Assembly: GCA_946407725.1 (NCBI GenBank)
Contig: CAMJPM010000008.1
Span: 1-55,178, forward strand
Source: an uncultured Lachnospiraceae bacterium
Lineage (GTDB): Bacteria; Bacillota; Clostridia; Lachnospirales; Lachnospiraceae
Reading direction: 5' to 3'
Length of the DNA stretch: 55,178 bases
This document shows positions 1-55,178 of this stretch, one piece after another. Position numbers and translations under genes: made by a program. A model generated the notes under the pieces. That model saw only the letters and a program-made list of their open reading frames with translations. It ran no database searches and was not told where the DNA came from. Position 1 is the stretch's first letter. Each line of letters begins with the position of its first letter.

Positions 1-222
1 CCAAAACAGCAAAAACAACAGAATGGCAAGTATTTTTCTTGTGCACCGGACCAGGCATTACTTGCCAAAACAGCAAAACAACAGAATGGCAAGTATTTTT
101 CTCGTGCATCGGTGCAGTCATTACTTGCCAAAACAGCAAAATCAGCAGAATGGCAAGTATTTTTCTCGTGCACCGGTGTAGGCATTACTTCCAAAACAAT
201 AAAATCAGATGAATAGCAAATA
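1..222. repeat. 63-64 bp tandem repeat, about 3.5 copies
   Basis: Copies begin at 1, 65, 128 and (degenerate, partial) 191, each starting CCAAAACAGC or a close variant. Within each unit boundary an 8-bp inverted repeat, ACTTGCCA and TGGCAAGT, encloses about 20 A/C-rich bases, so each copy can form a hairpin. A GTGCACCGGTG-like part varies most between copies. The array starts at the window edge, so its full length is unknown. It lies just downstream of the stop of the dihydrouridine synthase gene. No protein-coding potential is seen. It could be a minisatellite, a REP-like cluster, or a string of decayed transcription-termination hairpins. Confidence 0.85.
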
Positions 223-241
223 AACAACGACCGAGTAGTCC

Positions 242-1222
242 TCATGGCTTACTTTTATAGCTTATGACCGTTCTGAATACCATTTGTTTGGCGTATTCAT
301 ATTCAGCCGGGTTTTTGGCCCTGAGCAGAGATCTTATGGCTCTGTGGGAATCCCGGAACATGGGGTTATCCTTTGCCCATCCCCAGAGCTCCTTCATCTT
401 GTCCAGGGCATACTTGTCGGCGTTCAGCTCCTTCCTGTATATCTTGTAGATATTCCTGAAAAACAAGCGGTACTCTTCGGGATTGAGAGGCTCCCCTCCC
501 TTATACTCCCTTGCCAGAGCCGGATTGCCGATGAGCCCCCGGCCTATCATGACAGCGCTGACCCCGGGATATTTATTTCCGATCTCATTTATATCCTCCA
601 CAGCCGCTATATCACCGTTATATACAAGGGGGTGCCTTATCTCCTCATAAAACCGTTTAAAAGCCTCCATATCCGGCTCTCCTCTGTAAAAGTCCCTTCC
701 AAGCCGCGGATGGACCGTGACCTCTGACAGAGGATATCGGTTAAAAATCTCTATGAGACGTCCCATATTTCCCGTGTCACGGTATCCGGTCCTTGTCTTC
801 ACGGAAATGCTTATGTCTTCATGCCCCGCTGCCCTGAGACCGTTGAAAACCTCTTCAAAAAAGCGGTCAAGCCTGTCGGGTACAGATAGAAATCCGGATC
901 CTCTCTTTTTGGCAGCCACATCCTTTGAAGGGCATCCGAGATTAAGATTGATCTCTTTATAACCCATATCAATAAGCCAGGCTGCCGTATTCAGGAAGTC
1001 CCCCGGATCATTGGTAAGTATCTGGGGAATTAGTTTCAGATCCCTGTTATTTTCCGGGGAAACGTCCTCTTCCTCCCGCTTTTTATGCCTGCCCTCCCGG
1101 CAGACAGCAGAAATAAAGGGGTTAAAGAAAATATCAACCCCTGAAAACATGCTGTTATATAAATTTCTGAACCTGAACCCCGTAACATCCTCCAGGGGCG
1201 CAAAATAAATCTTATCAATCAT
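242..1222 (-). CDS. tRNA-dihydrouridine synthase (Dus family)
   Basis: This 326-residue protein is a flavoenzyme of the Dus family, which reduces specific uridines of tRNA to dihydrouridine in the cytoplasm using FMN and NADPH. The N-terminus IYFAPLEDVTG matches the family start (APMxxVT), and NLGCPSKDV carries the Cys that acts as general acid in Dus enzymes. VKTRTGYRD, TVHPRLGRDFYRG, VYNGDI and AVMIGRGLIGNP are the expected phosphate- and FMN-binding barrel motifs. Length is typical. Its start overlaps the end of the upstream pgeF gene by 8 bases, so it is the last gene of a coupled nfo-pgeF-dus run. Which Dus subfamily it belongs to (A, B or C) is not resolved here. Confidence 0.93.
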   Translation of the reverse strand: MIDKIYFAPLEDVTGFRFRNLYNSMFSGVDIFFNPFISAVCREGRHKKREEEDVSPENNRDLKLIPQILTNDPGDFLNTAAWLIDMGYKEINLNLGCPSKDVAAKKRGSGFLSVPDRLDRFFEEVFNGLRAAGHEDISISVKTRTGYRDTGNMGRLIEIFNRYPLSEVTVHPRLGRDFYRGEPDMEAFKRFYEEIRHPLVYNGDIAAVEDINEIGNKYPGVSAVMIGRGLIGNPALAREYKGGEPLNPEEYRLFFRNIYKIYRKELNADKYALDKMKELWGWAKDNPMFRDSHRAIRSLLRAKNPAEYEYAKQMVFRTVISYKSKP

Positions 1223-1973
1223 CTATCACTATATATGTAAGTATCTGATGCTTTTTATTGCGGGTGCGTCTCCATGACGAATACTCATCCGTATGGAAAG
1301 TGCAGTGGCCGCTGTCATGGATGTTTTCCTTTAATACCCCCTCCTGGCAAAGAGCTGTGCTTATGGCCGCTCCCAGATCCAGAAGGTATTTTCCTTCGGT
1401 GTCCTTTTTATTAAACATCCGCTCACATTCATTTTCCGAAAAGCCGGCCCTGAAGCTTTCCAGGACATCCTCTCCCACCTCATAACAGCAGGAATGATTA
1501 TAGGGTCCCAGGCAGACGATGATGTCCCCGGGATTGCTTCCGTATTCATCAGCCATTCTTCTTACTGTTTTTCCCGCTATTCTTTTTGATGAACCGGCCC
1601 ATCCGCTATGGGCAATTCCTATGGCTTTATTCACGGGATCCAATAGAACCACTGGAACACAGTCTGCAGTATGCACGCAAAGCATAAGCCCCCTCTGGTC
1701 TGTTATCATGGCATCATAGGCTTCCTCTCCCTGGGGTACATAGACACCTTTTCCCGCATCATCCATCCCCGCAGCAAGGATCTTATCCGTATGATGCTGG
1801 TTTGCCACCGTTATTTTACCGGCATCCTTCTTTAGCTCCTCTGCAAAGAGGGAAAACCGCTCCGGTGTCCACTCTCCGCACAGTCCCGAGGTATACCCGG
1901 CGCTTGCATACCCGGTTATGTTTATTTCATCAAATTGTCTTATCAGTGGTGCCATTGTGCTCACCCAAACCAT
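1215..1973 (-). CDS. pgeF: PgeF/YlmD-type laccase-domain protein
   Basis: This is a 252-residue member of the Cu-oxidase_4 (laccase domain) family, known as PgeF, YfiH or YlmD. Family members have been described as purine nucleoside phosphorylase/deaminases and as a peptidoglycan editing factor. Metal and active-site segments are visible: NQHHTDKI, CVHTADCVPVVLLD, IAHSGWAGSSKRI and a C-terminal HTDEYSSWRRTR. An ATG at 1973 lies inside the end of nfo; a second ATG at 1955, six codons later, has a GGGTGA about five bases upstream and just clears the nfo stop, so it may be the true start (246 residues). The 3' end overlaps the dus start. Cytoplasmic, housekeeping in character. Confidence 0.9.
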   Translation of the reverse strand: MVWVSTMAPLIRQFDEINITGYASAGYTSGLCGEWTPERFSLFAEELKKDAGKITVANQHHTDKILAAGMDDAGKGVYVPQGEEAYDAMITDQRGLMLCVHTADCVPVVLLDPVNKAIGIAHSGWAGSSKRIAGKTVRRMADEYGSNPGDIIVCLGPYNHSCCYEVGEDVLESFRAGFSENECERMFNKKDTEGKYLLDLGAAISTALCQEGVLKENIHDSGHCTFHTDEYSSWRRTRNKKHQILTYIVIDD

Positions 1974-2791
1974 TCCAAAACAGTATGGATCTCCCGGATA
2001 TATCCCTCGTCCTCATTCGGTGTTTCCAGAATAAAGGGCAGTCCCTGAAGAACAGGGTGCATTGCCACCCTCTTCATTGCATCCATGCCGATAAAGCCCT
2101 GTCCCAGTTTTTCATGCCGGTCCTTATGTGAGCCCCGGTCATTTTTGCTGTCATTAAAATGTACCGCCTTAAGCCTTGAAAGGCCGATAATATCATCAAA
2201 TTTATCCAGCACTCCGTCGAGATCTCCCACTATGTCATGTCCTGCGTCCCAGATATGACAGGTATCAAGGCACACACCGGCTTTATCCTTAAATTCAAGT
2301 CTGTCGATGATCTCCCTAATTTCTTCAAAGGTTCCGCCCACCTCCGAACCCTTGCCCGCCATTGTTTCCAAAAGGACCGTTGTCTTCATATCCGCTTTCA
2401 TTGTCCTGTTCAGGGCCTCAGTTATCTGTTCTATCCCTGTCTCGGTTCCCTGTCCGGTATGTGAGCCCGGATGGAAATTATAATAATTTCCCGGCAGCAT
2501 CTCCATGATCTCAAGGTCTTTTTTCAGCATATCAAACCCATAGCTCCGGGTCTCCTCCTTTGCCGAGCAGAGATTCATGGTGTAGCTTCCATGGGCAACC
2601 AGCGGTCCAAATCCATTCTCCGACGAATATCCCATAAGTGCATCCACGTCTTCCCGGATAACAGGCTTTGACTTACCTCCCCGGGGATTTCTCGTAAACC
2701 AGGCAAAGGTATTTCCGCCAAAGTCGCTTATTCTCTTTCCCATGGCCTCATATCCGTCAGTGACGGACAGATGGCATCCTATGAATATCAT
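1961..2791 (-). CDS. nfo: Endonuclease IV, AP endonuclease
   Basis: The 276-residue protein is a deoxyribonuclease IV of the AP endonuclease 2 family, which cleaves DNA 5' of abasic sites in base-excision repair using three zinc ions. It begins IFIGCHLSV. Zinc-ligand motifs are in order: HGSYTMNL, FHPGSHTG, LLETMAGKGSEVG, CLDTCHIWDAGHD, VHFNDSKNDRGSHKDRHEKLG and FILETPNED. Length is normal. A ribosome site AGAGAGG lies 7 bases before the ATG. A short GC-rich hairpin (GCGGGA/TCCCGC, near 2824-2839) lies between it and the upstream metalloprotease gene. It is followed by pgeF with overlap, so the three genes are probably co-transcribed. Confidence 0.95.
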   Translation of the reverse strand: MIFIGCHLSVTDGYEAMGKRISDFGGNTFAWFTRNPRGGKSKPVIREDVDALMGYSSENGFGPLVAHGSYTMNLCSAKEETRSYGFDMLKKDLEIMEMLPGNYYNFHPGSHTGQGTETGIEQITEALNRTMKADMKTTVLLETMAGKGSEVGGTFEEIREIIDRLEFKDKAGVCLDTCHIWDAGHDIVGDLDGVLDKFDDIIGLSRLKAVHFNDSKNDRGSHKDRHEKLGQGFIGMDAMKRVAMHPVLQGLPFILETPNEDEGYIREIHTVLEWFG

Positions 2792-2840
2792 AATAAAACC
2801 TCTCTATTCTATATTTCTGGCGGGACAGATCCCGCTTTCG

Positions 2841-5411
2841 TCAAACGGGTTTTATAACCTGCGACGCCGGGTCGTATGAAACCTGTCCGTTATAGTTATT
2901 GGTACCCGTGACGATTATAAGCTCTCCTTTTTTCTCTGAGGTGAAATCTTTCTTTCCCCCGCTGTTATATCTGATCTTAACCGGAGTATTTTCATCTGTC
3001 TTTACAGAAGCCTTCTTTACCATCTCACTTTTGGCATTATATTTATCAACCGTAAAATTGGTTCCGGTGAGCTCTATCGGAAGTATCTCCATACAGAAGG
3101 GGTTCTTTTTCATCTGTTTATTGGCCTTTTTCACGGCTTTCTTTGTTTCTCCGGATAGTCCCTTCGTATCCAGAACCAGATAATATCCGGGAATTTTATT
3201 ATCCTTGAATGCACTGTAGGAGGCCCTGTTATTATCGCTTACTGTATTTGCGAATATGGAGTTTTCACTTATATAAGCTTTTTTAGGATTCTTTACAGTA
3301 ACTTTCTTCACCGGGATATGGGTGCCGTTTATTGATACAACGGATTTCTCCGGATCAAGCACGGAAGCTTCAAGGGTCTTTTTATCGGGATTATAGAAAA
3401 CCGCTTCCCTTGCAAACAGATTCATGACGAGCTCAGCATCCATACCTTCTATTTTCAGGCTCTCAGAAGGACGCATTGCCAGGGAGAGCTTATTTTCCTG
3501 ATCATCACTGTAGTCCCAGCTGCCGTCAGGATTTCTGAAGGGGTTCTCCTGTTTCTTATTCTTCTCCGGCTCCTTAAGACCATCAAGGTATTCCATCCCC
3601 TTAACACTTACGATCCTGCCCTTAGAATCCCTTAATACCCATACGACACCCTTTCCGATATCCTTAATATTAAAGGTACGGTCCGTGTCAGATCTGAAGG
3701 CCATAACGGTGCCGCCTCCGAGGATAACACGGTTTTCGGTAAGAGCCGATATATCTTCTATGATACCGTTATTATCAGGGTGGTCTTTCCACTCAGCATA
3801 TGCATTTCCAAGAGCTTCCCTGTATCTCATTATTAATTCCGAAGCACCCGCATCATATTCCGAATCTGCTTCCACAACCGGATCGGTACCGTCAACCCCT
3901 GAAAACAGCGCTATGCTGAAGGCGGAAAGCCACCAGGATAGAGTATGGGAGGTTTTTTCTTTAAGATATTCGGAAGCACTGTCTGATGTTATGGATGAAT
4001 TTAAGGATGTTGTAAAGGCTTTCACAAATTTATCATCTATATGTTCAATAAAATACTGACCAAGGGCCGGTGATATGGCGTAATTATTATTGGCGGCCAA
4101 CATATCCGCCGCCTGATCATTACCATAAGCATACGGATAGCATAGGATACCCGATTCTTCGGACATCTCTGAAACTTCCTGAGGACAATCTTCAAAATAA
4201 GCATTCCGGAAACTATTTACCTGCAGGCTGACAGTCTGGGCCAGCCATTCATTTATCCATGCGTCACAGTTAAACTCACCATATTCACTTAATCCTGCAT
4301 AACCTAAAAGAATGTCGTGCTGAACCTCATGGACAAAAGTCCAATACAATACACCAGGGTCCTTCAAACGCAGGATTTTCTGCTCTATGTGCAGCCCGTC
4401 CATAACACCGTTTCCCGAGTATTTTTCGTTGAAATCAAACTCGCTTAAATAGGCGATGGCTCCCCTTTCTTCCTCTCCTATAACGGGTTCCATAAGAAAG
4501 GATATTTTCCCATCCTGATCCCCGTATTCCCTGTCTGCCACCAGATAATCCCCGGTATATTCCCGCTCCTTTTTTATGTATTCATCAAAATTATTCCCCA
4601 GTTCTTCGATCATATCAATACTGTCTTCAGATACACAGGTACGGTACATATTATCAGAGAAGCCAATTATTCCCTGAAGCTTCGGATCGCAGGGAGCATT
4701 ATCTTTTGATCCGAAAATTTTTCCCTTCATATCCTTATCCAGGTCTTTTAATGCTTTCTTTTCTTTATCATTCAGCTGATCCTCTGAAACAGATCCCCAT
4801 ATCGTTGATAATTCTCCGGTATAGAGACATTGATAAACCCTGGACGTAAAGCATTCATTATCTGTGACATAGTCTTTCCCGGGCACACCGGCATAACCAA
4901 TATAGACCTGTCTTGCGATAACGTCCCCCGTCTTATACTCTTTTTTTTCTTCCTTCTGTACTGAAATACCGGGCACAGCCTTTCCCCGGAATCCTTCCGG
5001 CATTTTCAGCGTCGCGCATCTAATATAAGGGGCATGGATATTCTCACTTCCCATGGATATAAGTCTTTCATCCGGAGTGCTCTGAACAGCCGTTCCTTTT
5101 ATATCAGAAGCAAAGCCGATATGCTTTTCCTTAAAGTCATAGTTTTCTGTATCAATTGCACTGGTACGCCACGGCTCGGGATTGACCGCCATTAAATAGT
5201 TCCCGGAAAGTCCGTCAAAGTCTGTGTCATAGGTCTCTTCATCCGCCCTTGCCTCCGGTTCCGACGTAAGAATAAGCGGTTCTTCCATCAGCGAACTAAA
5301 AGAAGCGGTTTCTCCCGCAGGATATGCTTCTCCCGCAAAAGCTAAAACGGATCCTGCAAAAACCGAAACCGCCGTATACCATGCAATCATACTTAAGAAA
5401 TGCTTATTCAT
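2841..5411 (-). CDS. Secreted M30-like zinc metalloprotease with C-terminal beta domains
   Basis: The reading frame is open from 5525, but the start at 5411 is preferred because AAGGATGG precedes it and it yields a clear signal peptide (MNKHFLSMIAWYTAVSVF... cleaved near AFA-GEA). The mature protein is about 830 residues of 856. HEVQH at residues 361-365 is an HExxH zinc motif, followed at residue 388 by Glu in WINEWLAQ, the arrangement seen in gluzincins and in the M30 (hyicolysin) family, where HEFQH plus NEGLA is typical. The last third is rich in short beta-type segments and Lys/Asn (NSGGKKDFTSEKKGELIIVTG), suggesting an Ig-like or wall-associated domain, with no LPXTG anchor. The 52-base gap from the upstream dehydrogenase is small. 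Proteolysis is a family inference; substrate unknown. Confidence 0.75.
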   Translation of the reverse strand: MNKHFLSMIAWYTAVSVFAGSVLAFAGEAYPAGETASFSSLMEEPLILTSEPEARADEETYDTDFDGLSGNYLMAVNPEPWRTSAIDTENYDFKEKHIGFASDIKGTAVQSTPDERLISMGSENIHAPYIRCATLKMPEGFRGKAVPGISVQKEEKKEYKTGDVIARQVYIGYAGVPGKDYVTDNECFTSRVYQCLYTGELSTIWGSVSEDQLNDKEKKALKDLDKDMKGKIFGSKDNAPCDPKLQGIIGFSDNMYRTCVSEDSIDMIEELGNNFDEYIKKEREYTGDYLVADREYGDQDGKISFLMEPVIGEEERGAIAYLSEFDFNEKYSGNGVMDGLHIEQKILRLKDPGVLYWTFVHEVQHDILLGYAGLSEYGEFNCDAWINEWLAQTVSLQVNSFRNAYFEDCPQEVSEMSEESGILCYPYAYGNDQAADMLAANNNYAISPALGQYFIEHIDDKFVKAFTTSLNSSITSDSASEYLKEKTSHTLSWWLSAFSIALFSGVDGTDPVVEADSEYDAGASELIMRYREALGNAYAEWKDHPDNNGIIEDISALTENRVILGGGTVMAFRSDTDRTFNIKDIGKGVVWVLRDSKGRIVSVKGMEYLDGLKEPEKNKKQENPFRNPDGSWDYSDDQENKLSLAMRPSESLKIEGMDAELVMNLFAREAVFYNPDKKTLEASVLDPEKSVVSINGTHIPVKKVTVKNPKKAYISENSIFANTVSDNNRASYSAFKDNKIPGYYLVLDTKGLSGETKKAVKKANKQMKKNPFCMEILPIELTGTNFTVDKYNAKSEMVKKASVKTDENTPVKIRYNSGGKKDFTSEKKGELIIVTGTNNYNGQVSYDPASQVIKPV

Positions 5412-5463
5412 AATCCATCCTTCCTGCAAAACATTCCGGGAGCCACGCAATTTAAAGCCCTCT

Positions 5464-6429
5464 TTAACAGACAGCATTTCTTTCCTCTCCGTTGAGGAAT
5501 GCCTTAAGGTTAAGAAACACCTCATCTACACATCTCTTTCTGGCCTCCACACATGCCCAGGCAAGATGCGGGGTTATGATCAATTTCCCGCTGTCCTTAA
5601 TCTTTCCAAGGGGATTATCCTCAGAGATCGGTTCTCCTTCAAGAACATCCAGACCTGCGCCGGCGATAACATCATTCTCCAGAGCTTCATAAAGTGCCCG
5701 GTTGTCGACCACCGGGACCCTTGCTACATTTATAAGAATGGCTGTTTTTTTCATCTTTGACAGTGCATCTTTATCGATGAAATGACGGCTCAGGTCGCTT
5801 AGCGGACAGTGCAGGGAAATAAAATCACTTTCCTTTAGAAGCCTCTCCTTATCCACCTGTTCAAACCCGGTGTCAAGCTTCCTTCCGGTAATTGAATGAA
5901 TGATCACCCTGCACCCAAAAGACTCCGCTATCTTTGCAACCCTTGATCCTATATTCCCATACCCGGCAATCCCCCAGGTTTTATGATCAAGCTCATTAAA
6001 GGGGATGTCGAAATTTGAAAACCTCTCCTGGGAAGCATACCGGCCCGATTTAACATAGTTATCGTAATATATTATTTTCTGGGAAAGGGTAAGCGCCAGT
6101 GTGAATGTATGCTGTGCAACCATGGCTGTGGAATAGTCCCTTACATTTGCGACACGGATTCCCCGGCTTTTGCAGTATTCTATATCACAGTTATCATATC
6201 CCGTAGCCAGCTCCCCGATGAATTTTACTTTCGGAGCATTCTTCAATGAGAGTTCATTCATTGGAGCCTTATTTGCTATTACTGCGTCGGCATCAGCGAT
6301 ACGTTCCGCAGCCTCCTCCGCAGTCACGGTATTATCATAGGATATAAATTCACCAAGCTCCTCAAAGCAGGACAGATCCACATCCTCACCTGCGCTCAGT
6401 CTTTCAAGCAAAACTATCTTCACAGCCAT
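5464..6429 (-). CDS. D-2-hydroxyacid dehydrogenase (NAD-dependent)
   Basis: This 321-residue protein belongs to the D-isomer specific 2-hydroxyacid dehydrogenases, which interconvert 2-oxoacids and D-2-hydroxyacids with NAD(P)H. The Rossmann motif is GYGNIGSRVAKIAESFG. The catalytic Arg lies in NVARVPVVDN, the Glu in LDVLEGEPIS and the His in ITPHLAWAC, so the triad is complete. Sequence around the substrate loop (ELATGYDNCDIEYC) is like glycerate dehydrogenase (HprA) and related proteins, but specificity cannot be fixed by eye. It precedes the metalloprotease gene by 52 bases and follows the esterase gene by 67 bases; co-transcription is possible but unproven. Confidence 0.9.
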   Translation of the reverse strand: MAVKIVLLERLSAGEDVDLSCFEELGEFISYDNTVTAEEAAERIADADAVIANKAPMNELSLKNAPKVKFIGELATGYDNCDIEYCKSRGIRVANVRDYSTAMVAQHTFTLALTLSQKIIYYDNYVKSGRYASQERFSNFDIPFNELDHKTWGIAGYGNIGSRVAKIAESFGCRVIIHSITGRKLDTGFEQVDKERLLKESDFISLHCPLSDLSRHFIDKDALSKMKKTAILINVARVPVVDNRALYEALENDVIAGAGLDVLEGEPISEDNPLGKIKDSGKLIITPHLAWACVEARKRCVDEVFLNLKAFLNGEERNAVC

Positions 6430-6496
6430 TTTTCCTGCCTTTCCCCACGACTTATGCTATGTCTGGCCAAAATACGCTTTGATATCCGAAAACCCT

Positions 6497-7369
6497 TTAT
6501 CTCATTACAATATGAAATACCTTATGGCATGCATACTTTGCTTCTTCTATCGGATATAAGGGATAAATATGATTCATTCCTTCCGCTACGATCAATTCAT
6601 TTGACACATCTTTATCCAGCATATTGAACATCTTCACCACATCCGGATATAAAACCTCATCGGTTCCGATAAAGACAGTTACATTCTTTAACCCCTTCAT
6701 ATCCCCGTATATCGGGCTGACACGGGGGTCATGCATATCCAGATCTCCCGACCATCTCTTTGCTACCGAGACTGCAGATGCTGCTTCTATAAGCGGATCC
6801 TTCGGCTGGTATTCTCCGATATCCTCATTTTCCATGGAAACATCCACCCAAGGAGAGAAGAGCACCAGCTCATCAGGAAGCCGGATGCCTTCCGACTTAA
6901 AATACTCCGTCAATGCAAGTGACAGTCCTCCGCCGGCGGAATCACCCATAATAATGATCTTCTTTTCAGGATGCTCGGCACAGTGTTTTTTGTATTCCGG
7001 AACAATTAGATCAAAGGCTTCCTTATAGGTTGCAAATGGAGCCAGGCGATAAGCCGGTGCAATAACAAGGGCATTGGTTTCCTTCACAAGCTGCTCGATA
7101 AACTGCCAGTGAAGGGGCACAAAATCATACCGGTATGCTCCGCCGTGGATATAGAAAACAGTATACCTTGATACGCTTTTCTCATTAGCATAAAAAATCC
7201 TGCCGTTCTCATTATCTTCATATCTTGTCAGGATATTATCCGGCGGAGAAGTCTTTTCTTCTCCCTCCTCCAGGGCATCCAGCATTTTCTGCTCACTCTC
7301 CTCTGCGGAAAGCTTCGGCCAGAATTGAAGCAAGGTTGTAAAAATCTTCGCACTTATACTTTTACTCAT
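6497..7369 (-). CDS. Alpha/beta hydrolase, HSL-type esterase
   Basis: A 290-residue carboxylesterase of the hormone-sensitive-lipase-like (Abhydrolase_3) family. The oxyanion-hole motif HGGA is at residues 75-78, the nucleophile elbow GDSAGGG puts Ser at 144, Asp is in GTDEVLYPD (about 237) and His in GMNHIYP (267), so the triad is intact. There is no signal peptide, so it is probably cytoplasmic and acts on short-chain acyl esters. It lies between the DUF1269-type gene (gap about 49 bases) and the hydroxyacid dehydrogenase. Confidence 0.9.
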   Translation of the reverse strand: MSKSISAKIFTTLLQFWPKLSAEESEQKMLDALEEGEEKTSPPDNILTRYEDNENGRIFYANEKSVSRYTVFYIHGGAYRYDFVPLHWQFIEQLVKETNALVIAPAYRLAPFATYKEAFDLIVPEYKKHCAEHPEKKIIIMGDSAGGGLSLALTEYFKSEGIRLPDELVLFSPWVDVSMENEDIGEYQPKDPLIEAASAVSVAKRWSGDLDMHDPRVSPIYGDMKGLKNVTVFIGTDEVLYPDVVKMFNMLDKDVSNELIVAEGMNHIYPLYPIEEAKYACHKVFHIVMR

Positions 7370-7418
7370 ATTATGTCGGTGTACTCCTTATATTAATATC
7401 ATTATTTTTATCCGGTTA

Positions 7419-8017
7419 TTATTTAGATTTCTTTAAAGACGCGAACTGAGCCTTCAGCTTGTTACGCTTTTCATCCACCTTTTCCTTGAACTCTTCTTTT
7501 CTCTGTTTACGAAGGTCTGCCTTAGCCTGACGGGCCATCTCCGCCTGCATTTCGCGGGCTGTATCCACCTCCTGTGAAACAACTGCAGCATCAAAACGGG
7601 CGATCACTGCCTTGTAATTGGAGAGCTTATTATCCAGAACGCTCTCATCTTCCTCGTCAGTAAGTCCGATGAGTGCCACTCCGTCATCAAGCTTGCCTGC
7701 TATCTGCTCTATAAGCGAAGCCCCATCCGCTGCATCTGCAGCGTCTATGGTCATACCCGCAAGCGAGCCCCAGCCTGCTCCGAGAAGCATTCCGACAGGA
7801 CCTCCCAACATGCCTATACACATACCCACAAGTCCTCCAAGGGCTGTATCATCGGTTGTCTTTACGCCGGTATCAAAGGAATCCAGAACCTTCAGCGCCC
7901 CGTTCTCTTTTTTCACCAGCACAGCCTGGGATACAAAGGAAACATCTTTTTCAGCTCTGTTATGGCCTGAAATCCCTCGCTTTCAACCTCAAAAACACTT
8001 ACTAAAACGTTCTGCAT
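7419..8017 (-). pseudogene. DUF1269-type protein with a single-base frameshift
   Basis: The C-terminal 167 codons (7922 down to 7419) encode a glycine-rich hydrophobic hairpin (LGGLVGMCIGMLGGPVGMLLG) followed by a helical, Lys-rich coiled-coil tail (RKQRKEEFKEKVDEKRNK), as in DUF1269 proteins. That frame lacks a good start. An ATG at 8017, preceded by TAAGGAGGTAAAG, starts MQNVLVSVFEVESEGFQA, which is the expected family N-terminus, but it runs into a stop after 34 codons. Moving back one base at GAAAAAG (about 7946-7951) gives ITELKKDVSFVSQAVLVKK and joins the two parts into a 199-residue protein. So the gene is either broken by loss of one A, misassembled at a homopolymer, or expressed by -1 frameshifting. 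Confidence 0.75.
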
Positions 8018-8118
8018 CTTTACCTCCTTATGTTAAATACTGAACAGTTACCTTTCATTTTATATGAACATTTTGCAGAATACAATCCATCTTTTAAGAG
8101 GTTATATTAAAGATTGCT

Positions 8119-8163
8119 ATAGGTTTCCAAACGCAAAATCGGAAAATGCGTTCGGAAGCCTAT
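8119..8163. repeat. Imperfect 17-bp inverted repeat in the divergent intergenic region
   Basis: The arms ATAGGTTTCCAAACGCA (8119-8135) and its near complement at 8147-8163 differ at two positions and enclose 11 bases. It lies between the DUF1269-type gene and the MMPL gene. No T-run follows it on either strand, so it is not a standard terminator; it could be an operator or a cruciform element. Confidence 0.6.
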
Positions 8164-8179
8164 GCTTTCATAAAAAAAA

Positions 8180-8208
8180 TTGCAACACCTGCTATTTTTG
8201 TGTTAAAC
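8180..8208 (+). promoter_or_regulatory. Possible sigma-A promoter for the MMPL-GLUG operon
   Basis: TTGCAA at 8180-8185 and TTAAAC at 8203-8208 are separated by 17 bases, upstream of the MMPL transporter gene. The -35 fits well and the -10 only moderately. A second AT-rich candidate (TTTAGTATAAAG, about 8246-8257) lies closer to the gene. Confidence 0.3.
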
Positions 8209-8261
8209 TGCTATTTCAAGCACTTTATTAAGGGATCGGTATCTATTTAGTATAAAGGGGA

Positions 8262-8290
8262 TTATTAATAAGGAAGTTTATTAATAAGGA
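8262..8290 (+). repeat. Direct repeat carrying duplicated Shine-Dalgarno sites
   Basis: TTATTAATAAGGA occurs at 8262-8274 and again at 8278-8290, 16 bases apart. Each copy contains the palindrome TTATTAATAA and ends in a purine tract that could bind ribosomes (AAGGAAG and AAGGAGAG). Only the second is correctly spaced from the ATG at 8301. This looks like a tandem duplication in the leader of the MMPL gene. Confidence 0.8.
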
Positions 8291-8300
8291 GAGTTATTAA

Positions 8301-10739
8301 ATGGAAGCCAAGGGAGAAAATAATAATTCGGCCATGATAAAGGTGGCCACCTTTATTGTGGACAGACGCAACCTGATTTTCCTGCTTTTTGCCATAGGTA
8401 TCATTTTTTCTGTCGTGGCATCAGGCTGGGTAAAAGTCGAAAACGATCTGTCAGCCTATCTTTCAGATGATACTGAGACAAGACAGGGCCTTGATCTTAT
8501 GGATGAGGAATTTGTGACGTACGGTTCCGCAAAGATCATGGTCACTAATATCGACTTTGACGATGCAAAGGAATTGTCTGAAACTCTGGAGGAGCGAGAT
8601 GATGTCTCCATGCTGGACTTCGACAATACCAATGACCATTATAATAATTTCTCCGCTCTGTACAGCATTACATTCAAGTATCCCGAGGATGATGAAAGGG
8701 CACTCACAGCCCTGGATGAAATAAAGGAAGAGCTGTCCGGATATGATCTCTATGTATCCACCACCATGGGAGACCAATCTGCCGAGATCATAGGACAGGA
8801 AATGAATACTGTTTCCCTTATTGTGGCATCCCTTGTGTTAATCGTCCTCCTTTTCACCTCCCAGACCTGGGCGGAGGTACCGGTACTCCTTCTGACCTTT
8901 GGATCTTCGGCTCTTCTGGCCGCCGGCACGAATTTCTTCCTGGGGACCATCTCCTTTGTTTCAAATTCAGTTACCATAGTACTGCAGTTAGCACTGTCCA
9001 TAGACTATGCGGTCATATTCTGTAACCGGTATAAGGAAGAACATGAAAAACTGCCCACAAGGGAAGCGGACATTGTGGCCTTAAGCAAAGCTATTCCGGA
9101 GATATTCTCATCATCCTTAACCACCATGGGCGGTCTTATTGCCATGATGTTCATGCAGTACGGCATAGGTCCTGATATGGCAGTATGTCTTATCAAAGCG
9201 GTACTTCTTTCCCTTCTCGCGGTATTTACCCTTATGCCCGGGCTTATCATGCTTTTCGGAAAGGCAATGGATAAGACCAGGCACAAGAATTTTGTGCCGG
9301 ACATACCTTTTGTGGGAAAATTCAATTATTTAACCCGTTTCATAATCCCGCCCCTTTTCCTGGTGCTCATTGTGGCGGCATACATAACATCCAGCAAATG
9401 CCCCTATGTATATGGGTATTCAACCCTGGAAACCCCTGTTAAAAATGATATCCAGATAGCAGATGAAATGATAGAGGAGACCTTCGGGAAGGATAACATT
9501 GCTGCTCTTATAATCCCAAGGGACAGCTATGAAACCGAAACAAAGCTTCTCCGTGATCTTGAGCAGTGCCCCGAGGTTGAAAGCGTTACAGCCCTTACGA
9601 GCACTGAAGCCAAGGACGGCTATATGCTAACCGATAAGCTTACCTCAAGGCAGTTTTCGGAGCTTATGGATATGGACTACGAGGTGGCAAAGCTCCTTTA
9701 CGCAGCCTATGCCGTAGATGACGAAGAATACGGACATATCTTAAATCCAAATGACTATTCCATTCCCTTTATAGACCTCATGATGTTCCTCTTTGACGAG
9801 GTTGACAAGGGCTATGTGTCTCTGGATGACGATGTGATGGAAGACATTACGGATGCCCACGAAAAGATGCTGATTGCCAGAACCCAGCTGGAGGGAGAGA
9901 ATTATTCCAGAATGCTGGTGAGCTTAAATCTTCCGGAGGAGAGCGAAGAGACCTTTGCATTCCTCGGAAAAATGCATGACATTGCCCATAAATACTATGA
10001 AGGAAGGGTGCTGGTGGCAGGAGAATCCACATCCCAGCTGGATCTGAAGACCACCTTTGCAAGAGACAATATGGTTGTAAATGTGGTCTCCATCCTTGCG
10101 GTTCTCGCGGTACTCCTGTTTACCTTTATGTCCGTGGGAATGCCCATTCTTCTGATACTTGTTATCCAGGGTGCTATATGGATCAATTACTCGTTCCCGG
10201 TGATACAGAACCAGAACGTATTCTTCATGGGATACCTTATCGTAAGCTCCATACAGATGGGTGCCAATATCGACTATGCCATAGTCATTTCCGGCAGATT
10301 TATGGATTTAAAGGATAAGATGCCTAAAAAAGACGCCATAATAGAGACCATGAATTTCGCCTTTCCCACCATAATAACCTCAGGATCTATCCTGGCTATT
10401 GCGGGTATACTCATAGGAAATATGAGTTCCGACGCCTCGATTTGCGGTATCGGCCAGGCCCTGGGACGGGGAACTATTGTCTCCATAATCCTTGTCATGC
10501 TTGTTCTGCCCCAGGTTCTTCTGCTTGGTGAAAAGATCATAGACAAAACATCCTTCAAGGTTTCGGTGCCCCTTGCACTTGAGCAGAAAACAGGTCTTAT
10601 ACGTATCGACGGAAAGGTACAGGGAAATATTAACGGACACTTCATTGGGGAGATGAAGGGAGTGCTTAAGGGAGACGCATATGTGACCATGATCTCAGGA
10701 AAGATGAAAGATGAGGTGGATGCTGATGAAAATAATTGA
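8301..10739 (+). CDS. MMPL/RND-superfamily transporter
   Basis: This 812-residue membrane protein has two homologous halves, each with one N-terminal helix, a large extracytoplasmic loop (about residues 45-150 and 375-590) and a five-helix bundle, as in MMPL and HAE1-like RND proteins that export lipids or hydrophobic compounds. Examples of the intramembrane segments are VTIVLQLALSIDYAVIFCNRY and IQMGANIDYAIVISGRFMDL, which carry the conserved SIDYA / NIDYA Asp-Tyr relay. A short soluble tail of about 50 residues (VQGNINGHFIGEMKGVLKGD) follows the last helix and is unusual. The start ATG has AAGGAGAG about 7 bases upstream. The next gene starts inside its 3' end, so the two are translationally coupled. 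Confidence 0.92.
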   Translation: MEAKGENNNSAMIKVATFIVDRRNLIFLLFAIGIIFSVVASGWVKVENDLSAYLSDDTETRQGLDLMDEEFVTYGSAKIMVTNIDFDDAKELSETLEERDDVSMLDFDNTNDHYNNFSALYSITFKYPEDDERALTALDEIKEELSGYDLYVSTTMGDQSAEIIGQEMNTVSLIVASLVLIVLLFTSQTWAEVPVLLLTFGSSALLAAGTNFFLGTISFVSNSVTIVLQLALSIDYAVIFCNRYKEEHEKLPTREADIVALSKAIPEIFSSSLTTMGGLIAMMFMQYGIGPDMAVCLIKAVLLSLLAVFTLMPGLIMLFGKAMDKTRHKNFVPDIPFVGKFNYLTRFIIPPLFLVLIVAAYITSSKCPYVYGYSTLETPVKNDIQIADEMIEETFGKDNIAALIIPRDSYETETKLLRDLEQCPEVESVTALTSTEAKDGYMLTDKLTSRQFSELMDMDYEVAKLLYAAYAVDDEEYGHILNPNDYSIPFIDLMMFLFDEVDKGYVSLDDDVMEDITDAHEKMLIARTQLEGENYSRMLVSLNLPEESEETFAFLGKMHDIAHKYYEGRVLVAGESTSQLDLKTTFARDNMVVNVVSILAVLAVLLFTFMSVGMPILLILVIQGAIWINYSFPVIQNQNVFFMGYLIVSSIQMGANIDYAIVISGRFMDLKDKMPKKDAIIETMNFAFPTIITSGSILAIAGILIGNMSSDASICGIGQALGRGTIVSIILVMLVLPQVLLLGEKIIDKTSFKVSVPLALEQKTGLIRIDGKVQGNINGHFIGEMKGVLKGDAYVTMISGKMKDEVDADENN

Positions 10740-13700
10740 TTTATACAGACATCTAAGATCAGGTAAACTCCACTGTATCCTGGTCTCCGTGATGGTCGTC
10801 AATGCTTTCTGTCCCGGCACGGCTTTTGCACAGACAACGGATATGGCAGGTCTTTGTGCGGGAGAAGCAAGGGTGATACAGAGCGAGTACCTTAAGGAGG
10901 AAGCCCCCGAAAAAGAGGAGCCTTTTACCCCGGAGAGCGGAAATAACGTAGTCAGGATAAGCTCTGCCGCCGCATTAAGTGATATGGCAAAGAACGCGGG
11001 GATAGAGGAGTATTCAAAGGACAAAACCTTTGTTCTTACAGATGACATAGACCTTTCCGAACATCCCGGTCTGTCGATTCCTGCGTTTTTCGGAACCTTT
11101 GACGGAAAGGGACATAAGATCAGCGGCTTAACCTATGATAAGGAGGGCTACGCTTCAGGTCTCTTCCGCTACGTTAAACAGGGCGCGGTGATAAGGAACC
11201 TGGTGCTGAATGCCTCCATAACGGTTTCGGATGATTCCCTGATCACCGGCGGTATCTGCGGGATCAACGAGGGTATCATCTCAGACTGCACATTTGAGGG
11301 AGATATAAGGGGAAAGAACATCACAGGCGGAATAGCCGCCATAAATGAGGTTCCGGGCACCATCATGGCCTGCGCCAACAAGGCATACGTCCAGGGATAT
11401 TACTTTACAGGCGGTATCTCAGGCAAGAACTACGGTGTCATAGCCTATTCATATAATCACGGCCCTATAAATAATGACAATGAGTGGCTGGAGGGTTTTG
11501 ATGATGAGAATCCCAAAGCTGACCGTATGGCTGCCATCCTTTCAGGAGGTTACAGCAGGGACAGTGAGGAAACCTACAGCATGAACAAGGGGATTGATAC
11601 GGGAGGAATATCCGGCTACTCCACGGGAGCCATTTTCCAAAGCGGAAACTACGGTGATGTAGGCTATGAACACTCAGGCTATAACGTGGGCGGAATAGCC
11701 GGAAGACAAGCCGGATTTGTTTCATTTTGTGAAAACGGCGGCAACGTATACGGACGTAAGGATGTTGGCGGTATCGTGGGGCAGATGGAGCCCCATCTCA
11801 CCCTTGATGAACTGGAGTCCCTGTCGGATGCCATAGATAAGCTCCATGACCTGGTGGATAAATCCATCGATGACGTCCACGATTCATCAGATATAATGAA
11901 GGATGACATGAAGCTTCTTTCAGATTATGCTAAAAATGCCGTTGATGCAGGGGATCTTCTTACCACCACCGGAAAGAACTACTTAAATAATATCGGAGAC
12001 GCTACGGATTCGCTCCAGGCCAGGGTGGACTATCTGACTGATGCCATGCCGGATATACTGGACGATCTGGATGAAGCAAATGACAGCTTTCATGATACGG
12101 CTAAGAGCATAAAAAAGTTCATGAAGGATGCAAATGTGATCGGACGTCTTTCGGATTCGGATCTTAGAGATCTTGAAAAAGACAAGGAAGAGTTAAAGGA
12201 CAGAAGGCTCAGGAACCTTTCTGACCGCTATGACGCGGTAAAGGATATACTTTCCATAGTTATTCCGGAATCGGTGGAGGCTTCAAAGGATTCAAAGAAA
12301 AATGCGAAAAAGCTCTATAACAGATTGGATGATGTTTCCGATGCCCTCCATGACACCATAGAAGATACCGAAGAGGTCTTTGACCACTTAAATGATATGC
12401 CCAAGCCCGAAATGCCAAAGCTTGGAGAGGAATTTGATTTTGCAAGGGAGGTCCTGAGGATAAATCTGGATGCCATGAGCGATACACTCTCTGACCTGGC
12501 TGACCACAGTGACCATTCCTCTGATATAGTTTCCGACGATCTTTCTGACGTAAATGACCAGGTAAATAAGGTATTCCATCTGTTCTCCGACAAGCTTGAC
12601 CGTATAGGGGATTTTGCCAAGGGTGAAACGGACGAGGTCATAAAGGACGTTTCCGAAGAGGATATCGAGGCCATAGAACAGGGAAGGGTAGACCACTGCG
12701 TGAACAACGGGTGTGTTAAAGGAGATATAGATATAGGAGGTATCGGCGGATCCATGTGTACGGATTCGGAGGATCCCGAGGAAAATGCCGCTGGAAATCT
12801 GGACGGAGGCTTTTCCGATAAATATCTCTTAAGGAATATCATTCTGGAATGTATCAACAAGGGCCAGATAGAGAGCAAAAAAGACGGTGCCGGAGGTGTT
12901 GTGGGCTACATGGCACACGGTATAGTCGTGCGTTCTGAAAGCATAGGACCGGTAAAATCCAAAGAGGGAAGCTACGCCGGAGGAATAGCGGGCCAGTCCT
13001 TCTCGATAATAAAGGACTCAAACGCAATGTCGTATCTGGATGCATCCTCCTATGTGGGCGGCATCGCCGGATTCGGAACCACCATCACGGGATGTTCTGC
13101 ATTCCCTGTGTTTGAAGAAAGCAATAACAGATCAGGATCCATAGCCGGCCAGATAGATGCGGAAAAAGACACCCATATGCAGCATCTGGAGGTGGTATCG
13201 GATAACAGGTATGTAAATGACAGCGTGGGAGCCATTGACTACTTCAGCATGACGGGAGTTGCCGAAAACGTAAGCTATGATGAGCTCATTTCCGTCAACT
13301 CCGTTTCTGATGAATTTAAGAAGCTTCCCGTTGTCTTCATTACCATAGATGAAGATGACAAAACGGAGATCATCGGTACAGCGAGACTGCCCTACGGATC
13401 GGATCTTTCATCTCTTGAGTTCCCCGAGGCACCGGATATAGAGGAAGAGGAATATGTGGACTGGCCAATTTTTGAGAAGGGTGAAAAGCTTACGGCGCCT
13501 CTTCCGGTGAAAGGTCAGATAACGGAAGTCCAGAAGACCCTTACAAGCGAAGAAAAGTATCCCGGTACTAACTCCCCTGCAGCATTTGTATCCGGTAATT
13601 TCACCAGGAATGACAGCCTGCAGGCAGAGATCACGGAAGCTTCTGAGAACACGGTGGAGTACAGGATAACGATAAACAGTGACAGAGCTGAAAATGCCCA

Positions 13701-13896
13701 GTCACTCCGTCTCTATATTCCCTTTGAAGAGTATGAGCTCTTCGGAGTAGATGAAGGCGGAAATGAACATCTGCTTGAAAGCGGGAAACGGGGCTCTTAT
13801 GCTGAATACAGGGGAGCCCTGGATTATGGGATTTTCCGTATTAAAGAAAAAGAGAAAAATTTTGCGGGACGCATAAAATCATTTTTCGGAAACTGA
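10726..13896 (+). CDS. Surface protein with GLUG repeats and a long coiled coil
   Basis: The frame is open from 10711, but the ATG at 10726 is favoured because GAGGTGG sits six bases before it and a signal peptide follows (LHCILVSVMVVNAFCPGTAFA). The protein is about 1056 residues. Residues about 70-350 and 650-840 hold GLUG-type beta-helix repeats (GGISGKNYGVIAYSYN, VGGIAGRQAGFVSFCENGG, AGGIAGQSFSIIKDS). Between them lie about 300 residues of predicted coiled coil rich in Asp, Leu and Lys (LSDAIDKLHDLVDKSIDD). The C-terminal part is a beta-rich domain without a visible sortase signal; it ends in a basic stretch. It overlaps the MMPL gene by 14 bases, implying joint function at the cell surface, comparable to other MMPL exporters with periplasmic/coiled-coil partners. 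Exact role unknown. Confidence 0.8.
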   Translation: MKIIDLYRHLRSGKLHCILVSVMVVNAFCPGTAFAQTTDMAGLCAGEARVIQSEYLKEEAPEKEEPFTPESGNNVVRISSAAALSDMAKNAGIEEYSKDKTFVLTDDIDLSEHPGLSIPAFFGTFDGKGHKISGLTYDKEGYASGLFRYVKQGAVIRNLVLNASITVSDDSLITGGICGINEGIISDCTFEGDIRGKNITGGIAAINEVPGTIMACANKAYVQGYYFTGGISGKNYGVIAYSYNHGPINNDNEWLEGFDDENPKADRMAAILSGGYSRDSEETYSMNKGIDTGGISGYSTGAIFQSGNYGDVGYEHSGYNVGGIAGRQAGFVSFCENGGNVYGRKDVGGIVGQMEPHLTLDELESLSDAIDKLHDLVDKSIDDVHDSSDIMKDDMKLLSDYAKNAVDAGDLLTTTGKNYLNNIGDATDSLQARVDYLTDAMPDILDDLDEANDSFHDTAKSIKKFMKDANVIGRLSDSDLRDLEKDKEELKDRRLRNLSDRYDAVKDILSIVIPESVEASKDSKKNAKKLYNRLDDVSDALHDTIEDTEEVFDHLNDMPKPEMPKLGEEFDFAREVLRINLDAMSDTLSDLADHSDHSSDIVSDDLSDVNDQVNKVFHLFSDKLDRIGDFAKGETDEVIKDVSEEDIEAIEQGRVDHCVNNGCVKGDIDIGGIGGSMCTDSEDPEENAAGNLDGGFSDKYLLRNIILECINKGQIESKKDGAGGVVGYMAHGIVVRSESIGPVKSKEGSYAGGIAGQSFSIIKDSNAMSYLDASSYVGGIAGFGTTITGCSAFPVFEESNNRSGSIAGQIDAEKDTHMQHLEVVSDNRYVNDSVGAIDYFSMTGVAENVSYDELISVNSVSDEFKKLPVVFITIDEDDKTEIIGTARLPYGSDLSSLEFPEAPDIEEEEYVDWPIFEKGEKLTAPLPVKGQITEVQKTLTSEEKYPGTNSPAAFVSGNFTRNDSLQAEITEASENTVEYRITINSDRAENAQSLRLYIPFEEYELFGVDEGGNEHLLESGKRGSYAEYRGALDYGIFRIKEKEKNFAGRIKSFFGN

Positions 13897-13944
13897 CCGT
13901 TTGAGATCAGGAACATCCCCTCCATTTCCTGAATTCATATATTC

Positions 13945-13985
13945 AAAGATCCCGGCAGAAATCTTATATTCCGCCGGGATCTTTT
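13945..13985. terminator. Bidirectional intrinsic terminator
   Basis: AAAGATCCCGGC (13945-13956) and GCCGGGATCTTTT (13973-13985) form a 12-bp stem with a 16-base loop. It sits between the convergent GLUG gene and GH3 gene and has T-runs on both strands (CTTTT on plus, the complement of AAAG on minus), so it can end both transcripts. Confidence 0.9.
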
Positions 13986-14014
13986 ATACTTTCCATATTT
14001 CTTAAAGTACTGTA

Positions 14015-15727
14015 TCACTCTTCCATTTCCTGCTTAAGCATGAAGAAGAACTTTCTCTGCCTTTCATTCATTATCACGCGTACAGGCTTCAGTTGGTTTA
14101 ATGAAGCTCCTTTGAATACCATCATATCACGGTAGAGAAGGGATGTTTCAGGCTGGAGGAAATATACCTCGGGCTTGTCCAGCCAGTGGTCCTTATAGCA
14201 GTCCATATAAACCGGATTGGCTTCGCACAGATACTTAAACACTGTATCCTGAAGCTTTTTCATATCGAATTTTTTGATCTCGCGGAGAGGCTCTATAAGG
14301 AAATCATAACGGTTGGGAGTTACATCGGTATTGGGATATACAGAGAAATCTGCCAGCTGTATTCCCAGCTCTTCGCAGGTTTTTTCCACTGCAATCTGAA
14401 GGGCTTTTTCGGTGGTCTTCTCTTCTGCCAGATTTATGGTCCTGTTTACCCTGTACATGAACTGAACCTTAGGAGTATTGTTAAACATTCCGGTAACAAT
14501 GATGGCATCGCTCATACGATAACGCCAGAAGCCGCTTAAATTCGTAATGATAAGCTCGTAGATCTTTCCCTCCTCCAGCTTGTCCATAGTAACACACTTG
14601 CTGAAATCATTTCCCGCCTCTACCGGAAGGAATTCCACAAAGGCTGCCGAAGGAGCCAGGATACTGTCAAAATCATTGATCCCGGAAGGCACTGACCATA
14701 ATCCCTCAGAAGCAGTGATCCCGGAATAGATATGCTTAAGGCCTTCCCCTGTGTAATGCTCCTTGATCAGACGGTCGTATACTTCAAAGCCGTCGCCTCC
14801 GGCTCCAGTCATATACTGGAAATGCGGCCATACCTTTCTAACCCAGGGGGTATCGATACCGTCCTTAAATGCCTCCCGTAACTCGGCTGCACGCTCCGGC
14901 ATGGGCTGTATCTTCTCTAAAAGACTTGCCCTTACATTGTCGGGCATATCGATGTCATCCGAGATAGTACCTGTTTCTATATCATGTATCAAAAGCTCAT
15001 GGTTGTCTTCTATATAACGAAGGAAAAGCACGATAACACTGTAGAAGCCGGTGATCATGCCACGAACATCGCTATCCATAAGTGCGAAACGGGTATGGAT
15101 ATATTTTGAATCCACTCCCTCTTCGGGATTTAAGCCCTCCAGAGGAGAGGTATACATGGTGCGGATCATGGCATCCATTTCTTTTTTTCCGCCCTTTAAG
15201 TGTTCCGCCATCTTGGAGGAAGCCTCTCCCACGGTAAGCCCGCTGGGAAGTGTCCTGTAGTTCCCGCTGGAGGTGCAGAAGCCCCTGCCGTTCATCCAGT
15301 CTGCATCCACTCCGTCACGGATGATGCCGTACATCAGAAGATAATTATACTTTTCATATACCTTCGACTGCTCCTGCGTCATGGGCACTACCTTGGGCAC
15401 GCCTACTGTTCCGGAAGTCTCATTAAAGTGATCGTAGCCATAGGCAGTGAGGATGTTGCGCTCACCCTCCATCATACGCTCCAGATACGGTGCTATGTCA
15501 TCATAGGTCACTACCGGAACCTTTTTCTGGTAATCCTCTATGGTCTTAATATTGGCGAAATCATATTTCTTTCCGTATTCCGTATCCTTGTTGTCGTCAA
15601 GGAGCTTCATTAAGAGCTGTGTCGTAAGCTCCATCGGATGCTTTGTCTCCTCATGAAAAGCTTCCAGCATTTCATGTCCCCTGAGAGAGCTTTGATCATT
15701 TGCAAAATAGGTGTTTTTGTTTTCCAT
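14015..15727 (-). CDS. GH3-family acyl-adenylating enzyme
   Basis: A 570-residue member of the GH3 (auxin-responsive promoter) family, a branch of the ANL adenylate-forming enzymes. Plant GH3 proteins join amino acids to acyl acids through an acyl-AMP. The ATP-binding motif is FNETSGTVGVPKVVPMT, followed by YSGITASEGLWSVP and GFWRYRMSDAIIVTGMFNNTP, which are standard GH3 motifs. Length and order are normal. GGAGGGAA lies just upstream of the ATG. It is the last gene of the lipid/partner-switch operon, 62 bases after the RsbW-type gene and directly before a strong terminator. The bacterial substrate is unknown; a lipid or amino-acid acyl conjugate is an inference from the neighbours. Confidence 0.88.
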   Translation of the reverse strand: MENKNTYFANDQSSLRGHEMLEAFHEETKHPMELTTQLLMKLLDDNKDTEYGKKYDFANIKTIEDYQKKVPVVTYDDIAPYLERMMEGERNILTAYGYDHFNETSGTVGVPKVVPMTQEQSKVYEKYNYLLMYGIIRDGVDADWMNGRGFCTSSGNYRTLPSGLTVGEASSKMAEHLKGGKKEMDAMIRTMYTSPLEGLNPEEGVDSKYIHTRFALMDSDVRGMITGFYSVIVLFLRYIEDNHELLIHDIETGTISDDIDMPDNVRASLLEKIQPMPERAAELREAFKDGIDTPWVRKVWPHFQYMTGAGGDGFEVYDRLIKEHYTGEGLKHIYSGITASEGLWSVPSGINDFDSILAPSAAFVEFLPVEAGNDFSKCVTMDKLEEGKIYELIITNLSGFWRYRMSDAIIVTGMFNNTPKVQFMYRVNRTINLAEEKTTEKALQIAVEKTCEELGIQLADFSVYPNTDVTPNRYDFLIEPLREIKKFDMKKLQDTVFKYLCEANPVYMDCYKDHWLDKPEVYFLQPETSLLYRDMMVFKGASLNQLKPVRVIMNERQRKFFFMLKQEMEE

Positions 15728-15789
15728 TCTTTCGTTCCCTCCATAAATACATTTTTTCCATAGCTCCTTTCCTCAGCACAACGGTTCCT

Positions 15790-16209
15790 TCATTGTTCTG
15801 AAATCTGTTTCTTTAGCGTCAGCCGGTTGCAGCCGCCGCTGTATTCGTATTCCAGTTCATCCACCATGGACTTCACCATAAAGATGCCAAGACCGCCGAT
15901 CTCCCGATCTTCTCCTGAAAGCAACGTATCGGGATCAGGCTTTTCCAAAGGATCAAAGGGCTTTCCGCCGTCGATCAGACGGAAGGTTGCCATGCCGTTT
16001 TCCACATTGCCCCGTATTTCCACCCATCCGTCTCCCGAAGGATAAGCGTACAGTGTTACATTCACATACAGCTCTTCCACGGCCATTCGCAGCTTCGTAC
16101 GCACTTTGGCTGCACAGCCGTGGTTATCCAAAAGCAGGCTGACAAAAGCAAGAATGAGATCCATTCCTTCCAGTTTTGCCGGAATTCTAAGAGAATATTC
16201 TTCAGTCAT
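15790..16209 (-). CDS. RsbW-type anti-sigma/serine kinase (HATPase_c)
   Basis: A 139-residue GHKL ATPase-fold protein of the RsbW/SpoIIAB group, which binds a regulatory partner and phosphorylates a STAS protein. The N box AVEELYVNV has the Mg-binding Asn at about residue 50, the G1 box is LIDGGKPFDPL (Asp 80), and the G2 box is EIGGLGIFMVKSMVD. All key residues are present, unlike in the fused domains of the neighbouring MATE proteins. It starts 31 bases after the STAS gene. In partner switches it phosphorylates the STAS protein and the PP2C enzyme reverses this. No sigma factor is encoded nearby, so its output partner is unknown. Confidence 0.9.
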   Translation of the reverse strand: MTEEYSLRIPAKLEGMDLILAFVSLLLDNHGCAAKVRTKLRMAVEELYVNVTLYAYPSGDGWVEIRGNVENGMATFRLIDGGKPFDPLEKPDPDTLLSGEDREIGGLGIFMVKSMVDELEYEYSGGCNRLTLKKQISEQ

Positions 16210-16240
16210 AGTTTTAAGCTCCTTCTAAAGTAATTCAATG

Positions 16241-16540
16241 TCAAAAAATGCCGAACACAGCATCCAGTCCCGTGTTCTGCAGCACATCCATAAAGTCCTC
16301 TCCAACATTTGCAAGCTCCATATTTCCCTTTGCCGCCTTCATCTGCTTGTAGGTAGCCAGCAGTACACGTAATCCTGCGGAAGAGACATAGTCGCATTCC
16401 GTGAAATCCAGGGTCAGGTTCTGGACGCCGTCAAGTTCCTTTTCCAGAAGAGCGGACAGCTCCGGCGCAGTCAGCGTGTTCATCTCACCCGACAGATGAA
16501 CAGTAAGTTCAGTTCCATTTTTCTCATGTGTTAGTTTCAT
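16241..16540 (-). CDS. STAS-domain anti-sigma factor antagonist
   Basis: This 99-residue protein is a single STAS domain like SpoIIAA or RsbV. The phosphorylatable site is in CDYVSSAGLRVLL, with Ser 54 (or 53) at the family position. The N-terminal strand LTVHLSGEMNTLTAPEL is typical. It is encoded between the SpoIIE-type phosphatase (13-base gap) and the RsbW-type kinase, the classical order of a partner-switch module. Confidence 0.92.
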   Translation of the reverse strand: MKLTHEKNGTELTVHLSGEMNTLTAPELSALLEKELDGVQNLTLDFTECDYVSSAGLRVLLATYKQMKAAKGNMELANVGEDFMDVLQNTGLDAVFGIF

Positions 16541-16553
16541 GTGTTCACCTCCG

Positions 16554-18005
16554 TCATTTAATACTTAATATTATCATGGTAATGTCGTCGAACTGTGGAA
16601 CTCCCACGGCAAAATCGTTGACATCATTAAGGATCCGCTGCAGTACCTGTTCTCCGGTGCAATCCCTGGTGCTGTCCAGCATTTTGTCAAGCCGGTCATT
16701 GCCATAAAGGCCTCCCGACCGGTCATGGGCTTCCACAACGCCATCGGTATAAAGCAGCACACGGTCTCCCGACTCCAGCTGAATTTCCCCCTGCTTGTAC
16801 TGTGTAAATTCCAGGCCGCCCAGGAACAGTCCGTGATTCTCCTTTATTATCTCGCATGGCTGATCCTTTCGCAGTAAACACGGATAATTATGGCCTGCAT
16901 TGGTGTATTGCAGGGTCATTGTCCTGGTATCCACTATGCCTATCCAGGCGGTGGCGAACATGCCCTCGTCATTGTTTTCGCAGAGCCTTTCATTGACAGA
17001 GGTAAAAATCTCCGACGTGCTGTTCTTCATCAGCGCATAGTCCTTGATCATTGTTTTGCACGTCATCATAAACAGGGCTGCCGGCGTGCCTTTACCGGAT
17101 ACATCGGCAATCAGGAAGCAGAGGCGGTTGTCGTCAATGGGGAAATAATCATAGAAATCTCCTCCCACCTCCTTGGCGGTAGTCATGCTTCCCCGTAGAT
17201 TCAGATCCAGATGATTTGCAAACTCCGGCGCTACAGGCGGCAGGGCGTCAGTCTGGATCTTGGATGCGATCCTGAGTTCCGTCTCCACCGACTTTATCTG
17301 AGCCTGGGCGTCCAGTACACTATGGGTACTCATGTTGGTAACCAGATATACCAGTGCCAGGGATATTGGAATAGATGTGGTCTGGAAATCATCCATGCCT
17401 TCGCCGAGAATGATCAGTTCCATAGCGAAAATTACAGGTGCCATTATGCCGAAAACAATCAGGCTGACAGGAATTTCCCCATCGGCCGGTCTGAATTTTT
17501 TGCCAAGTGTGAGAAAGAAGATTGCAATTAAAACCGGGATGAAGATATATAATAGCACCATCCCCTGGAAAAGGGAATTAAAGAGCTCTTCGGTACGTAC
17601 AACACCGCCTTCATCAACCCAGAACACCAATTTCGTCCAGGGCGTTGTGACACAGGCCAGAGCGAACGCCGCTATCGGCAGCGCATATATGATGATCTCC
17701 AATTTTTTACCCGGCAGTATGCCTATACGTTCAAGCAGGTATCTGTCAAGGAAGGCTTCAAAGATGAGACAGACGATGCAATAGCTGCTCACAAATATGT
17801 AGGCAAAAACCCTCAGTTTCGGATGTCCGTCAACGACCACCCACAGAATCTCAAAAATACACGAGACTATTCCTAAGATCAGCATCATGGAAATGTAGTC
17901 TTTTATCTTCTGTTTATAAAGAAATATGTTGTTGATAAGCAAAACAGACATCAGAATGCCGGAAACAAAAAGAAGCTCCAGAAACAGCCGGTTTGGTGCA
18001 TCCAT
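16554..18005 (-). CDS. Membrane-bound SpoIIE/RsbU-type PP2C phosphatase
   Basis: A 483-residue protein with six or seven predicted membrane helices (residues about 8-230), a short linker helix (LDAQAQIKSVETELRIASKIQ) and a C-terminal SpoIIE-type PP2C serine phosphatase. Metal-binding motifs are complete: KEVGGDFYDYF, IADVSGKGTPAALFM, TNAGHNYPCLL, LLYTDGVVEAHD and PQFDDITMIIL. Its probable role is to dephosphorylate the STAS protein encoded just downstream in response to a membrane signal. The sensor region resembles the membrane region of the protein at 46729-47850 in general layout. The gene lies 18 bases after the second MATE fusion gene. Confidence 0.92.
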   Translation of the reverse strand: MDAPNRLFLELLFVSGILMSVLLINNIFLYKQKIKDYISMMLILGIVSCIFEILWVVVDGHPKLRVFAYIFVSSYCIVCLIFEAFLDRYLLERIGILPGKKLEIIIYALPIAAFALACVTTPWTKLVFWVDEGGVVRTEELFNSLFQGMVLLYIFIPVLIAIFFLTLGKKFRPADGEIPVSLIVFGIMAPVIFAMELIILGEGMDDFQTTSIPISLALVYLVTNMSTHSVLDAQAQIKSVETELRIASKIQTDALPPVAPEFANHLDLNLRGSMTTAKEVGGDFYDYFPIDDNRLCFLIADVSGKGTPAALFMMTCKTMIKDYALMKNSTSEIFTSVNERLCENNDEGMFATAWIGIVDTRTMTLQYTNAGHNYPCLLRKDQPCEIIKENHGLFLGGLEFTQYKQGEIQLESGDRVLLYTDGVVEAHDRSGGLYGNDRLDKMLDSTRDCTGEQVLQRILNDVNDFAVGVPQFDDITMIILSIK

Positions 18006-18023
18006 GACTTATAATCACTCCTT

Positions 18024-19766
18024 TCATTCGGCCAGCGGCTTTATAAGGAAGGCACTGCGGTTAAAACTCATGGTAGTCAGGTGGCGCCGGTCCTCCCCCA
18101 GCTTTTCCATATAAGCGGAGACAGCAAAGGCTGCAAGGGAGGTGACGCTAACATCTTCCTCCGATATGTCGAAGAGCACTCCATCGTCCTTCGTGATGAT
18201 CTGAACTCCCTCCGGCCGGAGAAATATGGTACACTCGCTGAGAACCTGCTTACCCTCGTTCTTTTCGTAAATAAGCATGTACAGTTCTTCGATCAGCAGC
18301 TTTATACGTCCCACGGTACGCTTATCCACATCATTTTCCTTCAGCAGTGCCTCCACATTTTTCTGCAGTCCGATGATCTCATTCGGATCTACTTTTAGCT
18401 GGAACAGGAAGGACTTGTCACTCCCCGGCACTTTGGTGAGTAACAGCGGCCATTCCTCCTTACCATAACGCATTTTAACAAAAATCATCAGTAAAGCATA
18501 GGCCATTGCGGGCGCTATGGCAAACCCGGCAAACATTCCAGGTACTCCCAGAGCCTTGCCAAGGATCACAGCGAGACTTGCACTTAAGACCACATCTCTT
18601 AGTGCGCAGACCACCACTCCCAGAAGGATCTGATTGATCACCAGATAATATGAGCTGATCAGGTACAGGATGCTTATAAATGCGGCTCCAAGGGCTGTCA
18701 CCCGGATACCTGTCACGGCCATACCCATAAGCTCTGGCTGTGTGATATTCAGTACCATTGGCACAAAGGGCGCAATGATCAAAAGAACAAGGGTGACCAA
18801 AATCCCCTCTATAATGGCAGTCCGGTTTGACAGATCATAGCTTGAGCGCAGTCCGCTCTGGTTTTCCTCTCCCAGATAAACGCTGAAGATTGGTGCGGAT
18901 GCCTGTCCGATGCCGTCGAAGAGCAACTGAAACTCCCGGCTTAAGGTGATGACGGATGCCAGGATAAGGTATTCCGGTCCGAACTGTGCGCCGATAAAGG
19001 CATTGAGAACGGCGGTCAATATGGCAAAAAAGAGATAACAGCTGGAATCAATGATACTGTAACGAAAGACCTTGCCCAAAACCTCCGGGGAAAAATACAG
19101 ATTCCAGCGGAGGGTGTTGCTTTTCCTCTTAAAATGCACCATAAGGATCAAAACAGCGATCACGTAGAATGTGCATGATGCCAGGCCAATTCCGCGTATT
19201 CCTATAAAATGACTTAAGATAATGGAAAATGTTATATTTCCCAAGCCCTGTACAGCGTTGGCTATCGTTGAAACTGTCTCGTCTCCATCACTGTAAACTG
19301 TGGCAGCCAGAAGCGACTGCATCGGAATGATGAGGATTGTAAAACGCATCCAGAAAAGATACCCTCTTGCCTGGTTCAGTATCTCTTCCGAAGGAGAAGA
19401 ACTGAGAAGATACATCTCCCCGAACAGACAAGTCAGCAGAAACAGCACGACACCCATAATTATGGACATCAGTACTCCCAGTCCAAAGACCTGGTCTGCC
19501 CTCTCCTTATTGAATTTCCCCATCTCTGTTGTGTACAGAATAGGCACTCCCAGTGATATCACCGAGCCAAAAAAAGCTCCAAGGGAATAGAGGGGCGTCA
19601 CCAGCGTAACTCCGGCCACGGCATCGGAGCCGATGACAGAACCGGCAATAATGGAATCTGACATCAGCATGACGGAAACCACCATCATGGTCAGCGTTCC
19701 CCCAAGCAGCATGGAAAAAAACTTATTTGACATCATTGTCGGTTGCTTTTTAGTGAATAGCTGCAT
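18024..19766 (-). CDS. MATE transporter fused to a degenerate RsbW-like ATPase domain (copy 2)
   Basis: The 580-residue protein has about 12 membrane helices of the MATE/MOP flippase fold (residues 1-440, e.g. LMSDSIIAGSVIGSDAVAGV). Residues about 455-580 form a soluble domain that matches the HATPase_c_2 fold of anti-sigma kinases: KLLIEELYMLIYEKN stands at the N box, but the expected Asn is replaced, and ITKDDGVLFDISEED stands at the G1 box. Standard MATE proteins end near residue 450, so this is a true fusion. It overlaps the first MATE gene by 17 bases and precedes the PP2C gene. The domain may bind the STAS or RsbW proteins of the same operon and couple transport to the switch; that is inference. 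Confidence 0.88.
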   Translation of the reverse strand: MQLFTKKQPTMMSNKFFSMLLGGTLTMMVVSVMLMSDSIIAGSVIGSDAVAGVTLVTPLYSLGAFFGSVISLGVPILYTTEMGKFNKERADQVFGLGVLMSIIMGVVLFLLTCLFGEMYLLSSSPSEEILNQARGYLFWMRFTILIIPMQSLLAATVYSDGDETVSTIANAVQGLGNITFSIILSHFIGIRGIGLASCTFYVIAVLILMVHFKRKSNTLRWNLYFSPEVLGKVFRYSIIDSSCYLFFAILTAVLNAFIGAQFGPEYLILASVITLSREFQLLFDGIGQASAPIFSVYLGEENQSGLRSSYDLSNRTAIIEGILVTLVLLIIAPFVPMVLNITQPELMGMAVTGIRVTALGAAFISILYLISSYYLVINQILLGVVVCALRDVVLSASLAVILGKALGVPGMFAGFAIAPAMAYALLMIFVKMRYGKEEWPLLLTKVPGSDKSFLFQLKVDPNEIIGLQKNVEALLKENDVDKRTVGRIKLLIEELYMLIYEKNEGKQVLSECTIFLRPEGVQIITKDDGVLFDISEEDVSVTSLAAFAVSAYMEKLGEDRRHLTTMSFNRSAFLIKPLAE

Positions 19767-21504
19767 TTGACGTATTCCTCCCGGTAAGGGTTATGCATAC
19801 AATATTCATCCTGTAGACATAGCTATAGGAAATGGTTTCTTTACCACCCTGCGCCATTATATTTTCTGATACCGATGGCGGCAGGTCCCGGCGTTGTCCC
19901 AGACTGCGTATGAATAACTCTGCCTTCTCTCCTGTATCCCTCAGCCTTATGTGAATATACTTAGAGTGCCGGCGCATGTCTGAAACCAGTTCTTCCGCAG
20001 AGTGAACCACAGCATCTAAAATGCCAGGGTCTGAAATGACACCCGGTAATGCTTCTCTAAGCTTCTTAAGTTCTGATGCTGTGTCCGTTTCATTTCCCAG
20101 TATCTCATATTCAAGGAGCGTAGTCCCTGAATAGAATTCTTCAGGCAGTAATAAGAGCCGGTCAAATCCTCTGCCTGTCCTTGCAGCAATAAACAGCACC
20201 AATGGGATAAGCAGGAACAGACCGATCACCTGATTGCCGGTGATAGAGAGCCATATCCCGTCTTTCCCAAGAACCGGGATCAGAAACATCATCATGAGCA
20301 CATACAAACAGGAATCCGGGATGATCGCAAAGGCCATGGAGAGGTTGAACCGTTTCGTAGCTTCATAATACAGCGTAAACATATATACTGTATGCATAAC
20401 CGGGGTAAAGATCATACAAAGCAGTACCCCCCTTAAAATATCCTGTGATAATTCCATTCCGCATAAAGCCGAAAGCACCGGAGCTGAAACATAAAACAAC
20501 ACAGCCCAGACAACAGACATCACCGTGCCCATGACCCATCCCTGCTGCCATACAATCTCTATGCTGTTCACATCCCTTTCCTCATAGAATACACCAAACA
20601 GAGGCTCTGTCGCAATAGCCGCCCCTTTTATGGTTCCGGAGGCAAAATAGGAGATGTTACAGACCACCTCAGCTGCGGGCAGGATCATCTGATCGCCGGG
20701 AAAACCTGAAAGTATCAGATTATTCTGAATACCCATCACGATATTTTCCGCAAAGTAGTCCGCTGCTGCCGGAAATCCGCATCTGACGGTTTCAGCGATC
20801 TCCCTGGGACGAAGGATCAGCGGACGGTATCCCAGCCGGACCTTCATGATACGCAGAATAATAATTCCTCCGATAAATTCCGCAAGCCCTCCCGCAGAGG
20901 TTCCGATCCCCAGTCCCGCCAGCTTCATATCAGCAGGAAAATGAGTTGCACAAAGGATGGATACGATAAGATTGACCGCCACATTGATCCCTCCCAGTGT
21001 TGCGCGCGAGGCCTGAAACCCGAAGACATTCATTACCTCCTGAAGGATCATCCCCAAAGCGGTCAAAAACACTATGGGAGAGCAGAACATAAGATATATC
21101 ACCGCATTATGCCGGGTAACAGGATCCACCATATCACCGCCGCAAAGAAGAACAATGCTGTCCGAAAAGGCAAAAATAAGTATGGCGAACACAATCCCCG
21201 CAAAACATACAAGGGTCGCACCCCCGTAAAATGCTCTCTGAAATCCCCGGTCGTCCGCCCGGCTCTTTGCCCAGATCATCCTTAGCCCGCTGCCGTGGAT
21301 AAGGGAATATATTACTGCCGCCAAAACCCCATACCCCGGAACGCCCAGTGCCACTGCCGCGATGCCGGCTGCCCCAAGATTCCAGCCCGCGATAATGCTG
21401 TCGATCATCAGGGTGATATTAAAAATAAGCCCGTACAATACAGCCCCGGGATATAATGATACAATATTATTCCATATCACCTTTCCTGAAGATTCCTCAG
21501 GCAT
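19750..21504 (-). CDS. MATE transporter fused to a degenerate RsbW-like ATPase domain (copy 1)
   Basis: A 584-residue MATE-family protein (helices in residues about 10-445, e.g. LMIDSIIAGWNLGAAGIAAV) with a C-terminal extension of about 125 residues. In the extension VVHSAEELVSDMRRHSK aligns to the N box of RsbW-like ATPases, but the Asn is replaced and no DxGxG box is visible, so ATP binding is doubtful. It is a paralogue of the downstream copy, not a simple duplication: the two differ strongly in sequence. Located 37 bases after the PAP2 gene. MATE proteins move drugs or, in the MOP superfamily, lipid-linked molecules; the lipid genes next door suggest a lipid-type substrate. Confidence 0.86.
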   Translation of the reverse strand: MPEESSGKVIWNNIVSLYPGAVLYGLIFNITLMIDSIIAGWNLGAAGIAAVALGVPGYGVLAAVIYSLIHGSGLRMIWAKSRADDRGFQRAFYGGATLVCFAGIVFAILIFAFSDSIVLLCGGDMVDPVTRHNAVIYLMFCSPIVFLTALGMILQEVMNVFGFQASRATLGGINVAVNLIVSILCATHFPADMKLAGLGIGTSAGGLAEFIGGIIILRIMKVRLGYRPLILRPREIAETVRCGFPAAADYFAENIVMGIQNNLILSGFPGDQMILPAAEVVCNISYFASGTIKGAAIATEPLFGVFYEERDVNSIEIVWQQGWVMGTVMSVVWAVLFYVSAPVLSALCGMELSQDILRGVLLCMIFTPVMHTVYMFTLYYEATKRFNLSMAFAIIPDSCLYVLMMMFLIPVLGKDGIWLSITGNQVIGLFLLIPLVLFIAARTGRGFDRLLLLPEEFYSGTTLLEYEILGNETDTASELKKLREALPGVISDPGILDAVVHSAEELVSDMRRHSKYIHIRLRDTGEKAELFIRSLGQRRDLPPSVSENIMAQGGKETISYSYVYRMNIVCITLTGRNTSNAAIH

Positions 21505-21541
21505 ATTTACACTCCCCGTCCGCGCTTTTAATTGAAAATCA

Positions 21542-22198
21542 TTACGCCCTTCCCTGCCGGCAGGTTACCCTTGAAGAAATAAAATAACTCAATTCGGCAA
21601 GAAGAACCCCGGAGATCACATCAGCGATCACGTGCTGCTTTACGGTAAGGGTTGATATACATACAGCGAACGCAATGATAAACGATACTGCCCTGTACCA
21701 TTTTGGGATCTCCCTTTTTCCACGTACTCCGATCCAGCACAGATAGCTTACAAAGCAGTGTATGGATGGCAGCAGGTTATCTGCGCTGTCCATTCTGTAT
21801 GTGGTCTCTATCAATGATAACAATCCCTTTGCATCACTTATCACCGGCCTGTCCATTGTAGTCGGAAAGAGAACAAACAGAATGAAGCATATGGTCTCTC
21901 CGATAAAATGGGATATAATAAAGCAGCGTCCTCCGGACTTATCACATCGTATCCCAAGATAATAATTTATTCCCCAGAAAATGCTGCATCCCCAATATAT
22001 CAGTATTGTCCAGGGTATAAAAGGAATGATGTTATCGAGAACAGAAGTCAGATTGTGATGGTAAAAACCCTTTGATATCAATCTCCCGCCGGAATATATA
22101 AGGAAATTATATGATGCTGCCAGTATGATCAAAAGGATTGCAGTTCCTGTATTCTTTATTCCGGAGCGCAGTCTGTCCTCATCCTTCATATATTGCAT
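21542..22198 (-). CDS. PAP2-superfamily membrane phosphatase
   Basis: The 218-residue protein has about six membrane helices and the three PAP2 motifs: MDRPVIS (weak first motif), PSIHCFVSYL (PSxH) and STLTVKQHVIADVISG (SxxxxxHxxxD). Such enzymes dephosphorylate phosphatidic acid, phosphatidylglycerophosphate or undecaprenyl diphosphate at the outer membrane face, or act as lipid phosphotransferases. The ATG at 22198 follows AAGGCAGG and overlaps the end of psd by 20 bases; a GTG one codon earlier is also possible. The close coupling to pssA and psd suggests a phospholipid substrate. Confidence 0.88.
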   Translation of the reverse strand: MQYMKDEDRLRSGIKNTGTAILLIILAASYNFLIYSGGRLISKGFYHHNLTSVLDNIIPFIPWTILIYWGCSIFWGINYYLGIRCDKSGGRCFIISHFIGETICFILFVLFPTTMDRPVISDAKGLLSLIETTYRMDSADNLLPSIHCFVSYLCWIGVRGKREIPKWYRAVSFIIAFAVCISTLTVKQHVIADVISGVLLAELSYFISSRVTCRQGRA

Positions 22199-23003
22199 CA
22201 CCTGCCTTAACAGGTATCTCTCCGCCGCTTTTAATTCTGCCGGAAAGCCCTCGGTTTAACTCTATTCTTTGTTCCGTAAGGACAATGATCGTGGAGCCCC
22301 CATACTCAAAATATCCCTTTTCTTCGCCGCCTGATACCATTTCTCCGGGCTTAAAAGCCGGGTTATTCGTTATCTTTCCCACAAGCATGGCTCCGACTTC
22401 CATCTGGACAACCTTCCCCATCCTTTTACTTTCAATAACAGTATACTCACGGCTATTTTCCGTGAATACCGGAAATCTTTCCAATGCCGCCGGCCTCACA
22501 CAGTGAAGCACACCCTTTATTTTCCTTCTTCGGATAATCCTTCCGTCTGTACAGAATACATACCTATGATAGTTTGCCGGTGTTAGCCTGAAAATAAACG
22601 CCGTCCCTCCGGCAAATGCATCTGCCATCGCTTTATCTCTTAAAAGAGACTCTATGCTGTATCTGCAATGCTTGATATCAAAGACTGCATCACTGCTTAT
22701 TTCTTTTACTGTAAGAAACCCGTCGCAGGGGGACTGCAGCTCCGGTTCCGGCTCCGGATTAAGCTTACGTTTCCGTCTCCTGGTAAAAAAATCATTAAAT
22801 GAACGGTATCCCCCCTCCGGGATGACATACTGCCGAAGGTCTATATTGTTTTTCTTTACAAATCCGGGTATCAGAAATGCCGAAATTCTAGATGAAAAAA
22901 AAGCCGATAATGCCCTGGACAGATAAGGATTTACAAGGATTTTCAGCATTATCCTGCCGGGAACCGTCCTGTACAGGAACAATACGATTCCTGACTCCTT
23001 CAT
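22179..23003 (-). CDS. psd: Phosphatidylserine decarboxylase proenzyme
   Basis: A 274-residue Psd that makes phosphatidylethanolamine from phosphatidylserine at the membrane. The C-terminal motif YFEYGGSTIIVL corresponds to the (F/L)GST self-cleavage site whose Ser becomes the pyruvoyl group. Other family segments are FNDFFTRRRKRKL, SPCDGFLTV, FRLTPANYHRYVF and VGAMLVGKI. Its ATG overlaps the stop of pssA by 4 bases (ATGA), so the two steps of the pathway are translationally coupled. Confidence 0.94.
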   Translation of the reverse strand: MKESGIVLFLYRTVPGRIMLKILVNPYLSRALSAFFSSRISAFLIPGFVKKNNIDLRQYVIPEGGYRSFNDFFTRRRKRKLNPEPEPELQSPCDGFLTVKEISSDAVFDIKHCRYSIESLLRDKAMADAFAGGTAFIFRLTPANYHRYVFCTDGRIIRRRKIKGVLHCVRPAALERFPVFTENSREYTVIESKRMGKVVQMEVGAMLVGKITNNPAFKPGEMVSGGEEKGYFEYGGSTIIVLTEQRIELNRGLSGRIKSGGEIPVKAGDAIYEG

Positions 23004-23644
23004 ACCAGATCCCAGCCAATGAAGAGTAATCCCAGAGCTTCCAGCAGACCGAAAACTATCAGAAACGCCTTGCCCTTGAGATCGGGCTTTTTAATTTCAA
23101 AAGGTGACAGGAAACCTGCCCCGCAGAAAACAAGCAGTAATATATACGGAATTACGCCCCTGAAGATTTTTTCCTCCTGCAATAGGAATATTACCGGCAG
23201 CATAACCGCAATGCTTGTGACCGGAAGCCCTGTAAAATGTGTTCTTTTCCCTTCAGATTTGTCCTGCCTTTTCTCTTCGCACACATTGAAATAGGACAGC
23301 CTGATAACTGCCGCAAGAGCATATAATGAGGAAATTATCCCGGCAAATGTGGTTCTTCCGGATATCATATATAAGAAAATTCCGGGCATGATGCCAAAAC
23401 CAATAAGGTCACATAAGGAATCTATCTGGATACCGAAACGTTTTTCTTCTTTAGTCCTGTTCTTTGTATTGGCCACCGTCCCGTCCAGCATATCAAACAG
23501 TCCGGCAAGCATAAGTAAAATAACCGAATCCCAGTAGCGTTCATTTATTGCCATGAGAATGGCACGAAATGAACAGAACATCCCCAGATAGGTTAAGATC
23601 ACAGTATAGTCATAGTATCCCAAAAGTCGTTTTTTGTTTTCCAT
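23000..23644 (-). CDS. pssA: CDP-diacylglycerol-serine O-phosphatidyltransferase
   Basis: A 214-residue integral membrane enzyme of the CDP-alcohol phosphatidyltransferase family, making phosphatidylserine from CDP-diacylglycerol and serine. The signature runs DGTVAN...GIQIDSLCD, matching DGxxA(R)x8-9GxxxDxxxD, with Asn in place of the usual Arg after the Ala. Six to eight hydrophobic helices follow. The pairing with psd confirms serine as the alcohol. It starts 10 bases after the DedA-like gene. Confidence 0.92.
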   Translation of the reverse strand: MENKKRLLGYYDYTVILTYLGMFCSFRAILMAINERYWDSVILLMLAGLFDMLDGTVANTKNRTKEEKRFGIQIDSLCDLIGFGIMPGIFLYMISGRTTFAGIISSLYALAAVIRLSYFNVCEEKRQDKSEGKRTHFTGLPVTSIAVMLPVIFLLQEEKIFRGVIPYILLLVFCGAGFLSPFEIKKPDLKGKAFLIVFGLLEALGLLFIGWDLV

Positions 23645-23654
23645 TTTTCCCCCA

Positions 23655-24281
23655 TTATCTGATCAGCCCGAAAGCATAACTGTACGCAAAGATACACCAG
23701 GGTTTCCCCAGAATGATTATCCATATGAATTTCTTCGCATTCATTTTTATAAGACCTGAAAAGTAACATAAAAAATCATCCGGGAAAAGCGGCAGCAGCG
23801 TTGCAACAAATAAAAACAGATCATACGAGCGATGCCTGTTTATCTTTTCAACCCATTTGTCATACTGTTTCTTCGGAAACAGCAGAAGCAATGCTTTCAG
23901 TCCATATTTTCTCGCTATAAAATATGCCGCTATGGATCCCAGAGATATTCCGATATAATTACATAAGAATCCGGTCATGGTTCCAAATGAAACCGCACCT
24001 ACAATGCACCCAAGATAACCGGGCACAACAGGTACTATAACCTGAAATGCCTGGAAAAGCGTCAAAACAATGGGCGCAGCCGGTCCGAACCCGCAAATAT
24101 AAGCCTGGAATTCAGAAACGCTTGAAATTTTCTGCCCTGCAATGATCTTAATGAAAATTACAGTAAGCAGTATGAGGATTATAAGCGTTACTGCCCTGAT
24201 CTTTTTCCCTGTTGATTCCGAATCCATAAAGTTAGGTGAATATACTCCCTTTTTTATATTTCGCTTTCTATAATACCACAT
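23655..24281 (-). CDS. TVP38/TMEM64 (DedA-related) membrane protein
   Basis: The 208-residue protein has an N-terminal helix and the conserved VTT domain: FGPAAPIVLTLFQAFQVIVP, VPGYLGCIVGAVSFGTMTGF, IGISLGSIAAYFIARKYG and LFPDDFLCYFSG. Family members (YdjX/YtxB, DedA superfamily) are implicated in lipid scrambling or transport across the membrane. It is the first gene of the tightly packed lipid operon and starts 47 bases after the C_GCAxxG gene. Confidence 0.9.
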   Translation of the reverse strand: MWYYRKRNIKKGVYSPNFMDSESTGKKIRAVTLIILILLTVIFIKIIAGQKISSVSEFQAYICGFGPAAPIVLTLFQAFQVIVPVVPGYLGCIVGAVSFGTMTGFLCNYIGISLGSIAAYFIARKYGLKALLLLFPKKQYDKWVEKINRHRSYDLFLFVATLLPLFPDDFLCYFSGLIKMNAKKFIWIIILGKPWCIFAYSYAFGLIR

Positions 24282-24328
24282 TTATCCTGAAAGGTGAAAT
24301 ATCCGGCGCCTAATATAAAATGCATTAG

Positions 24329-24802
24329 TTATTTCACAGGATTCTCTTTAATATACCATTCAAGTATCTCTGCGGCATCCCCGATCATTTCCGGGCAGGG
24401 ACGCTTTTTGTAATACTCATCAGTCCGTTTTTCCGGTTCCGGGTTATCATGCCGGACATTAAGATTTAAGAGTTCCCGGCAGACTATGGATCCATGCTTT
24501 TCCTCAAATCTGTGTGCCAGCTCCTGTATTCTGGCATAGTGCTCCGCCTTTAGCCTGTCGTCCCCGGGTTCTTCATATCCATATAACAGGCCTGCCGCCA
24601 TAAACATGCCGCTGACAGCGCCGCATACCTCCCTGAGCCTTCCCATCCCTCCTCCAAAAGACGAGGACAGCTTAGATAACAGGCTTTTATCAACAGGAAG
24701 CATGTCTTCAAATGCCAGTACGATTGACTGGGAACAGTTATAGCCCTTCCTGAAATTTTCCATTGCCGCTTCTCTTCTTGTCTTATCCGTTACCTTTTCC
24801 AA
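24329..24802 (-). CDS. C_GCAxxG_C_C family redox-type protein
   Basis: A 157-residue protein of the C_GCAxxG_C_C family, common in anaerobes and of unknown function, thought to bind metal or undergo redox. It has the motifs RKGYNCSQSIVLAF and SSFGGGMGRLREVCGAVSGM, then late Cys residues in IVCREL and RPCPEMIGDAAEIL. Soluble. It is upstream of the lipid operon and might be read through into it, or be monocistronic. A 37-bp palindromic repeat lies about 40 bases upstream of its start. Confidence 0.88.
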   Translation of the reverse strand: MEKVTDKTRREAAMENFRKGYNCSQSIVLAFEDMLPVDKSLLSKLSSSFGGGMGRLREVCGAVSGMFMAAGLLYGYEEPGDDRLKAEHYARIQELAHRFEEKHGSIVCRELLNLNVRHDNPEPEKRTDEYYKKRPCPEMIGDAAEILEWYIKENPVK

Positions 24803-24841
24803 AGTCCTGACAAATTTCCTTTCTACATTGCTTTCTCACGC

Positions 24842-24878
24842 GTAACTGTTCAGAACCCTCCGGTTTCTGAATAGATAC
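24842..24878. repeat. 37-bp palindromic element, copy A
   Basis: The copy at 24842-24878 is the reverse complement of the copy at 26853-26889, apart from a few bases in one arm. Its halves are self-complementary (GTATCTATTCAGAA with TTCTGAACAGTTAC) around the core ACCGGAGGGT. It lies in the leader of the C_GCAxxG gene. Confidence 0.85.
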
Positions 24879-25025
24879 GTGCATAACAGCCACCTCTCTT
24901 TTCTCTATATGCGTGATTGTATCATAATATGTCAGTTTCAGCTACAGGAAAACAGATTTAGATTTACCACAGCTTTGTATAACTGAAGTCAAAATGGAAA
25001 AGGCAGGCTTCATATAAAAGAAAAA

Positions 25026-25046
25026 GCAGAGATTTTTGGTCTCTGC
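25026..25046 (-). terminator. Intrinsic terminator after the beta-helix lipoprotein gene
   Basis: Read on the minus strand, GCAGAGA and TCTCTGC form a 7-bp stem followed by TTTTTCTTTT, 20 bases after the stop. A second hairpin, GGGGAGT/ACTCCCC, includes the stop codon itself. Confidence 0.8.
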
Positions 25047-25066
25047 TAATCGCCCGGGGAGTAATT

Positions 25067-26644
25067 TTACTCCCCAGCTTCTGAAAGTTCTGTGACGCCG
25101 GGTTTTCCGTCGGGAGGATTTCCGCCTTCTCCGGGTTTGAAATCAGGAGGTGTATTGCCGTCCCCGGGTTTTCCTTTCGGGGGATTTCCGCCTTCTCCGG
25201 GTTTGAAGTCAGGAGGTGTACTTCCGTCTCCGGGCATTCCGTCAGGAGGATTTCCGCCTTCTCCGGGCTTTCCGTCGGGAGGCGTACCGGGCTTTCCCTG
25301 ACCGTTCATGCTGCTGCTTTCCACTTTGATTTCAATTGCCTCCCCGTTATACAGGGTGCCTTCTGTGTATTCGGTGCCATCGATATAAAGCTTATGTCCG
25401 TTTAGGTCAATTGAATCCTCATCGCATGTAAGTGAACTGATATATGAATCACCTGTCAGAACCCACTTGGAGCCATTCTTTAGTTCCACATAGACATCTC
25501 CGGATTTACCGTCCCCGTTGATAGCACCCTGGTATTCTGAATTATCCGAGAGATAAAGGTTCAGTATTGAAATATCATCTACGGTAATATCGCCGCTTAT
25601 TTCCTGCTCTTCAGTATATAGATTTACTTTACCGCCGTTTGAGCCTTCATTTCCCCATCCTGCGGCAGCTGCCCTTAAAAAAGCTCCGTCTCCGTTGTTT
25701 ACAATAGCTGCTTTTTTAAGATGAATGTCTGCTACTGTATTATTAACGAAGAAAACATCCCCATTCATGTTTGTAAGGCTTCCGCCGTTCATCGTAAATT
25801 CAGCCTTTCCCTCGTCGGCGTCTCCGGACATGGACTGGTATATCATTACCGCCTTGAAATTGTCCGCTTTATCGCTGTTTTTCTTGTTGTTGTCCGCAGT
25901 GAGGGTAACATTATCCAGGGTAACGCTGTTTTTGCCTTCTACCACAATTCCTTCGGATGCGGTGGAACTAAGGAGCGCATCATAAACCGTGATATCCGCA
26001 GTTGAGTATATGGCAGGGGATCCGGTTCCGTCTGTGGAGTAGGTTCCTCCTGTAACAATAACTGTACCGCCGCCGCGGTCTGAACGTATCGCCGCGGAAG
26101 AATTTCCAGTGGTATGTATGGTGAGATTTTCCGCATTCATAGTACCGCCGCCGGTTGTCATTATCCCTCCGGAGCAGTTCCCTTCAGTATTTATCACCGA
26201 ATCGGAAATGTTGACTGTGGTTCCTTCGCCATAGCTGAATACAGCATTAGCGTGGGTTCCGTTTGTATTTACTTCTATGTCTTTAAGATCAAGCGTTGCT
26301 CCGTTTGTAGCAAATACCGCTGAATTTTCTCCGTAAAAATCAGCCTCATCACCCTCGGACTCTCCGGTTTTTGAAACTCTTATCCGGCTATATGAAGCAT
26401 CTTCTCCATCAGCCAGAATGGCATGTTCCCCGTCTGCTGTATTTTCTATAACTTCATCTGAGGAACTGTCAGCATCCTCAGCCACAGTGCTGTCTGGCAA
26501 TTCAGTGGAATTTTCAATCACATCGTTAGCTTCCGGCTTTATGGTAGTTGCTGCGGTACTGATGTTACCGTTACATCCGGTTGCTGCGATAGAAATGGCC
26601 AAGGCTAAAAGTGCTGCATTTTTCCTTATTCTGTGTTTATTCAT
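25067..26644 (-). CDS. Lipoprotein with beta-helix domain and Pro/Gly repeat tail
   Basis: This 525-residue protein begins with a lipoprotein signal (ALLALAISIAATGC, lipobox near residue 24). Residues about 65-440 are repetitive beta-strand segments (GATLDLKDIEVNTNGTHANA, GGGTMNAENLTIHTTGNSSA, SPAIYSTADITVYDALLSST), typical of a right-handed beta-helix as in autotransporter-like or pectate-lyase-like adhesins. Residues about 459-516 hold alternating 11-residue repeats of the types KPGEGGNPPDG and MPGDGSTPPDF, a flexible wall-spanning linker. It probably sits on the outer membrane face. Function is not known; adhesion or carbohydrate binding is inference. Inverted 37-bp repeats flank the gene. 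Confidence 0.8.
   Translation of the reverse strand: MNKHRIRKNAALLALAISIAATGCNGNISTAATTIKPEANDVIENSTELPDSTVAEDADSSSDEVIENTADGEHAILADGEDASYSRIRVSKTGESEGDEADFYGENSAVFATNGATLDLKDIEVNTNGTHANAVFSYGEGTTVNISDSVINTEGNCSGGIMTTGGGTMNAENLTIHTTGNSSAAIRSDRGGGTVIVTGGTYSTDGTGSPAIYSTADITVYDALLSSTASEGIVVEGKNSVTLDNVTLTADNNKKNSDKADNFKAVMIYQSMSGDADEGKAEFTMNGGSLTNMNGDVFFVNNTVADIHLKKAAIVNNGDGAFLRAAAAGWGNEGSNGGKVNLYTEEQEISGDITVDDISILNLYLSDNSEYQGAINGDGKSGDVYVELKNGSKWVLTGDSYISSLTCDEDSIDLNGHKLYIDGTEYTEGTLYNGEAIEIKVESSSMNGQGKPGTPPDGKPGEGGNPPDGMPGDGSTPPDFKPGEGGNPPKGKPGDGNTPPDFKPGEGGNPPDGKPGVTELSEAGE
25097..25270 (-). repeat. 33-bp coding repeat in lipoprotein tail
   Basis: About five units of 33 bp encode alternating KPGEGGNPPDG-like and xPGDGxTPPDF-like peptides, so the higher-order period is 66 bp. 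Copies are highly similar in DNA, so copy number is likely to vary between strains. Confidence 0.85.
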
Positions 26645-26740
26645 AGTCTGTCCTCGTCTTTCCTGTAAGATTTGTTTTCAGGCTATGATATCCGAAGAAT
26701 CTGTTTAAATGATGTTTGATATGTGTAGTTTTTGTGAAGG

Positions 26741-26802
26741 AATGCCAAGGTTTTTAGACGTCACTTGCTTTTCTGCAAGTGACGTATGAAAACCTTGGCA
26801 TT
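26741..26802. repeat. 28-bp inverted repeat (long hairpin)
   Basis: Arms 26741-26768 and 26775-26802 match at 26 of 28 positions and enclose TTTTCT. The arms begin AATGCCAAGG and end in CACTTGC. There is no T-run beyond either arm. Confidence 0.9.
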
Positions 26803-26805
26803 TTG

Positions 26806-26850
26806 GCATTCGGCTCCTCGTGCGAAGCACGACTCTAATGAGCCGAATGC
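26806..26850. repeat. Nested inverted repeat
   Basis: GCATTCGGCTC (26806-26816) pairs perfectly with GAGCCGAATGC (26840-26850). Inside the loop CGTGC and GCACG form a smaller hairpin around GAA. Confidence 0.85.
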
Positions 26851-26852
26851 GC

Positions 26853-26889
26853 GTATCTATTCAGAAACCGGAGGGTTCTGAATAGATAC
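26853..26889. repeat. 37-bp palindromic element, copy B
   Basis: Arms GTATCTATTCAGAA and TTCTGAATAGATAC are perfect complements around the core ACCGGAGGG. This is the more symmetrical of two copies; the other at 24842-24878 is inverted relative to it. Shorter matches to one arm occur at 8040-8051 and 46694-46705. Confidence 0.88.
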
Positions 26890-26992
26890 AGCGAAATTTA
26901 AAATTCAACTGCAGTTCTTCCTTCGAATGCATTTCCCTTTTTATCATTACTGCCCCCCTTTATAAAAAATATTTTCCCAAAATATCAGGTTC

Positions 26993-27667
26993 CTAGTTCA
27001 GAAAGTTCTGTATATCAAACTTCTTTCCTGTCCTGTCTTCGTATAAATCCCTGTATGATTTGCCCTGATCCTTCGGATCAAAATCAACGTTCTTCACGGA
27101 TTCCATCCAGCTGCTGTAATCTTTCCCGGACACACGTATTTCCTCCCCGGATCCGTCCGCTGACTTATTATTCAGGCTGCGCAGGATCCCATAAGCCACG
27201 TTGTGCTGAATCCATTCGTAAGCCATATCATCACAGGTTCTGTAGGAAACCATATCCCTGCCGTGTATTGGATGCTCATTTATAAGAGCCTGGCAGATAA
27301 TGGCCATGTCCATCGCGTTGATTATCCTGTAGGAATCCTTTATCTCCCAGTTATCTGGTATATATATAGCGGAGTAAGGTACCCCGTCATAAATGAAAAC
27401 ATAGTCCGTACCGGCTCCCGTAAGATCTGTAAGGGCTACATCATCAACTCCCGAAAGGATTCCCGGCTCCGCGCTGCCATCCTGTTCAGCCAGAACTTCC
27501 TTTATCTGATCCTTAACTTCCTGCTTTATCCTGTCCTGATTGTTCTGAAGATACCGGTTCAGTTTTTCACTTTTTTCCATGACCTTTCCGTAATCTATGC
27601 TTTCACATCCTGCAAGCATCAGAATAACGAAGGCCGTCATAATACAAAATGCTCTTTTCATTCTCAT
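26993..27667 (-). CDS. Putative lipoprotein of unknown function
   Basis: The 224-residue product has a lipoprotein signal peptide (MKRAFCIMTAFVILMLAGC) with Cys at residue 23 or 21 depending on which of two close ATGs is used. It continues with a charged helical region (SEKLNRYLQNNQDRIKQEVKDQ), then a globular region with GTDYVFIYDGVPYSAIYIPD and MAIICQALINEHPIHGRDM. I do not recognise a family. It starts 21 bases after the ABC-class ATPase gene, so the two may be co-transcribed. Confidence 0.7.
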   Translation of the reverse strand: MRMKRAFCIMTAFVILMLAGCESIDYGKVMEKSEKLNRYLQNNQDRIKQEVKDQIKEVLAEQDGSAEPGILSGVDDVALTDLTGAGTDYVFIYDGVPYSAIYIPDNWEIKDSYRIINAMDMAIICQALINEHPIHGRDMVSYRTCDDMAYEWIQHNVAYGILRSLNNKSADGSGEEIRVSGKDYSSWMESVKNVDFDPKDQGKSYRDLYEDRTGKKFDIQNFLN

Positions 27668-27688
27668 CCCATATAATCTTCGATCTGT

Positions 27689-29398
27689 TTATTTTTCCAT
27701 GCTGATAAACCTGCATCTGTTCAGGCATGCAGCGAGTTCCTGCTTTCGTACATATGTCAGACCCTCCGGCACATATGATGAATCCTTGAACAGGATATCC
27801 GGGCCATGCTCTTCCATCAGCTTTATTATCTCATCCGTAATATCATTGAGGCTTTTTCCCTTTGCAAAGCTTCTTTCTGCAAGGAAAAGAAGTAATCGGC
27901 AGATAGAAGAACACTGTCCACTGCATACAATCTGCTCTATGTATCTAAGCTCCACAGTGTCATGGTCAATCATGAAGCCGTCGGTTCCAAGAGTCTTTGT
28001 CTTAATCCTTCCCCGGAAATCAATGTGTTTCTTCAGTACCGGATACTTTGGATGTATGTCTATGATCCCGCCAACGGCATTATACTCTGATGTATCGACA
28101 GATGCTGATGCTTCTCTTGCCCTTTCTGTAATATCCACGGCTCTGTAATTATCCATCTGAATAACAGTATCGGCCTTGCTGAAATATGCGCCGAAGCTTC
28201 CTGCAACCATAACGGTGGATATACCGCTTTCAGATAACGGACGTATCTTTCCGATAAAGGGAGTTATGGGTTCCTTGTCCGATGCTATTACTTTCTGCAT
28301 AAGAGCATCCCGTATCATGAAATTCGTGGCACAGGTATCCTCATCAATAAGGAGCAGCTTTGATCCGCTTTCAACCGCTTCGATCACATTGGCTGCCTGG
28401 GATGTGGACCCGCTGGCATCCTCCGAAAAGAAGTGCTTTGTATCCCTGCCATCCGGAAGATTATTGATAAAGCAGGAAATATCAGTTCCGTGTACACTTC
28501 TTCCATCCTCTGACCTTATCTTTACTGCAGTACTGCCGGTGATCACATACTCACGGCCGTCGCCTGCAATATGATCATAAACCCCAAGCTCCAGTGCCTT
28601 AAGGAGCGTGGATTTACCGTGATAACCTCCACCCACAATAAGGGTCACGCCCTTCTTTATTCCCATTCCGTAAATAGTTCCTCTATGGGGAAGCTTCATT
28701 TCAACCTTAAGGCTTTCCGGAGAACTGAAGGGAACTGCTTCTTTCATGGGAAGGGCTGATACCCCGCTTTTCCTTGGCAGCACAGAGCCGTCAGCCACAA
28801 AAGCACATAAGCCCTGTTTTTCTAATTCCTGCCTGATAAAAGCCTGGTCATCTGAAAGGAAGATCACCTTTTTAAGCTCATCCGCAAAGCTTTTACTGAA
28901 ATACAGTGCCTTTTTCACACATTCCGGCAGATATTCAAACAGTATCTTCTTAAGCTCCCTTGAATTGATAGTCCTGCCGTTTGCAGGAAATCCCACATGC
29001 AGCCGGTATGAAATATCACCGTTTTCCGGGTCTATATGCAGGGCAGTACGTTCAAGTATCTCCTGTCCCGGACAGCAGGTGGAAACCATACCGCTCTTCC
29101 CGGAGCCTGCCGCCTTTCTGTCAAACCCGGCTGCAATGCCATGAAAACGCCTTGTAAGAAAGTCCTGTAAAGAAATCCTGCGATGTCTTTCCCCGTAGTA
29201 TTCCTTCGGAAAACCTGATTTACTCCCTTTAACTGTAATAGTCAGATGTGACGGTGAAGCAAAGGGATCTCCCTGAACATGGTCTATCGTTAATACATGG
29301 CTGCCGAAATCGTAGCTTCCCTTTGTGGATTTATATGCCGGATATCCTTTACGGTCTATCCCGTCCAATAATATTTTCAGATCCAGATCTTTCTTCAT
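27689..29398 (-). CDS. Predicted ATPase of the ABC class (PF09818-like)
   Basis: A 569-residue soluble protein of the ABC_ATPase family, which lacks membrane domains. The Walker A is IVGGGYHGKSTLLKALE, the Walker B region is SKLLLIDEDTCATNFMIRD, and a switch-like motif is VMVAGSFGAYFSKADTVIQMD. The N-terminus (LLDGIDRKGYPAYKSTKGSY) is typical of this family. Its cellular role is unknown. A lipoprotein gene follows within 21 bases and larE ends 69 bases upstream. Confidence 0.9.
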   Translation of the reverse strand: MKKDLDLKILLDGIDRKGYPAYKSTKGSYDFGSHVLTIDHVQGDPFASPSHLTITVKGSKSGFPKEYYGERHRRISLQDFLTRRFHGIAAGFDRKAAGSGKSGMVSTCCPGQEILERTALHIDPENGDISYRLHVGFPANGRTINSRELKKILFEYLPECVKKALYFSKSFADELKKVIFLSDDQAFIRQELEKQGLCAFVADGSVLPRKSGVSALPMKEAVPFSSPESLKVEMKLPHRGTIYGMGIKKGVTLIVGGGYHGKSTLLKALELGVYDHIAGDGREYVITGSTAVKIRSEDGRSVHGTDISCFINNLPDGRDTKHFFSEDASGSTSQAANVIEAVESGSKLLLIDEDTCATNFMIRDALMQKVIASDKEPITPFIGKIRPLSESGISTVMVAGSFGAYFSKADTVIQMDNYRAVDITERAREASASVDTSEYNAVGGIIDIHPKYPVLKKHIDFRGRIKTKTLGTDGFMIDHDTVELRYIEQIVCSGQCSSICRLLLFLAERSFAKGKSLNDITDEIIKLMEEHGPDILFKDSSYVPEGLTYVRKQELAACLNRCRFISMEK

Positions 29399-29467
29399 AA
29401 TACAAATCTCTCTTCGTTACTGTTCTATGCTGAATATGTTACCCTTAATACATCACCCCGGGTAAAT

Positions 29468-30346
29468 CTACAGGTACTGCTTTTCTTCGTCAGAAAGTGT
29501 CTCGTTCATGCTTCCTGTACGATATCCCAGAATATCCAATGCAATATAATCAAAACCTATTTTACGAAATTCCTCATGAACGCAGCGCCTTATCTTTTCT
29601 TCCATAAAGCGGTCAAATTCAGAAGGCGCCAGCTCTATTCTAGCTATTTTATCATGAATGCGGACCCTTAACTGATCAAATCCCAGATCTATAAGAAACT
29701 GCTCCGCCCTGTCAACCATCTTAAGCTTCTTTTCGGTAATCTCTTCTCCATAGGGGAACCTGCTTGAAAGACATGCAAAAGACTGCTTATTCCATGTAGG
29801 AAGTCCCAGATATTTTGATAAAATACGTATCTGTTCTTTTGAAAAGCCAATGCTTCTAAGGGGGCTCTTTATATTAAGCTCTGCGACTGCCTTAAGCCCC
29901 GGCCTGTAATCGCCATCATCATCGAGATTAGAGCCTTCCACGATCTCCTTTATACCCCTTTCATCAGCAATGGCGCGGATCTTCTCAAAAAGCTCGTGCT
30001 TACAGAGATAACACCGGTTTACTGGATTACGGGAAAATCCTTCGATCTCAAGCTCCTCTGATTTTACTATAAAATGCTGTATTCCGTGTTCACTGCAAAA
30101 AGCCTTCGTCTCCTGAAGCTCCCGTTCCGGAAAAGAACATGAAGATGCGGTAACCGCAATGACCTGATCTCCCAGGGCCTCTTTTGCAGCATGTAAAAGA
30201 AATGTGGAATCAACACCACTTGAAAAAGCAACTGCAACGCTGCCCAGTGACTTCAGATATTCTGTCAACTGGCTATATTTTTCAAGCAGCAGTTTATTTG
30301 GAGTTTCGTTTGAAATCATAGGATATCCATTTAACAAGGTTTCCAT
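29468..30346 (-). CDS. larE: LarE, ATP-dependent sacrificial sulfur transferase
   Basis: The 292-residue product is a PP-loop ATPase of the LarE family, which adenylates and thiolates the pyridinium dicarboxylate precursor of the nickel-pincer cofactor of lactate racemase, using its own Cys sulfur. PP-loop AFSSGVDSTFLLHAA, VNRCYLCKHELF and EGSNLDDDGDYRPG are family motifs, and SFACLSSRFPYGE carries a further conserved Cys. The frame is open to 30439, but the ATG at 30346 follows GGGAGGGAG at good spacing and is chosen. Neither larA, larB nor larC is nearby, so the true substrate may be another nucleotide-like sulfur acceptor. Confidence 0.85.
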   Translation of the reverse strand: METLLNGYPMISNETPNKLLLEKYSQLTEYLKSLGSVAVAFSSGVDSTFLLHAAKEALGDQVIAVTASSCSFPERELQETKAFCSEHGIQHFIVKSEELEIEGFSRNPVNRCYLCKHELFEKIRAIADERGIKEIVEGSNLDDDGDYRPGLKAVAELNIKSPLRSIGFSKEQIRILSKYLGLPTWNKQSFACLSSRFPYGEEITEKKLKMVDRAEQFLIDLGFDQLRVRIHDKIARIELAPSEFDRFMEEKIRRCVHEEFRKIGFDYIALDILGYRTGSMNETLSDEEKQYL

Positions 30347-30479
30347 CCGTTGCTCCCTCCCGGCAATCTGTCCGAAAACCAATTCACCCAATCTGCACGC
30401 CCCCACTTTGCGGGTTAAACCGATGCAAATTTGGGTCACGTAGCCCGCAATCTGTTTTGTTTAACCTCCGGAGCCTGCT
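30347..30479 (-). promoter_or_regulatory. Possible structured leader of larE
   Basis: Between the Nudix stop and the larE start, TTGCGGG and CCCGCAA (30408-30414 and 30444-30450) can form a 7-bp stem around 29 bases. CAATCTG occurs three times (30364, 30389, 30448, seen on plus). I could not match it to a known riboswitch class. Confidence 0.3.
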
Positions 30480-30938
30480 TTAATAGAAATGCTCCGCATG
30501 ATCAATAAGCCTGTCTCCTTTATAAGAAAGCTTCATTGAAAAGAACGCACTGCCGTCCAGGATATTCTTAAGAAAAATCCTGTCTCCCTCCCATAGATTT
30601 AGGTTCATTACCTCTTCCTTATCTATCCACCGGAGTTCCCCTTCATCACACTCCTTCAGGTTCCCGGAGAATTTATGGGATGTGAACACAAAAATATATT
30701 CATCCTCCCATCCCTCTGAAGAAAATGTGAGAACACCCCTCATCCTGTACTCTGTAATAGACAGGCCTGTTTCTTCTAAAACCTCACGGCATATGCATTC
30801 CTCCGGGCTTTCTCCAGACTCCAGCCTGCCCCCGACACCTATCCATTTCCCCTCGTTTACATCTTTGTGCTTCTTATTTCGCAGAAGCATCAGATATTTT
30901 CCGTTGTCTTCAATATAACAAAGTGTGGATACTATCAT
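30480..30938 (-). CDS. Nudix hydrolase (MutT-like)
   Basis: A 152-residue Nudix protein. The Nudix box is complete: GGRLESGESPEECICREVLE followed by ETGLSI (GX5EX7REUXEEXGU). The start MIVSTLCYIEDNGKYLMLLR and FVFTSHKFSGNLKECDEGEL resemble the 8-oxo-dGTP diphosphatase group. It lies between bcp and larE in the same direction with gaps of 130 and 133 bases, so co-transcription is uncertain. Confidence 0.92.
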   Translation of the reverse strand: MIVSTLCYIEDNGKYLMLLRNKKHKDVNEGKWIGVGGRLESGESPEECICREVLEETGLSITEYRMRGVLTFSSEGWEDEYIFVFTSHKFSGNLKECDEGELRWIDKEEVMNLNLWEGDRIFLKNILDGSAFFSMKLSYKGDRLIDHAEHFY

Positions 30939-31068
30939 TTATTCTTTCCTCTGATATAAACGACGCTCATCCCATTATCACATCCGAATCAAGAATGATC
31001 GTAACAGTGGGACGGTTCTTTATCGGTTCCTAAACATCCATACGACTGTTGTGTGTTAAACCTCTGCA

Positions 31069-31521
31069 TTAAATAATATCCAGCATCTCCTGCGGATTGT
31101 CCGCTGCTTTAACCTTATCCATGGCCTTTATGATGATCCCATTTTCATCGATCAGATAGGTTGTCCTTACCACACCCATGGACACTTTTCCGTAATTTTT
31201 CTTCTCTTTCCAAACATCATAGGCTTTGATGACTTCCAGCTCTGTGTCGGAAAGAAGCAGGAAAGGCAGGCCATACTTCTCCTCGAATTTCTTATGGGAG
31301 GCCACGGAATCCTTGCTTACGCCGAGGATGACCGTCCCTTTTTCACGGAACTGTGGATATCTTTCCCCGAAACCGCAGGCCTGCTTTGTACATCCTGAGG
31401 TGTTGTCCTTAGGATAGAAATATAGGATAACCTTCTTTCCCTTATAATCTGACAGTGAATGCATTTCCCCGTTCTGATCCGGCAACGAAAAAACCGGAGC
31501 TTTGCTTCCTGTTTCAAGCAT
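31069..31521 (-). CDS. bcp: Thioredoxin-dependent peroxiredoxin, Bcp/PrxQ
   Basis: A 150-residue peroxiredoxin of the Bcp/PrxQ type that reduces hydrogen peroxide and organic peroxides. FYPKDNTSGCTKQACGFGER has the peroxidatic Cys and, five residues later, the resolving Cys. VILGVSKDSVASHKKFEEKY and VRTTYLIDENGII are typical. The ribosome site TAGGAGGAAG is strong. The unusual upstream region carries two perfect palindromes and a small gene. Confidence 0.95.
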   Translation of the reverse strand: MLETGSKAPVFSLPDQNGEMHSLSDYKGKKVILYFYPKDNTSGCTKQACGFGERYPQFREKGTVILGVSKDSVASHKKFEEKYGLPFLLLSDTELEVIKAYDVWKEKKNYGKVSMGVVRTTYLIDENGIIIKAMDKVKAADNPQEMLDII

Positions 31522-31550
31522 TTTTACTTCCTCCTATTCAAAACTCGTGG

Positions 31551-31572
31551 TCTGGGGGCCTCAGCCCCCAGA
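31551..31572. repeat. 9-bp perfect stem with 4-base loop
   Basis: TCTGGGGGC and GCCCCCAGA enclose CTCA. The structure contains the stop codon of the 52-codon gene. No T-run follows on the minus strand, so it is not a typical terminator; it could stabilise the 3' end of the NRPS transcript or act upstream of bcp. Confidence 0.85.
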
Positions 31573-31719
31573 ATTACTACTTTCTTCACATCGGGTACAT
31601 GTACCCGATGTGGATTTACCGCTCGCATAAACTATTCCTCGAAGGGTAGCTACCTCAGCCCTTAACCGCTTGTTCTCTTCTTCCAGTTTTAAGATTGATT
31701 TGATGCCCCATACAATCAT
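31561..31719 (-). CDS. 52-residue small protein, coiled coil plus CxxC
   Basis: The ATG at 31719 follows the DUF89 stop directly (TGAATG), so translation can restart. The product starts MIVWGIKSILKLEEENKRLR, continues as a short leucine-rich coiled coil (AEVATLRGIVYA) and ends with a polar tail containing CTRC and SSNSGG. I recognise no family. The tail is encoded by a 26-bp perfect palindrome and the stop lies in another hairpin, so the frame could also be chance. Codons are ordinary and the coiled-coil heptads favour a real gene. It would be the last gene of the NRPS operon. Confidence 0.45.
   Translation of the reverse strand: MIVWGIKSILKLEEENKRLRAEVATLRGIVYASGKSTSGTCTRCEESSNSGG
31587..31612. 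repeat. 26-bp perfect palindrome
   Basis: The 26 bases are fully self-complementary with no loop, centred between 31599 and 31600 (half-site CACATCGGGTACA). This could be an operator for a dimeric regulator upstream of bcp, or an RNA hairpin. Confidence 0.85.
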
Positions 31720-32562
31720 TCAGTATTCCTCAATAAACATTCCGGTGAGCCTCGGTACATTAAATCTGGTTGTAAACAGATCGCATTTACACAGGAATTC
31801 ATAGAAAACATGCCTTCCCTGCCCGGACATCGATTCGTAATTTCCCTGTCCTTTTGCCAGGATAACATCAGAATTATCCAGTGCATCTTTAGCTTCCTGG
31901 GGCATCATATCGTATATTGTTCCTGCCACAGACTCCCCGTTTGATACGATATCAGCCACTTTATCAAGTCCGGTATACTGTGCATCCTCTATTGTCGCAT
32001 CATTCAGTACTTCTCCCCCACGTACCAGTGCTCTTATTTTTATCTGCGGAAATCTTTTCTTAAGCTGCTCGATCATGAGTTTATCAAGCACGATTTCTCC
32101 GCAGTTATCACATACAAGCAGGAATGAGCCGGCATTTTTACATTCTTTAATAAATGAGCCGTAAGTTTTTTTATCATCCTCCCGCATTTCAGTATCACAA
32201 AAGAGATCAAGAAACTCATCCTGATCTACATGGTTCATTGCCCCAAAATCTATATAATTCCCTATTCGCGCCATTACAAGAGATCTTGCGAGAGGGTCTA
32301 TGGAATCTTCTATTTCCGAGCGCAGTCTGTTTTCCATATTAAGCATCAGATCGTTGTACTGTTTCTTGATATCCGAATAATCAGCACCCTTCCCAAAATA
32401 CCTCACATGAACTTTATTAAACAGATATACCATATATGGACTTGTATCCGTTTCACGCCTTCCATCGAGGAGGGCTTTGATCTCCGAAAGATACCGGGCA
32501 TTATCGGTTTTATTCCGCTGCCGTTCATAAAGGCATATAGCGCATTTCTCCGAAATCCTCAT
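31720..32562 (-). CDS. DUF89/ARMT1-like damage-control phosphatase
   Basis: The product is 280 residues from the ATG at 32562, which follows AGGTAGGGAGA; an earlier in-frame ATG at 32589 overlaps the NRPS end and is less likely. CAICLYERQ at the N-terminus and LLVCDNCGEIVLDKLMIEQL are DUF89 hallmarks; the Asp-Asn pair is the metal site in this family. SDVILAKGQGNYESMSG is also conserved. Members hydrolyse phosphometabolites, and small archaeal-type members such as this one are proposed damage-control phosphatases. It lies 11 bases after the NRPS stop and so belongs to its transcript; a role in removing by-products is inference. Confidence 0.85.
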   Translation of the reverse strand: MRISEKCAICLYERQRNKTDNARYLSEIKALLDGRRETDTSPYMVYLFNKVHVRYFGKGADYSDIKKQYNDLMLNMENRLRSEIEDSIDPLARSLVMARIGNYIDFGAMNHVDQDEFLDLFCDTEMREDDKKTYGSFIKECKNAGSFLLVCDNCGEIVLDKLMIEQLKKRFPQIKIRALVRGGEVLNDATIEDAQYTGLDKVADIVSNGESVAGTIYDMMPQEAKDALDNSDVILAKGQGNYESMSGQGRHVFYEFLCKCDLFTTRFNVPRLTGMFIEEY

Positions 32563-32573
32563 AAAATATCTCC

Positions 32574-35500
32574 CTACCTCTTGAGCCATCTGCTGTCAAA
32601 GAATCCCAGTCCCATCAGGCCCCGGATAAACTTTTTAAAATAATCACCGTCTACAGGCGGCCAGAAAAATCCCTGTCTGGCAAGTATCTGGGTAGTCAGC
32701 TCATGATCCACGCCGGCTCCCCGCATCAAGGAGTCATTATGCAGGCTCTCATAGGCGCTCATGCTCTGGAGTATGGCCGCCTTATCGGGGTCGCTTTCCG
32801 CTTCGGCAACCCTGCGCTCAAACTCCTTATCCTCCACAAATTCAATCGTGAGACCCAGCTCCTTCATGATATGGATTATGGAAATATATGGCAGAACCAT
32901 ATTATTTACAGCATTAAACAGGCAGTTTTCCTTCGGGGTGGCCGCAAGCTTCAGGAAAGCTCTGGCGCTGAAATCTATGGGACCCATCCTTATGGGCTTA
33001 TCCATTGACGAATACGGAAAAGCTTTAAGCATTGCATATGAGCGAAGTCTCTCCACAAAGCTGTTAGTCCGGAAATTCATCTGGAATTCCCCGTCCCTCA
33101 TGCGGGCGGCCAGGGTTCCGACACGGATGACCTTCGCATCCAGCCCCTCTTTCGCCACAGCCTGCATGACCTCAAGCTCAGCCTTCATTTTAGAAAAACT
33201 GTACTGATTTTCAAGGCTTTGCCCAAAATACATGTTATTCTCATTCAGCTTTATGAAGGCGTTTTCCGGAGTATTCCTCACATTTCCCGCCACACTGACC
33301 GTTGAAAAATGGATCAGCCTGGCGCCTGTTGCAAGACAGAACCGTACACAGTTTACCGCTCCCCCTACATTTACATTCTCAATATCCGTACCGCCGGAAA
33401 AATGCTTGACGTTGGCTGCACAGTTAAACACCGTGTCTATCGGTTCGCCTTTAATGCTCTCAAAGGCTTCTGGATCTGTCACATCCCCGTCTATCACTTT
33501 TACCCTCTTGTCTACCTGAGAACGTATCTCTTCGGGAAACTCTGTGAGCTTATCCCCGAAATAGTAAAAGAAAGTACTTTTCAGCCTCTGTTCGGCAGTC
33601 CTGCCATGTTTCGAGCGCAGCAAGCAATATGCGGTTCCTTTTTCAGAATGCAGGAAATTTGCCAGCACATGTACTCCCATATAGCCGGCAGCACCCGTAA
33701 GCAGTATATTCCCAATGGGTCTGCTCTCTTTATCCATATAGGCTTCCAGTGTGTTTTTCTTCAATACCTCAGCTATAGCGGCATGGTCATATTTCTCTAA
33801 GGCTTTCCTGCTATCTCCCTGCACCGGGGATATATCACCTTTAAGATAAGCCGCCAGAGCCCTGGGGGTCTTATACTTGAAAAGATCGCCAAAGGTTATG
33901 GAATACCCGCTGCGCTCTGCCTCGATCACCACTGAAGATGCCACCAGCGAGGTTCCGCCGATCTCGAAGAAATCATCCGTGGCTCCCACTTTCTCAAGCT
34001 TTAATACACGGGCGAATATGTCTGCAAAGCCCTCCTCCACCTCTCCTGCAGGTGCCACGTATTCTCCCGTGGATACAGCCACAGGCTCCGGCAGGGCGCG
34101 GAGATCCGTCTTTCCGTTGGGTGTGACGGGGATCCTCTCCATCTGCAGATATGCTGTAGGTACCATATAACGGGTAAGCTTTTTCCCCAGCTCCTCCTTA
34201 AGCTTCTGTATATCTACCTTCACTGAAGCCGTGAAATAGGCACAAAGGTTATCCTGGCCGTTAAGCTTTCTGATGACCACCACTGCCTTATTTATACCGC
34301 TCTGCCGGGCTATGAGCCCTTCTATCTCGCCTAATTCTATCCTTAAGCCCCTGAGCTTAACCTGGCTGTCCTTCCGTCCAAGAATAATAACGTTTCCATC
34401 CCTGTCCCACTTTGCGTAATCCCCTGTATGATAGACCCTTACTCCTTCATATTCCCCGAAATTCTTTTCAGTCATCTCAGGAAGGTTTCTGTAGCCCCTG
34501 GCAACTCCCGGGCCTCCTATAAGAAGTTCTCCCATTACGCCTTGAGGCACAGGGTTGGCGTCGCTGTCCACGATATACTCGGTATAATTCGGGAGGGGTC
34601 TTCCCACGCTTATATGCTCTGCCCGGGTAAGGTCTGCCATATTTGAGGAAACCGTTATTTCCGTAGGTCCGTATGAATTCATAAGAGCGGGTATGCCAAG
34701 ACTCAGTAATCTTTCCTGCAGCACCTTCGGATATGCCTCTCCGCCGCAGATCACAAGAGTGCACTTTGACAGTGCCTCCTTGAAAGGCTCGTATTCCATA
34801 TATTGCAGAAGCCTTGAAGGAGTGGCGCTGAAGGCATCCGCACCGGTTCTGGCCATAGCCTTCGATAAGGCCCTGGGGTCATTCATCTCTTCCTCGTTTG
34901 TGAACACAACAGTCTTTCCGTTACAGAGGATTCCCACCGTATCCTTAAAGGACATGTCAAAGGATACTGTGGTAACAGACACTATCTTTTCAAGCTTTTC
35001 CGCTACATAATTGAAGAAGATGCTGTCCTTATCCGGATTGATATAATTGCATATTCCGCCATGGGTAAGCTCCACACCCTTAGGCTTTCCCGTAGATCCT
35101 GAAGTATAGATCATATAGGCCAGATCCTCCGGATTTACTGACACCTCCGGGTTACCTTTCTCCCCGCCGGCCATCATATCATCTATAAGCAGAACCTTAT
35201 CCTTATCGTAATCCCCTGCGTGATCCGGAGTAGTCAGAATAAATTTTGCATCCGCATCTCCCAGGATATGGCTTATCCTCTCTGCAGGATATTCGGGGTC
35301 ACAGGGGATAAAAACAGCTCCTGCCTTTAACGCTCCGAACAGAGCAGCGAAATAGAATCTGCGTCTCGGCAGAAGCAGTACGATGCTGTCCCGGGGCTTT
35401 AATCCTCTGCCTGAAAGATTAGAAGCTATGATATTTGCTGTCTCATTAAGCTCCTTAAAGGTCCAGCTTCCCTCGGCGGTTATCAGCGCCTCCCTTTCCG

Positions 35501-38500
35501 GATACCTCTCTGCTGCAGCCTCAAAGGCTTTGTGCAGAAGATCATAGGCGGGCTTGCAGCTTTTAACTGAACTAAAGCCCTTAAGGCGCTCCTTTTCCTC
35601 CCCGTCCAGCATTGATATCTTCTTTACTTCGGCATCCGCGTCGGCAATAAAAGCCCGGGCCACGGTACAGACCGCTCCTGCCAGGGTCTCCATGTACTCA
35701 CCGGTATAAAGCGCATCGTTATACCGCACAAGGACAGAATATGATCCCTCCTTTTCCCCTATCACCACTGTGGTCTTAAACTTCGGCACCTCCAGCTTCA
35801 AAGGGATTCTCTCATATTTCAGCTCTTCCCCCAAATCTGCTCCGGTCACCCCCACCTGATACTCGTACATGAGCCCGGTATGATAGGAATATTTTGCGGC
35901 AAGCTCGGCAAAGGGACATGCCTCATGCTTTATTCCGTTCCTCATACAGTCATTTGCTTCCCGGATAAGCTCGTCCACCTTTAAGTCCCTGTCAAGATTC
36001 ATGATGAGAGGAATGGTATGAACGAACATACCGAGAGAACGGATATTTTTTAGGCCGTCACGTCCGGAGGAGATGGTGGATATTGCTGCCTTCTTATTTC
36101 CTGCAAATCTCGATGCGGTATAGAATACGGCTGCGAGAAACAGTGCAGATGCGGTAACTCCCTGCTTCTTACAGAAAGCATCTATTTCAGCTTTGGAAAG
36201 GAGCTTTTCCGTCTCACCTATAAAGCCTTCCTCTGCCGCCCCTGGCTTATCCGGCGGTATCTCTGTAGATTCCTCGAAGCCCTTAAAAGCTTTTTCAAAA
36301 TACTCTGCCGATCCGGCGTAGTCCTCCGAATCCCGTAAATTTATTTCATCTTCCACATAATCGAAATATGTGTAATTTTCCGGCTCTATCTCTGCACCCT
36401 TATAGGCATCAGCAATCTCTTTTAGAAAGATACCGGCTGAAAGCCCGTCGAAAATGAGATGGTGCATATCCTGCAAAAGATATACCGCTTTTTCCGTACG
36501 GACCACAGCTATTCTGTATAAAGGACCTCTCTGCAGATCGAAGGAACGGATAAAGCTTTCCTTATATTTCCCGAATTCCTCCTCACCCATCTTAAGGGCA
36601 GCCACATCCACATCCGCCTCATCGTTCCTTACCTGCTTAAGCTCCCCTTTCTGAAGTATCAGATGAGTATTTAAGTAAGGGTGAGCCTCTATAACTTTCC
36701 TTACAGCCCTTTGCAGCCTTCCTGGATCCACCTCGTTTCCGAAGGCATAGCACATGGGAATATTGTACAGGCACTGCCCCTCATTCTTTATGGCGTCATA
36801 ATAGACCGCAAGCTGGACGGATGAGAGGGGATAGCTGTCCTTTCTTTCACGGGACTTTTCCTCTGCTCCGGAGCTGCTGCCATTCTTTATGATCTCACTC
36901 CATTTCCCGATGATCGTATTTTCGATATCGATTACGCTCATCCCGTCAAGGAGCTTCGTCACCGGAAGCTCGATACCGAAACGCTCCGAAAACAGAGGGA
37001 CCAGCCTTATGGAATTAATGGAATCCAGCCCGTAATTTACAAGGCTCCCGGACACTCCTATCTCCGTTTCTCCTATGACCTCCTGAATACAGGAGATTAT
37101 CTGCTCCTCAAGAAGTGTCCGGGTGCGGTTTTCCTCTGCTTCAGGCTGTGTATTGAACACGGGCTTCGGAAGTGCCCTCTTGTTGACCTTCTGGTTCTGG
37201 TTCAAGGGGATAGCGTCTATCTGCATAGTTGCCGCAGGAACCATATAGGACGGCTTTTTACTCCGGATGAAATCATTAAGCGCCGCCACATCTATCTCCT
37301 TATCAGATACGATATAGGCTGCTATGAACTTTCCGCCTCCCTCCTCCTCAAAGGCCTGGACAGTAACTTCCTTAATTCCGGGGAACTCGCCTATCACAGC
37401 CTCCACCTCGGTCAGCTCTATCCTGAAACCGCGGATCTTAACCTGTCCGTCGTTCCTGCCCACAAAATCTATATTTCCATCCGACAGCATATGTACCACA
37501 TCCCCGGTACGGTAAGCTTTTTCGTAACCCTCCTCAGAATCGTAGATATTCTTTACAAAGACCTCGGCATTCTTCTCAGGACGGTTCAAATACCCTCTTC
37601 CCACCTGGGGGCCTGCTATCCACAATTCTCCGGGGGCTCCCACGGGAAGCCTGCGGCCTTCGGGATCAACGATATACAGCCTTAAATTATCCAGAGGCTT
37701 TCCTATGGGCACCCGTTTATACAGCCTGTCCACTTTAAAGATCGTAGAGATTATTGTACACTCCGTAGGTCCATAAGCATTGTGGAAAGCAAAGCTCTTG
37801 CCGGGATAAAGAGGGGTCAGCTTTTCGCCGCCAACTGAAAGGTGCTTTAAGGAACCTCCGTCGTAATACTGTGCAAACTGTCTGCCCACCTGGGTGGTCA
37901 TCAGGCTGTGAGTAACCTGATGCTCATCAAAGTATTGCTTTATCGCATTAAAATCCAGCCTTATCTCCTCAGGGACTATTACGACCGCCGCACCCGTGGT
38001 AAGGGCAGGGTAAAGATCCATCATGTTTGCATCAAAACCATAGCTTGCATAAGCAGCCACTTTTGAATCGGGAGTAAGGGAAAAATAGTCCCTGTGCCAT
38101 GCGCAGAACGCCGAAAGATTTCCATGCTCCAGCATGACTCCCTTCGGAACCCCGGTAGTCCCGGAGGTGTAGAGCATTATAAACCTGTCCCCGCTCTTTG
38201 GCGTATCTTTCAGCTCCTCTGTTTCCGGGAGTGAGCCGATCTCATCCGTATAGAGGATCTCTCCCTTATAGTCCGGAACCAGGTCTCTAAGAGGCCTGTC
38301 CGCTATCAGCAGCTTTGCGGCCGCATCCTCTATCATAAATTCCAGTCTTTCCGGGGGATAGGAGGGGTCTAAGGGCTGATAAGCCGCCCCCGACTTAAGG
38401 ACGCCGAGTGAAACAAGGACAATATACTCCGAACGGGGGATCAGCACTGATACCACATCTTCCGTGCCTATTCCCTTACTCTTCAGGTATCCGCCAATCC

Positions 38501-39902
38501 TCTCCGTGATCTTATCCACCTGGGAATAGGTTAATTTCTTATCCCCGAATATGACAGCAGTATTATCCGGCAGGGCCTTCGCCTGGCGCCTGAATAAGGT
38601 CACAATATCGCATTTTTCATATTCCTTCCCGGTCTGGTTAAAACCGTCAAGTATGGCTTTCTGCTCTTTGCTTACAAGCTCTATATCCGAAAGCCTGTCT
38701 TTTTTAAGCATTTCCGACAGCACCTGCTCACAGGCCGCTGAAAATGAATCCATGAACTCCCTTGTATAGTGGTCGCTCCGGTAAATGGCTTCAAAAAGAT
38801 ATTCCCCGTTTTTTCTCCAGAGATACAGCCTCATCTCATAATCCGACTCGTTTGCCCTGAGGAAGCCCATCCTTCGTTCCTCTCCGTCAAACATCACTTT
38901 GTCGCTTATCATATCGCCCTGGTAGGCAAAGGATATATTTAAGGAAAGGTCCAGCTCATGGCTTAAGTCCATATAGGTATAGAGACTATGGTTCCTGTGG
39001 CCGGTGGTCTGCTCGTCCAGTTCCTTCAGGAACTCGTCAACACTCCTGTCCGGTCTTATGCTGCTTACCATGGGAAGGGTCCTGACGAACATGCCGCAGC
39101 TATTCTTTATCTCCTCCGTCCGTCCTGACATAGCGGAAGCCAGTACTGACTGGTCCGCCCCTGCAAATACGGCCAGCGCATATCCCACAGCTCCTAAAAA
39201 GATGGTGCTGGTACGCACTCCCGCAGTAGCCTTCTTATTCTTCACATCTGCTTCTTTTATCCCCTTAAAAGGATAGAAGAACTGCTGAAAACCCTCTTTC
39301 TCTCCATCAGTATCCGGCTCGGGAAACAGGCACTCTACTCCCGAAAGGAAATCCTTATAATACTTCCTGTCCTCTTCGAAAGCAGGATCCTTTTCATTTT
39401 CCTGTTCCCTTATGGCAAATTCATAAGGAGCATAGTCCGGTTCCCCGATATCCTCTCCTTTATAGGCCTTCTCGAAATCCCTGACAAAGATCTGCCTGCC
39501 CGTTCCGTCCATGATGAGATGGTGCGCTATGATAAACAGCTCTACAGCTGACGGGGTATCTACAATAACAACCCGGTACAGTCTTCCCCCATCGAGCTTC
39601 ATATCGGTATAATAGTTTTCCGGCGCAGGAGATTCCTCCGAAGAGGTTTCAAACTCGATCAGTATCTCCTCTTCGCAGTCATATTTACTATACCGGCCCT
39701 TTTCATCGCGTTCGATACGCGCGTTTAAAATCCGGTGTCTGTCAAACGCCTGTCTTACAGCCTTTTCTATCCTGTTTTTGTCGGTATCTTTTGGCAGCTC
39801 CACGCTCCACCCCACAAGATATGCGTTCTTCCTGTCGGGATTAAGTGTGCATGCCAGATATAATGACAGTTCTTCCTTGGACAGAGGGTATTTTTCGGTC
39901 AT
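32574..39902 (-). CDS. Dimodular NRPS, C-A-T-C-A-T-R, with terminal reductase
   Basis: The 2442-residue enzyme is a nonribosomal peptide synthetase. Order by motif: C1 with HHLIMDG at 127-133; A1 with YTSGTTGVPKG near 577 and AYGPTECT; T1 with YGLDSINS, Ser near 960; C2 with HHLIFDG at 1147-1153; A2 with YTSGSTGKPKG near 1599 and SYGPTEIT near 1744; T2 with GGTSL, Ser 1985; reductase with LLTGAAGYMG near 2068 and catalytic YSFSK near 2234. All key residues are present. The leading C domain suggests that the first amino acid is N-acylated. The reductase releases the peptide as an aldehyde, which may cyclise. No epimerase, thioesterase or phosphopantetheinyl transferase is present in the window. 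It follows a carboxyltransferase gene by 78 bases. Confidence 0.95.
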   Translation of the reverse strand: MTEKYPLSKEELSLYLACTLNPDRKNAYLVGWSVELPKDTDKNRIEKAVRQAFDRHRILNARIERDEKGRYSKYDCEEEILIEFETSSEESPAPENYYTDMKLDGGRLYRVVIVDTPSAVELFIIAHHLIMDGTGRQIFVRDFEKAYKGEDIGEPDYAPYEFAIREQENEKDPAFEEDRKYYKDFLSGVECLFPEPDTDGEKEGFQQFFYPFKGIKEADVKNKKATAGVRTSTIFLGAVGYALAVFAGADQSVLASAMSGRTEEIKNSCGMFVRTLPMVSSIRPDRSVDEFLKELDEQTTGHRNHSLYTYMDLSHELDLSLNISFAYQGDMISDKVMFDGEERRMGFLRANESDYEMRLYLWRKNGEYLFEAIYRSDHYTREFMDSFSAACEQVLSEMLKKDRLSDIELVSKEQKAILDGFNQTGKEYEKCDIVTLFRRQAKALPDNTAVIFGDKKLTYSQVDKITERIGGYLKSKGIGTEDVVSVLIPRSEYIVLVSLGVLKSGAAYQPLDPSYPPERLEFMIEDAAAKLLIADRPLRDLVPDYKGEILYTDEIGSLPETEELKDTPKSGDRFIMLYTSGTTGVPKGVMLEHGNLSAFCAWHRDYFSLTPDSKVAAYASYGFDANMMDLYPALTTGAAVVIVPEEIRLDFNAIKQYFDEHQVTHSLMTTQVGRQFAQYYDGGSLKHLSVGGEKLTPLYPGKSFAFHNAYGPTECTIISTIFKVDRLYKRVPIGKPLDNLRLYIVDPEGRRLPVGAPGELWIAGPQVGRGYLNRPEKNAEVFVKNIYDSEEGYEKAYRTGDVVHMLSDGNIDFVGRNDGQVKIRGFRIELTEVEAVIGEFPGIKEVTVQAFEEEGGGKFIAAYIVSDKEIDVAALNDFIRSKKPSYMVPAATMQIDAIPLNQNQKVNKRALPKPVFNTQPEAEENRTRTLLEEQIISCIQEVIGETEIGVSGSLVNYGLDSINSIRLVPLFSERFGIELPVTKLLDGMSVIDIENTIIGKWSEIIKNGSSSGAEEKSRERKDSYPLSSVQLAVYYDAIKNEGQCLYNIPMCYAFGNEVDPGRLQRAVRKVIEAHPYLNTHLILQKGELKQVRNDEADVDVAALKMGEEEFGKYKESFIRSFDLQRGPLYRIAVVRTEKAVYLLQDMHHLIFDGLSAGIFLKEIADAYKGAEIEPENYTYFDYVEDEINLRDSEDYAGSAEYFEKAFKGFEESTEIPPDKPGAAEEGFIGETEKLLSKAEIDAFCKKQGVTASALFLAAVFYTASRFAGNKKAAISTISSGRDGLKNIRSLGMFVHTIPLIMNLDRDLKVDELIREANDCMRNGIKHEACPFAELAAKYSYHTGLMYEYQVGVTGADLGEELKYERIPLKLEVPKFKTTVVIGEKEGSYSVLVRYNDALYTGEYMETLAGAVCTVARAFIADADAEVKKISMLDGEEKERLKGFSSVKSCKPAYDLLHKAFEAAAERYPEREALITAEGSWTFKELNETANIIASNLSGRGLKPRDSIVLLLPRRRFYFAALFGALKAGAVFIPCDPEYPAERISHILGDADAKFILTTPDHAGDYDKDKVLLIDDMMAGGEKGNPEVSVNPEDLAYMIYTSGSTGKPKGVELTHGGICNYINPDKDSIFFNYVAEKLEKIVSVTTVSFDMSFKDTVGILCNGKTVVFTNEEEMNDPRALSKAMARTGADAFSATPSRLLQYMEYEPFKEALSKCTLVICGGEAYPKVLQERLLSLGIPALMNSYGPTEITVSSNMADLTRAEHISVGRPLPNYTEYIVDSDANPVPQGVMGELLIGGPGVARGYRNLPEMTEKNFGEYEGVRVYHTGDYAKWDRDGNVIILGRKDSQVKLRGLRIELGEIEGLIARQSGINKAVVVIRKLNGQDNLCAYFTASVKVDIQKLKEELGKKLTRYMVPTAYLQMERIPVTPNGKTDLRALPEPVAVSTGEYVAPAGEVEEGFADIFARVLKLEKVGATDDFFEIGGTSLVASSVVIEAERSGYSITFGDLFKYKTPRALAAYLKGDISPVQGDSRKALEKYDHAAIAEVLKKNTLEAYMDKESRPIGNILLTGAAGYMGVHVLANFLHSEKGTAYCLLRSKHGRTAEQRLKSTFFYYFGDKLTEFPEEIRSQVDKRVKVIDGDVTDPEAFESIKGEPIDTVFNCAANVKHFSGGTDIENVNVGGAVNCVRFCLATGARLIHFSTVSVAGNVRNTPENAFIKLNENNMYFGQSLENQYSFSKMKAELEVMQAVAKEGLDAKVIRVGTLAARMRDGEFQMNFRTNSFVERLRSYAMLKAFPYSSMDKPIRMGPIDFSARAFLKLAATPKENCLFNAVNNMVLPYISIIHIMKELGLTIEFVEDKEFERRVAEAESDPDKAAILQSMSAYESLHNDSLMRGAGVDHELTTQILARQGFFWPPVDGDYFKKFIRGLMGLGFFDSRWLKR

Positions 39903-39980
39903 ATTGATGCTCCTTTGTAATTTTTCAGATGATGATTATATATTCAAGAGTCAAAAGGCCATAACCTTGAAGCATAATTT

Positions 39981-41525
39981 TTATAACGGGATATTTCCGT
40001 GCCTGCGCCACGGGTTTGCCGTTTCCTTGTCCCTGAAGGCTGCGATGGACTGCAGTATCCTCTTCCTTGTTTCCGAGGGCTTGATCACCTCGTCTATCAT
40101 TCCGATGGAGGCGGAATAATAGGGATTGTAATATTCTTCCTCGTATTTCTTCTTAAATTCTTCCCTGACCTCATCCGGATTTTCAGCGTTCTTTATCTCT
40201 TTTCTCTTCAGGATCTCAACCGCTCCCTCCGCGCTCATTATGGCTATCTGGGCTATGGGATAAGCAAAGACATAATCCGCACCCAGGCTCTTGGAATTCA
40301 TGGCGAGATAGGCTCCGCCGTGAGCCTTTCTAAGTATCAGGGTGATCTTGGGAACCGTTGCTTCGGAGAATGCATATAAAAGTTTTGCCCCTCTTCTTAT
40401 GATCCCTTCGTGCTCATTCTCCTTTCCCGGCATATAGCCCGGAACATCCACCATGGCTAAAACAGGTATCCTGAAGCAGTCGCAGAAACGTATGAAACGG
40501 GCCGCCTTTTCCGAAGCCTTGCCGTCCAGGCTACCGGCCATCTCCTTAGGCTGATTGGCGATGACTCCCACCGATTCTCCGCCGATCCGCGCAAAGCCCA
40601 CCACGATATTCTTAGCATAATCCCGCTGCACCTCAAGGAAGCAGCCGAGATCAGCTATGGATAATATGACCGGACGCACATCGTAGGGCTTTCTCGCATT
40701 GTCGGGGATCAGCCTCTCTATCTGGTCCGACCAGTCTATATTCCTGTATTCCTTCCATTCCGGCCTGCTCTCGCAATTCTGGGGAAGATAATCCAAAAGC
40801 TCCCTGACCTTTGCCAGGCAGTTTTTGTCGTCATCATATACAAAATGCGCCACCCCGGACTTCTCGGCGTGGACCCGGCTGCCTCCCAGCTCCTCCGCCG
40901 TAACATCCTCACCCACGGCGGACTTCACCACGTTCGGACCGGTAAGATACATCTGTCCGTTGTCCTTCTGCATGATGATAAAATCCATAAGGGCTGGAGA
41001 ATAGCTGGCAACCCCCGCGCAGGGTCCCATTACCACAGCGATCTGGGGTATCACTCCCGAGGCCATCACGTTTGCGTGCAGTATGGCCGAGCAGGCATCC
41101 ATGGAATAGATACCCTCGTCAATCCTGGCTCCCCCGCTGTCGTTCAATGAAATATATGGTGCCTTATGGTCTATGGCAAGCTGTATAAGATTGCATATTT
41201 TCCGGGAATTCCCTTTGCTTATGGTTCCGCCCATTACAGTAAAATCCTGGGAGGAGATAAAGACCATCCTGCCGTTGATCTTTCCGTATCCGGTCACCAC
41301 TCCATCACCGGGATGCTCCTTCCCGTGAACTCCCTCTATGGGCACGTCGGAGATCTGGAAGCCCGCTATCTCCACAAAGGAATCCTTATCCACCAGATAG
41401 TCTATCCTCTCCCGTGCGGTCAGCTTTCCCTTTTCATGCTGTTTTTTTATCCTGTCCTTTCCGCCGGAAAAGTACATCTGCTCCCGTCTTTTATCCAGTT
41501 CCTCAAAAAAAGATTTGTCCCACAT
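39981..41525 (-). CDS. Acyl-CoA carboxylase/decarboxylase carboxyltransferase subunit
   Basis: A 514-residue carboxyltransferase of the PccB/MmdA family that moves carboxyl groups between biotin and acyl-CoA (propionyl/methylmalonyl type). Both crotonase-like halves are present: KLTARERIDYLVDKDSF, SLNDSGGARIDEG, GPCAGVASYSPALMDFIIM, then VDVPGYMPGKENEHEGIIRR, RKAHGGAYLAMNSKSLGADY and PNPWRRHGNIPL-like end (ANPWRRHGNIPL). AAAGGAGATAAC precedes the ATG. No biotin carboxylase, biotin carrier or gamma/beta decarboxylase subunit is adjacent, which is unusual for housekeeping copies. Position between the exporter and NRPS suggests supply of an acyl-CoA for the NRPS; it could equally be a general MmdA. 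Confidence 0.9.
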   Translation of the reverse strand: MWDKSFFEELDKRREQMYFSGGKDRIKKQHEKGKLTARERIDYLVDKDSFVEIAGFQISDVPIEGVHGKEHPGDGVVTGYGKINGRMVFISSQDFTVMGGTISKGNSRKICNLIQLAIDHKAPYISLNDSGGARIDEGIYSMDACSAILHANVMASGVIPQIAVVMGPCAGVASYSPALMDFIIMQKDNGQMYLTGPNVVKSAVGEDVTAEELGGSRVHAEKSGVAHFVYDDDKNCLAKVRELLDYLPQNCESRPEWKEYRNIDWSDQIERLIPDNARKPYDVRPVILSIADLGCFLEVQRDYAKNIVVGFARIGGESVGVIANQPKEMAGSLDGKASEKAARFIRFCDCFRIPVLAMVDVPGYMPGKENEHEGIIRRGAKLLYAFSEATVPKITLILRKAHGGAYLAMNSKSLGADYVFAYPIAQIAIMSAEGAVEILKRKEIKNAENPDEVREEFKKKYEEEYYNPYYSASIGMIDEVIKPSETRKRILQSIAAFRDKETANPWRRHGNIPL

Positions 41526-41568
41526 GTTATCTCCTTTCCCTGAAATCGTCTGTCCTCATCCTTAACCT

Positions 41569-43371
41569 TTAAAACCGCATTATAGTTGTGTTAAATCCAA
41601 GCTGCCTTGAAAACTCAACCGACTTTACAAGGCTTTTCAACACCTGGATGCTGCTGCTCAATTCCTCATTCCCTTCCTTATTCTTTTCATTATTTTCCGC
41701 CTCCCCGGCAAGGGAATCTTTCTCTTTTTTATTCTCCGCCTCTACGGCAAGGGGATTGAAGGGAGGCCCGTTCTCCCTGAAGCTGACGGTTTTTTCATCC
41801 CCTTCAAAGGAGAAAAGGATATCTATAAGAGGAGTATCCTGGCCGTCCTTCACATTTTCGGCTGCTGTCACCGCCAGTTCCTCCACTGCCACCGAAAGCC
41901 TGTTGGCCATATTCCGGTCCATCCCCAGCTCTTTTGCTTTCTCCATGATCTTCTCGGAAAGACCAGCCGCATCCTCTTTTGTAGCCGATATGGTGACATT
42001 TTTATATATCACTCCATCACCCGGATTCTTTAAGAGCAGAACGCCCCTGGTGTTTTCCTTTTTCTGTATATACTTTACGTAAACAAAGGCTGTTGCAAGG
42101 TTTGCGAGATATGAAGCCGGATAGGCTGCCCACATCAGACCGGTATTTATTAATCCGAAGACCGTAAAGAAGAAACAGATATATGCCATCTGGCCTAAAA
42201 AGCTCATAGCCGACGCAATCTTATGTCTTCCTGTGGTGTTATACATGGTCTGAAGGATAGTGGAAAGTCCCATAAGGGGATAAGACAGGGCCAGCATCCT
42301 AAAGGCAGCAGGGACTATTCCTGCCGTGTCCGGACCGTTAAGACCAAAAAGCCCCCCTACAAAGGAAGGCACCGCAAAAAGGATAACCGTCAATATAAGA
42401 CAGCCTGTAACCGTAAACTTCAAAGCGCTCTTTATGCATGCCTTTATCCCATAGTAGTCCTTTTCTCCGTAAAGAGAGCCGATGATCGGCAGAAAGGCGT
42501 CCGATCCCCCGTTTGTTATGGATGTTACAAAGAACTGCAGGGTATTGCACACAGTAAGTATGGATAGTGCGGAGTTTCCCCCGAAAAACAGGATGATGGA
42601 ATTTAAGAAGAACCTTTTCAGGAAATCCGCAAAATGCAGGGAAAATCTGGAAGAACCGGCAGAAAAGACCTCCGGCAGGAGCTGTTTAAGATCCCCAAAG
42701 AAATTGACAAACTTAAGGGATTTATCCTTTTTCAGGATCCAGGGCAGAACCAGGAATATGGCAAAGAGATATCCCGTAAGGGTAGAGGCGCTGGCTCCCG
42801 TCACGCCCATATTCAAAAACCTGATAAAGCAATAGTCGCAGATGAGATTGACGATGTTTGCGATGACGGCGATATAGGAAGCCATCTTGGGGCGTCCGTC
42901 TATCCTCATAAACTGGGAGACGCCGTTGGTTAAGAACAATACGGGAAAGACCAGGAGCAGCGGTCGGAAATACGCCAGCATATTTGCCGCAAGGCCAGTA
43001 TCTTTATAGCACATATAATAGCATATGGGCTCACCGAAGAGTTCCAGGATCACTACCAGTGCTGTCATCACCAGGAAACCGAAGTATACGCCTATGGAAT
43101 AGAGCTTATTGGCTTTATCCGTATATCTCTCTCCCAGGGCAACAGAGGCGCTTGTGGCCCCGCCTATAATGAAGAGAAGGAACACGGCGTTCCCCAGCGC
43201 CGTTATCGGAGTGCAGGCCCCCACTCCGGCCAGGGCCTCCGCCCCCAGAAGGCTGCCCACCAGCATGCTGTCCACCAGGCTGGCCACTGCCAGTGCAGTC
43301 GAGGACATGACTGAAGGGAGCAGATATTCCCTGTATTTTTCCTGAATTAGTTTCCCATTCCTGCTGTACAT
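41569..43371 (-). CDS. MATE transporter fused to an RsbW-like ATPase domain (copy 3)
   Basis: The 600-residue protein has a MATE membrane region (residues 1-440, LLPSVMSSTALAVASLVDSM) and a C-terminal HATPase_c_2 domain. NRLSVAVEELAVTAAEN carries a near-normal N box and SFRENGPPFNPLAVE a G1 box with Glu-Asn in place of Asp; a Glu/Asn/Lys-rich insert (NKKEKDSLAGEAENNEKNKE) follows, then SSIQVLKSLVKSVEFSRQLG. This domain is less decayed than in the two fusions at 18024-21504. The gene lies 43 bases upstream of the carboxyltransferase and is probably the exporter of the NRPS product. Confidence 0.88.
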   Translation of the reverse strand: MYSRNGKLIQEKYREYLLPSVMSSTALAVASLVDSMLVGSLLGAEALAGVGACTPITALGNAVFLLFIIGGATSASVALGERYTDKANKLYSIGVYFGFLVMTALVVILELFGEPICYYMCYKDTGLAANMLAYFRPLLLVFPVLFLTNGVSQFMRIDGRPKMASYIAVIANIVNLICDYCFIRFLNMGVTGASASTLTGYLFAIFLVLPWILKKDKSLKFVNFFGDLKQLLPEVFSAGSSRFSLHFADFLKRFFLNSIILFFGGNSALSILTVCNTLQFFVTSITNGGSDAFLPIIGSLYGEKDYYGIKACIKSALKFTVTGCLILTVILFAVPSFVGGLFGLNGPDTAGIVPAAFRMLALSYPLMGLSTILQTMYNTTGRHKIASAMSFLGQMAYICFFFTVFGLINTGLMWAAYPASYLANLATAFVYVKYIQKKENTRGVLLLKNPGDGVIYKNVTISATKEDAAGLSEKIMEKAKELGMDRNMANRLSVAVEELAVTAAENVKDGQDTPLIDILFSFEGDEKTVSFRENGPPFNPLAVEAENKKEKDSLAGEAENNEKNKEGNEELSSSIQVLKSLVKSVEFSRQLGFNTTIMRF

Positions 43372-43398
43372 TTCTTCCCCCTGATCGTGAATTTAAGC

Positions 43399-43794
43399 TT
43401 ACCCTATCCACCATTCCGGCGTAAGCTCCCCAAGCTTCATCACCCGGTCATTGGGATAATCTGTCATTATTTCAATATCCTTATACTTCTCAGGCATTAA
43501 TTGAACCATCAGTTCCCTGCAGGCTCCACACGGCGCCCCCTTCCCCTCATTCGGGGGAATGCATAAAACCCTGTCTATCTCATATTCCCCGTTTGTAATC
43601 ATATTGAAGACCGCATTTCTTTCCGCACATATACCGAGAGTAGAGCAGGTATCAATACATACCCCTGTATAAATCCTCCCGGATTTTGAACGGACCGCTG
43701 CGGACACCTCCCCTGCAGTCACATATTCTGATATTGTTTTTTCACCTAAAACAGCTTCTGCCGCTTCATGCATTTCAATCCATATATTATCCAT
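43399..43794 (-). CDS. Cytidine deaminase-like protein
   Basis: A product of 131 residues from the ATG at 43794, which starts 4 bases after the phosphatase stop; an upstream in-frame start at 43890 would overlap that gene by 92 bases and is unlikely. The zinc site is CAERNAVFNM and PCGACRELM, as in the homotetrameric cytidine deaminase / blasticidin deaminase family. VCIDTCSTLGICAERN resembles the blasticidin S deaminase-like branch more than standard Cdd, so the substrate is unsure. It lies 27 bases upstream of the third MATE fusion. Confidence 0.88.
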   Translation of the reverse strand: MDNIWIEMHEAAEAVLGEKTISEYVTAGEVSAAVRSKSGRIYTGVCIDTCSTLGICAERNAVFNMITNGEYEIDRVLCIPPNEGKGAPCGACRELMVQLMPEKYKDIEIMTDYPNDRVMKLGELTPEWWIG

Positions 43795-43798
43795 AATC

Positions 43799-44524
43799 TC
43801 AGTGCCTCTGGTCGCTCCTCTCATATGTTTCGCAGAACCTGCCGCTGAAAGAATCGGGTTCACCGTGGTACTTAAGGTGCGATGTATCACTGAAGCAGCT
43901 CATCCTGAAATAAACGTAGCTTTTTTCACGCTCTTCCGTATAAAGTGTGGTAACCGAAGAAGTAAGCACGTTCGTACCATGCCACAGGAGCACGGGGGAG
44001 ATATTCAGGAGATGTCCCAGCAGCAGGCATTCAGTTCCCAGGTGGCAGAAGAAAGCAAGGGTTTTCTCGTTGCCGTTATCAGTCCTGTATAACCTTCCTT
44101 CCCTGGTATATCCATGCCTGGACAGGCACTTATCAAACTCCGTAATTACCCGGTTTGCATGACTGCGCAGGTCACCGCTTTTCATTACATCAGCATCCGC
44201 CCAGTCTTCCACCGTGAAATACCTGTCGTCCAAAGTCCATTCCGCTGGCATCAGGTCCCATGCCACCGGACGTCTGGAACCGTCTGCGTTATATGTCGGA
44301 TAATCAAACTCATGCAGGTATTCACAGATCTCCGGCTCTGCTCCAAAGCGTTCCAAAGTCGGTGCCGCAGTTTCAATGGCACGCCTGTAGCTTGAAACAT
44401 AAAATGCATCTATCTTCTCTTTTTCCAAAGCATCAGCAAGCAGCTTTGCTTCCCGTCTTCCCTTCTCCGTAAGGGTGTCATGTTCATAATCCGGGTCTCC
44501 GTGACGTATAAAAAGCAGTCTCAT
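43799..44524 (-). CDS. Histidine phosphatase family protein
   Basis: A 241-residue member of the phosphoglycerate-mutase-like histidine phosphatases. LLFIRHGDPDYEHDTLTEKG carries the catalytic RHG, VSSYRRAIETAAPT the second Arg, and FFCHLGTECLLLGHLL the second His. Cytoplasmic; substrate unknown. It is followed directly by the deaminase gene and preceded by the YczE-type gene at 15 bases, so these form one run. Confidence 0.9.
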   Translation of the reverse strand: MRLLFIRHGDPDYEHDTLTEKGRREAKLLADALEKEKIDAFYVSSYRRAIETAAPTLERFGAEPEICEYLHEFDYPTYNADGSRRPVAWDLMPAEWTLDDRYFTVEDWADADVMKSGDLRSHANRVITEFDKCLSRHGYTREGRLYRTDNGNEKTLAFFCHLGTECLLLGHLLNISPVLLWHGTNVLTSSVTTLYTEEREKSYVYFRMSCFSDTSHLKYHGEPDSFSGRFCETYERSDQRH

Positions 44525-44539
44525 AACAGCTCCTCTCCT

Positions 44540-45211
44540 TTAAGAAATCTTCACCTTTAAAAACCGGATAATTCCTTCAACCATTTTTTCATTTACGGGA
44601 AGAAAAATTCCTGCAACAGGTCCCACCAGGACAACACAGATAATGGTTCCGATTCCGGCTGTTCCGCCCATGACAAAGCCTGCCAGCGTAAATACTGCAT
44701 CCGTTACAAGCCTTGTGATACTAAAGCTTTTCCCGGTCTTATCAGATATAACCACAGCCACAAGGTCATTGGGACCGGTTCCCGCGTCAGATTTTATTAC
44801 AATGGTCATTCCGTATGCAAGGATGACGCAGCCAAGGGCAACCATTATTACCCGTGAGGGAATAGATACAAATAAACCTGCTAATGGTTTTAATACAAGG
44901 GAAAAGAAATCTATTATCGGTCCCCCGCAGAACATACAGAGGATCGTCCCGATCTTTACATAGCTTCTGTCTATGATGATCAGCACTATCATTATGATGA
45001 TGCATATTCCCATATGCACCCTTCCGTGGGTTATAAATGAAAGTCCTGCCATATCAGAGAGCTTCCTTGTAATACCCTGTACGAGAACATTGAACGGATC
45101 AGATCCAAGGTCTGAAAGCAGGAAAAGTGTCACGCCGAAATGAGCTATCACAAGCCCTGCCATAAGTATTGCCGATCTTATTATCCATTCCTTCTTTGTC
45201 CTTTTCTCCAT
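44540..45211 (-). CDS. YczE/YitT-type integral membrane protein
   Basis: A 223-residue protein with about five hydrophobic helices. LFLLSDLGSDPFNVLVQGI, GRVHMGICIIIMIVLI, GTILCMFCGGPIIDFF, YGMTIVIKSDAGTGPNDLVA and GGTAGIGTIICVVLVGPVAG are typical of the YczE/YyaS membrane family. Function unknown; members are often next to transport or efflux genes. It starts 45 bases after a Nudix remnant. Confidence 0.85.
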   Translation of the reverse strand: MEKRTKKEWIIRSAILMAGLVIAHFGVTLFLLSDLGSDPFNVLVQGITRKLSDMAGLSFITHGRVHMGICIIIMIVLIIIDRSYVKIGTILCMFCGGPIIDFFSLVLKPLAGLFVSIPSRVIMVALGCVILAYGMTIVIKSDAGTGPNDLVAVVISDKTGKSFSITRLVTDAVFTLAGFVMGGTAGIGTIICVVLVGPVAGIFLPVNEKMVEGIIRFLKVKIS

Positions 45212-45256
45212 ATTCCAGCTCTTCTTTCTGGTCTTCAGAAAGCAGCGGATAGATCC

Positions 45257-45460
45257 TTATCTTTGCCGCATCTTCTCTTGTATTAGTCTTTCCTTTGCAA
45301 GCATCCATGCCAGCACATGTACGCTTTGCTGGAAATTGCCTGAACGGATCATATCTTCTATCTCTTCTTTTGTATGCTTCTCTACGTTCAGATATTCGGT
45401 TTCATCAAGATCCTGTTCTCCGATCTTCCTGCAGTTCTCAGCGAGATAAAGACCAGGCAA
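45257..45460 (-). pseudogene. C-terminal remnant of a Nudix hydrolase
   Basis: The frame encodes only the end of an ADP-ribose pyrophosphatase-type Nudix protein: LAENCRKIGEQDLDETEYLN, then EEIEDMIRSGNFQQSVHVLA and a basic tail. The Nudix box and N-terminal domain are absent, and two stop codons precede the fragment in frame. A TTG is the only possible start. It is most simply a deletion remnant; expression as a short peptide cannot be excluded. Confidence 0.7.
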
Positions 45461-45775
45461 GGCTTTTCTCTTTTTTCATTTTCAACCCTCTCCCTATCGA
45501 ATACTAAATTTACTGTTTGATCTTAAATTGGACCAGAAACAGAATAACCCCCGGAATAACAAGCCCCGCTCCTAATCTGAAATAGAAAGTATATGCATTC
45601 CTCAGTTTTTCAAAAAGTGCTGGATCACCGTCCATAACCGTAAGGAATAAATTACGGTTAACTGCTCCCTTATCCTATTATTTCAAGCACTTATCCTATG
45701 TACATATCATGGGGTGCTCTGCCATTATACTTGCTTCTATCCATAATATTATACCACGGTTCAAGTCCTTTGATT
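45461..45775. other. Gene-poor stretch
   Basis: Between the Nudix remnant and the third cysteine mini-protein there is only the possible 41-codon frame at 45510-45635, an 8-bp hairpin at 45636-45659, and AT-rich DNA with two ATAGGATAAG-like repeats (seen on minus). This looks like decayed sequence. Confidence 0.6.
45510..45635 (-). CDS. Possible 41-residue membrane peptide
   Basis: An ATG at 45635 opens a frame encoding MDGDPALFEKLRNAYTFYF, a hydrophobic helix (AGLVIPGVILFLV) and a basic end. No ribosome site precedes it; a perfect 8-bp stem (AACCGTAA/TTACGGTT, 45636-45659) lies directly upstream. The frame stays open another 13 codons upstream to a stop, so the segment could be the end of a decayed membrane protein. 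Confidence 0.3.
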   Translation of the reverse strand: MDGDPALFEKLRNAYTFYFRLGAGLVIPGVILFLVQFKIKQ

Positions 45776-45985
45776 TTACTTCCGGCCTCGTTTTATATCC
45801 TCAGAAACCTCTGAAAATGACCGTTTCCCGTCAATATACTCCCGATAGGCATTCTCCGGATCCTTTCCGTGAAACACTTTGCATAAACCGCACATGTCAC
45901 AGTCAGATATGCAGCGGTATTTTCCATTTATGAAATCCCGTCGCTCTTCTTCTGTTGAATTGTATATTTCAGGCGCACCATCCAT
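45776..45985 (-). CDS. Cysteine mini-protein 3 (CX3CX2CX2C), 69 residues
   Basis: The product starts MDGAPEIYNSTEEERRDFIN, then has CISDCDMCGLC (spacing CX3CX2CX2C), and ends with AYREYIDGKRSFSEVSEDI. It aligns with the two genes upstream over its full length: a TxEER helix, the Cys cluster, and a YxxYIDG motif. AAGGGATAGGATT precedes the ATG. It starts 11 bases after mini-protein 2. Cytoplasmic; the four Cys could bind zinc or an iron-sulfur cluster. I recognise no described family. Confidence 0.75.
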   Translation of the reverse strand: MDGAPEIYNSTEEERRDFINGKYRCISDCDMCGLCKVFHGKDPENAYREYIDGKRSFSEVSEDIKRGRK

Positions 45986-45996
45986 AATCCTATCCC

Positions 45997-46224
45997 TTAT
46001 CTTATCTGTCTGTCCTGGCGGTATTTTTCCATGTACTCCATATTTATATCCCGGATCTCTTTCTTGCCGTCAATATAGTCCTGGTATATATCCCAGGGAC
46101 TGCCTCCGCCAAGCCAGCATGATGAACAGTTTTCGCATCCTCCACCGCAGTCAAGTGACTGCTTAACTATCGCTTCTCTTTCTTCTTTAGTTGTATCAGC
46201 AATAAGGATTGATTTAGCTTTCAT
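45997..46224 (-). CDS. Cysteine mini-protein 2 (CX3CX2CX2C), 75 residues
   Basis: The frame is open from 46350, but the ATG at 46224, with AAAGGA six bases upstream, gives a 75-residue product that matches its neighbours. It starts MKAKSILIADTTKEEREAIV, has CGGGCENCSSC with the same CX3CX2CX2C spacing as mini-protein 3, and DIYQDYIDGKKEIRDINMEY near the end. It starts 19 bases after mini-protein 1. Confidence 0.78.
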   Translation of the reverse strand: MKAKSILIADTTKEEREAIVKQSLDCGGGCENCSSCWLGGGSPWDIYQDYIDGKKEIRDINMEYMEKYRQDRQIR

Positions 46225-46243
46225 ACGTTTATCCTTTCGTCCA

Positions 46244-46477
46244 TTATTCCGGATAATATCCGCAGCCGTTTTTTTCCGATCCATCATCTCCCGAAACATA
46301 ATTTGCCCTGAACTCCATGTTGATATCCCGGATTTCCTTTTCTCCGTCAATATATGGCTGATACATCTCGATCAGTCCAGCCATGCATCCATCACAGGAG
46401 CCGTCAATATTTCCTATTGAATCTGCAACGATTTTCTCCCGTTCCTGCTTTGTGGTCTCAGCTATCAGTATCCCCAT
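46244..46477 (-). CDS. Cysteine mini-protein 1 (reduced cluster), 77 residues
   Basis: MGILIAETTKQEREKIVADS is followed by SCDGC, which keeps only the middle two Cys of the cluster seen in the other two copies, and by MYQPYIDGEKEIRDINMEF. A tail of about 18 residues carries one more Cys (NGCGYY). AGGAAAGGGAAA precedes the ATG. It is the first gene of the three-gene tandem array and diverges from the membrane protein gene at 46729. Confidence 0.78.
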   Translation of the reverse strand: MGILIAETTKQEREKIVADSIGNIDGSCDGCMAGLIEMYQPYIDGEKEIRDINMEFRANYVSGDDGSEKNGCGYYPE

Positions 46478-46728
46478 TTTCCCTTTCCTGTCCTTCTTAA
46501 TGAGATATCAATTTATTTCTTTATTATAAACCCGCTTCTGTCCCATGTAAAACTCTTATAATTGCGGTTGCGAAGCTTTAATTCTAATGGTATGATTCCT
46601 ATTATATTATGTAACCCCGAATATCCCCCTCATTTAAGAGATGCGGATGTGGGCCGGAGCGGTATAAATACCTGTATTTTCTGGATTCTAATTGGGTTCT
46701 GAACAAATCCTTACTTCATGGGAGCATT

Positions 46729-47850
46729 ATGATGGAAATATTAAAACAATACATTATCCCAACGATCCTATATCAACAGACAAACGATGTCATATTTGAT
46801 GATTTCATTTACTACAGTTCATTTTTCATGGAATTTGCAGCTGTTGCCGGCATAATCCTGCTTATTTTTCGAAATAAGCCTCTGCAAAAGCGCACGCGTC
46901 CGGAGGACAAGCTGCTCTTTATTGAATGCATACTGGTACTGTCTCAGAATGTGCTGGATATTCTTCTGGTACCGCTGGTATATACTGATACAGACTGGGC
47001 AATAAACATATATAATTTTGCTCTGATCACGAACGAGGTCCTGTACTTTCTGATCATACTGCAATGGCTTATCTGCATTGATTACTCTTTGCATCACAGC
47101 ATGGATCACATCAGGCGGCGCTATAACCGTGCGGCAATTCCTATTGTGATAATAACAGCCCTGGAACTCCTTCAATTCCTGTTGGTTGTATATATGGTGG
47201 GGGACAATTTCCTTAATTATGATGTTCTCCAGGCATGCAAGCTCATTCTTGAGTTCTGTTATATCGCCACTGCCATATATATCGAGAAAAGACATCAAAA
47301 GAATTCACGCGAACCACATTTTATGCGTCTTAGCGCATTTATCATTCCCTTCGTGATAGGTGTCCTTGTCCGCTTTTATGATGCCCCTCTTTTGGCCTTT
47401 GGCGTGATATTTACCTATCAGGCCATGAAAAGGCGTGACAGCTTCATTGATCCCGTCACCGGGCTGTATAATGAAGCCTATCTTTCTCATCTTGCTGCCT
47501 ACTGGGACAAAAAGGGCTACAAAGACAGCAGTGCGATCATTGTATCAGCACCGGGAAATGGTGAAGCCGCGGCACAGCTCGTTAAGGATTATTCGATCAA
47601 GGACTGCTTTAATATCGCACTTACAGATGAAAGTTTTGTATTACTCACTGAGAATTTGAGGGATTCTGCTGCGCAGATGGCCATGCTGCTGCTTAAGGAG
47701 GAAGCCAGTAAGTCACCTTCCCCCTTTGCTATAGACGTTAAATGTATCAACAGAATTGAAGGGCAGACGACCGTGGATTTTGCGGACCAGATCAAAAAAG
47801 AGGCAGGATCTCTCTTCCCGTCTCATAAAGGAGAGTCAGGAAAAGCATGA
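46729..47850 (+). CDS. Multi-pass membrane protein with decayed GGDEF-like domain
   Basis: A 373-residue protein with seven or eight predicted helices (residues about 25-235: AVAGIILLIF, LVLSQNVLDILLVPLVY, IVIITALELLQFLLVVYMVG, LSAFIIPFVIGVLVRF). It then has DSFIDPVTGLYNEAYLSHLA, the entry motif of GGDEF domains (DxLTGLxN). No GG(D/E)EF signature or metal site follows, and the rest is only about 120 residues, so diguanylate cyclase activity is unlikely. It may be a sensor. The next gene overlaps its end by 4 bases (ATGA), so they act together. GGGAG precedes the start. Confidence 0.75.
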   Translation: MMEILKQYIIPTILYQQTNDVIFDDFIYYSSFFMEFAAVAGIILLIFRNKPLQKRTRPEDKLLFIECILVLSQNVLDILLVPLVYTDTDWAINIYNFALITNEVLYFLIILQWLICIDYSLHHSMDHIRRRYNRAAIPIVIITALELLQFLLVVYMVGDNFLNYDVLQACKLILEFCYIATAIYIEKRHQKNSREPHFMRLSAFIIPFVIGVLVRFYDAPLLAFGVIFTYQAMKRRDSFIDPVTGLYNEAYLSHLAAYWDKKGYKDSSAIIVSAPGNGEAAAQLVKDYSIKDCFNIALTDESFVLLTENLRDSAAQMAMLLLKEEASKSPSPFAIDVKCINRIEGQTTVDFADQIKKEAGSLFPSHKGESGKA

Positions 47851-48689
47851 AGACTATAGACATAACAAATGAAAACCTTTACAAATACAGGGACATTCTT
47901 CCCGAAGAGTACCATGAAGATATAGGAAGACAGTACTGCCGGGCCATTGTAGGAATCAACCCTGATACTGATGAAACCGATGCCGCCATGTTCTGGGAGA
48001 TCAGAAATGTAGAGAGGATCGATTCGGATATCACAGCAGAGATATTCTGGTATAAAACGGATGACGAGGGAAATGGACAGGAATTATTAAAGTCCTTTGA
48101 TGTCATATGCGATTATGACAAGGTGAATACATCATTTTTTGAGCTGGAGAATTTGACGGATCCGGAGATCACTTCCTTCCGCAATGAGGGTTATGCCATC
48201 AAGAATACCGAGGGGATCAATGTTTTCGTCACGGTGGAGGAGCTCTCCAAACTTGACATAGCCAAAAAAGCTCCGAAAAAATACGTATACAGCCTTTCTG
48301 ACATCTCTAACCTTCAGTTTAAGCAGGGAATAATGAACTGCGTTTTTCATAGCAAATATGGGCTCCTTGATGACCTTCCCTTCCTGCCCCAAACCCGCTT
48401 TGACCCCGACATTTCCAGCTGTGTCCTGACAGACGGAATGGTAAGCGGTTTCCTTCTGATCCACCGCATGCGCCAGGGCTGTTACCGCGTTGAGCTCCTC
48501 TATAGCGACAAGCTGGACGCGGCGATAAATATTCTCAATATGCTCCGCTATTCCATTCACGCAGCCAGGGATCTATGCGACCCGACAGATAAAGTCCTTA
48601 TCCGCATGCATAACGACAACGTTACTAATCTTATGAAAAAACTGTTCCCTGGGAAAAAAGGCCACAAAGTATACAGGGGAATAAAATAA
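47847..48689 (+). CDS. Tandem GNAT-fold-like protein
   Basis: A 280-residue soluble protein. I see no intact acetyl-CoA motif, but both halves parallel the GNAT protein encoded convergently at 48723-49640: ITAEIFWYKTDDEGNGQELL fits its motif A region, and the end KLFPGKKGHKVYRGI fits its CLFPDVKGCSERYMLYEI. It is therefore likely a two-domain GNAT-fold protein that has lost the pyrophosphate loop. It is translationally coupled to the membrane protein gene before it. Function unknown. Confidence 0.6.
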   Translation: MKTIDITNENLYKYRDILPEEYHEDIGRQYCRAIVGINPDTDETDAAMFWEIRNVERIDSDITAEIFWYKTDDEGNGQELLKSFDVICDYDKVNTSFFELENLTDPEITSFRNEGYAIKNTEGINVFVTVEELSKLDIAKKAPKKYVYSLSDISNLQFKQGIMNCVFHSKYGLLDDLPFLPQTRFDPDISSCVLTDGMVSGFLLIHRMRQGCYRVELLYSDKLDAAINILNMLRYSIHAARDLCDPTDKVLIRMHNDNVTNLMKKLFPGKKGHKVYRGIK

Positions 48690-48691
48690 TA

Positions 48692-48715
48692 GGACCGGGG
48701 GAACGCCCCCAGTCC
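48692..48715. terminator. Bidirectional intrinsic terminator
   Basis: GGACCGGGGG and CCCCCAGTCC (one C-A mismatch) form a stem around AACG between convergent genes. T-rich runs follow on both strands (CTTATTATTA on plus, CTATTATTTT on minus). Confidence 0.85.
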
Positions 48716-48722
48716 CTTATTA

Positions 48723-49640
48723 TTATATGTAGTCTTCTTCTTTCGGAATCTCATAAAGCATATATCTCTCCGAACAGCCCTTCACATCCGGGAAAAGGCA
48801 CTTTATCTGCTTTAAGTCGGACTCCTCAGCAGCCAAAAAGAAAACTTCCGTATCAGGATTTCCTTCCTTTTTCAGTTTGTCCATCATCTCAGTGAACATC
48901 AGGACCATATCTCCCGGATGTGCCTGAGACATATAGTGTATCCTAAGCCTCCTTACCGCAGCAGATGAAGCGTCATCCTCTTTTTCCGGCTCACTCCCTC
49001 CAAGTTCCTCCAGACAGACATATGATCCTGTCCCATTTTCATCAAACATGATAAGGCTTGCGTCAAGGTCCACCTTATCTGAAAACAGCCCATCTTCCGG
49101 GACGGGATAGTCCCCCTTTTCACAGGAAACTGATAATGCTGTCTTCTCCTTATCTGAAAGAGATGAAAATGAACAGATCCTCTTGCTGCCCTTCTCATGA
49201 GGCTCTATCTGAGGAGCAAAATCATCAAGAGTAGCCTTATAAAATGCAGAGCCAAAGACCTCCCCTCTTCTGAAGCCCATGTCAGAAAGGAAGGGCGGCA
49301 GCGTCAGGGACTCACTGTCAATAAGTGAAAACTCGGCCTGAACCACAAGCCCCGTATCCCCGGATCTGTCCATGTCGTCAATCATCATGAAAAGCTCCTT
49401 CAAAAGAGCCCTTCCTACCCCCTGTCTGCGATACTGCTGCGCGACATATATGGAGTCTATCTCAAAAACATTTGAAACAAACCCTCCACATAGAGCTCCT
49501 ATGGCAGCCTTATCCTTTATGGCGCATAGAAAAGCGGCGGGGATCCCCTCTTCTATCGCCTCGGCCGCTTCCTTAGTTATCAGCGGTCTTACTGCATCCA
49601 GTTTTTCCTTTGTAACTGAACAAATTTCAAATCTTTCCAT
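48723..49640 (-). CDS. GNAT-family acetyltransferase with second GNAT-like domain
   Basis: The ATG at 49640 (GGAGGAG upstream) yields 305 residues; it lies two bases from the stop of the giant gene, so the two are coupled. Residues about 1-150 form a GNAT domain: AFLCAIKDKAAIGALCGGFV and FEIDSIYVAQQYRRQGVGRA, the acetyl-CoA binding loop (QYRRQGVGRALL). The C-terminal half (SLIMFDENGTGSYVCLEELG) looks like a second, loop-less GNAT fold. Substrate unknown. Coupling to the 1546-residue protein could mean it modifies that protein or protects from it. Confidence 0.85.
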   Translation of the reverse strand: MERFEICSVTKEKLDAVRPLITKEAAEAIEEGIPAAFLCAIKDKAAIGALCGGFVSNVFEIDSIYVAQQYRRQGVGRALLKELFMMIDDMDRSGDTGLVVQAEFSLIDSESLTLPPFLSDMGFRRGEVFGSAFYKATLDDFAPQIEPHEKGSKRICSFSSLSDKEKTALSVSCEKGDYPVPEDGLFSDKVDLDASLIMFDENGTGSYVCLEELGGSEPEKEDDASSAAVRRLRIHYMSQAHPGDMVLMFTEMMDKLKKEGNPDTEVFFLAAEESDLKQIKCLFPDVKGCSERYMLYEIPKEEDYI

Positions 49641-49641
49641 A

Positions 49642-52600
49642 TTAACCCACTCCTCCGCCAAAGGTTACTGCTGTGTTTTTCGCTCTCTCCTTCGCTTTCT
49701 GATCGTATAAGTCTTTTGCCTCCCTGGCCTTCTCTCTATTTAAGAGTGAGAATGAAGCCAGGACACCCTCAAAGTCATGTGCCCTATCCGCCACTTCAAT
49801 ATATTTCTGTTCTCCGCCGGGATAGTCCTTCATGAGCTCCGCTGCAAGAACCTGCTGGATCTCATCCACAGGCGTCATAAAGGCAGGATCCATTGTCTTA
49901 TTGGTAAAGGCTGTAGGAGACACATACAAAGCTATCTTATTAATGATATCTCCTTCTATGACAAGATCAGGATTTTCCTTGGAGATCAGATAGAGGGCAT
50001 ATTGCTCCTTTACCTTTTCCTCAACCCTCTGTACCGCCTTTTGGTATTCTGTATCCTTGTCTGCAATGTTACCCTCTTCTGCAGCCTTCTCAATGGCAGC
50101 CTTGTACCTCAAGTTGATCTCAGACTTGATCTCTGCTTCATTGCGGAATTCAGCCGGTACGGTAAGTCCACCCGCAAGCTTCTGATCCACTGCTTCTACC
50201 TGACGTCTGGCTATATCCTGCTTCTGTACCAGAAATGCCTTAAGCATGGGAATGGAAATAAGCTCTGAAATAATCCTCTCATGGATATCAACTATACGAT
50301 CATGCTCCACTGTCCCAGGCTCTGCAAAGCCTTTATTATCCATGGCAAAAGCAAATTCCGTCAGTTCCCGGACTGCAGCTGCGGCATCGGGTGCGCTTTT
50401 TATCCTGCTCCTTAAGTTCTGATAGATCTTTTCATAGTTCTTTTCACTTTCATTAAGCTTTCTTGGCTCTGCATTCTCTATTGTGACATTTTCCTCAAAT
50501 ATCTCTTCAAAAATGCCGTCCTTATCCTTTCGCATCCTATCCTGAAGAGTCTTTCTGAAACCCTTCTTATCTATTTCATTTTTGGATACGAAGCGCCTTT
50601 CCTTCTCCGGCTTTTTCAAATCGTCTTCCATGGCCTTCCAAAGGATCTTCTGCATATATTCAAGGCGGGAAGCAAAAGCCTGCTGCTGCTTTTCACTTAA
50701 TAAGTCTGACGTGATAAGCTTCATATCATCCGCATTCATTTTGAGTATCGCTTCTGCCGCATCCTTATCAATGACGGCCATCTTTTCTATATCAAAGGCG
50801 GCCAGCAGATAATTAGGCTTTGTAAGGGCATTACCATCCAGCTCCTCATCGAAAGCACTCTTAAACGTTGTCATATATGCCCCTGACACATAGGAAATCT
50901 TTTCGTCTCCCTCCTCCCTGGTGCTTACCACAAGCCGAAGGTCATTGACCGCGGCTGCGTTGACGTCTCCAAAGAGCGTGAAGATAAGGCGAAGGGCTGA
51001 CATCTGACAAATCGCTTCAGGCGTATATTCAACCCTGTGGTTGATATTATTAGCAGCATCCTCCTCAATATTAGCCTGAAGGGTTGCCGGAGCCAGATCA
51101 TGTATGGGATCATATGCGACAGGGCTTTGAACGCCAAAATACCGTTTCGCGGCTTTATCAGTCGCAACTGCCTCTCTTGCCTTGAGAGCAAGGTGTTCAA
51201 ATCCCATGAATTTCATCATCCTGGAAGCTGCCACTGCGCTCTTCGCCTCAGCAGGCATTACTTCAGGCTTTGTGCCAAAGAAGGAGGTAACCTTTGATCC
51301 TTCCTTTATATAAAGGCCATCCTTCTTCTCACAATCTGCGATCTTTATCCCGGTTTTGACACTGCCGGGCTCCCTGTACCTTTCCTCAAGAGCTGCCCCG
51401 ATATCATTATGGGGTTCGTCCTGCTTTACAGCCTCACTCTCAGCCAGCATTTTGGACCATAAATAGTTAGCCTGTTCCTCAGGGACATTAAGCTTGGATG
51501 CCACGACCTTCAAAAGCACCAGCTGTCTTTCCAGCTGCTGGTCCCTGGGTGCCGTAGCCTGCATAATGCGGATAAAGTCCTCAATGCGATCAATCTTGAC
51601 AATAATATTCTGCTCATCAAGAATATAAAGTCCCTCCTGCAGCTCGTTCAGACCGGACTGGCGGTAAACCTTTCCATCCCTCGCGTCAATAAAGGGCATG
51701 GCATGCACCTTCTCACTATCCTCCTGCATCTGAGAAGTATCCATCTGTTCCGGAGCCAATCCCACCGAATGATTGAAGGGCGTAAGGATCACACGTTTTG
51801 CGTCTCTCACCTCCTGGGGTGTAAAGTATTTGGGGTACTGGGTGTTCATAGAATATATGACAGTGGTATCTGCGCTTTCGCCAAGAGGTAATAAATCCAT
51901 ACCATATTCATTTGTCACATGCCTGATTTCGCTGTTATGCTCTATCTTTTCAAACCCGCCATAACAGCTTCCCTTCCCCGGTACAGGGTCATACTGGATC
52001 AGATGAAACTTGACAAATTTCTCATATTCGGGATAGTTGGTATGAAGCCAGTATTTCACCCTCATAGCTCCCAGAGATGCTCCTACGCCGCCTCTGCTGT
52101 GTCCCCGGATCATGAGGTCAATGGTATGGTGGTCAGGATGTTCCTGTCCGGGAGCGGGCTTGAAATCTCCATCCTCTATCTTCCAGGCCTTGAAGATCGG
52201 TATGAGCCTCTCTGCGGTAATGTTACAGATCCTGTTCATGGTCCTGTCAATGGCATAAGGGCCTACATTTAATAATCCCCCATGGTCAGGCGTCGGCCCT
52301 GCAATGGTATAACGGTATTTTTTTCTGTCTGCGTACTTTCCTTTTCCGCTTGTTACTTTCTCACGTATATAATCTGGCTCTCCGGGATGGGTTTCATTGT
52401 ACTTCCGGCCGTACTGCTTCTGCATGATCGCTTCATCCTGCTCTCCATATCCGAAGAACCCATTCTGATTATGGGAAAATTCCCTGAAAGAGGATCCTCC
52501 TACATCAAATTCTATTACATCATGCCCCTCCTTCAGCAGTCTGGTTCCCATTGCATGTATCAGATCCTTCGAGCGTTCAGCTTCATCCTCGCTTGTCATG

Positions 52601-54282
52601 ATCTTGTCGATATTATTATAAGCCTCGGGCATAATTTTTCGCATTGCTTCGCCCACGCTCTTCATTCCATTGGAATGGGACATGCCTAAGGCCGTATATT
52701 TTTTCACACTCTCAAGGGTTTTCTTTTCATGGACATAAACTTTCTTCTCCCTGAGTGTCTTCTTTTCTGCTTTGGTAAGCTTAAGATACGCCTTTGTAAA
52801 ATCTTTCCGCTGATCCTTTATATAGTCTCTTAATACTTGCCTTGTATGGACAAAATCCTGGAATCCATCCCCTTTCGCATTGATCCTGTCGGAAACGCCT
52901 TCCGCCTTTCGATGCATGATCTCCTTTTCCGGCAGTTTCCTTCCCTCAAGATCCCTGTACTCTTTTTCAGCAGTCGTTCCTTCTATCATCATTTTTGCGC
53001 TGACAATATCCAGAATGCCCGTCTTCTTCTCCCGCCGTAAAAAGTCTTCTGCTCCCTCAGAAATATTCACCGTAAGGCCGCTGAGATAATAGATTATATC
53101 CTTGTAGCAATCCGCATGGGCACTGATAAGGCCGATCATTTTGTTGGCCTTGGAAATCCTGCCGGAGATTCTCTTCTTTTCTGCTTCATCCTTGGTATCA
53201 TAATCATTTAAGAATCTCTCTTCCCTCTTTAATAGCCTGTCCCTGACTTCAAGGGCTTTCCTGTATTCCTTACAGGCCTCCTGGATTCCATAGCCCCAGC
53301 TTTCATACTCCCTGGTATGGTTTGCGATCTCCCCGATAAGAGACTTGGTAATGCTTTCCGCATCTAAATTATACCTATTTGCATAATTTCTTGCCAATGT
53401 GATCTCTTCACCTGATACCTTTTGTCCGAGATTATTCATGGCTTCTTCATATTTTGCCTTGGCATCCCTCTGCTCCTGCTTAAGGAGCCGTTTATTTGTT
53501 ATGCTGGTAAGAGCGATCTGCTGCGTTCCATTTTCTGATAACTGGAGTTCAAGTCCATGTACCCTCATAATGGCATTATAAGCCGCTTCAAATTCCGCTG
53601 CCCAGTTTGCACGAGCTTCAAGCTGCATTACCTGCTCCAGAGGAAGGGAATCAAAAAATACGGGATATTCATCCCTTAACCTGGTATAGTCTTTTAGATC
53701 CCGCACCATCTCATACAGCTCAGCAGCATGTTCAGAAAAATATTCCTCGGTAAGCATCCTAGGATCGAATGAGGCATAGAGTATCCTCTGGGTAAAGGCA
53801 ATAAGAGCGGGGTCACCTTCTTCGTTATTTGCGCTAAGGGATCTATTCTGATATCCTCCCTTGTCGAAATAGTCCCGCATGGAATTGAATACTCGGATTG
53901 TGCAGTAATCAGCATCCTTGCGGCTCTTCTGAAAGTTCTTCAGCTGACTCTTTTCACGTTTTGCTACCTGTTTATCTTTTCTTGCGACTGCGAGCACGCG
54001 CTTGGGAAGAAATCCCGCTGAAGTGTCAATCTCCCAATCCCGCTGTGTTTTATTCCGAAGCTCAAAAACACGATTCCGGTCCTCTGAGGTGTTCTTGATC
54101 CTCCGATACAGGTCCTGCATCTGCTGTGTCCTATAATCCTCCTTTTCCTTCTCAGATTGCAGATCATCTTTCTGATCCCATACAGACACGCTCTGCAGCT
54201 GCTCCAGAACATCCTCTTTTTTAATGGAGAATCCCTGCTGTTGTTCCTGTTGAAGATTATTCATCAATTCTATATCCGGCAT
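49642..54282 (-). CDS. Giant soluble protein with lipase-like alpha/beta-hydrolase domain
   Basis: The 1546-residue protein has no signal peptide or membrane helix and a very strong ribosome site (AAGGAGGTAGTATA). Residues 1-550 are charged helices and coiled coil. Around 560-850 is an alpha/beta-hydrolase core: IRGHSRGGVGASLG with nucleophile Ser 729, then IQYDPVPGKGS (Asp near 766) and TPFNHSVGL (His near 832), in lipase order. This resembles bacterial lipase-type effectors (Tle and DUF2235-like, GxSRG). Residues 850-1546 are again helical and Lys/Glu-rich. I recognise no named family for the whole. It may be an effector, toxin or intracellular structural enzyme. A GNAT gene follows directly. 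Confidence 0.8.
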   Translation of the reverse strand: MPDIELMNNLQQEQQQGFSIKKEDVLEQLQSVSVWDQKDDLQSEKEKEDYRTQQMQDLYRRIKNTSEDRNRVFELRNKTQRDWEIDTSAGFLPKRVLAVARKDKQVAKREKSQLKNFQKSRKDADYCTIRVFNSMRDYFDKGGYQNRSLSANNEEGDPALIAFTQRILYASFDPRMLTEEYFSEHAAELYEMVRDLKDYTRLRDEYPVFFDSLPLEQVMQLEARANWAAEFEAAYNAIMRVHGLELQLSENGTQQIALTSITNKRLLKQEQRDAKAKYEEAMNNLGQKVSGEEITLARNYANRYNLDAESITKSLIGEIANHTREYESWGYGIQEACKEYRKALEVRDRLLKREERFLNDYDTKDEAEKKRISGRISKANKMIGLISAHADCYKDIIYYLSGLTVNISEGAEDFLRREKKTGILDIVSAKMMIEGTTAEKEYRDLEGRKLPEKEIMHRKAEGVSDRINAKGDGFQDFVHTRQVLRDYIKDQRKDFTKAYLKLTKAEKKTLREKKVYVHEKKTLESVKKYTALGMSHSNGMKSVGEAMRKIMPEAYNNIDKIMTSEDEAERSKDLIHAMGTRLLKEGHDVIEFDVGGSSFREFSHNQNGFFGYGEQDEAIMQKQYGRKYNETHPGEPDYIREKVTSGKGKYADRKKYRYTIAGPTPDHGGLLNVGPYAIDRTMNRICNITAERLIPIFKAWKIEDGDFKPAPGQEHPDHHTIDLMIRGHSRGGVGASLGAMRVKYWLHTNYPEYEKFVKFHLIQYDPVPGKGSCYGGFEKIEHNSEIRHVTNEYGMDLLPLGESADTTVIYSMNTQYPKYFTPQEVRDAKRVILTPFNHSVGLAPEQMDTSQMQEDSEKVHAMPFIDARDGKVYRQSGLNELQEGLYILDEQNIIVKIDRIEDFIRIMQATAPRDQQLERQLVLLKVVASKLNVPEEQANYLWSKMLAESEAVKQDEPHNDIGAALEERYREPGSVKTGIKIADCEKKDGLYIKEGSKVTSFFGTKPEVMPAEAKSAVAASRMMKFMGFEHLALKAREAVATDKAAKRYFGVQSPVAYDPIHDLAPATLQANIEEDAANNINHRVEYTPEAICQMSALRLIFTLFGDVNAAAVNDLRLVVSTREEGDEKISYVSGAYMTTFKSAFDEELDGNALTKPNYLLAAFDIEKMAVIDKDAAEAILKMNADDMKLITSDLLSEKQQQAFASRLEYMQKILWKAMEDDLKKPEKERRFVSKNEIDKKGFRKTLQDRMRKDKDGIFEEIFEENVTIENAEPRKLNESEKNYEKIYQNLRSRIKSAPDAAAAVRELTEFAFAMDNKGFAEPGTVEHDRIVDIHERIISELISIPMLKAFLVQKQDIARRQVEAVDQKLAGGLTVPAEFRNEAEIKSEINLRYKAAIEKAAEEGNIADKDTEYQKAVQRVEEKVKEQYALYLISKENPDLVIEGDIINKIALYVSPTAFTNKTMDPAFMTPVDEIQQVLAAELMKDYPGGEQKYIEVADRAHDFEGVLASFSLLNREKAREAKDLYDQKAKERAKNTAVTFGGGVG

Positions 54283-54540
54283 TATACTACCTCCTTATTC
54301 ACGGTTCCTAAACGGCTCTCAAAATATGCTGCTAAAACACTATACAGCCAAAATCCAGCACAGTAAACAACTGCTGCCCCTTACTAAGATTAAATGATTT
54401 TCGATATAGTCGTGACTGATCCCATTTACCATAATGTCCTCCTTTTCTTCTTAGACGGATAACAGTACCCAAAAGAATGCTTAGTACAGCATTTCTTTTC
54501 CATGTCTGCATCCATAATAATACCATAACTCCGTCCCCAT
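54283..54540. other. Intergenic region with no gene seen
   Basis: About 258 bases lie between the giant gene and the broken recombinase. Apart from the ribosome site of the giant gene at its left end no signal was recognised; the open frames are unlike known proteins. Confidence 0.5.
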
Positions 54541-54972
54541 GGTCCGTTACAATCTTATGGATCCTGTGCAACGGACTCTTAAAGATATAGTTCTCATCCT
54601 CAAGCCATTTGAAAAAGCTGGACAGATGCGTCTCACATTATCCACTGTTGCCTTGCTGACACCGTGTTGTTCCTGGTAAGATGACAGATATGCTCTGATG
54701 TCGTCTGTGTTCATAACGCACACATTCTTATCGGATTTCTCAAGCATCTTCTCAATATTAAAGCGGTAGAGGAACAAGGTTTTCTCCGATCTACCCTCTA
54801 GCCGCTTTGTCGCAATGAACATATCCAGAAGCTCCTGAGAACTCTTTTCCAAAATTCCATCCTCAGACTGCCTCAGTGATTCATCCAAAGTATCCTTCAG
54901 CTTGATCATCTGGCTGTTATCCAGATATTTCGACATCCTCTGCATAATGTAATTTGCGGTTTCCTGATTCAT
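54541..54972 (-). pseudogene. Tyrosine recombinase, N-terminal part only, frameshifted
   Basis: The start at 54972 has GGAGGTACATTACA before it. The encoded start (MNQETANYIMQRMSKYLDNS) and the region TLFLYRFNIEKMLEKS with DDIRAYLSSYQEQHGVSKAT are the SAM-like core-binding domain of phage-type integrases. At about 54620 the frame breaks: the expected RRILSSFFKWLEDENYIFKS is recovered by adding one base (CATCTGTCC read as CATCCTGTCC), then KSPLHRIHKIVT. The catalytic domain with the RHRY residues is absent. It is a remnant of a mobile element or phage integrase. Confidence 0.78.
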
Positions 54973-54998
54973 TGTAATGTACCTCCGTTTTGAGGTCA

Positions 54999-55178
54999 TT
55001 ATAATGATTCCGCTGTAGTGAATGATGAAAGCATCTTCTTTATTATTTTTTCATTATTCCTCGTAAAATCACTAAGTTCATAGGATCTGATGCGCTGATT
55101 TACCAATAGAGGTTCCACAAACTCATTTTTTACCAACACTGATAATCTGTTTATTACCGTTTTATTTGTCGCACCAAT
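54999..55178 (-). CDS. C-terminal end of an unidentified gene
   Basis: The frame is open from the right edge of the window to TAA at 54999-55001. The last 59 codons read IGATNKTVINRLSVLVKNEF, then VEPLLVNQRIRSYELSDFTR and a helical end. This looks like a winged-helix or HTH segment (TNKTVINRLSVLVKNEFVEP), as found at the end of Fic-type and some other regulator or ATPase proteins. The family cannot be settled from the part in view. Confidence 0.6.
   Translation of the reverse strand: MGATNKTVINRLSVLVKNEFVEPLLVNQRIRSYELSDFTRNNEKIIKKMLSSFTTAESL

Follow-up and report, generated by a model that had tools for sequence, protein, structure and literature searches.

The window (the whole stretch of 55,178 nucleotides analysed here, from an uncultured Lachnospiraceae bacterium) contains, within positions 14015..24281, ten open reading frames that all lie on the reverse strand (Table 1). 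Their location is as first read, and so is their spacing: the genes had been described as separated by fewer than 65 bases or overlapping, and we found six gaps of 10-62 bases and three overlaps. Pfam recovered every family that had been named (VTT/DedA, CDP-OH_P_transf, PS_Dcarbxylase, PAP2, MatE twice, SpoIIE, STAS, HATPase_c_2 and GH3); the one label that did not stand is 'ATPase' for the tails of the two MATE proteins. The true start of the dedA-like gene is probably at 24227 and not at 24281: the alignment with its relative in locus L175 (87% identity) begins only at residue 19. The single terminator proposed to close the operon is supported by a hairpin that is more stable than any of 200 shuffled sequences (z = -7.13). 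As the flanking genes converge and the hairpin is nearly symmetric, it may function on both strands. It is absent from the terminator-like sites of a consensus scan, which itself was near chance (23 promoter-like sites versus 23.3 expected; 17 terminator-like sites versus 13.8), and Rfam and tRNA scans returned no match.

Table 1. Features of the operon and of a related locus in the same window
Feature	Position	Strand	Basis
dedA-like VTT-domain membrane protein (lipid block, first gene)	23655..24281	-	Pfam VTT 71.3 bits
pssA-like CDP-alcohol phosphatidyltransferase (lipid block)	23000..23644	-	Pfam 48.5 bits
psd, phosphatidylserine decarboxylase (lipid block)	22179..23003	-	Pfam 150.6 bits
PAP2-family membrane phosphatase (last of lipid block)	21542..22201	-	Pfam PAP2_3 27.6 bits, cut-off 27
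MATE1, class tail1	19750..21504	-	Pfam MatE 30.6 bits; degenerate RsbW-like C-terminal domain
MATE2, class tail2	18024..19766	-	Pfam MatE 71.9 bits; degenerate RsbW-like C-terminal domain
Membrane SpoIIE-type PPM phosphatase	16554..18005	-	Pfam SpoIIE 170.1 bits
STAS protein, anti-anti-sigma type	16241..16540	-	Pfam STAS 65.3 bits; Ser in SSAGL
RsbW-like serine kinase	15790..16209	-	Pfam HATPase_c_2 80 bits; N, G1 and G2 boxes intact
GH3-family acyl-acid amido synthetase	14015..15727	-	PF03321, PF23571, PF23572 (N, M, C domains)
Terminator-like hairpin, 3' of GH3	13945..13984	.	16-bp stem, between convergent genes
Related MATE with RsbW-like tail	41569..43371	-	MatE 104.8; HATPase_c_2 22.8, cut-off 27.4
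NRPS near the related MATE	32574..39902	-	Pfam Condensation x2, AMP-binding x2, PP-binding x2, NAD_binding_4

The ten genes look like two units, dedA-pssA-psd-pap2 and MATE1-MATE2-SpoIIE-STAS-RsbW-GH3. Within the first, the pssA-like protein scores 88.7 with the NCBIfam pssA model (under the cut-off of 107), and Psd, which carries a GGST motif that we take to be its cleavage site, scores 208.8 with its best NCBIfam model (under the cut-off of 371). The initial annotation suggested that the switch governs membrane-lipid synthesis or export of a lipid-amino acid conjugate; all ten genes would then form one unit, its switch controlling phosphatidylethanolamine synthesis or lipid export. This is consistent with the mere 37 bases between pap2 and mate1, with the hairpin after GH3, with psd being the sole match in its own genome, with genome G015, in which a different MATE-tail gene ends ~1 kb upstream of this lipid block, and with the LPG_synthase_C-like genes that adjoin two other tailed MATEs. 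However, in the closest relatives (L175-L177) the four lipid genes stand together as a block of their own, without switch genes, and in the same order in L175 and L177. None of the 10 psd regions fetched from 31 matches in other genomes has SpoIIE, STAS or GH3 (some are cut by contig ends), lipid genes are absent from all 107 other loci fetched (controls among them), and GC content is 0.40-0.45 in the lipid block versus 0.46-0.49 in the remaining genes. We rejected the single unit on these loci and consider it highly improbable; a link of the switch to membrane-lipid synthesis is not supported either. We lean instead towards dedA-pssA-psd-pap2 as a separate lipid block, jointly with the reading of the other six genes given below. 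The dedA-like gene is probably outside the switch system.

The second unit includes the parts of a partner switch. Its SpoIIE protein has ~6 predicted transmembrane segments (hydropathy scan) and is, by its Pfam match, a predicted SpoIIE-type PPM phosphatase as in RsbU/V/W systems. The STAS column holding the Ser of SSAGL, presumably the phospho-acceptor, is conserved in 29 of 29 cases, three condensation-domain fusions included, and the boxes of the RsbW-like kinase read VEELYVNV, DGGKPFDPL and IGGLGIFMVK. The set resembles SigB-type RsbU/RsbV/RsbW in having a SpoIIE-type phosphatase, a STAS protein with the phospho-Ser and an RsbW with intact motifs; unlike the SigB-type switch, it has no sigma factor in the operon and comes with exporters that bear RsbW-like tails.

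Both exporters qualify as MATE transporters, with a MatE domain each and with 10 and 11 hydrophobic segments. The hallmark of the tailed MATEs is a C-terminal domain of ~140 residues related to RsbW/SpoIIAB. Pfam HATPase models do not match either operon tail at E up to 0.01; of the 12 tailed MATEs that were scanned, 6 exceed the HATPase_c_2 cut-off. Kinship emerges from profile comparisons. The MATE2-class tail profile (A1) matches RsbW domains (A2) with a probability of 90.3 and profile A4 with 98.7; the MATE1-class profile (A3, four sequences) matches A4 with 96.7 (E 3.3e-10). Compared directly, A3 failed against both A2 (1.5) and A1 (5.8), so that only the bridging profile A4 reveals the kinship of the MATE1 tail with RsbW. 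A set of 24 MATE-fused tails matched eight RsbW domains from non-MATE proteins with a probability of 99.0. A tail profile search of PDB had RsbW 6m36 as its best match (E 2e-5), followed by SpoIIAB; profile A1 had no PDB match. On these comparisons we assign the tails, by descent, to the RsbW/SpoIIAB superfamily. The N-box Asn occurs in none of 28 tail2 and none of four tail1 sequences, the window's own included, and the boxes of a GHKL ATPase or kinase are missing; MATE2 retains only the DDG of G1. The separate RsbW retains ATP-site residues that are missing from both operon tails. Of the earlier description, MATEs with anti-sigma-type ATPase domains, the relationship to RsbW holds; since both tails lack ATP-site motifs and their kinship is visible by profile only, we call them 'ATPase-like', probably inactive. 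Retention of the catalytic Asn by a tail showed no association with the lack of a nearby separate RsbW (2 of 9 tails in loci with RsbW, 21 of 70 without, p = 1), and the idea of such a link was rejected. With ATP-site residues lost, the tails do not necessarily bind STAS in the way of RsbW, which counts against the model given below. They are plausible candidates for the output of the switch.

Partner switches are textbook controls of sigma factors. The operon was said to contain none, and indeed none of its ten proteins shows a sigma domain at E up to 0.01. Outside it, a sigma factor of the SigB/F/G type, the type addressed by the search, exceeded the TIGR02980 cut-off in 0 of 48 genomes of the genus (several incomplete); other sigma factors match below this cut-off. 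Both results argue against transcriptional control, in which RsbW would sequester a sigma factor or regulator encoded elsewhere, the MATE and GH3 genes being its targets and the tails relics or assembly domains. In its favour, classical RsbV/RsbW/RsbU systems work in this way (PMC8256260), a 2010 study of a methanogen proposed expression control for its NRPS cluster (PMC2812497), and the tails are degenerate. However, transcriptional control gives no reason for the fusion of an RsbW-like domain to the exporter or of STAS to condensation domains, and we regard it as rather unlikely.

GH3 enzymes couple acyl or aryl acids to amino acids or amines at the expense of ATP. The gene at the end of the operon is predicted to encode such an acyl-acid amido synthetase, similar to the enzymes that conjugate hormones in plants, with all three domains present (E 2.6e-41 against plant GH3-1, 4b2g), and is the sole match of the family in its own genome. 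GH3 regions were taken as 20 stretches of 39 matches listed and 20 of 40 matches listed. Switch genes are present in 9 of 47 GH3 loci versus 1 of 49 loci of tail-less MATEs (p 0.007, uncorrected for kinship). A tailed MATE adjoins GH3 in four of the 47 (L072, L084, L085 and L123), which together with the window represent three GH3 clades; L242 also shows this pairing, for which it was picked. Among the nearest GH3 relatives, four (77-81%) adjoin an amidohydrolase without a switch, and the nearest MATE2 relatives fetched are without GH3.

The linkage of tailed MATEs themselves is broader. An NRPS condensation or switch gene lies within 5 kb of 31 of 62 unselected long-tailed MATEs versus 1 of 49 tail-less ones (p 6e-9), and the linkage persists among clusters at 40% identity (19/31 versus 1/15, p 4e-4), the profiles behind these counts having been built from the same loci. 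The 62 include the broken fusion L092, which clustering drops while adding seven phylum loci; both counts leave out proteins in which the transporter part begins beyond residue 180, and the clustered count also omits those with tails of 60-99 residues. L127-L133 and L242 are outside the unselected counts because they were chosen by neighbour genes (SpoIIE and GH3, respectively). Among 55 MATEs with a recognised tail, 19 have NRPS and 24 NRPS or a switch gene nearby; the numbers fall because six NRPS-positive long MATEs (L136, L199, L202, L205, L207 and L212) have tails unrecognised by the profiles. Partner-switch linkage alone is weak: 8/62 versus 1/49 in the unselected sets (p 0.07), and 2/18 versus 1/22 (p 0.58) in the same-genus sample. 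From the matches listed, 20 long and 20 tail-less MATEs had been taken, but two that were chosen as long turned out to have no tail. In a phylum-wide sample, obtained with a tailed MATE from the STAS/SpoIIE locus L132 as query and at most three candidates scored per genome, switch genes were present at all seven unselected tail-matched loci, from four genera. Half of the 62 long-tailed MATEs are near neither NRPS nor a switch gene, some being on short contigs, and the MATE1-MATE2 pairs of L089, L091 and L102 have no such genes within 5 kb. The conserved co-occurrence suggested at the outset was thus borne out in part: a sigma-less switch beside tailed MATEs recurs, and GH3 is present in some loci only. 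The six genes from MATE1 to GH3 belong to this wider tailed-MATE system.

The small-molecule enzymes beside tailed MATEs vary and include GH3, NRPS, ATP-grasp, GCS2, aminoacyl-transferase-like and asparagine-synthase-like proteins. In the window itself, the related MATE in Table 1 has a carboxyltransferase and an NRPS as neighbours; this NRPS comprises two stretches each of condensation and adenylation type and ends in a reductase-type domain. The same genome has an NRPS version of the cluster at C36 (L243). Fusions of STAS with a condensation domain were found in three loci, L187 and L240 (Pfam) and L226 (profiles built here); the first two adjoin tailed MATEs, and the MATE of L226 is tail-less. 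Such fusions beside tailed MATEs, tails without catalytic residues and the tailed MATE-NRPS loci that have no separate kinase within 5 kb would suit a docking role, with STAS and RsbW-like domains bringing the biosynthetic enzyme to the exporter (channelling) and phosphorylation being secondary. Retention of the phospho-acceptor Ser even in the fusions, recurrence of SpoIIE and intact RsbW, and a STAS that is a separate protein in the window speak against docking, which we think unlikely.

We lean towards a regulated synthesis-and-export module formed by the six genes from MATE1 to GH3, the lipid genes being separate. GH3 would make an amide from an acyl or aryl acid and an amino acid or amine, and one or both MATEs would export it. 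RsbW would phosphorylate STAS, and the membrane SpoIIE phosphatase, upon some signal, would dephosphorylate it; STAS without phosphate might then bind the RsbW-like MATE tails, so that the exporter is opened or released. Here we infer the substrate, its export, STAS-tail binding and the direction of gating. The best reading of the switch output is export, perhaps also synthesis, of a small amide. Of the earlier proposal, lipid synthesis or export of a lipid-amino acid conjugate, export of an amino-acid conjugate fits, and a link to membrane-lipid synthesis is not supported. The target of RsbW might be unlinked to the operon. Related exporters often occur near the same switch or near other small-molecule enzymes, which suggests a switch over metabolite release. 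As a generalisation, possible rather than probable, tailed MATE, STAS, SpoIIE and RsbW may constitute a recurring chassis with exchangeable small-molecule enzymes in gut-type bacteria, the switch acting directly on the exporter via the pseudo-anti-sigma tail and on the enzyme via STAS fusions, a post-translational control of secreted-metabolite release. If so, an exporter-built partner switch would extend sigma-factor controls to transport and offer a handle on which small molecules gut and rumen bacteria secrete, and when. Tailed MATEs also offer genome mining a simple marker of small-molecule clusters, NRPS-free ones such as the GH3 kind among them.

Our literature search found no published account of an RsbW-like MATE tail or of the GH3 version. 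The only similar cluster found among the papers listed was mru0066-mru0071 of Methanobrevibacter ruminantium M1, where an NRPS is accompanied by serine phosphatases, an anti-sigma factor antagonist and MatE (PMC2812497). As far as the consulted part of that source goes, the two share phosphatases, STAS and a MatE exporter around a small-molecule synthetase, with GH3 in the place of NRPS in our operon; compared by description only, its MatE is given no RsbW-like tail there. SypA of Vibrio fischeri is a further case of a STAS protein whose output role is unconnected to any known sigma factor, its target being described as unknown in the review PMC8256260; unlike SypA, the operon offers a transporter-fused RsbW-like domain as a candidate target. 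OlsH, a GH3-like N-acyl-ornithine synthetase (PMC12493201), shares the bacterial GH3 family and ATP-dependent amide synthesis with our enzyme. Identity with this lyso-ornithine lipid synthetase was rejected: the operon GH3 reaches 60.2 bits with the NCBIfam equivalog (cut-off 620) and 144.8 bits with plant GH3-1, two scores not strictly comparable because they come from different kinds of search. The MATE SELR_RS14545 of Selenomonas ruminantium plasmid pSRC2 carries a tail2-class domain (1e-20), as does MATE2. The profiles built here detected no switch genes in 17.6 kb around it, and unlike the operon MATEs it adjoins a glutamate-cysteine-ligase-family enzyme (GCS2 81.5 bits).

All ten minus-strand genes of the operon (dedA-pssA-psd-pap2-MATE1-MATE2-SpoIIE-STAS-RsbW-GH3) in the initial annotation were found, each with Pfam support. 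Their tight spacing was likewise borne out (gaps of 10 to 62 bases at six junctions, overlaps at three), as was a terminator-like stable hairpin (z = -7.1) 3' of GH3. The start of dedA probably lies 54 bases downstream of the one first assigned. The annotation had also proposed that the lipid genes and the partner switch form a joint unit. The distribution of these genes argues against it. There is one psd match in the own genome, a 3.28 Mb draft in 162 contigs, and 32 of the 117 genomes searched have one. Among the ten psd loci fetched, the order dedA-pssA-psd-pap2 is kept in L175 and L177, and L176 has only pssA-psd-pap2, at a contig end; SpoIIE, STAS and GH3 occur in none of the ten, some of which end early at contig ends. 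No gene of the lipid block was found in 107 further loci, including 20 controls, or in the later locus sets. In addition, GC content steps from 0.40-0.45 in the lipid genes to 0.46-0.49 in MATE1 to GH3. The most plausible reading is therefore that the lipid block stands by itself and lies ahead of MATE1 by chance. One point counts against this two-unit reading: the L175 contig begins with a fragment, 1 kb upstream of its dedA, that is the end of a MATE tail of another class.

MATE1 and MATE2 each extend about 140 residues past the transporter part, and Pfam has no name for either tail. In profile comparison, 24 MATE-fused tails matched eight RsbW domains from outside MATE proteins with a probability of 99.0; the PDB matches of the fused tails were RsbW 6m36, then SpoIIAB. 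The MATE2 tail class matched the fused-tail profile at 98.7 and the RsbW-domain profile at 90.3. The MATE1 tail class matched the fused tails at 96.7, with no match in direct comparison with the RsbW domains or the MATE2 tail class. The Pfam cut-off for HATPase_c_2 was reached by six of the 12 tailed MATEs scanned (L132, L123, L142, L198, L236, L237) and missed by the other six (the window's three, L085, L185, L248); a tailed MATE at C36, elsewhere in the own genome, scored 46.9 bits in the genome search. The N-box Asn is kept in 13/13 RsbW domains outside MATE proteins versus 23/79 MATE tails, and in 0/32 tails of the MATE1 and MATE2 classes, which suggests from sequence that these tails are probably non-catalytic receiver domains. 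Thus, of the anti-sigma-type ATPase domains initially assigned to the MATE proteins, the kinship with RsbW stands (for MATE1 via the fused tails only) and the ATPase function is probably lost.

Conserved co-occurrence was assessed in sets picked by MATE similarity or length alone, counting neighbours within 5 kb. An NRPS condensation gene lies near 25/62 long-tailed versus 1/49 tail-less MATEs (p 6e-7), a switch gene (SpoIIE, STAS or RsbW) 8/62 versus 1/49 (p 0.07), and either kind 31/62 versus 1/49 (p 6e-9). Within the same genus, sampled by a tail-less MATE query, the figures for either kind are 10/18 versus 1/22 (p 7e-4), and for switch genes alone 2/18 versus 1/22 (p 0.58). Grouping of relatives leaves either kind at 33/61 versus 1/40 clusters (80% identity), 23/39 versus 1/24 (50%) and 19/31 versus 1/15 (40%); at 40%, neither NRPS nor switch genes remain significant when taken singly (p 0.07 for each). 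A phylum-wide search of 348 genomes gave seven other-genome loci with a match reaching the tail, fetched blind to neighbours and leaving out the preselected L242. All seven, from four genera, one of them in the window's own family, have switch genes; in L240 the sole one is a STAS-condensation fusion. Their inclusion brings switch genes to 15/69 versus 1/49 (p 0.002). The linkage of tailed MATEs with NRPS or switch genes is therefore recurrent, and for switch genes alone it is weak in the same-genus set. The MATE1-MATE2 pairs of L089, L091 and L102 have neither gene kind within 5 kb. At C36, both strands together carry SpoIIE, STAS, an RsbW-like gene, a tailed MATE, a glycosyltransferase, a radical SAM gene and NRPS. 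MATE proteins of about 760 residues with N-terminal extensions of 210-230 residues and a weak MATE2-tail match occur in L149, L150, L156 and L244, the last in the own genome with NRPS nearby.

The small-molecule enzyme next to tailed MATEs differs between loci, NRPS being among them (see the table). The STAS fusions listed there link STAS to enzymes, just as exporters are joined to RsbW-like domains through the tails.

Features of the window and of fetched loci
Feature	Locus	Positions	Remark
Redox-type protein, C_GCAxxG_C_C	window	24329-24802	same strand as dedA, directly upstream
Second cluster	window	31720-43371	ARMT1-like protein, NRPS ending in a reductase-type domain, carboxyltransferase, tailed MATE (RsbW-like)
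STAS-NRPS condensation fusions (three genomes)	L187	3053-4618	
	L226	10449-12065	
	L240	5252-6844	overlaps tailed MATE gene by four bases
STAS-APH-type phosphotransferase fusion	L203	3969-5168	one gene away from tailed MATE
Glycosyltransferase-2-GH3 fusion	L083	7646-9958	
Broken cluster	L092 (G005)	7431-11281	
GH3 beside tailed MATE	L072, L084, L085, L123, L242		
ATP-grasp beside tailed MATE	L127, L129, L084, L242		ATPgrasp_ST in L084, L242
LPG_synthase_C beside tailed MATE	L133, L137		
Asparagine-synthase type and PIG-L beside tailed MATE	L128		
GNAT beside tailed MATE	L241, L131		below cut-off in L131
GCS2 ligase	Selenomonas ruminantium named plasmid		11 bases upstream of tailed MATE
Off-pattern neighbour without any Pfam match	L235, L237, L238, L130, L144		
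Off-pattern neighbours	L239, L096, L097		dCache/HAMP sensor, FeoB, FIST-EAL protein
	L101, L103, L100		FGGY kinase, flagellar protein, acyltransferase
	L095, L236		DUF6056, AdoHcyase_NAD match

An NRPS cluster that also encodes phosphatases, STAS and MatE was reported from a methanogen in 2010, and a role in expression control was proposed for it (PMC2812497). Neither the RsbW-like MATE tail nor the GH3 version is described in the literature searched, which leaves out most subscription papers; the same holds for STAS fused to condensation domains and for a partner switch that has a transporter as its output.

In the operon, the RsbW and STAS motifs are intact and SpoIIE has the full Pfam domain, one of 14 SpoIIE matches in the own genome. 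We propose that SpoIIE would take the phosphate off STAS, which could then bind the exporter tails and so gate release of the GH3 product, in a direction and for a substrate that are conjectural. There are two main rivals: docking between enzyme and exporter, and action of the switch on a sigma factor. The genus, covered by 48 genomes of which several are incomplete, shows no SigB/F/G-family factor above the curated cut-off (1/14 in control genomes), which makes sigma control less likely; it may still apply, because other sigma factors are present below the cut-off.

Pfam assigns three of three GH3 domains to the GH3 protein. Among its matches are plant enzymes that conjugate auxin and benzoate (4b2g, E 2.6e-41); OlsH identity was ruled out by its NCBIfam score. 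In four of its nearest relatives (77-81%; L002, L003, L004, L069) GH3 adjoins an amidohydrolase, which suggests a cleavable amide as the product. The pair sits 3' of importer genes in L002 (FecCD and an ABC ATPase) and L003 (a periplasmic-binding protein), so that a metallophore-like product is another possibility there. Switch genes lie near GH3 in 9/47 loci versus 1/49 tail-less MATEs (p 0.007, uncorrected for kinship). Adjacency of GH3 and tailed MATEs is spread over three GH3 clades, with long branches that make exact counts unsafe. The closest MATE2 relative (87% over residues 1-371) is in the broken L092 cluster, where mate1 is split into three ORFs, mate2 is joined to the spoIIE end, STAS and RsbW are full ORFs and GH3 is missing; the breakage may be an assembly error. 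L086 has a GH3 protein similar in length to the L083 fusion, and in two Treponema MAGs (L005, L007) GH3 genes, about 68-70% identical, are each spread over two ORFs.
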